Shown one piece after another: positions 1 to 64,000 of a DNA stretch of 64,000 nt. The DNA is taken from contig CAXIPT010000001.1 of NCBI GenBank assembly GCA_964030475.1, positions 17,520,514 to 17,584,513 of the forward strand, read 5' to 3'. A program made the translations under genes and the position numbers. How positions within the stretch are numbered: the first letter of the stretch is position 1; each line of letters opens with the position of its first letter. The notes under the pieces were generated by a model. That model was not told where the DNA came from. It searched no databases and saw only the letters and a list, made by a program, of their open reading frames with translations. Source of the stretch: Tethya wilhelma. Lineage: Eukaryota; Porifera; Demospongiae; Tethyida; Tethyidae.

Positions 1-65
<65 letters not shown>
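1..65. repeat. (GA)n microsatellite at the left edge
   Basis: Pure GA dinucleotide run that begins before the window. Similar GA/CT runs recur at introns throughout the window, so this may also be intronic. Confidence 0.95.
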
Positions 66-68
<3 letters not shown>

Positions 69-1614
69 AGTTTTCATAATCACCAAATCAAAAAAAAAAA
101 AAATCAAGATGAAGGGATGAAACTCAGTTATGTTCACTAAACCAGCCTCCAGGAGGAAGTGGAAAGGCCACTCACTTTATGGGATAAAATTAATGGTATT
201 TATTGACGATTCCAAAACACCATCCATCCACCTTCCATCCCAATCAATTCTATGTAAGACATGCACATTAAATTCTTTTGTACAAGAATTTTCCCGACTG
301 ATCTATGATAGGAATGTGAGTGGGAAGAGTAGACCTTCGTGTAGACTGGAATTTGGAGAAACAAAGCAAAACACAAGAACTAATGTTTTATAGACTTTGC
401 TCATGTGTGTGTGTGTGTGTGGATGAAAAAAATATAAAGTGTCTTGATGTGGAACACTCCTACATCAATCTTCCACACTTCAAAAAAAAAGATGCTCTAG
501 TTTCATTGCATCATAATGACATCACTATATGGGCAGCTGACAGGAAGAGGTAAGACACACAAACATTCACCAATGTGTACACATCAGACCAGCTATGATA
601 ACACTTGCAATAACACACACACACACACATAAATATACACACACATGCAGTGCAATCCATAGTGAATGTCATCTGTTATCAATGACGTTATCATGTCAGG
701 ACATTATATCTTGAGACAAATGTTATTCTTCTTATACTCCAGCTGCTTTGACGATAATCATTGCACGTCAATTTCATTTTGGGATTTTAATGTACCAAAC
801 AATTTTAAACACACACACACATTCAGTAGTAGATGGTTTTCACATATCTTTGCTAGCAACAAAGATATCTGTGAAATATTATTGCAGAATTTATGAATGG
901 TAAAAACTCAAAAACATGCACGCTTCTAAAGTATTACTGAAACACAAGCCATTGTGGTAAAATTGACATCATTACACCAGTTGCTGTCTAATAGTAAATT
1001 TTCTTCAAATTGCCAAATAGTTCATACGTACACACACATTACATGGATTGAATCAGCCAATTTAAAATGACCAATCATGGCCAGTGTCAATTTGCCAAAT
1101 CATAGATAATATAGCCAATGTAGTTAGTGAATGAAACTTATACAGCTTTCAGTAATCCAATCAGGCTGCTACATAGCTTGTTCACTGCAAGGCCACTTGA
1201 CTCTGTTCTTAGATGATCAGTGTTATATACACGTTTTCAAGTAGCGAAAAGATCAAGCATCACCAGTGCTACAAATGACATCACATTGACTGTACAATTA
1301 TGCATACATTTTCACTCACACTACTTATACCTCTAGTATGGAGAGTACACTAAACCATTAACATACAAAGTTGGTGTGCAAAGAATATGGAGCTTCCTAC
1401 TTCAATTAAAAACCTAAAGGACACCACAAGAATCTGAAATGAGTGAGAATGAACATATTCACAAAACCATAGAAAGAGGCACACACCACTCCCTTGAGCC
1501 CTCCAAAAGAAAGTTACCCATCACACACACAAAGTACTTTTGCTGCACTAGTCTGTGTACGTGTAGCTACGACTAGTTGGCCAGTGAGTCTCAAACGACA
1601 GAGAAGAACCACTT
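66..1614. other. No gene recognised
   Basis: AT-rich sequence with short CA/GT runs near 405-420, 614-630 and 808-820. The ORFs here (up to 87 codons) are lysine/serine/histidine-rich, lack plausible splice partners and resemble no family I know. I see no RNA gene. Confidence 0.5.
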
Positions 1615-1794
1615 TCACCTCTCAAACTGATAGTGAATCATATCAAAGTTCTCCCAAACACTGCTGACCTTGACGAGAATTCCTTCTTGACAGATCACTT
1701 CTTTCTCTTTGGTCTTTCCGTCTTGAAGAAAGATGACTCCAGGCGAACGAAGACCGTTTAGAATGCTCTTGACTTTAATCTTTCCCATGGCCAT
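1615..1794 (-). CDS. Small ORF of 59 residues, unknown function
   Basis: Open frame that starts MAMGKIKVK and ends at TGA (1615-1617). The composition looks protein-like: balanced charged and hydrophobic residues, one Trp, no low complexity, with hydrophobic stretches such as SPGVIFLQDG and EGILVKVSSVWENFD. The same frame upstream also reads as plausible protein (EPCTLIEKIKKEPFSTKHD) before a TAA, so it could be one exon of a larger gene or a short gene of its own. It lies 336 bp downstream of the BAZ1A stop on the same strand. I do not recognise it. Whether it is transcribed is unknown. Confidence 0.35.
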   Translation of the reverse strand: MAMGKIKVKSILNGLRSPGVIFLQDGKTKEKEVICQEGILVKVSSVWENFDMIHYQFER

Positions 1795-2130
1795 AGCTTA
1801 GTCATGCTTAGTACTGAAAGGCTCTTTCTTGATCTTTTCAATCAGTGTGCAAGGCTCATGCACACGCACACCGTGTACCGACATTTATCAGCTAATTAAT
1901 TGACGTAACTTGTTTCAATTCAGTAAAATTCCGTATATCACAACTGTATACTCATATCGTTAACAGAGGAGAGAGAATCGAATAAGCAAAGTAGATAATT
2001 ATTCAATAATGAAAAACCACAGCAACACAACCGCAATGTAATAGGCCACTTTAGATAATGAATAAAAAGTTTCTGAAAGATAGATTATACAGCCAACTAC
2101 TTCTCCTGTATAACAATGGAATCTCCGTCG

Positions 2131-2448
2131 CTAATGTCTTCGTCTGGTGGACATACGATGGGGGCCACCCCCAGCTGTGGCGTCATCACCCAGCACACCA
2201 CTTCCAAAAAGGCTCAAATCTTTGAGACCCAGATCGCTGCACCTCTTCTCAAAGAACTTCTTGAGAGAGATGGCGGCCTTCCCAATGTCGGAGTGGCGCT
2301 TGTGGTACTTGAGACAGTTGGAGAAGATGAGCTGCATGTCGCCGACAAAGTCTTCCAGGCCGTCGTAGCTGCTGCACTTGACTTTACTCTTGACAGTCCG
2401 CAGGTCCATTGGAACAGGTATGAGATCAGCATAGTCTGGATACTGTGA

Positions 2449-2482
<34 letters not shown>

Positions 2483-5400
2483 AGATACATACAGGTACTG
2501 TTTAGGTGTCAGACGATTAAATAGGACTACTAATCAACATTCCAAAAGGTGCAGAGGTCATCATTACCCCTCCTACAGGGAAATCAGTAGTGCTCAATTA
2601 AGCTGAGAATTTACCATAGTACAACCGACAGATAATGGAGTCCCCCATAAAGTATGACTTGCAACAATAGAGTAAGAAAAGATGTCCACATAATAATTCA
2701 TTTTTAATAGGGAGATAAACTTAAAACAGAGTTACCTAGACGTCTGGTTGACCATCAAAGATGAATGTGGATGCTCAACAGCTCAAATTATTACGTACAA
2801 ATAGCAAACATTCTACAAATACTGATGCTTCATAGTAGACTCAACAGAGCATGGTAGAATGGTCATGCAACATTAACCTCTGAAAAACAGAGATATTTAT
2901 CTAGTGACTCAGTTGACATTCACAATTACACACAAATCAGTGATGTCCTCTTAGGCATTCCTTTACCCCCCCCTCCTCTTCACACCCTCACCCCTCACAC
3001 CCTCACACTCTCACACACCAACCTCTCTCTTCTTGACGGGCAAGGCGAAGTGGATGCTCTCCTCCTGCTGACTGACCTCCTCCCACAGCGCCTCACACAG
3101 TTGCATTTCCAAGCCTTTCTGCTCTCTCTTCCCAGCACTGGTCCTCTGCTTGGAGCTCTGACACTTGAGGTCAATCATGGCCGCTATCACACTCTCCGCC
3201 TTAGAATGGTGCACGGGAGATTGCAAATCGTCCAGCTTGAGCTTCTTACGAGCAGAGCCTCCAGTTTCCTTGGGGGTGGAGTTGGACTGGGAGTTCTTTC
3301 TGCCACGACCTGACACTGTGGTGGTTGCCACAGCAACTGGTGGAGTTGTAGCATTCTTTGGTGGTCTACCACGTCCCCTCTTCACAGGTGGCTCTGGGGG
3401 AGCACTTTGAACCTGCTTGGACTTTTTGTTGGAATTCTGCTGCTGACTAGCAGCACTTTTCTTGGCCTTTTTAGTGGTAGTTTTTCGATTAGTGGTCTTA
3501 GGTTCTACACGTGACTTGCTAGCTCTGAGGCTCTTCCTGGTGGCCACACCCACTTCCTCCCCCTCCCCATCCATGTCCTCTTGCTCCGAGTCCCCCTGGT
3601 CTCCTTCGTCGTCATCTGACTGATCATTGTCGTCCGACTCTTGGCTCTCTTCTCCTCCAGCATCACTTTCACTCGACTCTTCCTCTTCGTAAAACACGAC
3701 GCGTTTGACCCTCCGTGGTTTGATGGGCGTCACTGGCTGGCACTCGTAACAGAACCAGTCTCCCTCTGGGATGGTCTTGAGGGGCGGTTTGAGGCAGTAG
3801 GTGTGGTAGCCATGATCGCAACCGTCGCAGAGGAGGAGAAATTCGTCGCCACACTTCCTTCGACAGATTCTACAGCGGACGTTCATGAGTGACTTGCTCC
3901 ACATGACGGCACGTTCGAGCGTAGCCATGTGCACAAAGATTTGCGAGAAGCTTGTAGCTTTGGCGAGAGAGGCCCTCCACTCTTGGAGACAGGTGTCGCT
4001 CTCTTTGGGTGGATCTTTCTTCTTGTCTTTGTTCTTTTGCTTCTTCTTCTGGTCGACAGCAACCCCGAGAGGATACATGAGATATTTCTTCTCAATACCA
4101 GCTTGGATGTCAAGGAGTGCCTTGGAGAGTTGGCGCACGGATGGATCCACAAGGGGCGTGACGATCCCTCGCCTTGCTTGCTCCCCTGCTCCTGGCCACG
4201 GAGACACAGACCTTGAATGAGAAGGTCCAGGAGTGCTCTGTTTCGGGTCGTTCTCTTTCGAGGACTGCACTGAACTCGGTGCGGGAATCTCTGCAGCAGC
4301 TCCGGAATTTTCTATCATATCTCTCCATTCTGCACGACTGTCGATGTCCCTCAGAAAGCCTAGGTTTCCGATGTGAATCTTCTCTTCAATGTCCAGGATC
4401 TGCTCTCTGAGGTAGAGCTCAAGATACTCGTCTGCACTGTCGTACTTGGGCTGTGGCATTGGTGGTCGGGTGGATTCAGGTTGAAATGGACACTTTGACA
4501 ATTTAGGTTCGAAATGCAAGCGTTTGAGTTTGAGGATCTTTTTCAATTCGACCTCACGAATTCCACGCACATTCAGAGAGTCTAGCAGAGTGGTGATATC
4601 CTCAGGGGCAGTATAACAGGACCACGTGACTCCATCTGGTACCGAGTTCTCACCTCCAGGCTGTTGAGCAGGTGTTTGTTGACGAGAGACTTCAGGCGTG
4701 GGTGTTAGCGACCCAGGGGTGGAGACTTTCGATTTGTTGCTGCTCTTAGGTGGTGCTTGTTCATTGGACAGTGTGGGGTCAGAGTACATTAACTGAGGTA
4801 GGTCGGATATGTGTATGAGAGGAGGTGGGAGGGGCTTGGAAGGAGAGGGCGTGGTCAGATCAACAACTGATGCACTGCCATTTACTTTGAGGGTCGAATT
4901 GACAGGAATGCAAGCCATACGGTTTGCTTCTGATTTAACCATCACAGCAGTGGGTGAGATTAGCTTCTGGTTCGATGGCACCATCACATTCGGCTGTGCC
5001 TGTGTCGCTGTCGTGGTGGTGGTAGCACTAAGACCATCGTCCACCACTATCTCAGGTTCTTCTTTCAGCGACGTGCTACCGAGAACCTTCTGCTGTTCAG
5101 CCAGTGTGTCACTGGGCCTGGTGTCCTCCACATAGAGCCCGGGCAGACTGGGAAACATCCAATAGTTGCGGTGGTAGCGATCGCAGCCCAGTGGTTTGAC
5201 ATTAATGGCTACATTGGCTTCAATGAGTTCCTCGTTCAGTTTGAACAGCTCTTCATCGATTCTTGCCCTGTGTTCCTCTTCAGTCTCTTTCTCTCCACCT
5301 TCATCCACTTCGATTTTTGACAGTGGTGGCTCTGAAACCTCCATCTTTTCGTCTTGATTGGAACTGGTTGGTTCGGGAGCCTCTGCAGACACTTCGTTTG

Positions 5401-5654
5401 CTGATGAAGAAGGTTGTTCTGTTGGTGCAGTGCTACTCGGGTCACTGCTGGTTGCTAGGGTGACAGAGTTGGTCTCCATGGCAACAGCTGATGATGAAGG
5501 TAGGGTGGAACTGCAGAGGGAAAAGGTTTTAAACAAATGACTAATATATGATTGCCATATAAATGTATATATGGTCATATGATTTAATGCTCATTAATTT
5601 TGTGTGTATGTACAAAATACAAAATTATACTGTAGTTACAGGAATAGTTTGCAT

Positions 5655-5698
<44 letters not shown>

Positions 5699-8600
5699 CT
5701 CACCTGGAAGAATCTGCTTTCTTTTTCTCTGCCTCCTGCTGCTTCTTCAACCTAGCCTTCTCCATCTTGACCTTGTGTAGCGCAGCCTTTTCTTCTTTCT
5801 TTCTCTTGTCTTCTGAAAACTGTATCTCCCTGATTTTCTTGCGAGCCTTCTTAGCTTTGATGACAGCCTCGTCGATGTACTCCCTCGTCACAGAGTAGGT
5901 CAGCAACTGGCCACACAGCGTGGAAAGAATCTGAAGCTTGTCGAAGGGAGAGAGGCTGTAGACGGATGAGCGAGCAAGAGAATCAAAAATATCTGGTCTT
6001 CTCAGTCTAAGAGCAATAGCCGGTTCATCGGAGTCCGAGAACCCCCCTCTGCGACTGTGTCTGAACCAACTCCGATCCCCCGTCTCAGCGTAGCCTCCAC
6101 TCGACAGCAGATGGAGTCTGAGGACCTCCGAGCACGTGTAAGGGTTGAGCACCATCTCATTGAGCAGGATGTGCTGGGTGAGGCGTGTCCACGAGGAGAA
6201 GGTCACTGCTGAAGCGATGATTCCCTGAATTCGAACATCAAGAGGTTTTGTCTCCTCATCTGGCATTCCATCCATCTCGTTATCAACATTAAACCCAGGG
6301 GCACCCTCTTCTCTTCCATCTTTGGGACTTTCTTCTCGACCTGCCTCAACCTCAGCCATCTCCCGACCGTTGGTCTCCTTCTCTTCACCGAGGGATTTGT
6401 CCTGGCCACCTTCAGAGGGACTGTCGATTGGCTTCCCATTTTCTTCAGCGGCAGTCTTGGCAGTCTTCTTGGTCTTGTCTTTGTTGAGGTGGTCTTCATA
6501 TTCCTCCTCCATTGCCACAAAGATGGCCTACAAGAAAGAATAGATAAATAAATAAAGGAACATAAACTGTGGTGAAAAATGGTCTAAATGGGAATTTATC
6601 ACAGGGTTCAAACTTTTGCACATTTTTTTTGCAAACCATGATCCGATCACAAAAATAAAAAGAGTTAAATTTTAAAATTAGCAATAGGCTTATACTCTGT
6701 AATCATCAATGAAAAACTTAAAAACCGTGAATATTTACATTCTATATACAGTGAAAACTAAAATTTCCCTGCACACAATTTTCATTAGTATTGTATATTA
6801 TAGGAGAGCCTCACAAACGGGTATAGACAAAATTACACTATTTGATCTCTCCCACCCATATATATAGGTGGGATATAGTGTGGGGGGTACGCTAAATCCC
6901 TCCTATATATATGGGCAGGCAGGGCAAAATCTTGGCGTACCCCACGCTAAATATCCCACCCATATATATGGGAGTGATTTAGCGTAGGGGTACGCTATTT
7001 TCCTCCTATATATATAGGAGGGATTTAGCGTACCCCCCACACTATATCCCACCTATATATATGGATGGGAGAGATCAAATAGTGTAATTTTGTACAAACC
7101 CCTCACAAATGAGGCTGGTATAATGTGTTGTATATATCCATAGATATTATAAACTACGTAACCGTTTACGTAGTCTCTATTATCTATGATATATCGTATT
7201 GTGCTGTCTGCTCAAGACAAAAACCAACAACTCACTTGTAACAAGAACTTGATGATCTCAAAGAGAAAGCTGTCCACCTGCTCTGTTGTCACTGCATACT
7301 CAATGTCATCTATCAAACATAACAACAAGAATGAGAGCATCAACTCATCACCCATTTGCACTAGTAACACCTTTATGAGCGACTTGTAGTGTGGGTACAT
7401 TTGGTGAGAATTAAAATTTGGCAAATTGACAAATCAAATTATTCTATAGTTCATCAACTGCCCAACAGTTCTGTATGCATGCACACACATAACTATAAAC
7501 AGTGCAATGTGCAGGAGTGAAGTGCCAATTGTAAATTTCCCAAACTTAATGCTCACCAAATTCCTCTGCTATACGGTACTAGGCAATACAATCAGAAATT
7601 AAATACAACCCACACTAGACTAAGACCGTTCGTACTGGCTGATTGACTCACCAAAGCTGATGCCTCCACGGATGATCTCCTTGATGTTGAAGAGAGGGCC
7701 AAAGGAGTGAAGGAACTCCATCACCATCACCGCCTCTCCAAACAGCACCGGAGGGAGGCTTGTCCGGACAGGAGTGGCCACGGGCAGAGGCTGGAGGTGG
7801 ATTGTGATGAATATACAAGGTTGAAAGGTTCAGTTTCACAACATACGTAAAAAGATCTATTTCTGCAAAAATATTCACTCCACAATGTTGTGCACACTAC
7901 AATCAACAAGTATTGCTACATGGTGTCTACACATGAGTCGATATGCATGTAGTTATGGGAGTGCAATAATACACCCATGCACATGGCTGACCGGACAGTT
8001 CCTTTCTAAAACTATGCGTGCAATGAGCACAATAATGGATAGTATGGGAACCACACCACTCTCTCTCTCTCTCACCTTGCTGTTCTCACAAAGGAGATCT
8101 TCACGAGGTTTCAGCCACTCCTTCTGTCTTTGTTTCTCCAGCCTCCTCTGCTCTTGTTGCTCACGGATCTTCTGCAATCTCTCCTCCTTCTTGATCTGTT
8201 TCTCCAGCTCTCTCTGGATCATTCTCAGTCGTCGTTCCTCCTCAGCAATCCTCTTCATCTCAGCCATTTCTTCTTCCGATAAAGACTTCTTTTTGACGAC
8301 ATTCTTTTTCAGATCCATTTGCTTGAATTTCTTGGCCTTGTTGAGTACCTTGAGAGCCTCCACCTTGCTGCGAGGAGTCTTGGGTGATTTTGGTGTCTTG
8401 GGAGATTTTGGAGTCTTGTGAGGGGATTTTAGCGGGGACTTCTTGCGAGGAGAACCAGAGACCTTAGGGAAGATCATGCTGGCTTTGGGAGATTTAGGAG
8501 TCTTGCTCATCGACTTGGTTTTACGTTTCTTCTTTGACTTATCTCCTGGAGTTTTTGGCGTCTTTTTTCCACTGGATTTTCTTCTCGATTTTCCTTCTGT

Positions 8601-10903
8601 TGAAGAGGCGAGGGAGGTGGGGCGAGACTTCTTTCGTTCACTTGTTCCAGGCGTGAAGAATGAATCGATGCTCACTTGAGAGAGAGACCTCTTCCTGCTT
8701 GATTTGGGCACGGGACTTGGAAGAGCTGCAAAGTCGACGGAACTTGGACCAAGAGCAAACTTTCGAACATACTCTTCCTAAAACATACGAAGCAGTAAGA
8801 CAATCAATAAATGCTTGAGTTAGGCCTACAGAACATACTATAGAAATGTTCACTTGTCCAATTTTCTGGGCAATTTCAACTAATTCTGAAGAGATTCTCA
8901 TGCATTTTAATTTTTCACGTGCTAAAATTTTCTAATGGCAAAAATTCCCCGATCTATGGTATATATAAGGCCATATTGGGTACACACACAAACATACAGG
9001 TCTTCATGGAATGAAGGAATGATACAACAACAAACAAACAAACAAACAACCAATAACTCACCTTGATGGCAAAAGGGTGCTTCTCACTCATCCTGTAAAG
9101 AGCATTTCGAAGGAACATTTTGAGCTTTTTCGGAGTGAGCACACCTTTGGAGCGGGCCAGCTGACCTCCCTTTACTTGCACCTTATTGTCAGGCTCATTG
9201 ACGTGTACCACCAGATAGCAATACTCGGCTGGATCCAGCGTCACTTCGGGGGACAGTGGGGTTGACGGGGTTCGAGGGGTCTTGGCTTTGGTCCCCAAGT
9301 CCAGAACCCCCGGAGTGGCATTGCCGAGGGAGCTATCACTGTGAGCAGGAGGAAGTCCGTTCTGAGTCGGTGGAGAGGAACCAGCGACGTTGTTTGGGAG
9401 AGTTGAGTTGTGATTTGCAGGGATGAGAGGAGGAGGTGATTTCATGGAGGCAGCAGCCGCTGATGGCGAGAGGGGAGCTTTGACGGGGGAGAGGGTGATG
9501 ACCGATACTCTGACGGGGGATTTGAGTGGGCTTGATGAACCAAGGGGTGAGACTGGGGTCTTGGGCTGCGGTGGAATCACCTTGAGGACACGGACAGGTG
9601 TTAGGATCCTGTTGGGAGGTGGTGCGTAAATTTAACAAGCATGGAACACAAAAACAGGATAGATAGACAGTGACTATTAGACACAGAGCTGTGCATGTGC
9701 ATATAATTGCAGTGTAGCTCACACCACAAACAAAACTATATTCACAAGTGAGCAAAAAAATAAAAATACATGGATGAATTTTCTCCTGGAATTGCTCCCT
9801 AATTAAATATATTGGCCATATTTTTATCGATAATAATCATGGGAAAAAACCTTCCAATGAACACTAAAATTTTGTAAATTGGGAATTTTTTTGCACACAA
9901 TCACAGAATTTACAATGCAATGCAATGCAATGTAATACTTCCACATTTACAGTAAGCAAATAAGACAGAGACATGCATTGGTGAATTTGAAAAAAAAGCA
10001 AAACAAAACAAATAGGACTAACACGGTACTTACTTTGCCCCGCTGGTGGTGTTCTGGACCATGTCCAGACACTCTCCCTGGACAAACCGCTGACGAAAGA
10101 AGGCACAGATCTCATCGGCAAGAGTTCTCACGTTGGTCCTCCGCGTGTGGTGGACCAGATTCAACGACGCCTTTTGAAGACACTCTGGGAGACTGTCGAG
10201 AAGCTTCCTGGTCTCCCTCTCACTCTCCAGAGCCTGGGAGTAGGTGAGGTTACTCTGGCCAGTCAGTTCACACGTCCACACCAGGCTGTTGCAGAGGAAA
10301 TGACGACTGAAAAATTGCCTGTAAAATTAATGATCAAGAGCAGGATAACAATAAGCTAGAAAAGAGAACAGCTATTTCGAATCTCCCTGCAATCACTCTA
10401 TTATAATTAAAATGGCATTCTTTTGCAAAGTGATGGACATTATTATTATTACAGCAGCAAATTTCATGAGGTTCTTGTGAAAATTACGCACTAAAACCGC
10501 CAAGAGAATATACTTGCAAAGATGTGAATATGCATTACTCTTATTACTGGAGAAACCTAGCAGAATAAGAAGCAGAGTTGTCTCCAAGCTGGTGCAGGTG
10601 TCTACACACTCAACACGCTGCACTAGCGTGCAATGCAAGACGAGGTGTTGCATGGAAAACAATTGCATTAAAACAATGATTCCAATTAAAGCACTCCCGC
10701 CCATGTCAGCCAGTGACAACCACTGTCACCAGTGTATTGTTTCAAAAAACAAAAATAAGCCTCTTTTCACTCATTCAAACATGAACTTACTCATAGTCCC
10801 TGAACACTTCTTGTGTAGGTTGACACACAAACACTTCTTCATCAGAATCCAAGTCGCTAGGAACGGGATTTGGCTGGAAAGGCTTCTTATGAAGGAGCGG
10901 CAT
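2131..10903 (-). CDS. BAZ1A: BAZ1A/ACF1-like chromatin remodelling subunit (WAC-DDT-WHIM-PHD-bromodomain), nine exons
   Basis: Likely exons: 10903-10791, 10318-10034, 9608-9062, 8777-8076, 7790-7652, 7309-7236, 6527-5704, 5510-3023, 2442-2131. Phases close throughout to give about 1,827 residues. The start MPLLHKKPF matches the family start and opens a WAC domain (exons 1-2, with the motif [10 protein letters not shown]). Exon 4 holds proline/KTPKSP repeats and a basic coiled coil. Exons 5-7 hold the DDT domain ([17 protein letters not shown]). Exons 7-8 hold WHIM-type segments ([15 protein letters not shown]). A PHD finger follows with all its Cys/His ([22 protein letters not shown]), and exon 9 supplies the last part of the bromodomain ([14 protein letters not shown]). 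In other animals this protein pairs with the ISWI ATPase to space nucleosomes. The WAC start favours BAZ1A over BAZ1B. The exon 8 donor (GAG|gttggt) is weak. Confidence 0.88.
6827..7093. mobile_element. Foldback/MITE-like near-palindrome in BAZ1A intron 6
   Basis: The outer arms starting ACAAAATTACACTATTTGAT are repeated inverted at the other end, and the arms stay complementary for about 90 bases (blocks with CCCACCCATATATATAGGTG and TACGCTAAATCCCTCCTAT). The centre is a second short inverted repeat around the TATATA blocks. It has no coding capacity. I see no clear target duplication. Confidence 0.75.
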
Positions 10904-11237
10904 GGCTGGCAGATAATTGGAGGTTAGTCCAAGCACAGGGGTAGGATGTTTGGACGAACTTTTCCCCTCTGCTGTAGTTCTTTTTCGGCTCTGACACGTT
11001 CCAGGTCACAGTAGTGAAGGTAATCCGTCGTAAGATGTGTAGAAAAGGCCGAGAACGGTGTTTTTTGGTGAAAAATGAAGCAAAATCAACTTCTCGCTCA
11101 AATTCCAAGGCAATCGCTTTTCCCGCCACTTGTACACTTGCTCCGTATACTAAAAAACAAGACGGTCTCGTGATCCGTTGTTTTCCGCTGTGGTATAAAA
11201 GAGTCACTGTGTCCCGTTCTCTCAAGGCTTCACAATC
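10904..11237. promoter_or_regulatory. Shared divergent promoter region BAZ1A / TBP
   Basis: The start codons of BAZ1A (minus) and TBP (plus) are 334 bp apart with nothing between. A TATAAAAG box lies on the plus strand at 11194-11201, 37 nt before the TBP ATG, so the TBP 5' leader must be very short if this box is used. No comparable box is seen facing BAZ1A. Confidence 0.55.
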
Positions 11238-13226
11238 ATGGCATCGGGATCCAGCAGTCAGTCTAGCGACCAAAACACTCCACAACACCCTCTCATCATG
11301 CCTTCCCCTCTACCAGACCCTATGACCCCAAGGACCAGTTGGATGGAGGTAAAAGTGCACTCAACTTTATTTCTTGACTTTTGTTAATATATAAATATAA
11401 GCTGATTGTACACTATTCTCTGTATCTTATATTAAAATGGTCTTTGTCTTCTTTTTAGCAACAACAAACACCATCTGGATTCACTCCAGGGAGTGCCAAC
11501 CCTACGAGCTCTCTCATGCCCCCTCCCTCTGCTCCCCCGTCTCATGCTCTTCCCTCTCCGAGTCCCTCCTCATTACCCTCATCCTCGTACCCATCCTCGG
11601 CTAGTCCCATGTCTCCTGCCACGCCCCTCTCCACTGCCGAGAGTGTGGGGATTGTACCTCAACTACAGTGAGTTCACATCAAGATCTCATAACATTGATT
11701 TGGGATCAACCCTCTGTTTATAATAACATTGTGCATTCTGACTTCCATACACTCACTCACTCCTACATACTGAGAGAATGCACAAGCACCAAACGTACAC
11801 ACATACTCATGCACAAGCACACACATGCACAAGCACACACACACACACATACACACACACAAAATATACATAGGAACATCGTATCCACTGTGAACCTTGG
11901 TTGTAAACTCGACCTCAAGAAGATTGCACTCCATGCCAGAAATGCAGAGTACAATCCAAAAGTAAGTACGTAGTTCAAGACTCACACACACTGTAGTTGT
12001 GCCTGCTTATCAACTGTATGTACATCTCTTTGTTATTAAAATGTGCCTTTAGAGATTTGCAGCTGTCATCATGAGAATTCGGGACCCTCGAACAACTGCT
12101 CTGGTGTTTAGCTCAGGCAAGATGGTGTGTACTGGAGCTAAGAGGTGTGCATGTGCGTGTGTGTGTGTGTGTTCACGATGTCTCCACGGTGTGTACGTAT
12201 GTTTGTGTCTGTAGTGTGTGTATTCATACACATGCTTGCCAGTTGTACATTCTTGTGTGTTTGATCTTGATTCATCTTTTCTTCACTCTCACACACACAG
12301 TGAAGAGCTGTCAAGATTGGCAGCCAGGAAGTATGCTAGAATTATTCAAAAGTTAGGATTTCCAGTAAGCGGCACAATTATTGCATTATCATTACTGCAC
12401 ACACCATTAGAGCTACTAAGATGCTTCATACTCTGTATGTGGTTCTCCCATTACAGGCACGATTTATGGAGTTCAAGATTCAAAACATGGTTGGAAGTTG
12501 TGATGTCAAGTTTCCGATTCGACTGGAAGGTCTTGTGATAAAGCACGGCCAGTTTTCAAGGTAAGAGCAGAATCAACTCGTCTCCTACACAACTTGGTAT
12601 GGGGTCGTCAGATCAATATGCTGTGTATGTGAGAAACAGTATTTGACATGCTACGTGGGTGACCACTTATCAAATCATCAATTGCTCCCTCATCAGCTGT
12701 CCATAACTTTTGTTTCTTTGCAGTTACGAGCCAGAGTTGTTCCCTGGTCTTATCTATCGGATGGTGAGACCAAGAATTGTTCTGCTGATCTTTGTCTCAG
12801 GCAAGGTTGTGCTCACAGGTAAGAAAGCCTATATCTTCCCTGCATACTTAGAGTGACTTTCTGTGATTCTAGGAATTGATTTAAGTGCTTACGTTAGGTA
12901 TATTGCACCGTGGCACAGTTGTGGTGCTTGAAATGTGATAGTTTAATTATGGGTAGTATACCGACTGACATTGGAATATAATATAACCATGACTTTTTAT
13001 TTACCTCAAAATATGTAGATTATGATACCTGAACTCTATAATTATAGTCATCTTTGCTACTTGATTTGCATTAACTGTTGATTTATTGTCAGGTGCTAAA
13101 GAACGTTCAGAAATCATCACAGCATTCAACAACATTTATCCCATTTTGAAGAAGTTCAAGAAGACTGAAACACTCAAAAAAGTATATTTATTCTCTCACA
13201 TGATTGTGTTACCCACAGTACAGTAA
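11238..13226 (+). CDS. TBP: TATA-box-binding protein, eight exons
   Basis: Exons: 11238-11348, 11459-11667, 11874-11961, 12053-12144, 12301-12364, 12457-12560, 12724-12818, 13093-13226; about 298 residues. The N-terminus (about 105 residues) is Ser/Pro-rich with only a three-Gln run, not a long polyQ tract. The core carries both saddle repeats: [39 protein letters not shown] and, in repeat 2, [13 protein letters not shown] and [16 protein letters not shown]. It binds TATA DNA and nucleates all three polymerase pre-initiation complexes. After the usual C-terminus the frame runs on for about 14 residues to TAA. A short extra exon at 13274 (CTGGACTGCTAG) is an alternative end. Exon 7 and 8 homologues recur at 29.2-29.8 kb. 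Confidence 0.96.
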
Positions 13227-13658
13227 TGACATATAGTGTATGAATATTGTTTAATCATCCTCCATCTATTCTAGCTGGACTGCTAGTGATCTCAAATTTT
13301 TAATAAAATCTCATTCCATCCAGTTTGCGTACGTATGTCACTGACTGTATCCATTTTTGATTTTTTGTTGTTGTTTTTGTCATTTTATTCGGTATATATA
13401 TATACTCGGTTCAATTGGTTTCACTTTCAGTTGGTATTCAGTTACCAGACATTATTGATAACATTCTTACTTTGTGTTCAAACTAGCTGGTGACATACTG
13501 AGATTTCCTATACTGCAATTTGCGTGAATATATGGTTATCAAAACATAACAACCATCTATACTGTGCATGCATAAGTCAACAAATCAATTAGATTCAATT
13601 TCCACCTGCTAGCGCTTGCGTGCATGCAATTTTTCTGATGTTGCCATTAAAACTGCAT
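13227..13658. other. 3' flank of TBP up to the LTR element
   Basis: AT-rich, no ORF. It ends with TGCAT (13654-13658), the left copy of the LTR element's target duplication. Most of it is repeated at 29.8-30.1 kb. Confidence 0.6.
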
Positions 13659-13846
13659 TGTGGTAAATGTATGTGCATTACATCATTTCCTGTTATACAC
13701 CCACTCGCTTGATTGTCATATATATAGCATATGTATTGTGTTTTTATCAGAGTCTGTGCACGAACAAGTTTTTAATGAACTGAACTGAACTGAAGTGTGT
13801 TAGCTAGTATTGGGTGGTAGTCTTCTTGTAGAACTGAGATACTACA
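13659..13846 (+). repeat. 5' outer LTR
   Basis: 188-bp direct repeat, identical by eye to 25719-25906. It holds the triple GAACT block that the middle LTR lacks. Confidence 0.92.
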
Positions 13847-13886
13847 AATTGGCGACGAGTAGTACGGGATTCGAGGTCGAACCGTC

Positions 13887-14537
13887 ATGGCTACCACCAC
13901 GATTGGACACATGCAGGAGTTTGATCCTGACAAAGAAACAGTGACTGAGTATTTAGAAAGGTTCCAAATGTTCGTGTCGGCTAACAGTATTGCGGACGGA
14001 AAGCTCGTCCCGACGCTTTTGACGGCATTGGGCCCGAAGCATTATTCGCTCCTACGAGGGCTGACGTCTCCCACCTTGCCCAAAGACAAGTCCTATGACG
14101 ACTTAGTCGCCCTGCTGAAGAAGCACTATGATCCTGAGCCTAACGTGATAGCCGAGCGGTTCAACTTTTATGCGAGAAGTCAGAAACCAGGCGAGTCAGT
14201 CGCCGATTTTACGGCAAGCTTGCGCCAATTGGCCAGCCGTTGTCAGTTCGGAGCAATTCTCTCGGAGGCGCTGAGAGACCGTCTGGTGTGTGGGCTACAG
14301 AACGAGAGCATTCAAAAGGCTCTTCTGACAAAGTCGGAGCTCACTCTAGACAAGGCTGTAGAGATAGCACATGGTATGGAAGCAGCTATTTTAAAATCAA
14401 GGGAGTTAAAAGGACAGAATGCCGGATCAGTTCTCGCCGTCAAGCCACCTGGGGAGCCGTGCGGACGTTGTGGTCGCAAGAATCACACCAAGAGTGAGTG
14501 CAAGTTCAAGGATGCTAAATGCACCCGCTTCGCATAA
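13887..14537 (+). pseudogene. Truncated gag of the LTR element
   Basis: Starts MATTTIGHMQEFDPD like the gag at 21708, and is nearly identical to it through the first zinc knuckle (CGRCGRKNHTKSEC). Homology stops at about 14522, just before the second knuckle, and the frame ends at TAA 14535-14537 in unrelated sequence. It keeps three residues that are deleted in the second gag after FVS, so the two copies are distinct elements. Capsid/nucleocapsid function is known for the family; this copy cannot make the full protein. Confidence 0.9.
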
Positions 14538-16213
14538 GATTTTCAGGATATATACTGATAAAAAGAAAGTCATATGACAAGGCATATACTGACCAATATG
14601 TGGCCTATAGGACGAACGGTAAGGGGTCACCATCGAGTATGGCAGGAACAAGGCAAAAGCCTACAAGCAGTACAAGCCAGGTTCATATCCCTGAAACGAC
14701 TGCACCGAGCCGGCAAAAGGCACTAAGCATAGGTAGGTGAACCACGTAAGATGGCACAGTCAGGGCCGGGCAGTCATACTGAATTGAGTGCATGAACTTT
14801 GACAGACAGTAAAGTTTACTCCCCAATATGATAAGCACTTTTATCAGTCCAAAATGGCTTGTTAGACTAGGCCAGGGCATGCAGGAGTGGCAAATGACCT
14901 GCCAGTTGATCTCCATTTAGGTATGTGGCTTAGCTTTGATTCCATACTCTCCCCCCAGGAATATTTAATAACAAAAACAGGATAGACAAGGGGTGGTCAT
15001 GCATGACCATACCCGCTGTACTAACACCCGTGACCGGGATCAAGATGCGATTAAGGGCTCAAGCAACAAAAATTGGCCCCATCAAAGGTCAAGAGAGCTT
15101 GATTGTTTGCTTTCGATCAACAGTCAAAGGTCTCTAGCTTGAGCCAGCATGTTTTAGTTGGGNTTTAGCCATTCCTGTGTCTCATTACATTTCCAATGTT
15201 TTTTGTACTTGTAACATATAGAAAGGCAAGCAAATCTTATGATACAGCTCCTGCCTCCAAATCATGCAAATGACTGAGATGTGTGTTACACTTCAGTATC
15301 AAGCAGGCTCAGTAAACACTTGAACTTACTGAGCAGCCCAGCCACAGTCTGGCTTGCCAGAGTACTAGCTTAGTAGCTAGCTACTCAATTGTGATTTGTA
15401 GAATTATGAAAAAATGAGAACAAACAAGTTCAAGAAACATTGGAAATGTAATGAGACACAGGAATGGCTAAATCGTAAAAAGAATGCAAACAAGATGGAA
15501 TGACTGTTAAGAGTGTGTAAGGAATTCTTCCTATGGGCAAAATAAGAGACTCAATAAGGAGATTGTTAAATGCAGCCCATACAGGAAGAATTCTGCACGC
15601 ACTCTAACAGCCATTCCATCTTGTTTGCATTCTTTTTACGATTTAGCCATTCCTGTGTCTCATTACATTTCCAATGTTTTTTGTACTTGTTTTCTTTATA
15701 TTGCACACCATATGTGTATCACTAATGAACAATGTATACCCTGAAAAAGTGAAAAATTACCCCGCTCCAAGCTATCCCTCATTTTCAAAAGTATGTATTT
15801 TTGGATCTAGCCCCTCCCACAAACATCAGTTGACTTTCATTTTCAAAAAAAATTTAACACGATGAACACCAAGTTTGGTATTCTAATTCCATACAATAAT
15901 TAATAACGTGAAGGGGTTGACTTTTAATTAGGTCATTAACATAAGCGGGCGTATATTAGTAGCGCGATACGCATACGGGAGAGCACGAATTCCACCCCTC
16001 AAAGGGCGTATAAAAGGGCAAGGGCCCGGCTGGAAGTATATTCACCCTCACCTGTAAGTGGCGGAAAAATTCAAATCTCCAAGAGACTTCTCCGGTATTT
16101 TCTGCTCGCGAAACACACCAACACACACAAAAACAGCGTACAAAAGCCATTTTAGTGCCAGAACCACGTGGCAAGAGAATTTTTTTCAACCAATGCGGGA
16201 TTTTGTAACCATC
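14538..16213. other. Foreign segment inside the LTR element, no gene
   Basis: No recognisable coding region. It contains an N at 15163, a foldback repeat (15423-15690) and one more copy of that repeat's arm end at 15164-15210. Near 16019-16026 a TATAAAAG box precedes the coding-like stretch that starts at 16214. Confidence 0.5.
15423..15690. repeat. Foldback inverted repeat with arms of about 110 bp
   Basis: The left arm (15423-15538) and right arm (about 15576-15690) are reverse complements. Shared blocks include TTAGCCATTCCTGTGTCTCA, ACATTTCCAATGTTTTTTGT and GCCATTCCATCTTGTTTGCA. The spacer is about 37 bp. The tip of the arm is present a third time at 15164, right after the N. Confidence 0.85.
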
Positions 16214-17012
16214 ATGGCATCTGGAAGTTCAGCCACAGATACACATTTTGAGATAACACAAAGAATACTAAATACATATAAAAATAAGTATATTTGTCTT
16301 GGATAGGTGAGAGTTGAGAGTAGAGAAGCACCCCCAGAGTCTTTTGTCTTGAGTTTGAGCCAGTTTCTTGATGACAATCAACCAGAGGACCATACTGTGA
16401 CACTGACTCTGGACACCTTGACTCTAGAAGAGCTCCACAGCACACCACCTGGTGTTGCCCACAGTAGCTCGCCATCTCCACCACTAGATGATCCAGCACA
16501 CCAGACGAACTCGAGTCATTGGAAGCCGACGATTATGAGCCAGAAAGTAAGACATCAAGAGAAAGAGCATACGTACATTACTTAGTACAATCATTCACAG
16601 GCAGAGTGTACATCAGTCATCCACAGCCCAACTATCCCGACTTTCGTGGATATAATCACTGTCGACATTGCCTTTGCAATCCATGTCTCATCCTCCAGTG
16701 CACACACAGCCAATGACGAGAAGCGACACAGGCTGTACAGGATGTTTGTAGATTGTGGCAAGATGAATATCTTGTGAGGAAGGAACTGTCCGAGATGACA
16801 AGCAAGATATTATGCCTGATTGTGTGATAAAAGTAAGTGTAATTGTGTGCAATTTTTAACTCAATACTTTCTGTACCTTTGTGTAACTGTGTAGGCAATC
16901 AGGTAAAATATCCAAGTCTTGATGGACACTACAGAGACTACATGTCAACCTTCAAGGCTCTATTGGAGGCAGATGCACTTAAACCTGAAGAGTCACCATC
17001 ACTAGATTAGAG
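16214..17012 (+). pseudogene. Coding-like remnant, unknown or transposon-associated protein
   Basis: A start MASGSSATDTHFEI lies 188 bp after a TATAAAAG box. Protein-like segments follow in shifting frames: an acidic stretch ending PDELESLEADDYEPE (to about 16548), a Cys/His-rich stretch (CRHCLCNPC, about 16660-16695), and an end DGHYRDYMSTFKALLEADAL with TAG at 17008-17010. Candidate splice sites exist (gtaagac near 16549, ag before 16602), but stops interrupt any simple joining. I read it as a decayed gene. P2X7-C-like sponge proteins have similar acidic-then-Cys-rich layouts, which is only a weak resemblance. Confidence 0.4.
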
Positions 17013-17055
17013 ATATTCAATGTATTATACATACTTAATCAACTTCATCTTCACT

Positions 17056-18420
17056 TTAATCAATGGGAATTAGCAAACCATCCTCTATCAATTCATTGTT
17101 GCCATCCAGATCATCACTCAGCTCACTGTAACATTAGTCCACACACATGAGTATGTAACGCAATAACTAATGTTTGTAAATACACTGACCTTACATCGAC
17201 CTTGTTCAAAGTAACATAATCCATCCAAAGAGATTCCACAAATCTGAACGTCTTTGCCTTTAACACTTTCATGGGAGTACGACGATCAGGTTGTCGCAAG
17301 TCTTTGACCTTCGTAGGCTCTGTTTACATTTTTATTCTGTTAGAGAATCAATGTAAGCACACATTTCTTCAAAGATACCTGTCAAATAACTAACCCAATC
17401 CATGACTGCTAGATACATTCTCATGGTAAATGTGGAAGTGGAGAAGTGGATCTCTTTGGTAGGTAAGTAAGGAGCTGGTGATTGAATGACTCCACCCAGT
17501 AAGTGTCACGACACTACAAGGAAAATTAGAACAACATGATGACCACAACTGTACACACATACTCGGCAAAAGCCCCCTGTTTGTTGATAAATATAGGTGT
17601 GGTTTACACTGCTGTGAGCACATCCTTACTGGGTGAATAGGCTGGCGTATGGCAGGATGATGTTACCTGACAGTTAGCGTGAAATCCCTATACATATACA
17701 TACATAATATGCAGTGTACAAAAGGAAAAAAATACACACATAGTTCGATCATACAATCATACTCTTGTTAATATACCTTGTAATGTTGAGGAATATTCAG
17801 AATCAGGTGTTGGAGTTTACTGGGCGAATCCTCACAACTTTTCATCACCCAGTACAAATAAATCTTTATGCTTCGTTCTAATTAATGCATACACATTCCC
17901 CAGTAAAATTGTCTGCAAAACACAATTCACTCAACATACGTTTGTCGACTAGCTGAGAAAACCAGGTCTTCCCTCTATCCTGCACACGACCAGAGGCAAT
18001 CTTCTTCATCTCTTTGCCAACATTCTTTGTACCTACAATACAAACTGATGTACTATAACTGCCACAGGCTGCTTTGTTGCCCACCTACCATGCCACATGT
18101 CATATGAATTGACCAAACCAAGTGTGTAGCTGGACACAAAAGTGACAATATCGTGGGCTACCTCGGTGATGTGAAGGCCTATGTTAATAAACGTGTGCAC
18201 GTTATGTACAGTACAATCATATTCTCTACATACCTCTGGCTTGGACTTGGGGAATAACCTCCTTGTTACAAGCTAGCTCTCGAGTCTGAGCTACACCATG
18301 AGCAGTCCGAGCTAATACCAAGGAGTGCTGTAGAATAGTCTACATATCAAGGAGGGTGCTGGAGGAACAAAACTCAACTAAGTTTTCAAACAAACAAGGC
18401 ACAGTAGTGTGATAAGGCAT
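17056..18420 (-). pseudogene. Decayed C-terminal part of a transposase-like multi-exon gene
   Basis: Minus-strand exons read in order: LVLARTAHGVAQTRELACNK (about 18330-18270), ITEVAHDIVTFVSSYTLGLV (about 18175-18110), GTKNVGKEMKKIASGRVQDR (about 18035-17940), YWVMKSCEDSPSKLQHLILN (about 17875-17780), CRDTYWVESFNHQLLTYLPK then HFSTSTFTMRMYLAVMDW (about 17515-17400), a piece with RRTPMKVLKAKTFRFVESLW (about 17290-17190), and an acidic end LIEDGLLIPID with TAA. The WVESFNHQLL and the MRM..AVMDW blocks are in different frames, so at least one base is lost or gained. I remember this order of motifs from repeated invertebrate proteins that are probably transposase-derived; family assignment needs a search. 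Confidence 0.5.
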
Positions 18421-18726
18421 TTGCTGTTGAGTCGTGACGTGCATCAGTGATGTCCCACTATAATAGTGAGTATACATTAGACCGTACATGCTTACAAATT
18501 TGGTACACCCACCTCCCCTTTTGTAGGGTAATCGGGAAATTTTTTGACACCATCAACAGCAGTCTGCATGCTAATTTCAGCAGTTTGCCTATCAATTCTT
18601 TGTAGCCTCGTTTGTGGTACACTGAATAAAGATGTGTGTCGTAGCTACAATTCAAATTGTACGTGTGTGGATGTAGTCATGACCTATATATCCCTCCAAA
18701 CCGAACAAACTTGCACAGTTGGTGTA

Positions 18727-19164
18727 TTGTGATGGCCATATTCGTCATGGAGTACCATTGTTTTGAGGACTTGCGTTGTCTTGTCCCTGTGGCTACTCCA
18801 GATCACCTTGGGAGTCTTGAGAGTGTAGTTCAGGTATGTAATCTATGGTGCATGTGCCTTACTTTTTAGTGACATCCAACAGCTCTATACTGTCGTATGT
18901 ATATCAATTGTATGTTTGTACGAATATAAAAGGGTCATGTTCTTTGAGTACTCTTCCAGTGTCGTTGGTGTAAGAAGCAAAGACGAACCTGGTCGAGCTC
19001 ACGTGTGTTTGGGGGCCATTACTTGGTCAATCAGAAGTAAGTTTGATATGTAGTACTTCTCAGAATATTGTTTGTAGCTAACATGTTCTTTCTATTAGAT
19101 TTGTACATGGGTTCACTTGTGCCAGTATCCTGTGACTCAATGTCATTACTATCATCCGGCTTAC
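18727..19164 (+). pseudogene. N-terminal-type fragment of the same transposase-like family, opposite strand
   Basis: Plus-strand exons: a piece ending in the protein-like HLGSLESVVQ before a gtatgt donor (18834), then 18960-19036 reading CRWCKKQRRTWSSSRVFGGH and YLVNQ up to gtaagt, then FVHGFTCASIL (from about 19100). The CxxC pair and the SSRVFGGHYLVNQK block look like a zinc-ribbon domain. The fragment is cut by the MITE at 19165. It faces away from the minus-strand C-terminal part at 17.1-18.4 kb, so it belongs to another copy or the gene was inverted. Confidence 0.45.
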
Positions 19165-19560
19165 CAGTGGCGGATCCAGAGGGGTTTCCGTAGTTTCCAT
19201 GGAAACCCCTTTTGGCCAGGCCAGCTTACAATTTTTTTTATAACAAACAAAAGAAAGCTAGGGTATGGACTCTTACAAGTAGAAAATACTTACTTTGAGA
19301 GCCTTGACAGCGAATTTAAGACAAGAAATATGAGCTAGAACGCTTGGATACTTGCACAAAACAGCTAGCCAGTCAGCTCCTTAGCGCGATCGACGCTCAT
19401 TGTAAAGTGCAAAGTTCTTTGAAGTGAAAAAGGGGTGGGGCTGTATTACGAAAAATGGGCCTGTTTTAACAAAAGTGGGCGTGGCTACCCCAAATTTTTC
19501 GCGTGCTCCACGCGCACTATTGTTAGAAGCCCCCTTTCAAAAATCCTAGATCCGCCACTG
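19165..19560. mobile_element. MITE with CAGTGGCGGATC termini
   Basis: 396-bp element starting CAGTGGCGGATCCAG and ending CTAGATCCGCCACTG, flanked by CTTAC on each side (19160-19164, 19561-19565). It is non-coding. The terminus resembles a DNA-transposon end common in animal genomes. The 5-bp duplication does not decide the superfamily. Confidence 0.85.
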
Positions 19561-20348
19561 CTTACCATCAGCTAAGTACACACCTATTTCATGAGTAATA
19601 GATATTTACTATCGCAAAGAGCGGGTAATAGATATTTGCTATCGTAAAGAGTGCAAAAAAGGCTCAAATGTCAAGAGGTGGACTGCCTGGTGGTGTCAGA
19701 AGCTTTCTAATGCTCCCTAGCCTTGTCACAAAAGCTTCGTTCTCTTTTTGAGTGGAAAAAGTGTAATGCACACGCTTTCTCTTTCTGCTCGCCATTTTCG
19801 TCGATCTGTAAGCTATGACGTGATGTAGCTTCCTAAATCGCTATAGCGCTAATATCTCGATGCGAAAGCAAAGTGTATACACGCTAGGAAGAATGTATGA
19901 GAAGCACTTCTGATTTGTCCATGTTTAAAATTTCACTTCGGCCATTTTTCTGACCGGGCCCACCCCTTTTATACCCCTGCCTCTCGTTTAACTTGAGTAT
20001 CCAGACTTAACTACACTGAGTGTGCACAATCAAAGAATCGAAAGGCTTTGCCATTATACCCCTTCCCTGCTTGTGCCACCTGTACTATAGTTTGTTTTAT
20101 CAAATGGAAGATATTGTGCCCAACCAACGACATGCATTTGTTTTCACTTCAATAGGTGTATGTTCCTCGAATCAATTTATAGCTAAACAATTTCACAGAT
20201 GGATGGAATCATCCTCTTCGATCTGAGAATTGTTTGTTTTGCATTCAATTGTGGACATGGGGCATATTTATTGCCCTATCTTCAGTTCTAGCACAACCTG
20301 TAACTGAAAGTGACTATAAAATTGAAGTGTAAATCATTTTGATATGGC
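19561..20348. other. Intervening sequence, no gene
   Basis: Contains an imperfect tandem repeat of a unit with ATAGATATTTRCTATCG (about 19600-19650). No convincing coding exon. Confidence 0.45.
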
Positions 20349-20482
20349 ACTGCAGTGGAAATACCAGACACACATGTTGATTTAACAGAAGTACAAACTA
20401 AATACCTGCAACGCCATCATGCTCCTCTTGCTTCAAGTGATTATCAAGGAGTTGATCTCTATCTTGCAGTTGTTAATGCAGT
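20349..20482 (+). pseudogene. Isolated coding-like exon
   Basis: After ctgcag (20350-20355) a frame reads EIPDTHVDLTEVQTKYLQRH then HAPLASSDYQGVDLYLAVVN, up to a gtacaa donor. The composition is protein-like and splice signals flank it. It may belong with the plus-strand fragments at 18.7-19.2 kb. Function unknown. Confidence 0.35.
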
Positions 20483-21485
20483 CAGTACAATGTTGATTTA
20501 GTCTCAATGTGTAAACAACCTGGCAGTTGGCACGAAACCAGTTGTGAAATGATGGATTAAATGCACTAGTGAGCAAGCATTCTTTATTATTCCAACGTTG
20601 CTTTAATTGTTTAAACTCCTGATCAAGGGTATCGTCTACTGCAACAGAGTAGGATTTCCAAGGACATCCTAGACAAAATCTTGAGCATTACTCCTTGAAA
20701 TACTGAGATCCAAGAGTTTGCATTTTCTGAAATGAAGGAAACACCTGAGATGAGTAGCATATCTTAACTGGGTATGAAGCATTTCTTAATAATGCTTGTT
20801 CTCTGTCTGTTCCAAAAGCTTGAAGGTCTTGGATGTGGATCGACACAAAACCGTTCCGACAGGGTCCAATCAAATGTCATAGGTTCTGCAGTGTTAGTGA
20901 CAATCCGTGAATTCGGATTAGTCTTATCACCCTCGCTCTCTTTGCAAATTATCATAATTGGAATTAGTTGATCAGCCGTGCAAGACATTGACTTAGTAGA
21001 TGTGAACAATTGTCGTTGACAGTCAGCAGACTGTTGCTGTAGCTCTGAAAGACCAGACGCCCCAGTCACACTTCTTCACTTACTGCATGTTTAGGAGAAA
21101 GCTGCTCACTAACTTCACGCAACTTGCCCACTGTGCTTGGCAAGATCCTGATGTATGGGTTCTGTGACTTAGAGTTCCAATGAGAACGAAGTAGGATACT
21201 ATGCTCCTCATGATCAAATGAATAATTAACCAGAACCAAATTAAGAGAATCGCCATCATGACATATAGTATACCTAATTATGATTGTACACTACATGCCA
21301 ATAGACATAAGATTGTATGAGGATGCAGAAGCATATGTATCTTTATGAAAAAACACCATATGATGAAAGTCTGGACTTCCTTTATGCTTTTAGTACTTCT
21401 TAATGACATGATAGTAGCAACCAACTATATTCAGTGCTGCTGGTTTAGTTTTTCCACATATGCCAGCAATTCCAACATTGTCTAT
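20483..21485. other. No gene recognised; one minus-strand frame of 101 codons
   Basis: A minus frame at 21069-20764 (starts MTGASGLSELQQQSADCQRQ, ends with PHPRPSSFWNRQRTSIIKKC) has protein-like composition but no recognisable motif. The rest is AT-rich. The segment ends directly at the middle LTR, preceded by TCTAT. Confidence 0.35.
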
Positions 21486-21667
21486 TGTGGTAAATGTATG
21501 TGCATTACATCATTTCCTGTTATACACCCACTCGCTTGATTGTCATATATATAGCATATGTATTGTGTTTTATCAGAATCTGTGCACGAACAAGTTTTTA
21601 ATGAACTAAACACAAGTGTGTTAGCTAGTATTGGGTGGTAGTCTTCTTGTAGAACTGAGATACTACA
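21486..21667 (+). repeat. Middle LTR, diverged copy
   Basis: 182 bp, starting TGTGGTAAATG and ending TACTACA. Compared with the outer LTRs it has one T fewer after TATTGTG, AGAATC for AGAGTC, and a shorter AACTAAACACA block in place of the repeated GAACT. It serves as the 5' LTR of the gag-pol that follows, but its left flank TCTAT does not match the TGCAT right of the 3' LTR. Confidence 0.92.
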
Positions 21668-21707
21668 AATTGGCGACGAGTAGTACGGGATTCGAGGTCG
21701 AACCGTC

Positions 21708-22649
21708 ATGGCTACCACCACGATTGGACACATGCAGGAATTTGATCCTGACAAAGAAACAGTGACTGAGTATTTAGAAAGGTTCCAAATGTTCGTGTCG
21801 GTTGCGGACGGAAAGCTCGTCCAGACGCTTTTGACGGCATTGGGCCCGAAGCATTATTCGCTCCTACGAGGGTTGACGTCTCCCACTTTGCCCAAAGACA
21901 AGTCCTATGACGACTTAGTCGCCTTGCTGAAGAAGTACTACGATCCTGAGCCTAACGTGATAGCCGAGCGGTTCAACTTTTATGCGAGAAGTCAGAAACC
22001 AGGCGAGTCAGTCGCCGATTTTACGACAAGCTTGCGCCAATTGGCCAGCCGTTGTCAGTTCGGAGCATTTCTCTCGGAGACGCTGAGAGGCCGTCTGGTG
22101 TGTGGGCTACAGAACAAGAGCATTCAGAAGGCTCTTCTGACAAAGTCGGAGCTCACTCTAGACAAGGCTGTAGAGATAGCACATGGTATGGAAGCAGCTA
22201 TTTTAAAATCAAGGGAGTTAAAAGGACAGAATGCCGGATCAGTTCTCGCCGTCAAGCCACCCGGTGAGCCGTGCGGACGTTGTGGGCGCAAGAATCACAC
22301 CAAGAGTGAGTGCAAGTTCAAGGATGCAAAATGCCACAAGTGTGGTAAAGTAGGTCACATTGCACCTGTCTGTTATTCTAAGAAGCCTCTCAAGCGTGGG
22401 TCAAGCAGGAAAACAAAGTGGTTGGAGGTTACTACTGACTCCTCCTCTCTGTCTGGTAGTGGACGAGAAAAACCACTATTTGTGGTTAAGAATTACTCCT
22501 CTACACCTCCTTATGTGGTCGATGTACAGTTGAATATACACACTTTGACTATGGAAGTGGATACTGGGACAGCCGTATCCCTGGTTTTTGAGTCAGCAAT
22601 TTCCGAGTTGCTACAACGCACCAAGTTGACCCCCTTGAGGTGCTATTGA
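21708..22649 (+). CDS. Gag with start of protease, Ty3/gypsy element
   Basis: 313 codons. The capsid-like N-terminus MATTTIGHMQEFDPD is followed by two CCHC zinc knuckles (CGRCGRKNHTKSEC and CHKCGKVGHIAPVC, about residues 193-230) and a protease active site DTGTA (about residue 286). The frame ends 10 bases into the next open frame, inside what should be the protease domain. Because programmed shifts normally fall before the protease, this break is more likely a mutation, though a programmed shift is not excluded. Confidence 0.9.
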   Translation: MATTTIGHMQEFDPDKETVTEYLERFQMFVSVADGKLVQTLLTALGPKHYSLLRGLTSPTLPKDKSYDDLVALLKKYYDPEPNVIAERFNFYARSQKPGESVADFTTSLRQLASRCQFGAFLSETLRGRLVCGLQNKSIQKALLTKSELTLDKAVEIAHGMEAAILKSRELKGQNAGSVLAVKPPGEPCGRCGRKNHTKSECKFKDAKCHKCGKVGHIAPVCYSKKPLKRGSSRKTKWLEVTTDSSSLSGSGREKPLFVVKNYSSTPPYVVDVQLNIHTLTMEVDTGTAVSLVFESAISELLQRTKLTPLRCY

Positions 22650-24160
22650 AGACGTACACTGGTGAATCAATTCCAGTGGTAGGCAAGATGTCCGTCGAGG
22701 TCAGTTATGGGACCCAACGGCACAAGGAGATGGATTTGTTGGTGGTTCGAGGTCCTGGACCTAATCTCCTGGGACGTGATTGGCTGAGGGTTGTTCGGCT
22801 AGACTGGAGGAAGATTGGCCGAGTCGCGTCTGCTTCTGTCAGTGTAGAGGGCAAAGTGGCCGCTCTAAAGGACAAGTATCAGAAAGTATTTACTGAGGAA
22901 CTAGGGACAATAACTCCGTTCCAAGCTAGCCTCAATGTCACACCAGGAGCAATGCCAAAGTTCTTTAAGCCACGTCCTGTTCCGTTTTCACTAAAGGAGC
23001 AAGTTGGCCATGAGTTTGACCGACTAGAGCGTGAGGGAGTACTACAGAAGACTCATTACAGTGAGTGGGCAGCACCAGTTGTAGCTGTTCCTAAGAGTGA
23101 TGGTTGCATCTGGTTGTGCGGAGACTACAAGGTGACTGTGAATCCGGTCTTAGATGTGGACCAATATCCACTCCCAAAGCCGGAGGAGATATTTGTGACC
23201 CTTGCAGGGGGTAAGCACTTCTCAACCTTGGATCTCTCCCATGCATACAATCAGCTCCTATTGGATGAAGATTCTCGCAAGTACGTTACTATCAATACCC
23301 ACAAGGGATTGTACCAGTATACCAGGATGCCATTTGGAATTGCATCTGCACCTGCAGTTTTTCAACGTACGATGGATACCATCCTTCAAGGGATGGAAGG
23401 TGTTGCCTGGTACATTGATGATGTTATTATTACTGGTAGAACCGATGAGGAGCACTTGGAGCGACTAGAGGAAGTCCTTCGCAGATTCCAACGTCATGGA
23501 CTGCGTGTGAAGCTGGCAAAGTGCAAGTTCTTCAAGCCCAGTGTGGTCTTCCTGGGACATCGAATTGACGCTGAAGGTATTCACCCGACCGAAGACAAGC
23601 TAGAAGCTATTGTGAAGGCTCCAACACCAACCAATGTTCAAGAGTTGCGTTCATTTCTGGGGCTAATTAATTATTACGCCAAGTTTATTCCCAATGCTTC
23701 TACCATTCTGGCACCACTCAATTCACTCCTACGCAAAGATGCTGTCTGGAAGTGGTCTACCCAGTGTCAGCAAAGTTTTGCCACGGCCAAAGAGGCTTTG
23801 GTATCGTCTGAGGTGCTGATCCATTATGATCCCAAGCTGCCGATTCGTCTAGCAGGGGATGCTTCAGCATATGGAGTGGGAGCAGTGATTGCTCATGTGC
23901 TACCAGATGGCACAGAGAGGCCGATAGCATTTGCATCTCGATCCTTGACTGGTGCCGAGAGAAACTATGCTCAAGTGGAGAAGGAGGCCTTATCATTGAT
24001 ATTTGGTGTGAAACGATTCCATGCATATTTGTATGGACGGCAATTTACGATCGTGACAGATCACAAGCCATTGACCACCATCCTGGGACCCAAGAAGGGA
24101 ATTCCACCACTAGCAGCTGCAAGGTTACAGGGCTTGGATTCTATCTGCGTATCACTATGA
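22640..24160 (+). CDS. Pol part 1: protease remainder, reverse transcriptase, RNase H
   Basis: Begins in protease sequence (GESIPVVGK, LLGRDWL). Reverse transcriptase follows, with the finger/palm segments ending in the catalytic YIDD (near 23412-23423), then an RNase H segment (GDASAYGVGAV, VTDHKPL). The frame stops at 24158-24160 shortly after RNase H, while homologous sequence continues in another frame (ADALSRLP near 24200), so a frameshift near 24130 separates it from the integrase part. No joined reading is given. Confidence 0.9.
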   Translation: MLLKTYTGESIPVVGKMSVEVSYGTQRHKEMDLLVVRGPGPNLLGRDWLRVVRLDWRKIGRVASASVSVEGKVAALKDKYQKVFTEELGTITPFQASLNVTPGAMPKFFKPRPVPFSLKEQVGHEFDRLEREGVLQKTHYSEWAAPVVAVPKSDGCIWLCGDYKVTVNPVLDVDQYPLPKPEEIFVTLAGGKHFSTLDLSHAYNQLLLDEDSRKYVTINTHKGLYQYTRMPFGIASAPAVFQRTMDTILQGMEGVAWYIDDVIITGRTDEEHLERLEEVLRRFQRHGLRVKLAKCKFFKPSVVFLGHRIDAEGIHPTEDKLEAIVKAPTPTNVQELRSFLGLINYYAKFIPNASTILAPLNSLLRKDAVWKWSTQCQQSFATAKEALVSSEVLIHYDPKLPIRLAGDASAYGVGAVIAHVLPDGTERPIAFASRSLTGAERNYAQVEKEALSLIFGVKRFHAYLYGRQFTIVTDHKPLTTILGPKKGIPPLAAARLQGLDSICVSL

Positions 24161-25628
24161 CATTGTATTTCGACCGACTGGTGATCATGCTAATGCCGAT
24201 GCTCTTTCTCGTTTACCACTCAAAGCTGTTTCATCAGCAGTAGAGAGTTCAGAGGCCCGCATTTTTAATATCTCTCAGATGGAAGCCCTACCAGTGACTG
24301 TACCACAGTTGCGAGATGCTACCAGATCCGACCCCTTGCTCAGCAAGGTGTACCGTTTCACCCGAACAAGCTGGCCTAGTAAGGTCCCGCAATGTCTCCG
24401 ACCCTTTTATGACAAACGAACTGAGTTAACAGTGGAGGAAGGGTGCCTGTTACGAGGCATACGAGTGATCGTACCCAAGAAGTTGCAGGATCGATTGCTG
24501 GATGAGTTACACAGAGATCATCCAGGCATGACACGTATGAAGTCTGTGGCAAGGAGTTATTTTTGGTGGCCTGGATTGGACAGTGAAATTGAACGTCTTG
24601 CAAAGTCATGTCAGTCTTGTCAAGCTGTCAAGCAGAGTCCACCTACTGTACCACTGACACCATGGGTGTGGCCAACCAAACCATGGCAACGAGTCCACCT
24701 GGACTTTGCTGGTCCATTTCAGGGAGCAATGTTCCTAGTAGCCATTGATGCATATTCAAAGTGGCCAGAAGTCCGGATTATGTCATCTACTGTCGTGACT
24801 AAGACACTGGATGTTTTGAGAGAGTGGTTCGCCTCTCATGGTTTGCCCGAGCACATCGTCACGGACAATGGACCACAATTTATTGCAGAGGAATTCAAAG
24901 AGTTTGTGAAGAGGAATGGAGTAAAACATGTGAAAAGTGCTCCGTACCATCCTGCCTCTAATGGATTGGCCGAGAGGTTCATTCGATCCTTGAAGGAAAG
25001 TTTAAAGGCCTCTGCTAATGATGGTCGTTCATTGTCACAGCGTGTGTCGTCATTTTTGCTTTCCTATCGTACCACTGCACATGCTACCACGGGCACTCAG
25101 CCGTGTCAGTTGATGTTCAAGAGAGAGCTACGAACGAGGTTCTCTTTGTTAAATCCAGAACAAGAAAGAACTGCAACTGTAGCAAACAAGCAAGCACAAC
25201 AGAAATTGCAACATGATCGTCATGTTCGCTCTAGAAGTTGGGAAGTTGGTGATCGTGTATTTGTAAGGAACCATCGTCCTGGCCCAGACTGGATTCCAGG
25301 AACAATTGTGGAAGTACTGGGTCCAGTGACATATATGGTGGAGACAGATGAAGGTCAAAGTTGGAAGCGACATGCTGATCAGCTGAAAGATTGGGTATTA
25401 CCCACAGTTAGTTCTCCAGCAAAGACAAACATTGACTCACCTAGTTCTGGGGTACAGAGTGACTGTCCTGTGGACGTTGGTGACCTTTTAGAAGAGTCTG
25501 ATTCTTCTTCTCGAGCTAGTGAAGCCGGAACGGAATCTAACTCAGGAACTTCAGAGACAGGAAGACGTTATCCTTCTCGTGTGAGACATCCTCCCAACAG
25601 GTACTCTGAACAAGCTAGTTTATCATAA
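24161..25628 (+). CDS. Pol part 2: integrase
   Basis: Open from about 24145; the first Met is at 24279. It has the HHCC zinc motif (HRDHPG ... CQSCQ), the catalytic core with DFAGPF, TDNGPQF and the downstream Glu (ASNGLAERF), and a GPY/F-type module (LGPVTYMVE) near the end, with no chromodomain visible. It ends in a Ser/Glu-rich tail with TAA 25626-25628, 90 bp before the 3' LTR. It inserts cDNA in intact elements; here it is out of frame with the reverse transcriptase part. Confidence 0.9.
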
Positions 25629-25718
25629 AGCTGTAAGACTGTGTTTTTGAGTTGTGGTTGTCATTTCATTATTTCTTTTTTTTTGTATGTGTGAAGTCCT
25701 TCATTAAGGAGGGAGGAA

Positions 25719-25906
25719 TGTGGTAAATGTATGTGCATTACATCATTTCCTGTTATACACCCACTCGCTTGATTGTCATATATATAGCATATGTATTGTG
25801 TTTTTATCAGAGTCTGTGCACGAACAAGTTTTTAATGAACTGAACTGAACTGAAGTGTGTTAGCTAGTATTGGGTGGTAGTCTTCTTGTAGAACTGAGAT
25901 ACTACA
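25719..25906 (+). repeat. 3' outer LTR
   Basis: Identical by eye to 13659-13846. A polypurine tract lies immediately before it (about 25706-25718), and TGCAT follows at 25907-25911. Confidence 0.92.
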
Positions 25907-25911
25907 TGCAT

Positions 25912-26731
25912 GACATTGTACTATTGAACCAGAAAATATTCAATAATAATAAAACTTAGTAAGCTGTGTGTGTATGTGTATCTATTACTATTTATGATTT
26001 ATTGTATCCTCTTTTTACATTAACCACACTGACCACATGCTGAATATGCCACCAATTTTCAAGACTTATTTTCTCGATACTAAAGTATTAATTTTCTGGG
26101 AACTGATAATATAACACTGGAATTCGTAGTGGACCAACTCCATTTCAAATACTTCAAGTGTTCACTTTGACACCTTGTTTACCTGCTTCCGGTTGGCCTA
26201 TGACCTTGATTTTGGTATCAAACTGTAGCTCGGGCCATATGATACGATGCTCTTCCTGCCTTTACGTCAAATTCTGTCATGTGTAACTAACTGTCACGAG
26301 TCGCATTTGTTTGATAATATTATTATTATTATCAATAGTCAAGTAGTGCATGAGAACGGTTCATCCTGAGATTGTTTTGGGAAGCTTGTCTTGTGTTGGC
26401 AACAAAGCTTATGTGATCAAAGATGTTCATGTTGTCCTCGATATCTTGCATGCTCTTAACCAAGAATAGAATATCCTGCAGTTCAAGCCAGCTGACAAGT
26501 ACCATAGTAGATCAAGGGAAATGAGCCTGTCCTTGTACTCCATGGTATAATAGTTTAGATTTCCATGTTACTTGAACTCAGTAGTTATCGTCCTCTCCTA
26601 GTAGATGCATGCATGGGTTTCCTTAGAACTTATTTTCTACCTTCGAAAACATAGCCGATACATACATATCCAAACATCTGAAACATAAGGAAATTCAATT
26701 AATCCTTTAGTTGATATTAATTTATAGATTA
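25912..26731. other. No gene recognised
   Basis: The first about 60 bases (GTACTATTGAACCAGAAAAT) continue the pre-insertion sequence that recurs at 30.1 kb. The rest is AT-rich with no supported exon. Confidence 0.5.
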
Positions 26732-27590
26732 CGCATGGACCAGGGAAAAAAGATCTACAAGAAGCAGAGGTCCGATGTTACCTTCGACATACCATCTTAT
26801 ATGGGAATACCTACACTGCATGGAGCGAAGAAGTCAATGAATTTGTGAGCAGCAATTTACAATTTCTCTACGATCAGGGTTCAAAAAAAAATGACCAAAG
26901 TTTTTCCTAGAGAAAAGCTTCACAAATGAAGAAATCGTCAGACATAAGAAGAGAATTGTAGTCCACAAAGACAGAGCAGTCAAACTAATCCAAGAAATTC
27001 ACAGACCTAGCAGACAAGATTGTGTATAAATGGAGCCCGAAGACTTGTTGCAAACGTTTAAGAAGAATGTAATGGCAGTTGCAAGAAGAATGCTATTGGT
27101 GCATGCTCCACCTCCTCCCATGGCAATGCCTGTGTGTATATATGAGGTGTAAAGTAATCATGGACTCAAGACACCACATTTCCAATGCCTGTACACAAAA
27201 CAGATAATGCAGCAGACCCCCATGCATCTGACACTCTCTCCATATATAAAATGCCTCTTCTATATTTGCTCAAGATATTGAAGACCCTGACACACAACAT
27301 CATGTTTCAATGGATGAATCACTGGCTATAACGTCAAGTCTAAAGAGTGTGGAGATCATCATCCACTAAGGGATCACTTACAGCCAAGTTCAAGGACCAA
27401 ATCTCCATTCATAATTATCACCTTCTGTTGGTGGGCCAGCTTCAAAACCATCACCAGCTCTTTTTGTTGAAATCAACCCCAGAGGTGAACATGGACGCCC
27501 TCTTTGAAGGTTGCAAAGAGGAAGCTGAAGATACTCTTGATGAAGCTATATTTGGTAGCACTGTTGGCAAGAAGCTGGTCCTTTGCAGCT
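26732..27590 (+). pseudogene. Fragmentary coding-like region, unknown protein
   Basis: Three protein-like pieces lie in different frames: QEAEVRCYLRHTILYGNTYT running on to SEEVNEFVSSNLQFLYDQ (about 26757-26880), EPEDLLQTFKKNVMAVARRM (about 27031-27090), and VNMDALFEGCKEEAEDTLDE (about 27485-27545). Splice sites are unconvincing. No family recognised; probably a decayed or repetitive gene. Confidence 0.3.
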
Positions 27591-29164
27591 AGCTTGCTCT
27601 TTAGAGCTTCAATGCTATACTGATCAACTTGTGCCTCTCACTCTCCATGGCCTTCTTGGCCATTTGAATCTGAATTGCAGCGGCATCTAGATGTTTGGTG
27701 CCTAATTCTGGGAGCAACTTTGATGATGCAGTCAGAGAAAGGAGATGGAAAAGAAAGAGAACGAGAGTGTCACCTCCTCGATGCAGGAAGAAATGTAAAG
27801 AAGTGTCAAAAATACTTTATAAGACGTATACGAAACATACGCACTTTCAAATCCTTGCGGTTACATTCTCCATTTACACTGAACACATATAGGCAGGAAC
27901 TCGTCAGGTATATACTTCACTCAACATTTCAGACTCTGAAACAAAGGAGGGATATAACAATTTTTAAAAAATCATGCCATACATAACACTTGATGATATC
28001 TCTCTCTCCCCCTCCTACACACACACACACACACACACACGCAACAAAAACACCACAATTTAAGGAATTTACCCAGAGCAGCAGCAGCAGCAGGCATGCA
28101 GTCTTTTGGTAAATATAAAAGTACGACCTGCAAACCAAATAAAGTCAACAACCAGTGACAGGTTGAACACATAATAATCCTTACATCCAAGTCTTGCATG
28201 TACAGTAGCTTATAGTCTTTAATATGCTGATGTTCTCTCTAGTAACAGATACTGTAGAGCACCTTCTTAAGACAGTACTTCAGGGACTGAGATTCCTGTA
28301 GCAGCTATGTGTGTACATATACATATATTGCTGAAGCTCAGAGCAAAAGCATACATACACAACAAGGCTCACCATATAGTTAGCTATGAAATAACTTCAT
28401 GGGCCTATAGTATCCACATCACCATTAAGTTTCTGGCAACTACAAATTAATGTTAAATCCACATATAAAACTTACATCCAAGAATGTATTAAAAGTCTGG
28501 CAAGCTCTGTCTAGCTAAAGGCCATTACTTTTTTTACCATATATCAGTTCCCTCTTTCAAAAGTGTCTTGTTGACTGAGATAGAGCATCATAGCATGATG
28601 TATCGGACCGTTACTAAAAGTAGAACAAGTACATGTGGGTATTACTGTACACCACGCAGAGTTCCAGCTGTAGGAGCCTCTTATTCATAACAAACAGATT
28701 ATCAACAAGCATGTCATACAAGGTTTATTGTACCTTAGTAGCTCCAGCCAGCATGACTTGCACTGTGTTTTTCGCGCGATTCCACACTCCAAAAGTTCTT
28801 AGCAAGCTTGATTTTTTTTTTGACACCAAGTTCACCTTTCTCTTTAACATCAATGATCCAGTTGGACCCGCTTTTGTGGCAACTAGGCTCTCTCATCATG
28901 GATCTCTCTTGCTTTTCTAATTCAAGTAGCCACGTGACTGTCACATGAATCTGAATGGACTCTAAATTTCAGAAGTTTCAAATTTCAGATTCTGAATGAT
29001 GTGATCCAGTAGTGATTGCACAGTATACCCACTGCATGTATTTGACTTGATTGTTCATTGGTAGTTGTATGTTCAGTTTTCCTTGAAGCTTCAGTTCCTG
29101 TAGTGAAGAGAAAAAATATGCTCATATTGCAACTTGAAATCTTGTAATTGAAGCTTGTTGTTTG
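27591..29164. other. Gene-poor stretch
   Basis: Contains a CA run at 28017-28040 and a CAG run at 28078-28092. A minus frame near 28944-28735 and several short frames lack motifs or splice partners. Nothing supported. Confidence 0.45.
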
Positions 29165-30115
29165 GATGACCACTGACTTATCAAATCACCTACTGCTCTA
29201 TCATCAGCTGTTCATAACTTTTGTTTCCCTGCATGTAGAGTCATCAGTCACTGGTCTCAATTAATTATTATATTGGAGTGCCACAATAATTATTATTCAG
29301 TCTTGGTCTCACCACAGTGGTGAGACCAAGAATAATTATTGTACGAGCCCGGGCTGCTGATCTTTGTCTCAGGCAAGGTTGTACTCACAGGTAAGAAAGC
29401 CTATATCTTCCCTGCATACTTAGAGTGACTTCTTGTGATTCTAGGAATTGATCTTAAGTTCTTATGTTAGGTATATAGTGCCGTTGTGGTGCTTGAAATG
29501 TGGTAGTTTAATTATAGGTAGTATCCCTAGGACATTGATATATATAACCATATTTCATGACTTTTTATTTACCTCACAAACTATGCAGATTATGATACCT
29601 GCAGCTATGAACTCTAGTAATCTGTGCTACTAGCTTGGTTTGCGCATTAAATATTGCTTTAATATCAGGTGCTATAGAACGTTCAGAAATCATCACAGCA
29701 TTCAACAACATTAATTTTATCTCATTCTGAAAAAGTTCGAGAAGGCTTGAAACACTCAAAAGTTTATAAAGTAAATGATTATATTTATTCTCTCACCTGA
29801 TTGTGTTGCCCACAAGTATATATACATACTCAGTTCAATTGGTTTCACTTTCAGTTAGTATTCAATTATCAGACATTATTGATAACATCATTCTTACTTT
29901 GTGTTCAAACAAGCTGGTGAACACTGTGCAACATGTATAGCATACTGAGATTTCCTATACTGCAATTTGCATGAATATATGGTTATCAAAACATAACAAC
30001 CATACTTTGCATGCATAAGTCAACAAACGAGTCAATTTCCACCTGCTAGCGCTTGCGTGCGTGCAATTTTTCTGATATCGATGTTGCCATTAAAACTGCA
30101 TGTACTATTGAACCA
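29165..30115 (+). pseudogene. Partial duplicate of the 3' end of TBP
   Basis: Collinear with 12650-13658: intron 6 end, part of exon 7 (reading GCTGATCTTTGTCTCAGGCA near 29352), intron 7, exon 8 and the 3' flank. Exon 7 is disrupted by an inverted repeat (CTTGGTCTCACCAC / GTGGTGAGACCAAG near 29300-29330), and exon 8 carries an internal stop and indels, so it cannot encode the second saddle half. Introns are retained, so this is a DNA-level duplication and not a retrocopy. Its end (AAACTGCATGTACTATTGAA) is the uninterrupted version of the LTR insertion site. Confidence 0.85.
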
Positions 30116-30360
30116 GAAAATATAATTCATTGATCATAAGCATGAGTTTTTATAATAGCTATCCTGATAATAGACTGAAGTTGTTTGTGTGTCTTGAGGT
30201 TACTGTGATTGATCAGGCAAAGAGATAGATGAGGTAACCAACGAGAGAGAACACCCAACTGAGAATAAGTAGTGAAAGGTAGAGCATCAAAGCAACAAAA
30301 ATGAATACACATGAGTCTGCGTGAAGGATCTTTAGTTAAAGAATAAAACTTAGTACGCTG

Positions 30361-30406
<46 letters not shown>

Positions 30407-31842
30407 TTCCTCAATAAGTTGAGTAGCATACCAACAATATTTACTGCTCAACTATCATAGAATTCATCAATTTCTGACAGTCACTATCAATCTCGCAAAA
30501 TTAAAGATTGCCACCATTAATCAGAGATGTCTATAGGCCTTCAAAAGATATCTAGGCTAGCAACTGTAACCTGTACTTTTACCAATACAACATGCAACTA
30601 TACATTATACATTGATTCCAGACTTCAGGATACAGCCCAAACATCGTTCATAAGGCTCCCATTCTATCATGGTAGTGATTACTTCAAACTGAAAGTGCTT
30701 TCTTCTTAGCCACTGAGCCGCACGTATCATATCTAGTAGTCTTCTTCAACTCTAAACTGAACATATCTACAGATTTTATTGTGTATCTAGCAAGTATGAA
30801 CTCAGTCAGTTTCTGTACTGAAGCCAGTGTTTCCTGCATTGCAACCTACCGGCCGAGCCCCTAATCGCGCGCGCCGCGCCGTGCTCGTACATGCGCACGT
30901 GGCCACCTTGCAGCTTCGAGCTTCCTAGTCCACGGCCATAGATATGGATCCAGAGCTGATCTCCTTGCTTCACTAGCCATACAATTTTACTGTAGCTTTA
31001 CCAACTTGTAAGAATCTCATTGTATTCCAAACGACAGCTATTTTGAAACAATTGAAACAATCACTTCTTACACTAACTGGTTGCCAAATCTGTAGTGTAA
31101 CTGTTAGCATCGAGCAAATCTGTACTGTTTGCATACAGCAGAACACAGAGAAAAAAAATATTGTAATTTGTGGCAGTTGGAGGGAAGCCAGCAAATGATA
31201 AATTGAGCTCAGTGTAATTAATTTATAAGTAAACTAAGCATTGAGTTCAGCCTGCGTATACAGAGATAGTCTACGTATAATATTATACTATTATTATTAT
31301 TGCAACCTTGGCATTATGTACTATTGCTATTATCTAACTATAATGTGATTCTCATGCTGCTAGGAGAAAGTTATGGGAATTTGATAGTGTGTGCATACAT
31401 GACTAATATAGACTCTATAACAGTGATAACCCAACAAAATAACAAGTGATCAATCATAGGATACAGCCTAACACTCTTTCATATGGCTCCCAGCCAATCA
31501 TTGTTGTAACTACCTCGAAATGAAAGTGCTTTTGTCTCAACCAATGGGTTACGCTCCTCATTCTTGCTATAAACTCCTCCAGCAGAGCTACTTTGTCTTA
31601 CGTCGGTATACTTGCTCTTGCATTAGCCATTGCGCATGCTCAGTAAGGAGCGACCATAATCTTCACGCAAAGAATAATAGGGTGTGGCCAAGGCGTGGTT
31701 GTAATTTGCGGTGCTAAAACCATAGATAAATGATCTATGCTAAAATTAAAACCAGTGGCACAGTTTATCAATATTAGGTGCAGATAAAAACAACCATGAA
31801 TAAAGTATTTTAATGTAGATAAGTATTTTATTAAGATATTTT
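30116..31842. other. No gene recognised
   Basis: Holds a GT run (30359-30402) and a small CpG-rich island (about 30860-30910, ATCGCGCGCGCCGCGCC) in otherwise AT-rich DNA. Two copies of a motif with ACTCTTTCATATGGCTCCCA / CAAACATCGTTCATAAGGCT occur near 30640 and 31475, a sign of a dispersed repeat. No supported exon. Confidence 0.45.
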
Positions 31843-32131
31843 TCAGAAGGAAAAGAACCGCACCAGATGAACAATGTGAGTTGGTAGGTACATTACAACA
31901 GTGTACATGAGCATCACCAGGAGTAGAAATAAGATCCCATCTGTAGACAAAAGTCAGTCAAGGTGACAACACGGAGAATGTGTGAGACAGTGAGTATTTC
32001 TCATATTTTGATAGGATACATATTACAGTTTTCTCAGCTGGTTCTAACATGGACATAGCTGTGAGGACTTCAAACGAGTACTTTTTTCTTTCCAGCCATT
32101 GTCTCGCCCCTGAAGCTGCTCTGCTGTCCAT
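31843..32131 (-). CDS. SPTSSA: Serine palmitoyltransferase small subunit (ssSPT), two exons
   Basis: Exons 32131-32020 and 31940-31843 join to 69 residues, the usual size of the family (about 71). The signature is RQWLERKKYSFEVLTAMSML, then EPAEKTVIYGILFLLLVML and a second hydrophobic stretch ending FFSF, matching the ssSPT pattern of one short amphipathic start, the LEP.E.TV core and a membrane helix. In animals this subunit activates the SPTLC1/2 complex in the ER and steers acyl-CoA choice in sphingolipid synthesis. An upstream in-frame Met at 32176 would add 15 residues; the family length favours 32131. SPTSSA and SPTSSB cannot be told apart here. Confidence 0.85.
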
Positions 32132-32336
32132 CTTAAGCCACCTCCAACCCAAATCGTCAGATAGGTGTTGAAGCAAGTCTTGCTGATGTCAGCACTTTTA
32201 CTGACCGCGCCCACTTTTGTTTGGTTTAGTTCCGTTCTCGATCTACATTCCCGTTCTCGCTAGTCCACATGGTGCACGTGATGCTCCTTCAGCAGTAAAA
32301 AAGTATCCAGAGCAAGTTTCTTCGTTTGTCGCCGCC
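32132..32336. promoter_or_regulatory. Divergent promoter SPTSSA / PSMA3
   Basis: 205 bp between opposed start codons, with no other feature. It must hold both promoters and leaders, which suggests a shared bidirectional promoter. A near-exact Kozak context (GCCGCCATGA) sits at the PSMA3 start. Confidence 0.5.
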
Positions 32337-33654
32337 ATGAGCTCTATTGGAACAGGAGTAAGTGGTAATCAATATATAAGATAACTATACTTTATCGTAT
32401 GCCGATAGAATCCATCCTTGCGTGTTTGTAGTGTGCAAAATTTAACTTTCAATTTGAAAATTATTACCATGATCATCTTGACTGTCCTCTCCCTCCAGTA
32501 TGATTTGTCAGCTGCCCAGTTCTCACCTGATGGAAGGGTATTTCAGATTGAGTATGCAGGCAAAGCCGTCGAGAACAGTGGGTATGTATTTAGATATGTG
32601 CATGAGGATGGGTATTATAGTCAACTTATTGTGGGTCAGTATCTACAATGAAAAGTGTCTTTTTTTTCTTATACCATATAGCACAAAAATTTGGCAGATT
32701 GGTGGTTTTTGTAAGGACTGCCAATATTAAATCTGTGAAACAGTCATTTTTGCGCAGCACATATGGAATACATGTATTGCTGTGTGCGCTACCACCAAAC
32801 TAAAATCCATCACACATGAAATTTTTGACAATCCGCCAAATTTTGTTCCCACCAATATTTTGTGCTATATGGTAATTGATCATTTCAGGGGTATTAGTTT
32901 TTTCCCCTTTCTGTTCTTTTCTAGTACTGCAATAGCCATCAGAGGTAAGGATGGTGTGGTGTTTGGGGTGGAGAAGCTGGTCACCTCCAAGCTCCATGAA
33001 AGTGGTGCCAATAGGAGAATCTTTACTGTGGATAGACACGTTGGAATAGTAAGAAAATGTTTGCGTCATTTTTTGATTCAATTAGCTTAAGAACACGGAA
33101 TATCTCCCCATAATACACAATTATTATGATTCACAGTAGAAACAAATAGCACTATAATAATTAGCAGTTTGAATTTTGTGCAGAACAAGTGCTTGTCAGT
33201 TTGTTTGTTTGTTTGTTTGTTTGTTTGTTTGTTTGTTTGTCTCTAGGCCATATCAGGACTGATAGCAGACGCCAGAAAGATAGTGAGTAGAGCAAGGGAT
33301 GAGGCCTCAAACTATCGCTACTCCTACTCTCAACCTATTCCTCTTAAGGTGAGAAATGTGACTTCTGCTACACCTTGGTTGTTTGTTTCTCGTTTTCTTC
33401 TTTTTGGGGGTCTAAACTACACAGATAGAGGGTTGTGGTGAGTATTGTGATCTCTGATGATTATACTCTCCACAGAATCTAGTCGACCGTGTCTCCAGTT
33501 ACATCCATTTCTTCACACTATATGGTGCTGTAAGACCGTTTGGCTGCAGTATCCTGTGTGGGTCCTACGGTCCCGATGGAGCACAGCTGTTCATGGCCGA
33601 ACCTTCAGGAGTGTTCTGGGTAAGAGAGGAGACATTGGCTCTCATCCATTGCTC

Positions 33655-33693
<39 letters not shown>

Positions 33694-34002
33694 CTTTAGG
33701 GCTATCATGGATGTGCTGTAGGAAAGGCTAGACAAGCAGCAAAGACTGAGATAGAGAAATTAAAGGTATGTGTGTGTAAAAGTATTTCACTCAAACTTTT
33801 GTCAGCAATAGCCTTGTTTCAAGGTTCTGATTCCTTTCTTCTTTAGCATACCTCTGTACCTTGAACAAACCTATCCTAACACACGTGCATGCACATACAC
33901 TTGTAGATGCAAGATATGACTTGTAGAGAACTTGTAAAAGAAGTAGCTAGAATGTAAGTTGCTCGACTCCATGTGAAACAAGCAAGCAACAGTAAAGCTG
34001 TT

Positions 34003-34039
<37 letters not shown>

Positions 34040-34269
34040 GAATTGAATCAGTCCATGATGAAGTCAAAGACAAGGAGTACACCCTGGAACTCAGCTGGGT
34101 GGGAGAAGGTGAGGAATTAGTTCTGACGACCTTTACCTACAATGACTGTGACTGTATGTTTGCAGTAACGGACGGCCTGCATCAGATGGTGCCTGACGAT
34201 GTGAGAGAAGAGGCAATAGCATTTGCTAAAGAGGCTCTCAAAGAGTCTGACTCTGAAGACGACGATTGA
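32337..34269 (+). CDS. PSMA3: Proteasome subunit alpha type-3, eight exons
   Basis: Exons: 32337-32357, 32499-32581, 32925-33048, 33247-33348, 33476-33619, 33700-33765, 33907-33953, 34041-34269; 271 residues. It starts [20 protein letters not shown] with the alpha-subunit signature, then [46 protein letters not shown] and [18 protein letters not shown], and ends in the acidic tail SEDDD typical of alpha-7/C8. It forms part of the outer gating ring of the 20S proteasome. The acidic tail is intact. A segment [16 protein letters not shown] before the C-terminal helix makes it slightly longer than vertebrate versions. Confidence 0.96.
32672..32874. mobile_element. Small MITE in PSMA3 intron 2
   Basis: 203 bp with 17-bp inverted ends (TACCATATAGCACAAAA / TTTTGTGCTATATGGTA) and further inner inverted stretches with TTTGGC. 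It is bounded by TA, which would fit a TA-target DNA transposon, but the TA may be part of the end. Confidence 0.7.
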
Positions 34270-34432
34270 TAGGAGTTTGTACTATAATAATTCACAGTAT
34301 ACTGTTAACTATTATCTCCATATTATAATACAACCCATCCTACACATCTGTATTTACTGTTACTTTACATTAAATTTTTTCTTTAAAATTTCATGACTTG
34401 AAAGACAGAATGATTGCATGCGTGTGTGTTTG

Positions 34433-37306
<2,874 letters not shown>

Positions 37307-37431
37307 TTTAGAAAAAAACTTTGGGCAAAACGCAGCAGCTCTCGTCTGCTTTTGAGCGTCGGGTCAAAGGTTAGCAAGTGTACCCGACGACCTTTACCAG
37401 TAGACCAGCTCCGCCTCCAAAATCGTTTCTC
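37307..37431. promoter_or_regulatory. Divergent promoter ATG14 / EamA transporter 1
   Basis: Only 125 bp separate the opposed start codons, so the two genes must share promoter DNA. No TATA box is seen. Confidence 0.5.
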
Positions 37432-38816
37432 ATGGTAATCACTGATGAATCTGCAATGGCTCTAGGGCGTTCTAGCAGATGGAAGAGTGGAACTCCGTCG
37501 AAATGGGTACTGTTGTGTGCTCTTTTAATGATACAGGTAACGTCTGATTCAGCAGTTAATATTTTTTTGAAAAAATCTTAACCATTTGTGTGTGTTTGTT
37601 CTGTGTTTTATTGCAGGCTGGGTTTGGCCTCTATCCCGTTGTAGTGAAGATGTTTGCTAAGCAACAACAACAGCAGCAAACAGCAAATGTGTACATATTC
37701 TCACTATATCGGTAGGGATTATATTTGCATGGACTGTATACCTGTGGTATCCAAAAATTATGCAATTTTCAGGAGTGCAATTGCAATTCCAGTTCTTTTC
37801 CTATCATCAGTGATACTTGAGGGGAACTTATTCCTGCCTGATGTTAGAATGGCTCTTGTAAGTGAAAACTGTCATAGACTTAAAACTACTATACCCCATT
37901 ACTGCTACATGTTAGGTTCAATTGAATCACTACTATAGTAACTATTTATAGAGTTACACCCACTTTATATTGGTCCACCCCCTATTCTATGACAGGTGTT
38001 TGTTAGCCTTGGGTTTGTGGGCACATTCTGCCGACAGGTAAGAATGAATAATCATTTCATAGCTCTACAATGTAATAATTGTAACATTTCTCAGTTTGAT
38101 TCTGTATATACACAATCATGCATACAGTATTCCTATATCACAGCTGTATTGAGAATAGGTCCTGATCTCAGCAGTGTGTTTAAGGTACAATAACAACCGG
38201 CTGGCAAACATACATCACTATTATTATTATAACAACACCATTCTTTATAATTAGTCTCTTACTCCTGTTGTGACGATAGTACTAGCCATACTACTGTTCA
38301 CTGAAAAGACTCCTTCATTTCTGATGGTAAATTATCAGTCATTCAAGTGTAGCATGTGAATCATATAATTATGCATTTTGACAAAATACAACAGCATAAA
38401 AATTATAACAATATAATACTTTCAAGACTTAAACATGATCCATCCATGCTCAAGGTACACACATGGACCAAGTTTGTTGGCATTTTGGTAACAGTAGGTA
38501 TGTATATAAACTTATAATCTAGCTGCTGCCTGTATGCATGAATCTATTATATCGGCTGTAGGAGGTGCTATTCAATTGACTCTGTTGAGTTTTGAAACGA
38601 CTGAGACTTCCAGAAACAATCCTGAAAGTATGCTAGTCTTCTTATCTTTCAATATTATAAACATTTAATCAAATTTCTGTCTCTATGTATAGATGTTGGT
38701 TCACAGCTGGGTACAGAACTTACTGGCTATGTTGCTATGGTAGTGAATGTTTTGAGTGGAGTAAGTTGGGATTGGAAGCTACAATAATATTTTTCATCAG
38801 CATTTGCACATACTCT

Positions 38817-38857
<41 letters not shown>

Positions 38858-39657
38858 AATATACTCTGTAACAGGCACTGTTGTGTATCATACAACGAAA
38901 ATTCATTTTCAGCAAAACAAAATGTGGGTGAATAATGTAAAAATTTTGCATAAAATTTAACTGATCAGCTTTAATTGTTCACTTGACTAGCTACTATCAC
39001 TCGTGATTTCTCTGCATGCAGGTAAATGGAAGGACTACCCTCTGGCAGTCACTGCTTACAGTTACACATTTGGAGTGGCATTCATGGTGCTCTTCTCCCT
39101 TAGCTATGTCTTTGCTGGAGACCTGGAGCAGTTCAAACTACCACAAAATGTATGCTAGCAGTAACAGTATCAAGTATCGGTATACAGTATGCAATATACA
39201 GTATACAGTACTGTATACTGTATACCATATACTGGTACCCACATACAGTACCACATACAGTACCGTATGCTGTATACTGTATACTGTATACTGGTACTGT
39301 ATACTGGTACCGCATACGGTATACAGTATACAGTACTGCATACTGGTACCATAATATACCATATACTGGTACCGCATACTATATACCGTATACTGGTACC
39401 GTGTACAGAATAACTAAAAGGTATTTTTATATGTCATTGTAAGAGTTGTTTTCAATCTCTTTCCATGCAGTGTCTCTATGCACTGATCTATGCTGTCTTT
39501 GTGACATCAGCAATGTGCTATTCTCTCATTGCTTGGGCCAACAAACATCTACTGCCTAGTTTAGTGAACGCATTCATACCACTACAGGTACATCATGTAT
39601 TGAAACTACTCTTTAATTATTGGATACAAACATGCATGTGCGAACTCCTCCTCACAC

Positions 39658-39693
<36 letters not shown>

Positions 39694-40118
39694 ATAGATC
39701 CCAATCACAGTAACCGCAGAATATCTAGCTTTCTGCGATCAACTAAGCATGGCAGTAAGTATAGTTTGCCGTGAGATAATTTATAACCTGCAAAAAATTA
39801 ATATGTATCTGCTTTTCTCCCTCCTTGTTTTCCAGCAATACATAATGACAGTATTGATCATTGTTGGAGTGCTAATAGTACTCTTTTCCAAGCACATGGT
39901 AATCATCATATAAATACACTGTTTTATACTCTGACTGAAGCCCATCTATCCTGTTAAACTTATTGTATGCATATGTATAGGAGGATCACCCATCACAATA
40001 TGGATGGAGGATAGACGACTATTTCAAAGAGATGAGTGGTTATATTTCCAGGAAAAAGTCGGGGAGACGCTTTTCAGCCCATCATCATACAAAACTGTCT
40101 ATATCAACAGTATTGTAG
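37432..40118 (+). CDS. EamA/DMT-family multi-pass transporter, paralogue 1, fifteen exons
   Basis: Exons: 37432-37536, 37617-37711, 37773-37857, 37996-38037, 38128-38184, 38255-38326, 38455-38497, 38562-38627, 38693-38760, 38875-38923, 39022-39149, 39471-39587, 39698-39754, 39836-39898, 39981-40118; 394 residues. About ten hydrophobic helices: WVLLCALLMIQ, SAIAIPVLFLSSVIL, VFVSLGFVGTFCRQ, AVLRIGPDLSSVF and TPVVTIVLAILLFTEK in the first half, repeated in type in the second half (ALIYAVFVTSAMCYSLIAWA, YIMTVLIIVGVLIVLFS). The GPDLSSVF..LTPV..I.A pattern is typical of the drug/metabolite transporter fold seen in plant WAT1 and nucleotide-sugar transporters. Substrate unknown. An in-frame upstream Met at 37378 exists. 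Confidence 0.8.
39150..39417. repeat. Self-complementary GTATAC/CAGTAC/GGTACC repeat in a transporter intron
   Basis: The 321-bp intron after the exon ending at 39149 is mostly permutations of TATAC, CAGTA, CTGGTAC and GGTACC, each its own reverse complement or paired with one. Both strands therefore read open with Tyr/Val/Thr/Leu codons and give many spurious frames. Confidence 0.9.
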
Positions 40119-40650
40119 AACAGCACAAACATTATATCACACTCGTTCAATGGTAAATGCACATATGTGTAGCATTTCAAAAATAATTATAAACCACAGA
40201 AAGTCACATGGGCATCATTCCGTGACTACATGTAGCAAAACCAATACAGATAAATCCTTTTACAACATTTGTTCAGGTTTTCTATATGACAGCCATATAG
40301 ACATCATAGTCAACAGATTCACTTAGCTCCTGTTGGATGGAGAGGCAGGCATCAGTCGACTGTTAAAATTTATATTAACAATTAAAGCAATTTCAAAATT
40401 TTAACCTGGTAGATAGTGTAATGACAGTAAATGGTGGGTTATGTTAAGGTGTATGATCTTTGAGAGGACAAAGTAATAATTACATCAGTGCATGTATAAT
40501 ACCTACCTCTCTGGAGTAGTCTCTCTTTTCAGCTGTAGTGGCATGGTTCTCAGAGTCCCTCCACTTGTTGTACCAATTGATGCCCACCATCATGCACTGA
40601 GGGTCAGCAACCCCACATCAGTGGCCACAAACATAGTAATCATTTTTTTT

Positions 40651-40723
<73 letters not shown>

Positions 40724-41380
40724 ATCGTCATGTGGTGGTGTTCACTCTCTTATAACCCTTTCAGCATATTTCACAGTGACATGCCCAAGGGTTAATAATT
40801 TTACCAGCCTATTGTAATGTTCCCCAGAACTGCAACATAATGGTTAATTAATACAAGTAGTAAAAATAAGCAGTGTAGGATTGGGCAGTGCTATTATATA
40901 AACAGTAGGATTTGGGCCCATGCATGACTACTTCATTTTCATTTTTGATCCTTCAGGAATCATTCATACATCTTGTCCAATGATAAAAATTTTAATGAAT
41001 CAGATCTGTATAATTATCATAATGATTCAAATTCATGCTAATCAGTTGGTTAACTACGTTTATTCACTTTTTTTTGTGAGAGTATATGGAGACTGGTTAA
41101 ATGCCACGTGAAACAAAATTGGGTGCACCGATGAACGTGTAGCTTTCGACTAGGTGCGGAGCAAGTTTGAGTGGGCCACTTTGTTTTGGCAGATTTTAGC
41201 AGTGGATAAACATTTTGCATGTATAGCATATTACAACAATGCATGTCAAGGCCTCAAGTTTCAACTATATATGTGCCACTGGGATTTTATTGTACAGGTC
41301 TTGACAAACCTAACGGAGCACAGTTCCACCTGTATGCTTTTGTCTGTTGATAGCTCTGGAATTATAGAGCCAGTTGTCAA
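40119..41380. other. Intergenic, no gene recognised
   Basis: Contains a GT run at 40653-40720 and AT-rich DNA. It ends with GTTGTCAA (41373-41380), the target duplication of the next element. Confidence 0.5.
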
Positions 41381-41868
41381 TAGGCCTTGATAGATTATGC
41401 TCAAGACTCTGCCTATTTTTCTTTTCTTTAATGCTCAAAGAATGGCCCAATTATGTTCCAAAATCTGCCTATTATGCTTCTCAAGTTGTCTATTATGCTT
41501 ATTACTACCAAATAATATGTATGTCGCAGAAATTACCGATTTTCAATGAACAGAAGTACGAATAAATTGAAAGACCATTATGATAGTTATGTGTTTCTGT
41601 AGTTAATTCACATTTTGTGAGTTAACTTGCTTCATCAATACAACACTAAAGAATGTGTAACGGACAATACTGTGACTGCTGAAACAATCGGAGACTATAA
41701 TATACTGTGGCAGAGCATTCACTCCAGTTAGGTGCTGTTATTCAAACAAAATACCAGCCTATTAAGCTGGGATGGTCACAAATTCAGCTTATTATGCTAG
41801 CATAATTCTTGATGCTCAAGAGTACCTATTATGCTCGAAATTATGCTGGCATAATCTATCAAGGCCTA
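41381..41868. mobile_element. hAT-type MITE with 20-bp perfect TIRs and 8-bp target duplication
   Basis: The left end TAGGCCTTGATAGATTATGC and right end GCATAATCTATCAAGGCCTA are exact reverse complements. GTTGTCAA flanks both sides (41373-41380 and 41869-41876). 488 bp, non-coding, with subterminal repeats of CCTATTATGCT-type words on both strands. The 8-bp duplication fits the hAT superfamily. Confidence 0.92.
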
Positions 41869-42024
41869 GTTGTCAAACTTGACTAGAGGCCCATCCACAT
41901 TGAATGGCAGCAAAGCTTGAGTATAGTAGAGAGAGAACTTAACCTATAGCTTGGAGGAGCTGAAGCCCAACCAAACACTCATGCCAGAGGAAGAAGAAAG
42001 AAATAGCTGGATACAGGACACCAA

Positions 42025-42332
42025 TCAGTTGGAATACTTTTCTGTGACCGGGTACTCTGCAGATGCACTGGTCAGACAAATGACTGACAAAATTGAAATG
42101 GTGCATGTTAATATATAGCTCCTCCAATTAAGACAACTGTACCTGCAGGCTGCACTTTGGACGGTAGACCCAATACTTTGGTAAAGAAGCTGATACTGTA
42201 TGGGAACCACATTGCTACAATTGCTATTACGCAATAAAAGTGTCCTGTTCCATATGTAATTCGACGAAGTCTTGAGATTGGCTTTACGGCATATCCTCCA
42301 CCGGCACTGTGCATGGCAGAACAAGCAACCAT
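42025..42332 (-). CDS. Small single-pass membrane protein, unknown, two exons
   Basis: Exons 42332-42143 and 42056-42025 join G|AG in phase to 73 residues. The N-terminus is basic (MVACSAMHSAGGGYAVKPIS then RLRR), followed by one hydrophobic helix (FYCVIAIVAMWFPYSISFF) and a polar tail ending EYPVTEKYSN. The size, basic start and single helix resemble small mitochondrial inner-membrane subunits, but I cannot match a family. Its start lies 327 bp from the head of the KDEL-protein gene on the plus strand. Splice sites are standard (G|gtacag, tgcag|AG). Confidence 0.5.
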
Positions 42333-42659
42333 TTGAGAGCTTCTCTCCTTGGTTTCTGACCTCTCTCACAAAGTACATGGACTGTCCGGCATTCAATAAC
42401 TTAGCAGAGTGTAAACGCCTTGTAGGTTGTGCACTTGTTGTTTAGCGTCAACCGAATTTACCGCACCGGAAACGAAATTGATGAACGTTCACGTCACAAC
42501 GTACAGCCTCGAGCGCGCGAGCCTAGCCTCGTATGCGCGCGCATGCAGTAATCAGGTGACGCCGCGTGGTGAGCCATTGTTCTATCAGATTTTAGAGGTT
42601 AAAAGGAGCAAACTATGACATTTCTGTCAAATTTCAGCCAGATTCAAGAGCAGAAAGTT

Positions 42660-43700
42660 ATGGATTTTGTCAAAGTAACTTCTCTTCTCTTCACAGCGGT
42701 GCTGCTCTTAGCTAGCAGTGCAACAGCAACTATGAAGTTCCAAGAAGTAATGGATGTCATTTCGGAAAAACGGGAAGAGTTGTCTAAGCACAAATTTTTT
42801 CAGTTTATAGCTGACAAAAGCATTCCCGCAAGCAAGCGCATCCAGTTTGTACCATACTGGACATATTTTGCACTCGCAGGACCAGATGTACTGGATAATT
42901 GGATGCGCATTCCGAATCCGACCACGGAACTGGAATACCGTGTGAATGCCTTTATTAATGAAGACTCCTTCCACTACAACTTGTTCTTACATGATATTGA
43001 AACTGTTCTTGGTTACACTCCTGAACGTTTCGGATCAGTTGGTGGTGTTTTTCGACACATCTGGGGAGACGATAGCAGAGCTGTGAGGATGCTTGTTTAC
43101 AGCTGGGCAACTGGTGTCAAAAAGAACAAAGATCCTATTGTAACATTAGCAAGCTTTGAAGCTGTAGAGGCTGGGCTTAAGGACTTTGTGGAAACTGTCT
43201 ATGGAGAGTTGTTTCTTGGAAAAGATGGCTATTCAGGATTGAAATACTTTGGACAGGCACATGTGGACTTAGAAATGAATCATACTGTCACAGGTTGGTT
43301 CAAGCCAGATGGGACACCATCAGACTTCAAACTTCCACTAACAGAATTTGATATCTCTGAAGATGCAAAGGCTGCCTCATTGGAAATGGTAGAGGATTTG
43401 TTCTTTTGGTGAGTATATTATATATTATATTGTATCATTATTTTGTAATACCAGGCTCATGTGACCTCTTGATATCTATCATCCTTGCATGGTTATAGCA
43501 TGCCATAACCTTCTCTGTCATTAATTTTTATGTGCAGGTTTCACCAAACTTACAATTCCCTCCATAACCTATGTTTAGTCGAGGATAGCATTAGTCCAGA
43601 AAAGTATAAGGTAGAAGGCTATCCTAGGATTCATGAGTTTCCAGTTAACCACCCAAACAGAAAGGTCAATGAAATGCAACGTTCAAAGGATGAACTCTAA
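42660..43700 (+). CDS. ER-lumenal heme-oxygenase-like diiron protein, paralogue 1
   Basis: Exons 42660-43408 and 43538-43700; 303 residues. Signal peptide (MDFVKVTSLLFTAVLLLASS), C-terminus KDEL. The body is predicted to be all-helical. Likely metal ligands are E101 with H105 or H111 (EDSFHYNLFLHD), E167 or E170 (ASFEAVEAG), and H201, E205 and H208 (HVDLEMNH). The last trio has the HxxxD/ExxH spacing of heme-oxygenase-like diiron oxidases and oxygenases (CADD, UndA, SznF type). The signal peptide plus KDEL predict a soluble ER-lumenal protein. An in-frame Met at 42615 exists, but the signal peptide and paralogues support 42660. Substrate unknown; the fold call is from motif spacing only. Confidence 0.65.
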
Positions 43701-46368
43701 TATTAACTTTAACAGAAAGTTTATGAATCTATATTATTTTGCTACGGTAACCTCATTTCTGTGAATATTTAATTTAGGACTCAAAGTTAATACTGTATAA
43801 TGATTACCATTATAATTTGTCAAACATGATACCGTTGTACAGAACTACCTCTCTATGTAACTTAGTACTGAGCAAGAAATGCCTCCGATCTACATAGCCA
43901 CTAGGGAATGCAGTGATCTAACAGGAAGAAGATTACGGTTAACTACAATCACAGTGACTGTGAATATATAGCAAAAGGCATTATGGTGACTTACTCTGAA
44001 CTTTACAGCAGTCACCTTTCTGCATGCATGTGCATGACTACATTCAAACTACAATCACAAGAAGAACATCAGCAGCAAGTCTACTATCATAATCACAGAA
44101 ATTCAATGTGATCATGCATAAAAAGCTCAAAATCATGTATCATGCATGACCCACTATATAGATGGTTGCAAATAATCTGGTTCACTCAGGACAAGCCAGT
44201 CACACTCACATTACATCAACAGTTAAATGAAGTGTTCCTACAAGCTACGATGCACCTATATATCTGCCACAATGTAGCTACTTAACTTAATCAAGTTATA
44301 GCAACAACAAGGTAAGACGAGCAATTTCGAACCGGTGGGGTAATTTCGATGTGTTTATTTCTTTGCTATAACTACTATTCAGATGTGACTTTTTTTCTAT
44401 CAACAGAACCTACCAGATCTGCAATTCAAGAAAAGCATATTCTGAACAGCATTCATAGTTCTGTAGAGAAATTAACTACGACATTGGAATTACCCCCGGG
44501 TTCAGAATTGCCCCGCTTCAATTTACCTTAATATTAATAACATAATCAATATACAGTCTATTTACAAATAAGGTGCATGTAGAGTCCTAGTTACAACCAA
44601 AATACAATAACATAATATATATACACAACAACTTGTAAATGAATATGCCATATAGCGGGTAAATTTGGAGGGCTTAAAGTCAGTTGGCAAATTCGTATTT
44701 AGCGTGTCATTGATTTGCGATTTTAAATTTGGCGATTTAATTCTGCACGCTGCATTGTTTATATGCACGTGCGTGCGTATAAAACTGTTTGGCGATTTGC
44801 ATAATAATTCGCCAATTTGCCAAATTTACCCGCTATACGGTATGGTTATAACCATATGATATGTTTACCATCAAAAGAATGATTATTATGTCTCAGAATG
44901 CTCATGTATAATCCCTCATAACGATGTGTGTACATTATAGTCTCGCGAGATAGCTATAGTTTAACTTTTTAGTGAGGTTATGCAATTTCCTGTGATTTGA
45001 GCTTGGTCTTCCAGTAGGATCAGTAGAATTCACGCAGGGCTACTGCGCCTACACCTGATGATTGCTTACAAACCAGTTGGTAACCAGGTTAGTATAATAA
45101 AAGTGTCATTTTCCATTGTTTCCAATCCTACTATCAGTCTAAGACTTCTTCAAAAGCACAATATTTAGTATTATTCTAGTTCATTACTTTGTAAATGTAG
45201 TACTGGATTTTCAAAATAAGGAAGGGCAAATATTTCAGAGGCGTCATCACTACATGCAATGTGCGTGCATTCTTTCTTAAGCATTTGTTTACAATCAGAA
45301 TTGTATAGAGGACAATACACTGCTTGCATGAGCATTCCATGTTAACACACTGGCACAGTAGTTCTTTTGTCACATAATAGACTCCCGTCAATTTTCTATA
45401 ATGATAATATTATAGTATATTGTATTAGCAAAACATTGCAGTGCATGACTACATTTTCAGCTAGAGGCTTATAGTGAAGTTCCACAGGAACTAAAAGCAG
45501 CCATGCAATGGCCTTTATAGAACAGATTGACTATCAATGTTTGTACAACAAGAGAGAGAGGATTAATTCCCTATACAGTGGAACCTTACTATATTCCAGC
45601 CAGGCTTAATTGGGACCAGCATGCATGAAGGAGTTCAAGAATGCAAGCTTAAGAATTGGAGATTATTATGATCAAAATGTCGCAATCAATCATGAGTATC
45701 AGTGCTGAAAATATTATCGTAGACACTTATGGTGTCGACTCAATTAATTTTAGTGTAGAAAAATGTATACCCGGTAGTGTAGAAAATGTACTTCTTTTGT
45801 TATTATTGATGGTAAACATGAGAAAGTAATTTAGATACAATTACAAGAGACAAAAGAGTACATGCATGCATAAAACTTTCACTGAACTAATTTTGTTGAC
45901 TGTCGGACAAATTAGTTCCTGGGTGCTTATAACATTATGGCATGGATGCATAGCAATACAAATTGCATGTTCAATGCCCATCAACACTGAATCATGCAGG
46001 TAAGTAGCCTAAGATTCTCTCGTTTACACCCAATTTTAAATTGCATTAGTCTCAGTCTTGGTCACATGACACTGAAAATGATTGAGTCAGTTATAGCTAT
46101 CCAGGGCCAAGCTCTTGTCAAGAGAAAACATTTATCTTTCAGTCAATAAATAACACACTAACAAAATGGGTGTAAATCGTGTGATCAGAAGCCGCTTTTA
46201 AAAACTAGAGCTGCCATTATAGTTGGAACAAACACACACACACACATACATACGTATATACAGACACACAAAACAACTACCATAACCCTATAGGTGTACA
46301 TGTGCACCAATTAAGGTACAAACCGATTTATGATGCCTAGCACTAATGCGCTCGGCAATAATTAAATA
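43701..46368. other. Intergenic between KDEL-protein paralogue 1 and its wrecked copy
   Basis: No gene recognised. It contains one MITE (44651-44837). From about 45740 onward it resembles 47290-47560 (shared GGTAAACATGA, AAAAGAGTACATG and GACAAATTA words in order), marking the upstream part of a local duplication. A short CA run lies at 46230-46245. Confidence 0.5.
44651..44837. mobile_element. 187-bp MITE with 18-bp TIRs
   Basis: Starts TATAGCGGGTAAATTTGG and ends CCAAATTTACCCGCTATA, a perfect inverted pair. The interior has more TTGGCGAAT-type words on both strands. It is non-coding. It shares the style and some words (ATATAGC, AAATTTGGC) with the element in PSMA3 intron 2. Confidence 0.75.
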
Positions 46369-46905
46369 GTGTGCATGCTATTGAGAGCAGAGCAAGCCAG
46401 AGCATTTCTGCTACATTTTAATTTCAGCCAGATTCATGAACACAATAATCATGAGTACTGTAAAAGCAGTTACTTCTTTTCAATGCTGCTGGATGTGCAG
46501 CAGCAATTACGTATACAGTTTTCAAGAAGTACATCATGTCATGTCATGTCCTTTTGTGAAACGAACAGAATTGTCTAAGCACAAGTTGTTTTTTTTGTTG
46601 TTGTTTTTTTGAGTTCCTGGTGGACAAAAGTACTTCCACAAGCAAGCACGTCCAATTTCTACCATATTGGACACATTTTGCACTTAATTGCTGCAGCATA
46701 TGATGTACTGGATATAAAGTTGCATATGGACATGCATTCCAAATCAACACATGGAACTGGAACAGTGCATATAAATGCCTTTGTTGATGTTATTCCATTA
46801 CAACCTGCATGCATGTTCTTACACGATATTGAAACTGTCCTTGGTTACACTCCTGAACATTTTGGATCCCTTGGACGGTTATTCTAAGACACATCTGGGA
46901 AAATG
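46369..46905 (+). pseudogene. Decayed copy of the KDEL diiron-like gene
   Basis: Aligns to 47490-47960. Leader and first-exon words recur (CATTTCTGCTACATTTT, ATCATGAGTACTGTAAAAG), and later the near-intact stretch FLHDIETVLGYTPEHFGSLG. It has several frameshifts, a lost region around the first motif (the EDSFH-type Glu/His are gone), and stops at TAA just after the block. Nothing after this point is recognisable as the rest of the gene. Confidence 0.85.
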
Positions 46906-47565
46906 ATAGCCTGAGAGCTGTTCATAAGAATGTTTACTTACAGCAGTCATCTTTCTGTGTGTGCATTGGCAATACAAGATAAAAAGCTAGACTATAAGTC
47001 TGCAGAAATTTAAGACTACTGCATTCAAACACTTTAGAAGGGGTCAATTGCTGTAGTATAATATATTCTGTGGTCCAAGTACATGTAACAGAGTGTGTAA
47101 GTGTGTGTGTTGTCATGTTAAGCAGTGGTCCTCCATAAAATTCTCACCAGCTAACACAAATAATTGATATTTGTTTTTGGAAAAGAGGTATACCAGAGTT
47201 TGCTTTGGAATGCATGACAGATCATAAATTTGCTGCCAAAGTATCAGTGATGAACTACACGAGTCATTTTTGTGACACTTATAGTGTCCATTAAATGTAA
47301 ATTAATGTATTTGTTCTGTTATCCATGAATGGTAAACATGAAGAAATAGCCATGCAATGCAATTACTAATAAGTCATTTGTTGCACATTCATTCAAAGGG
47401 ATAAAAGAGTACATGTAAACATGCATGCAATTTCAATGTTAACTGACAGACAAATTACGGTGACATTCTGTGTGTGTACGTGATCACTGTGATAGCTATT
47501 GAGACCAAAGCAAGGTAAAACATTTCTGCTACATTTTCAATTTGATTCATTAGCTAAAAAAGATC
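46906..47565. other. Upstream region of KDEL paralogue 2
   Basis: No gene. Sequence just after 46930 resembles the 3' flank of paralogue 1 near 44005 (CAGCAGTCAYCTTTCTG), consistent with duplication of a unit that includes flanks. Confidence 0.5.
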
Positions 47566-48562
47566 ATGAGTACTGTAAAAGGAATTTCTCTTCTCTTCAT
47601 GGCAGTGCTGCTTCTAACTGGAAGTGCAGCAGCAACTATGAAGTTTCAAGAAGTAATGGACGTCCTTTTGGAGAAACAGACAGAGTTGTCTAAGCACAGG
47701 TTTTTTGAGTTTCTGGCTGACAAAAGTATTCCTGCAAGCAAGCGCATCCGATTCCTACCATATTGGACATACTTTGCACTTGCTGCAGCAGATGTACTGG
47801 ATATTTGGATGCGCATTCCAAATCCGACCACAGAACTGGAGTACCGTGTAAATGCCTTTGTTAATGAAGACACATTCCATTATAACCTGTTCTTACACGA
47901 TATTGAAACTGTTCTTGGTTACACTCCTGAACGTTTTGGATCAGTTGGTGGTATTTTTCGACACATCTGGGGTGATGATAGCAGAGCAGTGAGGATGCTT
48001 ATTTACAGCTGGGCATCTGGTGTCAAAAAGAATAAAGATCCTATTGTAACATTAGCTAGCTTTGAAGCTCTAGAGGCTGGGCTTAAGGACTTCATAGAAA
48101 CTGTTTATGGAGAGTTGTTTCTTGCAAACGATGGCTATTCGGGATTAAAATACTTTGGACAGACACATGTGGACTTTGAAACAAATCATACTGTCACAGG
48201 TTGGTTCAGGCCGGATGGGACACCATCAGAGTTCAAACTTCCACTAACAGAATTTGAGATTTCTGAAGAAGCAAAGGCTGCTTCATTGGAGGTGGTAGAG
48301 GATATGTTTTTTTGGTGAGTTATATCTCTGTTTGGTAGTCACCGAAAGGTGGATTGAGTGCTTACCGTAGACTGATATTATTTTCTCTACCATTTTCAGG
48401 TTTCACCAAACTTACAATTCACTGCATAACCTTTGTTTAGTTGAAGATAGCATTAGTCCAGAAAAGTATAAGGTAGAAGGCTATCCTAGGATTCATGAGT
48501 TTCCAGCTGACCACCCAAACAGAAAAGTTAATGAAAAGGAACGTATGAAGGATGAACTTTAA
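47566..48562 (+). CDS. ER-lumenal heme-oxygenase-like diiron protein, paralogue 2
   Basis: Exons 47566-48314 and 48400-48562, with the same split codon (TG|G, Trp) as the other paralogues; 303 residues. The signal peptide region MSTVKGISLLFMAVLLLTGS leads into AAATMKFQEVMDV. All proposed ligands are kept: EDTFHYNLFLHD, ASFEALEAG and HVDFETNH. Very close to paralogue 1 throughout, and the C-terminus is again KDEL. Lies 1.4 kb upstream of a GT34-like glycosyltransferase on the same strand. Function as for paralogue 1: predicted metal-dependent oxidase or oxygenase, substrate unknown. Confidence 0.65.
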
Positions 48563-48900
48563 TAACTTCAATAATTATTATATAGGTCTTTGAAAAAAAC
48601 AGTCAGCTGCTGGTTGTGACTAAATATTCATTTGATAAATTTTGCTATCCAATAATTTTCAGAAATAACACCTAGGGCCACTAAATCATAATTATGCGCA
48701 TGCGTAAACACGTACACGTCACTGACATCCACGTGCGCGCGCGCACGTGCGTACCCGTACGTACGTACGTACGTAACGACGCGCATATGCCGCGCCGCGC
48801 CGGCGCCATGCATGCCCGCGCCGCGGCGCAAGGAAAAAAATCTATAACCCCATTAGCTAGATACGCACTGCACTGCTATTTACGACCATTACCACTTATA
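48563..48900. promoter_or_regulatory. Spacer with CpG-rich alternating purine-pyrimidine tract before GT34 gene
   Basis: Within it, 48690-48832 holds ACGTGCGCGCGCGCACGTGC, repeated GTAC/ACGT tetramers and GCCGCGCCGCGCCGGCGCC, all strongly self-complementary, in a region otherwise AT-rich. It could be a promoter island or a structure-forming element; no direct evidence for either. Confidence 0.4.
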
Positions 48901-50239
48901 ATGTTTTTTAAACTAGGAAGACTTACCTCAATCCGTAAAGCAGTTTTGATTCTCATATGTTGCTCATTACTCTTCGTATTGGTGGTAATCATCATTCGCC
49001 ACGACCTACTGAAAAATCTTCTGATGGGTGCAATTCGCGAGATTGGTCCAATATTTCGCGGCTCTTGTCTTCCTCGCGGTGAAGCTCCATCATCCAACAG
49101 AAGCATAGGAGTGGTTATACTAAACGGCAAAAAGGACGAGCTCTATCAGGTGAGTTGAGTTGTCTCTTTTTTTTAGCGCAATTAGTTTGGGGGAGCCCCT
49201 TGAGATTACGTTCATCATACAAGGGAAACCCCGGGCCCCCTTCTTCTCATTCTGCATGACATGTAATATAAATGTTGCACCATTATCTACAGTTGTATGC
49301 AACATGTTGCAAGGTGTTGCACGAAGTAGAAAGACTTTCAACTTTGTGCAACATGTTGCGTGCCACATTTGAAGATAATATTATTACATAATAAAGCCAA
49401 CATATATACACTGTGCAACATTGTTGTACCCAGATGTTGCATGGAAATATTGCATAGTGTAGTTGAGCTTAATGTGCTCAGTGGCCACTGTACAAAATAT
49501 GTACCTGTATACATCAATAATTATTACTGTAGATTAATTTTGTACATTCTAGCTTTCCAAGCCGAATCATGAACACTATTGCAACCTGCACGGCTACCCT
49601 CTCATTGATGGCTCTGGTACTTTCCTAGAAAGCAAGGGACTCCATGGAAACACACTCTCTTTCTTTTCCTGGGTGAAAATAGAGTATGTGTGTGCAATGA
49701 TGAAAGAGCACAAACACTTAGATTGGCTCTTTTGGATCGACACAGATGCTCTGTTCATGAATGATCACGTCAGTCTTCTCCAGCTGTTGGCTGGAGTTGA
49801 AGACACTGATTTGATCCTCATTGGAGCGGATGCTGAAGGCATCAATGCTGGAGGATTTTTAATTCGAAATAACCAAGCCGGTAGAGACTTTCAGTGTAAA
49901 GAAGTTCTTGGCCTAAAGGGGAAATATAATTACGAACAACAGGCTCTCTCCTCACTCTACAACAAGGCTGTCAGAGAGAGTGGTCAGGAGTGTATTGTAC
50001 CAGAGAAAGACGACCTTCATTTCCCATCTGGAGTGAAAGCCTGCTTGGACAAGAAAGCTCCCGGTATTCGAATGTTAAAACTCTGTGCTTTGGGATCATG
50101 GGGTGGACTGGAATGGAAGCGTGGACATGGGTTTTATTTTGAAGGATTCTACATGTATGGCGATTTCATCATTCACTTTCCAGGGGATAGAAGAGTGAAG
50201 GCTAGTCTCATGAAGCAGGCATTGAACTCGAGAATATGA
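48901..50239 (+). CDS. GT34-like Golgi type II glycosyltransferase, two exons
   Basis: Exons 48901-49149 and 49553-50239; 311 residues. A short cytosolic tail is followed by one signal-anchor helix (AVLILICCSLLFVLVVIII), then a stem and a lumenal domain starting GVVILNG. Family marks: NHEHYCNLHGYPL, the WVKIEYV helix, a DxD metal site in LFWIDTDALFMN (D146, D148), GINAGGFLIRNN and a late GDFIIHFPGD. This order matches galactosyl/xylosyl/mannosyltransferases of the GMA12/MNN10 (GT34) type, which are best known in fungi and plants. Sugar specificity is unknown. The upstream open frame to 48694 is a CpG-rich repeat, so 48901 is the better start. Confidence 0.75.
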
Positions 50240-50941
50240 TATCCTCAGTGTTGTACTCGATTCACTCAACCACAAGTATTTGTCACCATTGCAATAACAA
50301 TTAGGCAAGAATTTATCACAATTGATTATTTTGGATGTGACACCTAATATATGATGATTCACTGTTTGTAGTCTCACACTTGATTAGTTACCGTTTCCCA
50401 ATTTCGTACAAAACCCTCCTTAAATTTGGTCACTGGTGGTTCTCAAGGAAACACCTACAAGAACACTAGTACAGTTGGCATACATGATGTGTTATAGTGT
50501 ATACTAAGAGGAATATACCATGGTTATGGAGATCCCATCATCCCAAGTTAGGATTATCATTCTGTAGTATCAGCAGTTTGAATCATCCCTCACTGACTAT
50601 GAGGACATACCAAGGTAGTGAGAGAGACTGGGGGACCTGGTGAGTGGGGAAAAAGCAACAGAGTAGACAATATACAGGCTTCAGACTAAATATGGGGTGC
50701 ATGTAAATACCGACTCCTTTTGGGAGCACATCTCGTGATGCCAACAGGATAAACTTGCTGAGTCTGAAAGAAAACTTCTGTATAAGGCTTCTCGACCCAA
50801 GCCGGATCCGGAAGTATTTTAGATGCATGCGCGCTAAGTATAAAAGGCAACACTGAAAGTCAGAGATTCAAATTCACTTCAATCTCAATTGCCTGCAATC
50901 AACCAATTTTTAACTCCTTTGATTCAAATTCAATCATCAGA
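50240..50941. promoter_or_regulatory. Spacer with TATA box for KDEL paralogue 3
   Basis: No gene. TATAAAAG at 50839-50846 lies 96 nt before the ATG at 50942, giving a leader of about 65 nt if transcription starts about 30 nt after it. Confidence 0.5.
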
Positions 50942-51989
50942 ATGGACCTCAGAATTCAAGGTGTCCTGTTCACAACAGCACTATTGGTTATCTTTCAGCT
51001 GGCCACTCTTGGAAGAGCAGAGGCTGGCACCATCAAATTCCAAGAAGTGATGGATGTTATAGAGGAGAAGCGTCAGGAATTATCACAGCATAGATTCTTC
51101 AAGTTCTTAATGAATGACACCGTCCCTGCACATAAACGACTCCAATTCATTCCATATTGGTCCTATTTTCCAATGGACGCAAGCCATGCTCTGGAATACT
51201 GGATGAGAATACCAGACCCTCAAACAGAGTTAGAACACCGTGTGAATATTTTCATTGAAGAAGATGCATTCCATTACAATCTGTTTCTGCACGATGTTGA
51301 AAGTGTTGCTGGCTACTCACTCGACAACTTTGGAACGTACAGTGGTGTACTGCGTCATCTCTGGGGGGATGAAAGCAAGGCCGTTCGAATGCTAGTTTAT
51401 AGCTGGGCATATGGTGTGAAGAGGAGCAAAGATCCCCTTCTCACTTTAGCTAGTTTCGAGGCCGTGGAAGCAGGCTTGAAAGATTTCTTTGAGACCGTTT
51501 ACACAAATCTGTTCCTTGCTGAGAATGGCTTTCCTGATATGAAATATTTCGGTCAACTTCACATTGATCTTGAGAGAAATCACACAGTCACTGGTCGCTG
51601 GCTCAAGGAGAACATGCAAGCACATTTTCAACCTCTGGAAGAGTATGATATTTCTGAAGATTTGAAGACCATCATTCTGGAAGTAGTTGAAGATTTGTTT
51701 TATTGGTGAGTAAATGTACACAATCACATACAGTATTAACTATTAATAACAGTGGTGCCTTATTTTAATCACAACATGTAGGTTTCATCAGAGCTACGAT
51801 GCATTCTATAACATTTGCCAGACAGAAGACACTCTAAGTCCGGATAAATTTGTTGTTGATGGATATCCGTACATCCACGAGGGACTGCCATATCTTTATG
51901 AGTTTCCCCCTCAGCACCCAAACAGAGAGCCCACAAGTCACGATGCCACTGCTCACACAGCAGCTGTGGTATCCAAGGAAGAGCTCTGA
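50942..51989 (+). CDS. ER-lumenal heme-oxygenase-like diiron protein, paralogue 3 (diverged)
   Basis: Exons 50942-51705 and 51782-51989 with the same Trp-splitting intron; 323 residues. Signal peptide region MDLRIQGVLFTTALLVIFQL. The ligand motifs are kept (EDAFHYNLFLHD, ASFEAVEAG, HIDLERNH), although roughly a third of the other positions differ from paralogues 1 and 2. The second exon is longer, with an insertion around EGLPYLYEFPPQHPN. It ends KEEL, a recognised weaker variant of KDEL. Conservation of the metal-type residues across such divergence supports catalytic use. Confidence 0.65.
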
Positions 51990-52335
51990 ATTCGAGTTTG
52001 GAAACTGAAACATTACTAAATAGTAACTCATTGTTAGTGATTTGGCACATATTCATATCAATATCAATTATCAATTATCATGCCCTATCATCCTTTCTGT
52101 CACTCACGCTTCATGAATCAATAGGGCAAAGTCAGTTAAAATTATTGCGATAATATTATATGATTCGCGCTAGCGCTAGCATACGTAACGCGCATGCGCA
52201 CAGCTACGTAAACTATCACGTAGTCTACATGTATAATTAACTATAGTCACGTAGTCACGTAACTATGCTATGCAAAATAGGTATGATCAAGAGTGTATGA
52301 TCTTTACCTAACAATAATCCCACTGAATCCCACAG
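51990..52335. other. Short intergenic spacer
   Basis: AT-rich with a small cluster of self-complementary words near 52165-52205 (GCGCTAGCGCTAGC, GCGCATGCGC). Presumed promoter of the following transporter; no TATA box seen. Confidence 0.4.
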
Positions 52336-53727
52336 ATGGCTTCCAACGATGAAGAGCTATCAGTTGAGAAACCACCTACTGAGAGCGGGCCGAGATGGTG
52401 CTGTAAGTGCTGGAGGACTGGTAGCCCTCCAAAATGGCTCGTTATTTGTGCAGCTATTCTTGTTCAAGTGAGTTCCTCAAGGGCTAGTTGAAGTCATATA
52501 AAATCTGTGTTTTGTATCATAATATTATGTCAAGTTCCTTGTTGAACATGAACTTGTGTTTGACACTCAAACAGGTTCTCTTCGGTATGTATCCAGTGAT
52601 TTTGGCTGAATTTGCAACGAGTACTAAGACCAACCCATACATATTCAGCTTCTACAGGTATTGAAGAGTTTATTCATAATTTGCCTCACGTGATCAGAGT
52701 GCTGTGTGATAGATCTAGTGCTTGAACCAAACAATTGTTCTCTTTCTTTTCCCCCTCAGAGATGCTTTCACATTTCCTATCTTGTTAATCTGTACATTAG
52801 TGGCAGAACGAAAGCTCATGATGCCTTCAATAAAGATGCTACTAGTACGTGATTAAAATTAATATCGTTTGGCCAAGTTGTGCTGTGGTTTTCACATGAT
52901 GATAATTTTTTTTCCTCCTTCAATTCTGATAGATTTTTGGTCTTCTAGGTCTCTCTGGCTTGCTGGGTGGACAGGTCAGTCCAGTTATAATGAAGGCACC
53001 GATGGTGCATAAGCCTCGGCAAACATCACCAGAATGTGTAACTAAACAAGAATGACATTGCGCACAAGAGTACCATTAGCAATTAATTGCTCTTGTGTGC
53101 CCGAAGTCTGGCCTGTGAGACTACCAATAGCTTGTCTGTCTACTCATAACGCCCGGACATGATGTAGCAGTGGCATATGATAACCGGGCCTCTGGAAGTC
53201 ATTCAAGTAGTGAACTTGCCTGATAGGGATGCTCATTTCACATTTATATTATAGTTTAACACTACAAGACCAATGCTGATGATTCTATAGATCTATGATG
53301 ATTCAGTTAGGACTCAAATCATGCTGCACTGAGCTAGTACCCTCACTAAACTTTTAACTTACAAGACTCATGCAAGCAGTTGAGATACCTGTTCCAGCAC
53401 CTGAGCCAAGCACAAGCCAGAGCAGTGTCAGTGCCAAGCACAACAGAGCAGTGTTTCTAGATAACGCACACTGCAGGGGGCGTAATCAATAGGTGTGGTT
53501 TCGAATCTAAGACTCAGAGAAGCACAAAAGCCTCAGATCTCAGAAACTACAGCGTTTTGCAAGATGCTAAATATAATATTTCAAGATAACTTCGATTCAT
53601 GAACGTAAGTACCTTCCATTTCTCATGTAGAGTTGCCGTTCTTCAGATTATCTCGTAACAGACAGACGCACACACAAAACGACTACCGTAACCCTCTGCA
53701 CGTGCTACGCACATGCCGAGGCTTAAC

Positions 53728-53761
<34 letters not shown>

Positions 53762-55717
53762 CTAGATCATGTTTGTGGTCATGTATTTATTGCTGCTATG
53801 TACTTGTTGTTGCCATATCAGCTGCTCTACATCAGTGCTGTCTACATCCTGGGACCTGATGTCACTTCTGCATTTCAGGTATGCACCTACACAGCTGTAG
53901 GCCCTAAGTGCACTAAAGGTCTTTGTTTCTGGGGGATGTTAGTCTGTCTGGCTTACTTATGAGAAGTGGATGTGTGGATGTGGGGTTGCAAGGCTACAAA
54001 GTTAGTACATATAAACAAAAGTCTTACAATTTCATTTTGTGCCAAGTACACTGAGATGGAAGAGGTAGTCACTGTTGTCTACACATTAAATATTGGGTAA
54101 TAATTGTGCATAAATATATCACAGTCCTTGTGTATTTCCGCTGGTCTAAAAATAGAACGATGTATTGCTTAATTTTTGTTGATCTTGTGATCTCAGGTAC
54201 TGCCATTGTCCTAGCTGCACTAATTGACTATACACTAAATATGTACACACAGCCATTGCATCATTCCTTATACTGTATAAAGATGGTAACCATGTACTGT
54301 AGTTTGTTCTCCAATGACTTGTACAGCCCATAATACCGGTGTGGTCAGCCATCCTGGTGCTTCTGACATGTACCGAAAAACCACCATCACCATATCTGGT
54401 TAGTTATTAATTAGAACACACCAACAGCAGCCCTTAAATGATGCCTTTGAGTAATCAAATCTTCCTGTCTCTCTCCCTCCCCCTTCCCCTCCAATCAATA
54501 TAATTTGTTGCAGCTGCATACTTGGTTCAAGTTGATTGGCATCCTCCTCTCGGTGGGCGGTGCCATTGAACTCTCTCTGACTGGTGTTGACAAGGAGGAA
54601 GATGAAATAGACATCATCACAAACACCTCCAATACCACTGGAGGAGGAGGTGGGTCAGAGGAGACTCGTGAGCAGCAGAGGTTGATCTTGATGTGCTGTG
54701 TTTTTTGTTTTTTTTTCTTTTAGGAAGCTCTGGTGGACTTCATTTTGCTGGCTACCTCTGTACTCTTGGCAACACTTTCCCCCTCCAATCAATATAATTT
54801 GTTGCAGCTGCACACTTGGTTCAAGTTGATTGGCATCCTCCTCTCGGTGGGCGGGGCCATTGAACTCTCGCTGACTGGTGTTGACAAGGAGGAAGATGAA
54901 ATAGACATCATCACAAACACCTCCAATGCCACTGGAGGAGGAGGTGGGTCAGAGGAGACTCGTGAGCGGCAGAGGTTGATCTTGATGTGCTGTGTTTTTT
55001 TTTTCTTTTAGGAAGCTCTGGTGGACTTCATTTTGCTGGCTACCTCTGTACTCTTGGTAACACTCTACTCACTGTGAGTTGGTTTCATATGGCATGCATG
55101 CTGGATGAGTGTAGTCGGTCATGGTATTGTTAGTTCTCTATGTAGTGTGTGTGTTGGTAACTCTCTCTCTTTCATCTCTACAGGCATCTTACATGGTGTT
55201 ACAAAAGAAACTCATTTTCAATCGACCTAACTGTAAGTTTCCTAGACCTAGCCTATCTTGATGTTTCATGTGTAGCTACTTTATACAGTGAATTTAAAGG
55301 CCTGGGGATGGTTTAAACAGCTGTTATTTTTCGTTTCACACATCATTTTCAATGTTTATTATTGTTGAAAGATAGCCTCATCCCCAGGCCTCTCCTACCT
55401 TGAAAGATAAGAAGGGAGGGGCCTAGCTGGGGACGAGGCTAGTTGAAAGACAAACTGTATCTTTATTGTACATTATAGGTAAATGGAGGGATCATCCTGT
55501 TGCTGTGACCACTGGCAGCTACTTCTTTGGCACTGTCTTCATTGGGTTGTACTGCCTCCGTTTCGTGATCCAGGGGGAGACAGATGAGTTCCGCATCCCA
55601 CTGGAGGTACGAGAAGAGAAGAGAGAGGGTCTCAGATGTAGCCTCGTTCCCAGGTCCCTCCCTCCTCCCTTGCTATTTTTCCATTTGGAGGGAGAAGCCT
55701 GGGAACTTCGGATGTAC

Positions 55718-55768
<51 letters not shown>

Positions 55769-56766
55769 ACCCACACACATTTGCAGTCCATCTTTGCTCT
55801 CATCTATGCCATCTTCATCAACTCGGCGGTGTGCTACTTGCTCCTCAGTTGGTCAAACCTCCATCTCTCTCCCTCTGTGGTGACAGCATTCTGGCCCGTC
55901 CAGGTATAAGGTCTTGAACATGTTGTGTGTTGTCAAGGTGATGATGGTCCCTCTCAACGTTTAGGTGCTGGTTACTGGAATAGCAGCTTACTTTATTGTG
56001 GGAGACGAGTTTGCTCCTTTGGTGAGTCAGTGCATGAGTTGAGATGACCTTTCCTACTTTTAACGAAAGAAAGTTTGGGATCCGGGAGGTGGAGGGGATT
56101 GTTTGAGAGAGTAGAGCAGGGTTAAATTGAACAGAATATCTGTTATATTAGTGCAGCTGTTCAGTGGATTCATCTTGAGAGTCACTGTCTTTCTCCCCCT
56201 AGCAATACCTCGGAGCTATCCTCCTCGTCATTGGTCTCTTTTCAGTGCTCTTCTCCACCTACATGGTGAGCTGTGTCTGTCTGCATGGAACACCACCTCT
56301 AGTCATGCATGTTGATGGATATGTGTGTGTATCCAGTTTCTTTTATCACAGCATTATTGTTCATGAACATTAATTTTAGTTGTTGTGTGCTTATAGCAAG
56401 ACTCTAGTTGCATGGGGTATGATATAACAAGTCTTTTTGATACATACACCATCGATACTAGTGTATCATTGTATGTATAGTGACAATATTCTTAACCTCT
56501 TTCTTCTTCTTCAGGACGAGAGGCTTGCTAAGGGTCGTAAAGTGGTGAGGATCGATTGCTGCTGTCGCCATGGTGACGGTCAGAGGTGTACTAAGAGATT
56601 GGACAGTTTCGACAGTTATGTTTATGTCCAGCATCCAGGAGAGAAGGTCAAAGGTCGCAGTGGTTCAAGAGGGAAGTCCGAGGACAGTTCTAGTGATGAA
56701 GACGAGTACAAGTCACTAGTGGAGAGTACAGCTGTTGACTATGGCAGTAGAAATCATATTAACTAA
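52336..56766 (+). CDS. EamA/DMT-family multi-pass transporter, paralogue 2, fourteen used exons
   Basis: Exons: 52336-52467, 52575-52657, 52760-52844, 52933-52974, 53822-53878, 54327-54398, 54514-54649 or 54808-54943, 55012-55073, 55184-55232, 55479-55606, 55787-55903, 55965-56021, 56203-56265, 56515-56766; 444 residues with either middle exon. Helices include WLVICAAILVQVLFGMYPVI, VYILGPDVTSAFQPIIPVW and IFALIYAIFINSAVCYLLLS. Nine exon lengths (85, 42, 57, 72, 49, 128, 117, 57, 63) equal those of paralogue 1, proving common origin. A Gly-rich loop (NTSNTTGGGG) and a longer cytosolic tail with CCCRHGDG and a Ser/Asp/Glu stretch are its own. Substrate unknown. Confidence 0.8.
54487..55073 (+). 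repeat. Tandem 294-bp duplication carrying an exon
   Basis: Copy 1 (54487-54780) and copy 2 (54781 onward) both hold the acceptor TTGTTGCAG, the 136-nt exon beginning CTGCAYACTTGGTTCAAG, its donor, the intron and the start of the next exon (GGAAGCTCTGGTGGACTTCA). Only a handful of bases differ. In copy 1 the second exon lacks its donor region, so only copy 2 is complete. Since 136 is not a multiple of 3, including both exons would break the frame. Confidence 0.9.
55373..55441. mobile_element. 69-bp MITE, 9-bp target duplication (Mutator-like)
   Basis: Starts TAGCCTCATCCCCAGG and ends with the near reverse complement CTGGGGACGAGGCTA, flanked by GTTGAAAGA on both sides (55364-55372, 55442-55450). 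A 9-bp duplication is typical of MULEs. Related ends GCCTCGTTCCCAGG occur at 55636, 58330 and 58583. Confidence 0.85.
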
Positions 56767-56989
56767 TTGTGAAAATAATTTATTATCATGATAGTGAATT
56801 TATTATCAGTGTACACTGCATCAGTCTGCATGGTATAACAGAATGCTGTTAGTATTAAACATGTTGCAATAATAATTATTCATTTATGACATTGCTATAA
56901 TTATGTATGATAAAAGTAAGAATTGAATCAGACAATCATCATTAATACAATTATTAATAACCTAGCTACAAAGCATGCAGCAGCAGCTG

Positions 56990-57023
56990 CTATTGTTCTG
57001 CACTCTGTCCCAGTTGTGACAGC

Positions 57024-57079
<56 letters not shown>

Positions 57080-59027
57080 AGACATGAACACAACAGTAAT
57101 TCCAACTGTCTCCCAGGGAGAACATGTATACATTGGCCTGGCTACTGTAGCTATTCAGCTCCAGCTGCTACATATTAGTAGTACCTGTTGGAGGAATTCC
57201 CTGGCGTTCATGAGCTCACTGGTGCCATAGGACACTCTCTTCATGGTCAGCTGCTGCCTCTTGCAGTAAGCCTGCAGGTTCTGGTACTCAATGTAGTTCC
57301 CTCCTCCCACCACAAACACATACGCCTACATCACATCCATGCATGTAAGTAGGTAGGTGGAGAGAAGAGAGAAAGGAATCCTTAATATCGTGGTGTGTGT
57401 ACTACTAGCCTAGTAAAAGAGGCTCTCCCAATGACCATTACCATTATAAGAAACTGCTTGGTTTTTCAAAAGTTATTAAATTATAGCTTAATAATTAATA
57501 ATAATACCAGCTGTAGGTATAATACATTTGAACTCTGACCTCTTGAAATGGGACTTTGCTTCGTGGGATGGCAGAACTATGCATATAAAGGGAGGAGAGA
57601 ATAAAAGAGGAAGATAATAATAATAATAATTATATTATGTCACGACAACACACAAAAGGAGAGGGGTCTTTAATGCAAACATACCTATCAGTGACTCTCA
57701 GCATCTTTGGATCAAAATATCTGTAGTCGTCAGTATCCTGAAACCATGGCAACGGAATTAATGTAAAATGTTGAATTTATTATTTAATATTATAAATCTT
57801 CACTATCATTTTCACCTTTGAAGTCTTCAAATCCATCAGTTGATCTACAATCCTCGTTACCGGAAGATTCTACGAAAGCAAAAACAACACAAACTTACAA
57901 ATAATCAACAAAACAACTGTTAGTGGATCTACAATTCTCGTTCCTGGAAGATTCTTCATAAACAACACAGACTTATAAACAAACAGCTAATAAGGCCCTA
58001 TAGGCTATAGGCATGTGTTCCCTGGAAACCCCTCTAAGAATGGAAAGGAATGAGAGGCATTCTCTGAGACATGAAGATGACAACAGAAGCTGAAAGAAGG
58101 GACAAATCTAAGAAGAACTCCGAAGCCCTCACCTTAGTTGGTATGACGAGGTTCTTGACCCCCTCCATGTACCTTGACCCCGTGCTCATCAGTTGGGAGA
58201 ACATGGTGCTCATGGACGTGCTGGAGGCGGAGTAGCTCCCTAGCTTCTGGGTCTGAGGCACGGTGGCCATCTTACTGTAGGACCTGAGGGAGAGTGGGGG
58301 TGTGTAAAACATATCAAGTTGAATGGCTAGCCTCGTTCCCAGGCTTCCCCTTTCCTTACATGTAAGGTATGTCCTGGGAGTGAGGGTATGTACGAGTGTA
58401 TATGAAAAATGATTAACATATCAATCTTTTAATCTTTTCAGCACATATCAATCCAATTGATGTGTGCTAAAAGATTGAGGATTAAAAGATTATAGTGTGC
58501 TAAAAGATTGAAAGAGTGGGTGCTATGTCCCAATTAGCCCAATTCCACTTCATTGAATTGTCAAAATGACCTGCTGTTTTGCTAGCCTCGTTCCCAAGGT
58601 AAATATCTATCTCCATAACAACAGCAGTAGCAGCTGGTACTCACTTCCATTGCTTGAGGTAGCTGAGGGGAGCCAGGTCAGCTCCGGCACCCTCCAACAC
58701 GGACACACACTGAGTGAAGTCAGCCTCTGACACCTCCTGTGACACAATGTAGTAGATGATGAACAGACGCATCTTATCTTCGGCAGTCCCGGCAGAAGGA
58801 TCAGAGATAATGTCCAACACGGATTTGTCCTGTACCGGAAAGAAAGTTGAACATGGAATTTGGTCAAAATTAAGTCTGACTTTCAAGACAAAGAGAACAT
58901 TGGTTGACAGTGTCACACTTTTAGTAAGATTGAAGAGAGCACTAGAACAAGTTCCATCCTTACCATTGAGGCACGAATGATCATCTTTTCCTCTGTTTCA
59001 AAGAAAGTGTCTAACTTTCGTTCCTGT

Positions 59028-59068
<41 letters not shown>

Positions 59069-62000
59069 NGAGAGAGAGAGAGAAAAGAGAATGAGTGTTT
59101 GATCGAGTACATCAAAATGTCTTACCTTGATGTGTTCCAAGAGTGCAGTAGCAATGTTCGTGTGCATGTCAATTCTCTTCTTCTTTTCCAGCAGCTCAGG
59201 GAGAGAGCTACAACAAGAACATGACCACAACACAAGCAATGAAATAAGCTAACAAACAAAAATATAACTAAGTATCTACAAAGACTATCAAGCTACAAAA
59301 TGAAACCCAAGGTGAGGTATGACTGGTTGGCTGACCTAATAGCTGAGGAGAGTTTTGCGGTGTTGTCGGTAAGAGCTCCAGATATGACGTCGGGGTCATC
59401 GTCCTCTGACACGCCCATCACTGTCTTGAGTCTCATTACCTCTTCTTCCGAGGCCTTGTACTCGTTCACCTCGGCTTGGACAGAGTCGGCCACCGTGGGG
59501 AAGGGACTAGAGAGAGAGAGAGGTTATGAGGCTAGTCTAGATTACATCAATACATGTATGTAGGGAGAGTCCAAAGGTTGTTATATAAGAGTAGAGCAGG
59601 CTAATGTACATGCATATTAATGTCACATGCAAAACACGCAAAACATGCCAAGAAAATGACAATATGTGTTATATGTGAATGAATATGGGTGGAAATTCAG
59701 AAATGCATACTTGACATAGAACAATAATCACTCCAGCTATGGTCTAAATGTAGATTGGGATACACAATGTCTAGAAAAGCTAATCCTACAATCAGTCACA
59801 CAATGCCCACAAACAGATGTACAAAATGAATAAAAAAAAGTTCATTTATCTTCTTCGTCACTATCATACATCAGTGTATCTCTCAACAAATTGTACCTAT
59901 CTTCTCCTGAAATGGGAAGTCTCTCACTTTCTAGTCTACTAGTATGTGGCTCAATATTGGGTCTCACATGTTCTTTATTCTTTGAACAAAACTGAGTGCA
60001 CAAATTTAGTCGAAGCAGAGCCATATACACATGGGCAATGACTATCACAGCAAACTGAACTAGGGCAACACTGATTGACATAATTGCAACAGCTATTTTT
60101 TCCCCTCCAATAATCTCGACAGCACAAAAGATTATGATGTTCAGAAAGAATAAATTTTCAAGAAGAGATATATACCACTTTTTGTAAGGATGAGGATGGC
60201 CCAACAGCACAGCAACAGTGATAATAATTACCACAAGGTTAACACTCTGTGAGACTATTGAGGTGGTTGCCAGTAACATGATGATAAACAGAAATCCTCG
60301 AACCAGCAGTAACAGTCCAATCCAGTACTGTTGACGATCTTTGAGGGGTCCATAATTTACATCGAAGAATGGTTTTAGTTTGTTGATCCAACGAAGACAC
60401 TTCCAGTTGGATTTTGCTCTCAACCAAGGAACTAGAAACAGTGTCAATGTGTAGGGTATCCACAAGAACAAAAGGGCTACAACTCCAGCACAAAACAATG
60501 CACCATGTTTTGATACAATATAATGCACATTTCCATCTAACCCCCACACAGCCAGTGGATACCGGCCATCAGGGAACTCTAAAAAGGCAACTTCAAATAT
60601 GTTAATAATAGTACGCATGAGTTTGGCATAGGACAATAGTATGAGAGTGGCTAAAACTGAGAGGGAATTGTTTCCAAACAATCTTGTCATCACTGATGAG
60701 TATCGACAGAGAACAATGATGACTCCAGCTATGGTCCAAATGTAGATGGGGAAAAGGAACTGCATCCATGTCTTCCAGTAGGCATCTAGGCCATTGAAGA
60801 AGCAAGCTTCAATGCCAAAGTCCAAGTTAATCCAGGCTATGAATACTCTCAGTATTTTTATAGCAAGAGACTTTTCTTCAGGAGAGAGAATGCTTCGATT
60901 AACCCAGATGATGTTAGCATAGAAGATGAGTCCATTTATTGTCCCATGGGTTACAGTAAGGTCCAACAGCTTAATGAACAGTACTAGAAGAAAACCAGCT
61001 AATAGGAAGAACACTAGTAGAGCAATTCCACTGTTTCTTTCACAAATTGAGCACCTTTGACTGCCAAGCACAAGACTATGACCTTTTTTGCAGCCTCCAC
61101 ATAATGTTCCAGAATGATTGAAGGCACACTGTTCACTGGAAGAGTTTAGTTCAATGCGCACAATTTCCTGCTTGCAATACTGATTGGGGCAAAATTTGTT
61201 CACAATCACACTAATATTTCCATCATCATCATACGAAGCATTGATCCAAACACTTCCACTTCGATCAAAGTAACCAGTTTGGTTCACAATAGAACAGTTA
61301 ATATTGTTTCTGGCTAAAACCGGGTCACACTGACACTTAGGATGAAAAAAAATAAACCCAGGTGGACAATGAAGAAGATGCACTTTAACATAAATTGGTG
61401 TTTGCAGCAAAGTAGATTGTATATAGCCTTCTTTCGTGAATGTATCGACAGCATCCTGCAAATCTTCCCGTAAAGTAGGTATAGAAGGTGGTGAATTGAG
61501 AAAAGGAGCAAGTACAAGTGTTTCTGATCTTCCAGTTTTGTTAGAGTAAACAGCAAACTCAATATTACTACATGTATTGCTTACTGTCTGTGCTGATTGA
61601 AGTTGCAAAATTGAAAAATTTAATGGATTTGGTGAATTAAAATGTGTGTAAATGGTTCCACTAGTTATACCAAAATCAGCTCCAACTAAAGCCACAGAAA
61701 TGCTAAATGTTTCTCCAGGAAAATGAAAAATAGTATCATTGACTATTAAATCTAAATCTGTGCAGTTCGGCACTCCTTTATCGCATTGACAGACTCTGGT
61801 GGGATCAGAGGATACTAGAGATAGGTTTGAACTACTTACAAACCGAAACACTTTCTCCCACACTCTGTAGCTATAGAAATTGTAATCAACTCTACACCGA
61901 CTTTTGAGAGAAACACCATAGATATGATCACCACCTTGGTTTGCCTTGTTGCCTATCATATTCACAGTAACATGTTCATTTTCTTGATCTATCTGATAAA

Positions 62001-63892
62001 AGCATTTTGGTGCATCTCTACGTCCTGGTACACTAAACAATAGGTCATACTTCACTAGAATCCCTCCTCCAACATGCCGAGCAGTATTGTTATAAAATGT
62101 GACATTGGTATTGTTAGTGAGGTGGACATGGGAATTGACTAACACCAGCCCACCACCTTCATATGCTGTATTGTTAGCGAAGTATACATCCTTTGAGAAG
62201 GAAACATAACCACTGTACATTCTCAGTCCTGTACCGATGTTGGACAAAAATGAACAGTTTGTAATGGTTACATTATTAGACAAAATAAGTACGCTTGTTG
62301 GAACATTTCCTTCATCAGTATTTTCAGAAAACATAGATTGACTGATTAAAATCTCAACACTAGTCTCATCACCTGAAGGATTGCTACTTATAAAAAGAGC
62401 AGAAGCAGATCTGAGGTCTGTAAAAGTACTTTTTATCTTGTTGTTTACGAATGTGCAGTCCTCAATGTGAATCTTCGAAGAAATTTTCGAAATACGCAGG
62501 TCTGACTGGTTCGGACTTAACCAGACAACCAATCCACCATCTTGGTTTTGTGAAAAAATGGTACCTTTGATAATTATTTCACCGTTATAAGTAGAGTTGT
62601 TGGTATACATATATGATGCTGCAATGTACACACCTGTACCTGGACATCGATAGAAATTTGAATTGGTGATACTCACTCCATGTTGGGCATCCAGCTTTGT
62701 ATATAATGTTACATCTTCACCATTATAGAATCGTTCACAATCAGTGAATATACTATGGTTTGTTGTGGCATTATCTAGTTCTAAGTAGGAAATACAGTAA
62801 TTACCACAGTAACCATCGGAGTAGTACAGTGATCCATTACATGAGTCAACTAGTATTGAATCCTTGATTACAGTTTCACGTTTACCACTGGAGCCACGGA
62901 CATTGACTGCTAAAAATGAGCTGTTAAATATTGATTTGGAAATATAAAATACCCCTTGTGAATCAACACTGACAGCAATGGACCTGATGAGCACCTCCTC
63001 TAAGTGAAGAAAAACGACTTGCAATTCGACCCTTTTGCAACCATCTGTTATCTGTGTTTTAATTATATCAAGTTTTATCATCATTATTTCAGTGACATTG
63101 TTAAAGGTAATGTTTGTACCACACTTGATTTCAACATGGGAGTCTTCACTCAAGTTTCCGAGCCACGACAGTCTACGTATATCAGTGAAGTTTAGAGCTT
63201 TTGTCAAATTGTGGTCTCCCTCTAGGAAGTACATGGTGACATTGTCTTGATTGGAAAAGTACTGAGATGAGTTGAGAGCATACTGGTCCAATTCAAAGCA
63301 AGGTTGATCAGGAGGACATTTTGGATTTGGAAGTACCGGAGTCACATAGTATTCAACAGCACTGGCAGGAAGGAGTGCACTTTGTTGGAAAATGACAATG
63401 AACAAGAGAAGTTTTGGCACATCTGAGATCATCATGCATGATTCAACTATATAACTTAATTTCAAATCCTATAAGTTCTTGACTAACTTTTTGGCAACTG
63501 AACTACATACTGTTGAATCACATGATGTTGTGTGCAGGGACACTATGATAATCACACTATCTTGAAATCCATTGTGGTATACAATACATACCCAGTATGT
63601 AGTATGTCACTATATGTCCCATAGACACAATATCCAAAGTTGCTGTACAATTTTGTTCATATGATTGAATGGATGATTACCACTATAATTTTCAATGAAC
63701 AACTAGCGAAAAATTAATATCAGTGCAGGAATGTGAAATTTTTATTAGAAGCGTCACCACTCACCTCCCCTTGTGACTCTGCCAGAACTTGTCGTCAATC
63801 TGAAGGTCGTAGGTCTTCTCAGGACCAACGGGAGAGACGCCAGACTCACCGGGTGGAGGGTTGGGCAGGGTCACCCGATTTAGTTCCACCCT
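56990..63892 (-). CDS. SCFD1: Sec1/Munc18-family protein SCFD1 (Sly1), 3' half, eleven exons in window
   Basis: Exons: 63892-63765, 59506-59336, 59207-59126, 59023-58964, 58829-58645, 58283-58133, 57869-57816, 57737-57685, 57576-57540, 57325-57185, 57022-56990; phases close to 364 C-terminal residues. The 5' half lies beyond 64000. Signatures: TYDLQIDDKFWQSHKG, SLPELLEKKKRIDMHTNIAT, DKSVLDIISDPSAGTAEDKM, NLPVTRIVDQLMDLK, DDYRYFDPKMLR, FVVGGGNYIEYQNL and a final LSQLGQ. Sly1 binds syntaxin-5-type SNAREs and is needed for ER-Golgi vesicle fusion. The first intron here (63764-59507, 4.3 kb) contains another gene on the same strand. Confidence 0.93.
59030..59083. repeat. (GA)n in SCFD1 intron with an N
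   Basis: On the SCFD1 coding strand it is (CT)n just before the acceptor of exon 59023-58964. An N at 59069 shows the assembly was uncertain here. Confidence 0.9.
59700..59770 (-). pseudogene. Relic of a second copy of the nested receptor-like gene
   Basis: The minus frame reads PIYI, a TAG stop, then TIAGVIIVLC, matching the membrane segment PIYIWTIAGVIIVLCR of the intact gene (about 60710-60760) with TGG changed to TAG. It lies 72 bp downstream of the intact gene's stop. Confidence 0.7.
59842..63465 (-). CDS. Large secreted beta-helix plus multi-pass membrane protein, single exon, nested in SCFD1 intron
   Basis: 1,207 residues without introns. The signal peptide (LLLFIVIFQQSALL region) is followed by CPPDQPCFELDQYALNSSQY, then about 450 residues of repeated short strands rich in Asn-X-Ser/Thr glycosylation sites (FVNNK, FANNTAYEGGGLVLVNSHVH, FYNNTARHVGGGILV). 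This looks like a right-handed parallel beta-helix. A Cys-rich stretch follows (CPPGFIFFHPKCQCD ... CGGCKKGHSLVLGSQRCSIC, about residues 725-830), then about eight or nine membrane helices (first ALLVFFLLAGFLLVLFI) and a short acidic tail. The layout suggests a cell-surface receptor or adhesion protein. I associate it with a large sponge family of unknown function. Lack of introns suggests origin by retrocopy or recent amplification. Confidence 0.75.
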   Translation of the reverse strand: MKLSYIVESCMMISDVPKLLLFIVIFQQSALLPASAVEYYVTPVLPNPKCPPDQPCFELDQYALNSSQYFSNQDNVTMYFLEGDHNLTKALNFTDIRRLSWLGNLSEDSHVEIKCGTNITFNNVTEIMMIKLDIIKTQITDGCKRVELQVVFLHLEEVLIRSIAVSVDSQGVFYISKSIFNSSFLAVNVRGSSGKRETVIKDSILVDSCNGSLYYSDGYCGNYCISYLELDNATTNHSIFTDCERFYNGEDVTLYTKLDAQHGVSITNSNFYRCPGTGVYIAASYMYTNNSTYNGEIIIKGTIFSQNQDGGLVVWLSPNQSDLRISKISSKIHIEDCTFVNNKIKSTFTDLRSASALFISSNPSGDETSVEILISQSMFSENTDEGNVPTSVLILSNNVTITNCSFLSNIGTGLRMYSGYVSFSKDVYFANNTAYEGGGLVLVNSHVHLTNNTNVTFYNNTARHVGGGILVKYDLLFSVPGRRDAPKCFYQIDQENEHVTVNMIGNKANQGGDHIYGVSLKSRCRVDYNFYSYRVWEKVFRFVSSSNLSLVSSDPTRVCQCDKGVPNCTDLDLIVNDTIFHFPGETFSISVALVGADFGITSGTIYTHFNSPNPLNFSILQLQSAQTVSNTCSNIEFAVYSNKTGRSETLVLAPFLNSPPSIPTLREDLQDAVDTFTKEGYIQSTLLQTPIYVKVHLLHCPPGFIFFHPKCQCDPVLARNNINCSIVNQTGYFDRSGSVWINASYDDDGNISVIVNKFCPNQYCKQEIVRIELNSSSEQCAFNHSGTLCGGCKKGHSLVLGSQRCSICERNSGIALLVFFLLAGFLLVLFIKLLDLTVTHGTINGLIFYANIIWVNRSILSPEEKSLAIKILRVFIAWINLDFGIEACFFNGLDAYWKTWMQFLFPIYIWTIAGVIIVLCRYSSVMTRLFGNNSLSVLATLILLSYAKLMRTIINIFEVAFLEFPDGRYPLAVWGLDGNVHYIVSKHGALFCAGVVALLFLWIPYTLTLFLVPWLRAKSNWKCLRWINKLKPFFDVNYGPLKDRQQYWIGLLLLVRGFLFIIMLLATTSIVSQSVNLVVIIITVAVLLGHPHPYKKWYISLLENLFFLNIIIFCAVEIIGGEKIAVAIMSISVALVQFAVIVIAHVYMALLRLNLCTQFCSKNKEHVRPNIEPHTSRLESERLPISGEDRYNLLRDTLMYDSDEEDK

Positions 63893-64000
63893 CTGGACAA
63901 GAGGAGTGATTGTGTGTATGTTTATCACACAGAGTTATAATAACTTAAAACATTAACGCAATTATTACTCAACATCAACAGGTATAACTCGATCAACTAG
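63893..64000 (-). other. SCFD1 intron at right edge
   Basis: Follows the acceptor (cttgtccag) of the first SCFD1 exon in the window. No other feature. Confidence 0.6.

Follow-up and report, generated by a model that had tools for sequence, protein, structure and literature searches.

We identified three intact, open, two-exon genes on the forward strand of the window, the whole 64,000-nucleotide stretch of DNA analysed here. Gene g1 (42660-43700) has a long first exon (42660-43408) encoding a predicted signal sequence and diiron-type helical domain, and a short second exon (43538-43700), assigned from an AG acceptor and its translation, encoding the end of the last helix, the tail, a terminal KDEL (43686-43697) and the stop. 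Genes g2 (47566-48562; exons 47566-48314 and 48400-48562, with KDEL at 48548-48559 and the stop) and g3 (50942-51989; exons 50942-51705 and 51782-51989, with KEEL at 51975-51986 and the stop) are built alike: the long exon ends in FFW or FYW, the short second exon carries the tail, and the predicted phase-2 GT-AG introns, with splice sites placed from sequence, are 129 (g1), 85 (g2) and 76 bases (g3) long. The first-pass annotation had described three intact genes with a signal peptide, a helical body and KDEL, KDEL and KEEL ends; all three are present where it placed them, and each protein starts with a hydrophobic stretch. A further in-frame ATG lies 15 codons upstream of the start used for g1.

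The proteins of g1 and g2 are 86% identical, and that of g3 shares 60% identity with g1 and 57% with g2; purifying selection has acted between g1 and g2 (dN/dS = 0.22). A decayed copy of exon 1 (46451-46944, forward strand) aligns by blastn with g2 exon 1 (70% identical; 98 of the 518 alignment columns are gap positions) and carries an internal stop; we found no exon 2 for it. One more intact KDEL gene, g4, lies on contig C3 of the same, probably sponge, genome, which was searched exon by exon, making copy counts lower bounds. We rejected bacterial contamination because the genes have introns and KDEL tails and because the assembly consists of megabase contigs and also contains silicatein-type and Wnt genes.

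Comparison with known structures pointed to a single enzyme, AetD, the nitrile synthase of Aetokthonos hydrillicola (PDB 8TWW, 8JI3 and others), which acts on 5,7-dibromo-tryptophan. For predicted models of both g1 exon 1 and a homologue, P0004, the 21 Foldseek matches with E ≤ 0.001 were AetD chains without exception, followed at weaker scores by UndA, CADD, TenA, HrmI and others; the models superpose on AetD with an rmsd of 1.8 over 221 residues (P0004) and 2.1 over 209 (g1). AetD was also the sole match of a single-sequence PDB search (about 1e-13) and the only confident match of a profile search (1.8e-24 over the whole domain; next 0.21), in which CADD, HrmI, BesC, PolF and UndA were undetectable. 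Both models have the fold of the heme-oxygenase-like diiron (dimetal) oxidases/oxygenases (HDOs), and the seven-helix heme-oxygenase type proposed by the first-pass annotation was recovered by structure prediction and fold search, with no confident match to an unrelated family. That annotation's heme-oxygenase-like diiron interpretation is thus supported by predicted fold and ligand alignment, although it had not named AetD, the closest match. Its description of such enzymes as mainly bacterial fits the available text of a review that counts more than 10,000 superfamily members in bacterial species (PMC13108848). Of the PF14518 and TENA models, which it had suggested for a search, neither matched exon 1 of g1-g3 at E ≤ 10, although HMMER's filters discard most matches with E above about 0.1. 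No usable family match came from Pfam or NCBIfam; Uteroglobin hits in Pfam (E 0.09 for g1 and 0.077 for g2, with none for g3) fell below the family cut-off, and we attribute them to chance. Membership of heme oxygenase or TenA proper was rejected, there being no sequence match and fold scores far under those of AetD.

The putative metal site is strongly conserved. Residue counts refer to an alignment of 89 rows, comprising g1-g3 and 86 of 88 homologues (P0054 and P0087 left out). In alignment to AetD, D102 and H105 of g1 (42963-42974, forward strand) correspond to its D76 and H79, E170 (43167-43169) with E140, and H201, E205 and H208 with H172, E176 and H179, the six crystallographic iron ligands; the last three form an HX3EX2H motif encoded, together with Y196 (AetD Y167), at 43245-43283. 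Ligand and substrate-binding roles of the AetD residues are taken from the accessible portions of PMC10654658 and PMC11611611. By alignment, the three-histidine, three-carboxylate set with HX3[D/E]X2H, spread over three core helices, is intact in 86 of the 87 rows that have a residue in each of the six columns; P0033 has Lys at E170. Outside this count, g4 has Glu at D102. The arrangement expected of an AetD-like subfamily is also present: core helix 1 bears a D-x2-H pair, and a Tyr stands five positions ahead of the first HX3EX2H histidine. The HxxxD/ExxH motif had been read beforehand as the last ligand helix, in agreement with this alignment; of the proposed EDxFHYNLFLHD set, the D102/H105 pair stands as conserved candidate ligands, but the later His, H111, occurs in only 63 of 89 rows and is not a conserved ligand. 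From this conservation, we infer that g1-g3-type proteins bind metal.

The column of Y196, equivalent to the carboxylate-binding Y167, is Tyr in 88 of 88 rows, the equivalent of AetD F44 is Phe in 82 of 88, and E101, D112 and E167 are invariant (89/89). At the positions of the AetD pocket residues I41, F48, M139 and S214, most or all of the compared rows have a different residue: I41 is replaced by Trp in 69 of 88, and S214 by Phe in all six alignable exon-2 sequences (g1-g4, P0004 and P0020, aligned at the W213 edge).

The family is not small, as the g1 query retrieved 88 homologous clusters at E ≤ 0.001 and AetD only 12. Among the 88, 35 terminate at the [YF]W that closes exon 1 here and three continue into a tail ending in KDEL or SDEL, sharing of tail and edge that is far beyond chance. 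All seven proteins traceable to their end have a KDEL-type C-terminus: g1-g3, g4 (KDEL), P0004 (KDEL), P0020 (SDEL) and P0061 (KDEL). A hydrophobicity count found the N-terminus strongly hydrophobic in 76 of the 79 eukaryotic-type members checked, against 6 of 43 relatives found in AetD and mixed-profile searches, and the core holds 0.30 Cys per 100 residues in 77 eukaryotic-type proteins against 1.15 in 65 relatives. Both marks of soluble ER-resident proteins, an N-terminal signal (judged by hydrophobicity) and a KDEL-type end, are present, suggesting that g1-g3-type proteins reside in the ER lumen.

In a 66-row tree the eukaryotic-type proteins formed one clade with 100/100 support, and AetD fell on the bacterial side, across a long branch. 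Three of 69 rows had been dropped from this careful tree: two from Marinoscillum (L029 and L030) and a long planctomycete row (L028). In a quick tree the two Marinoscillum rows were placed beside the eukaryotic clade by long branches. The bacterial AetD-like proteins, from 23 genome loci and further proteins, share with the eukaryotic type a profile-profile match (E 6.5e-32) and D102, H105, E170, Y196, H201, E205 and H208, which are invariant in a 22-row mixed alignment; they differ in forming a separate clade and in rarely having a signal-like N-terminus (6/43). Likewise, the proteins studied here resemble AetD in a whole-domain sequence match, fold, six iron ligands, Y167 and F44, but are only about 23-25% identical to it, and AetD is bacterial and has neither signal sequence nor KDEL. 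They are not AetD itself, as they do not group with it and the Ser214 contact to the 7-bromine is replaced by Phe. Because AetD lies with bacterial proteins across a long branch, its reaction cannot be transferred to g1-g3.

A second enzyme for comparison is SktA: within the literature searched it appears only in the review, whose available text describes conversion of 5-bromo-tryptophan to 5-bromoskatole and stresses that AetD and SktA turn near-identical substrates into different products (PMC13108848). Compared through that description alone, SktA is reported to have AetD's ligand set and Phe at 214, as in six sponge-type sequences, but it has T139 and T142 where the present family usually has V/I (70/89) and G (76/89). 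The tandem copies have altered pockets and may not all share one substrate or one product.

We suggest, with moderate confidence, that g1-g3 represent a eukaryotic branch of the AetD-like HDOs, here probably from a sponge, which resides in the ER lumen and whose substrate for oxidation is probably an aromatic amino acid in free form. The computed support is the AetD-type fold, the retained six ligands and Tyr, the hydrophobic N-termini, the KDEL-type tails and purifying selection between g1 and g2. The protein would enter the ER and be retained there by KDEL receptors. By analogy with AetD, a free, probably aromatic, amino acid would bind Fe1 through its amine and carboxylate; O2 would then yield a peroxo-diiron oxidant attacking near the beta-carbon, starting an oxidative rearrangement or Cα-Cβ cleavage. 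The product may be a small specialised metabolite, the known precedents being a nitrile, an aldehyde and skatole. Bromination would not be needed, since AetD accepts unbrominated tryptophan, albeit more weakly (about 35% conversion, as given in the accessible part of PMC10654658).

The diiron site may be real and yet serve a secreted peptide or protein, for instance one whose N-terminal residue would chelate Fe1 by way of amine and carbonyl, making these ER protein-modifying oxygenases comparable to the prolyl and lysyl hydroxylases. Secretory proteins are indeed modified in the ER lumen, and ribosomal peptide modification is among the HDO roles listed in the review's available text (PMC13108848), but we consider this rather unlikely given that AetD, the closest enzyme, is described as enclosing its substrate, a free amino acid, in a hydrophobic pocket that is closed off inside the helical bundle (PMC10654658, as far as accessible) and that the head-group Tyr is kept in every row (88/88). 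More improbable is a substrate unlike AetD's, such as a fatty acid, an aliphatic amino acid or another small molecule: the pocket residues are not those of AetD, and the same fold reportedly serves UndA on fatty acids and PolF, BesC and HrmI on aliphatic amino acids (PMC13108848, available text), but sequence and fold favour AetD well above other HDOs, and Phe occupies the position of its indole-stacking residue in 82 of 88 rows. A non-catalytic iron- or O2-binding ER protein for storage or sensing, which the lability of HDO metal sites (PMC13108848, in part) could suit and with which the lack of a recognised redox partner among those of the window's long reading frames that were scanned would agree, is very improbable given conservation beyond the ligands, at E101, D112, E167 (89/89) and the substrate Tyr (88/88).

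If an ER-lumenal HDO branch exists in animals, it would be a new place for this chemistry, as the available review text presents HDOs as bacterial catalysts of unusual reactions (PMC13108848); their substrates are mainly amino acids and fatty acids, and about a dozen of the enzymes have been characterised. Our literature search on AetD, heme-oxygenase-like diiron proteins, sponges and eukaryotes, sponge indole-3-carbonitrile and aeroplysinin-1, with mostly open-access coverage and an earlier description therefore possible, found no description of the family. A more speculative proposal, which we hold to be doubtful, is that in sponges a diiron enzyme of bacterial type, one that rearranges amino acids, became a tandem ER-lumenal family whose products, made by the animal's cells themselves, are nitriles, aldehydes or other compounds cleaved from aromatic amino acids. 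Some aromatic chemistry now ascribed to symbionts would then be animal-encoded and confined to the secretory pathway. Its odds were slightly lowered by the absence of a Trp_halogenase (PF04820) family match in the genome, 5 of 14 control genomes having given one, a result that tells against a brominated substrate made by the sponge with that enzyme family. In a study of a nitrile-converting enzyme from a sponge, the authors say it is not known whether the enzyme comes from the sponge or from a symbiont (PMC3766881, accessible part). The present family would make one form of this question, whether sponge or symbionts are the source of a given aromatic metabolite, testable, because its domains lend themselves to expression and to assays in which Fe(II), O2 and amino acids are supplied. 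Among bacterial AetD-like neighbourhoods (7 of 23 loci, 20 chosen neighbour frames), only that of Serratia nevei was suggestive of a substrate.

AetD, the bacterial diiron nitrile synthase of Aetokthonos hydrillicola, was the sole match among PDB sequences in a single-sequence search (about 1e-13), and a family profile gave AetD at 1.8e-24 with the next, unrelated match at 0.21. The likeness to AetD extends over fold, sequence and active site, whereas lineage, predicted compartment and pocket differ. The crystallographic iron ligands reported for AetD, D76, H79, E140, H172, E176 and H179 (PMC10654658; PMC11611611, accessible portions), align with D102, H105, E170, H201, E205 and H208 of the protein of g1, the first of the three intact genes of the window (g1-g3). 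In an 89-row alignment of g1-g3 and 86 of their 88 homologues (P0054 and P0087 left out), this exact set is kept in 86 of the 87 rows with all six columns filled, the exception being P0033, with Lys at E170; the fourth gene, g4, lies outside the alignment and has Glu at ligand D102. g1 Y196 (88/88) aligns with AetD Y167, described as binding the substrate carboxylate, and g1 F70 (82/88) with AetD F44, which stacks on the indole. The second His of EDxFHYNLFLHD, H111, listed as conserved in the first-pass annotation, did not hold up: just 63 of the 89 rows have His there. The last predicted iron ligand falls within a potential N-glycosylation sequon, N-H-T/S (g1 N207-H208-T209, window 43278-43286); Asn occupies N207 in 72 of 89 rows, and Thr or Ser the third position in 87.

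The sponge-type proteins keep iron-binding and amino acid head-group residues and alter those around the side chain. The position of AetD I41 is W in 69 of 88 rows and F, L or M in the remainder; at F48, 35 of 89 rows have A, 22 have G and 32 retain F; and at M139, 70 of 89 rows carry V or I. At S214 all six sequences with an alignable exon 2 (g1-g4, P0004 and P0020) have F, as reported for SktA, which converts 5-bromo-Trp to 5-bromoskatole (PMC13108848, in part). Because the head-group and iron residues are kept while the side-chain pocket is changed, we favor a predicted O2-dependent oxidase that would work in the ER lumen on an amino acid in free form, probably an aromatic one. In AetD, the accessible text of one study has the substrate amino acid binding Fe1 through its amine and carboxylate, accompanying O2 activation, and proposes hydrogen abstraction at the beta-carbon, then an aziridine, then the nitrile, with the aldehyde as shunt product, a scheme its authors call “far from established” (PMC11611611). 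Bromination would not be needed, since AetD also converts unbrominated tryptophan (about 35%; PMC10654658, in part); the host genome contains no match to the Trp_halogenase family.

With the g1 protein as query, 88 homologous clusters passed E<=0.001; their sources carry the labels ena, lgn, jgi or ncbi. A strongly hydrophobic N-terminus is found in 76 of 79 complete family members of at least 235 aa, versus 6 of 43 proteins of the AetD-like bacterial set, and core Cys per 100 residues is 0.30 (77 proteins) versus 1.15 (65 proteins); both features would fit an oxidising secretory pathway. Thirty-five of the 88 homologues terminate precisely where the exon does, at [YF]W, which is what a stop codon formed by the splice donor would produce, and three continue to a KDEL or SDEL end. 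Judging by equal lengths of their longest contigs, four clusters probably lie on one shared 488,554-base contig. P0001 and P0012, probably on one shared 2,946,932-base contig, group in the tree with g1/g2 and with g3, which suggests that the gene cluster is present in a second species. Beyond the host's genes, we infer the taxonomic range of family members from sequence features only.

An AetD query found 12 proteins and a mixed profile 192, with bacterial MAG proteins among the 120 listed. A scan covering 84,980 species of bacteria and archaea, one genome apiece, yielded at least 23 AetD-like loci, a lower bound from two peptide patterns, scattered across cyanobacteria, several Proteobacteria groups, myxobacteria, planctomycetes, one actinobacterium and Bacteroidota. 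A tree built from 66 selected rows parts 27 eukaryotic-type from 39 bacterial rows, AetD among the latter, by a single branch supported at 100/100. This branch is long and the tree has no root; the family may plausibly stem from an old bacterial transfer. We found no AetD or heme-oxygenase-like diiron oxidase (HDO) family from sponges or eukaryotes in the open literature searched, which was covered in part, and the accessible part of a 2026 review places the HDO superfamily in bacterial species (PMC13108848). In Serratia nevei (locus L015, 5992-8734) the two genes after the AetD-like one encode a 2OG-Fe_Oxy_2 dioxygenase (PF10014) and a class-V aminotransferase, possibly a small amino-acid-modifying cluster; these neighbours agree weakly with free amino acid chemistry, and six other bacterial neighbourhoods examined gave no comparable hint.

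Within an assembly of 204 contigs totalling 124.6 Mb, the window covers 17.52-17.58 Mb on contig C1. g1 (42660-43700), g2 (47566-48562) and g3 (50942-51989) are intact, on the + strand, and share one layout: exon 1 encodes the hydrophobic start and helical domain, a phase 2 intron splits a Trp codon (splice sites inferred from sequence), and a short exon 2 ends in KDEL, KDEL and KEEL, respectively. The g1/g2 dN/dS is 0.22. A relic at 46451-46944 matches the family's exon 1. Intact g4 (L007 4557-5327, - strand, G000 contig C3) has the same intron position and a C-terminal KDEL; by eye, it is flanked on both sides by frames of a repeated, probable multi-membrane transporter. The host assembly has 9 Wnt family matches, versus 0 in 14 control genomes, and a papain-family exon (Peptidase_C1, 1e-11) with silicatein-type Ser replacing Cys; the silicatein-type pattern matched once, and its reversed control 0 times. 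These markers indicate an animal, most probably a siliceous sponge.

Between g2 and g3, and outside their family, lie fragments that probably derive from a type II membrane glycosyltransferase (48685-50239, + strand), in which frame 49553-50239 matches Glyco_transf_34 (1.1e-19). A 1208-aa protein (59842-63468, - strand) matched nothing in Pfam at E<=0.001; on visual inspection it combines extracellular repeats with several membrane segments after them. Also by eye, LTR retrotransposon gag/pol-like frames occupy 21684-25628 and a second, partial gag-like copy 13863-14537, both on the + strand. The protein encoded at 3011-5590 (- strand) has WSD and PHD domains and is of a chromatin-remodelling type.
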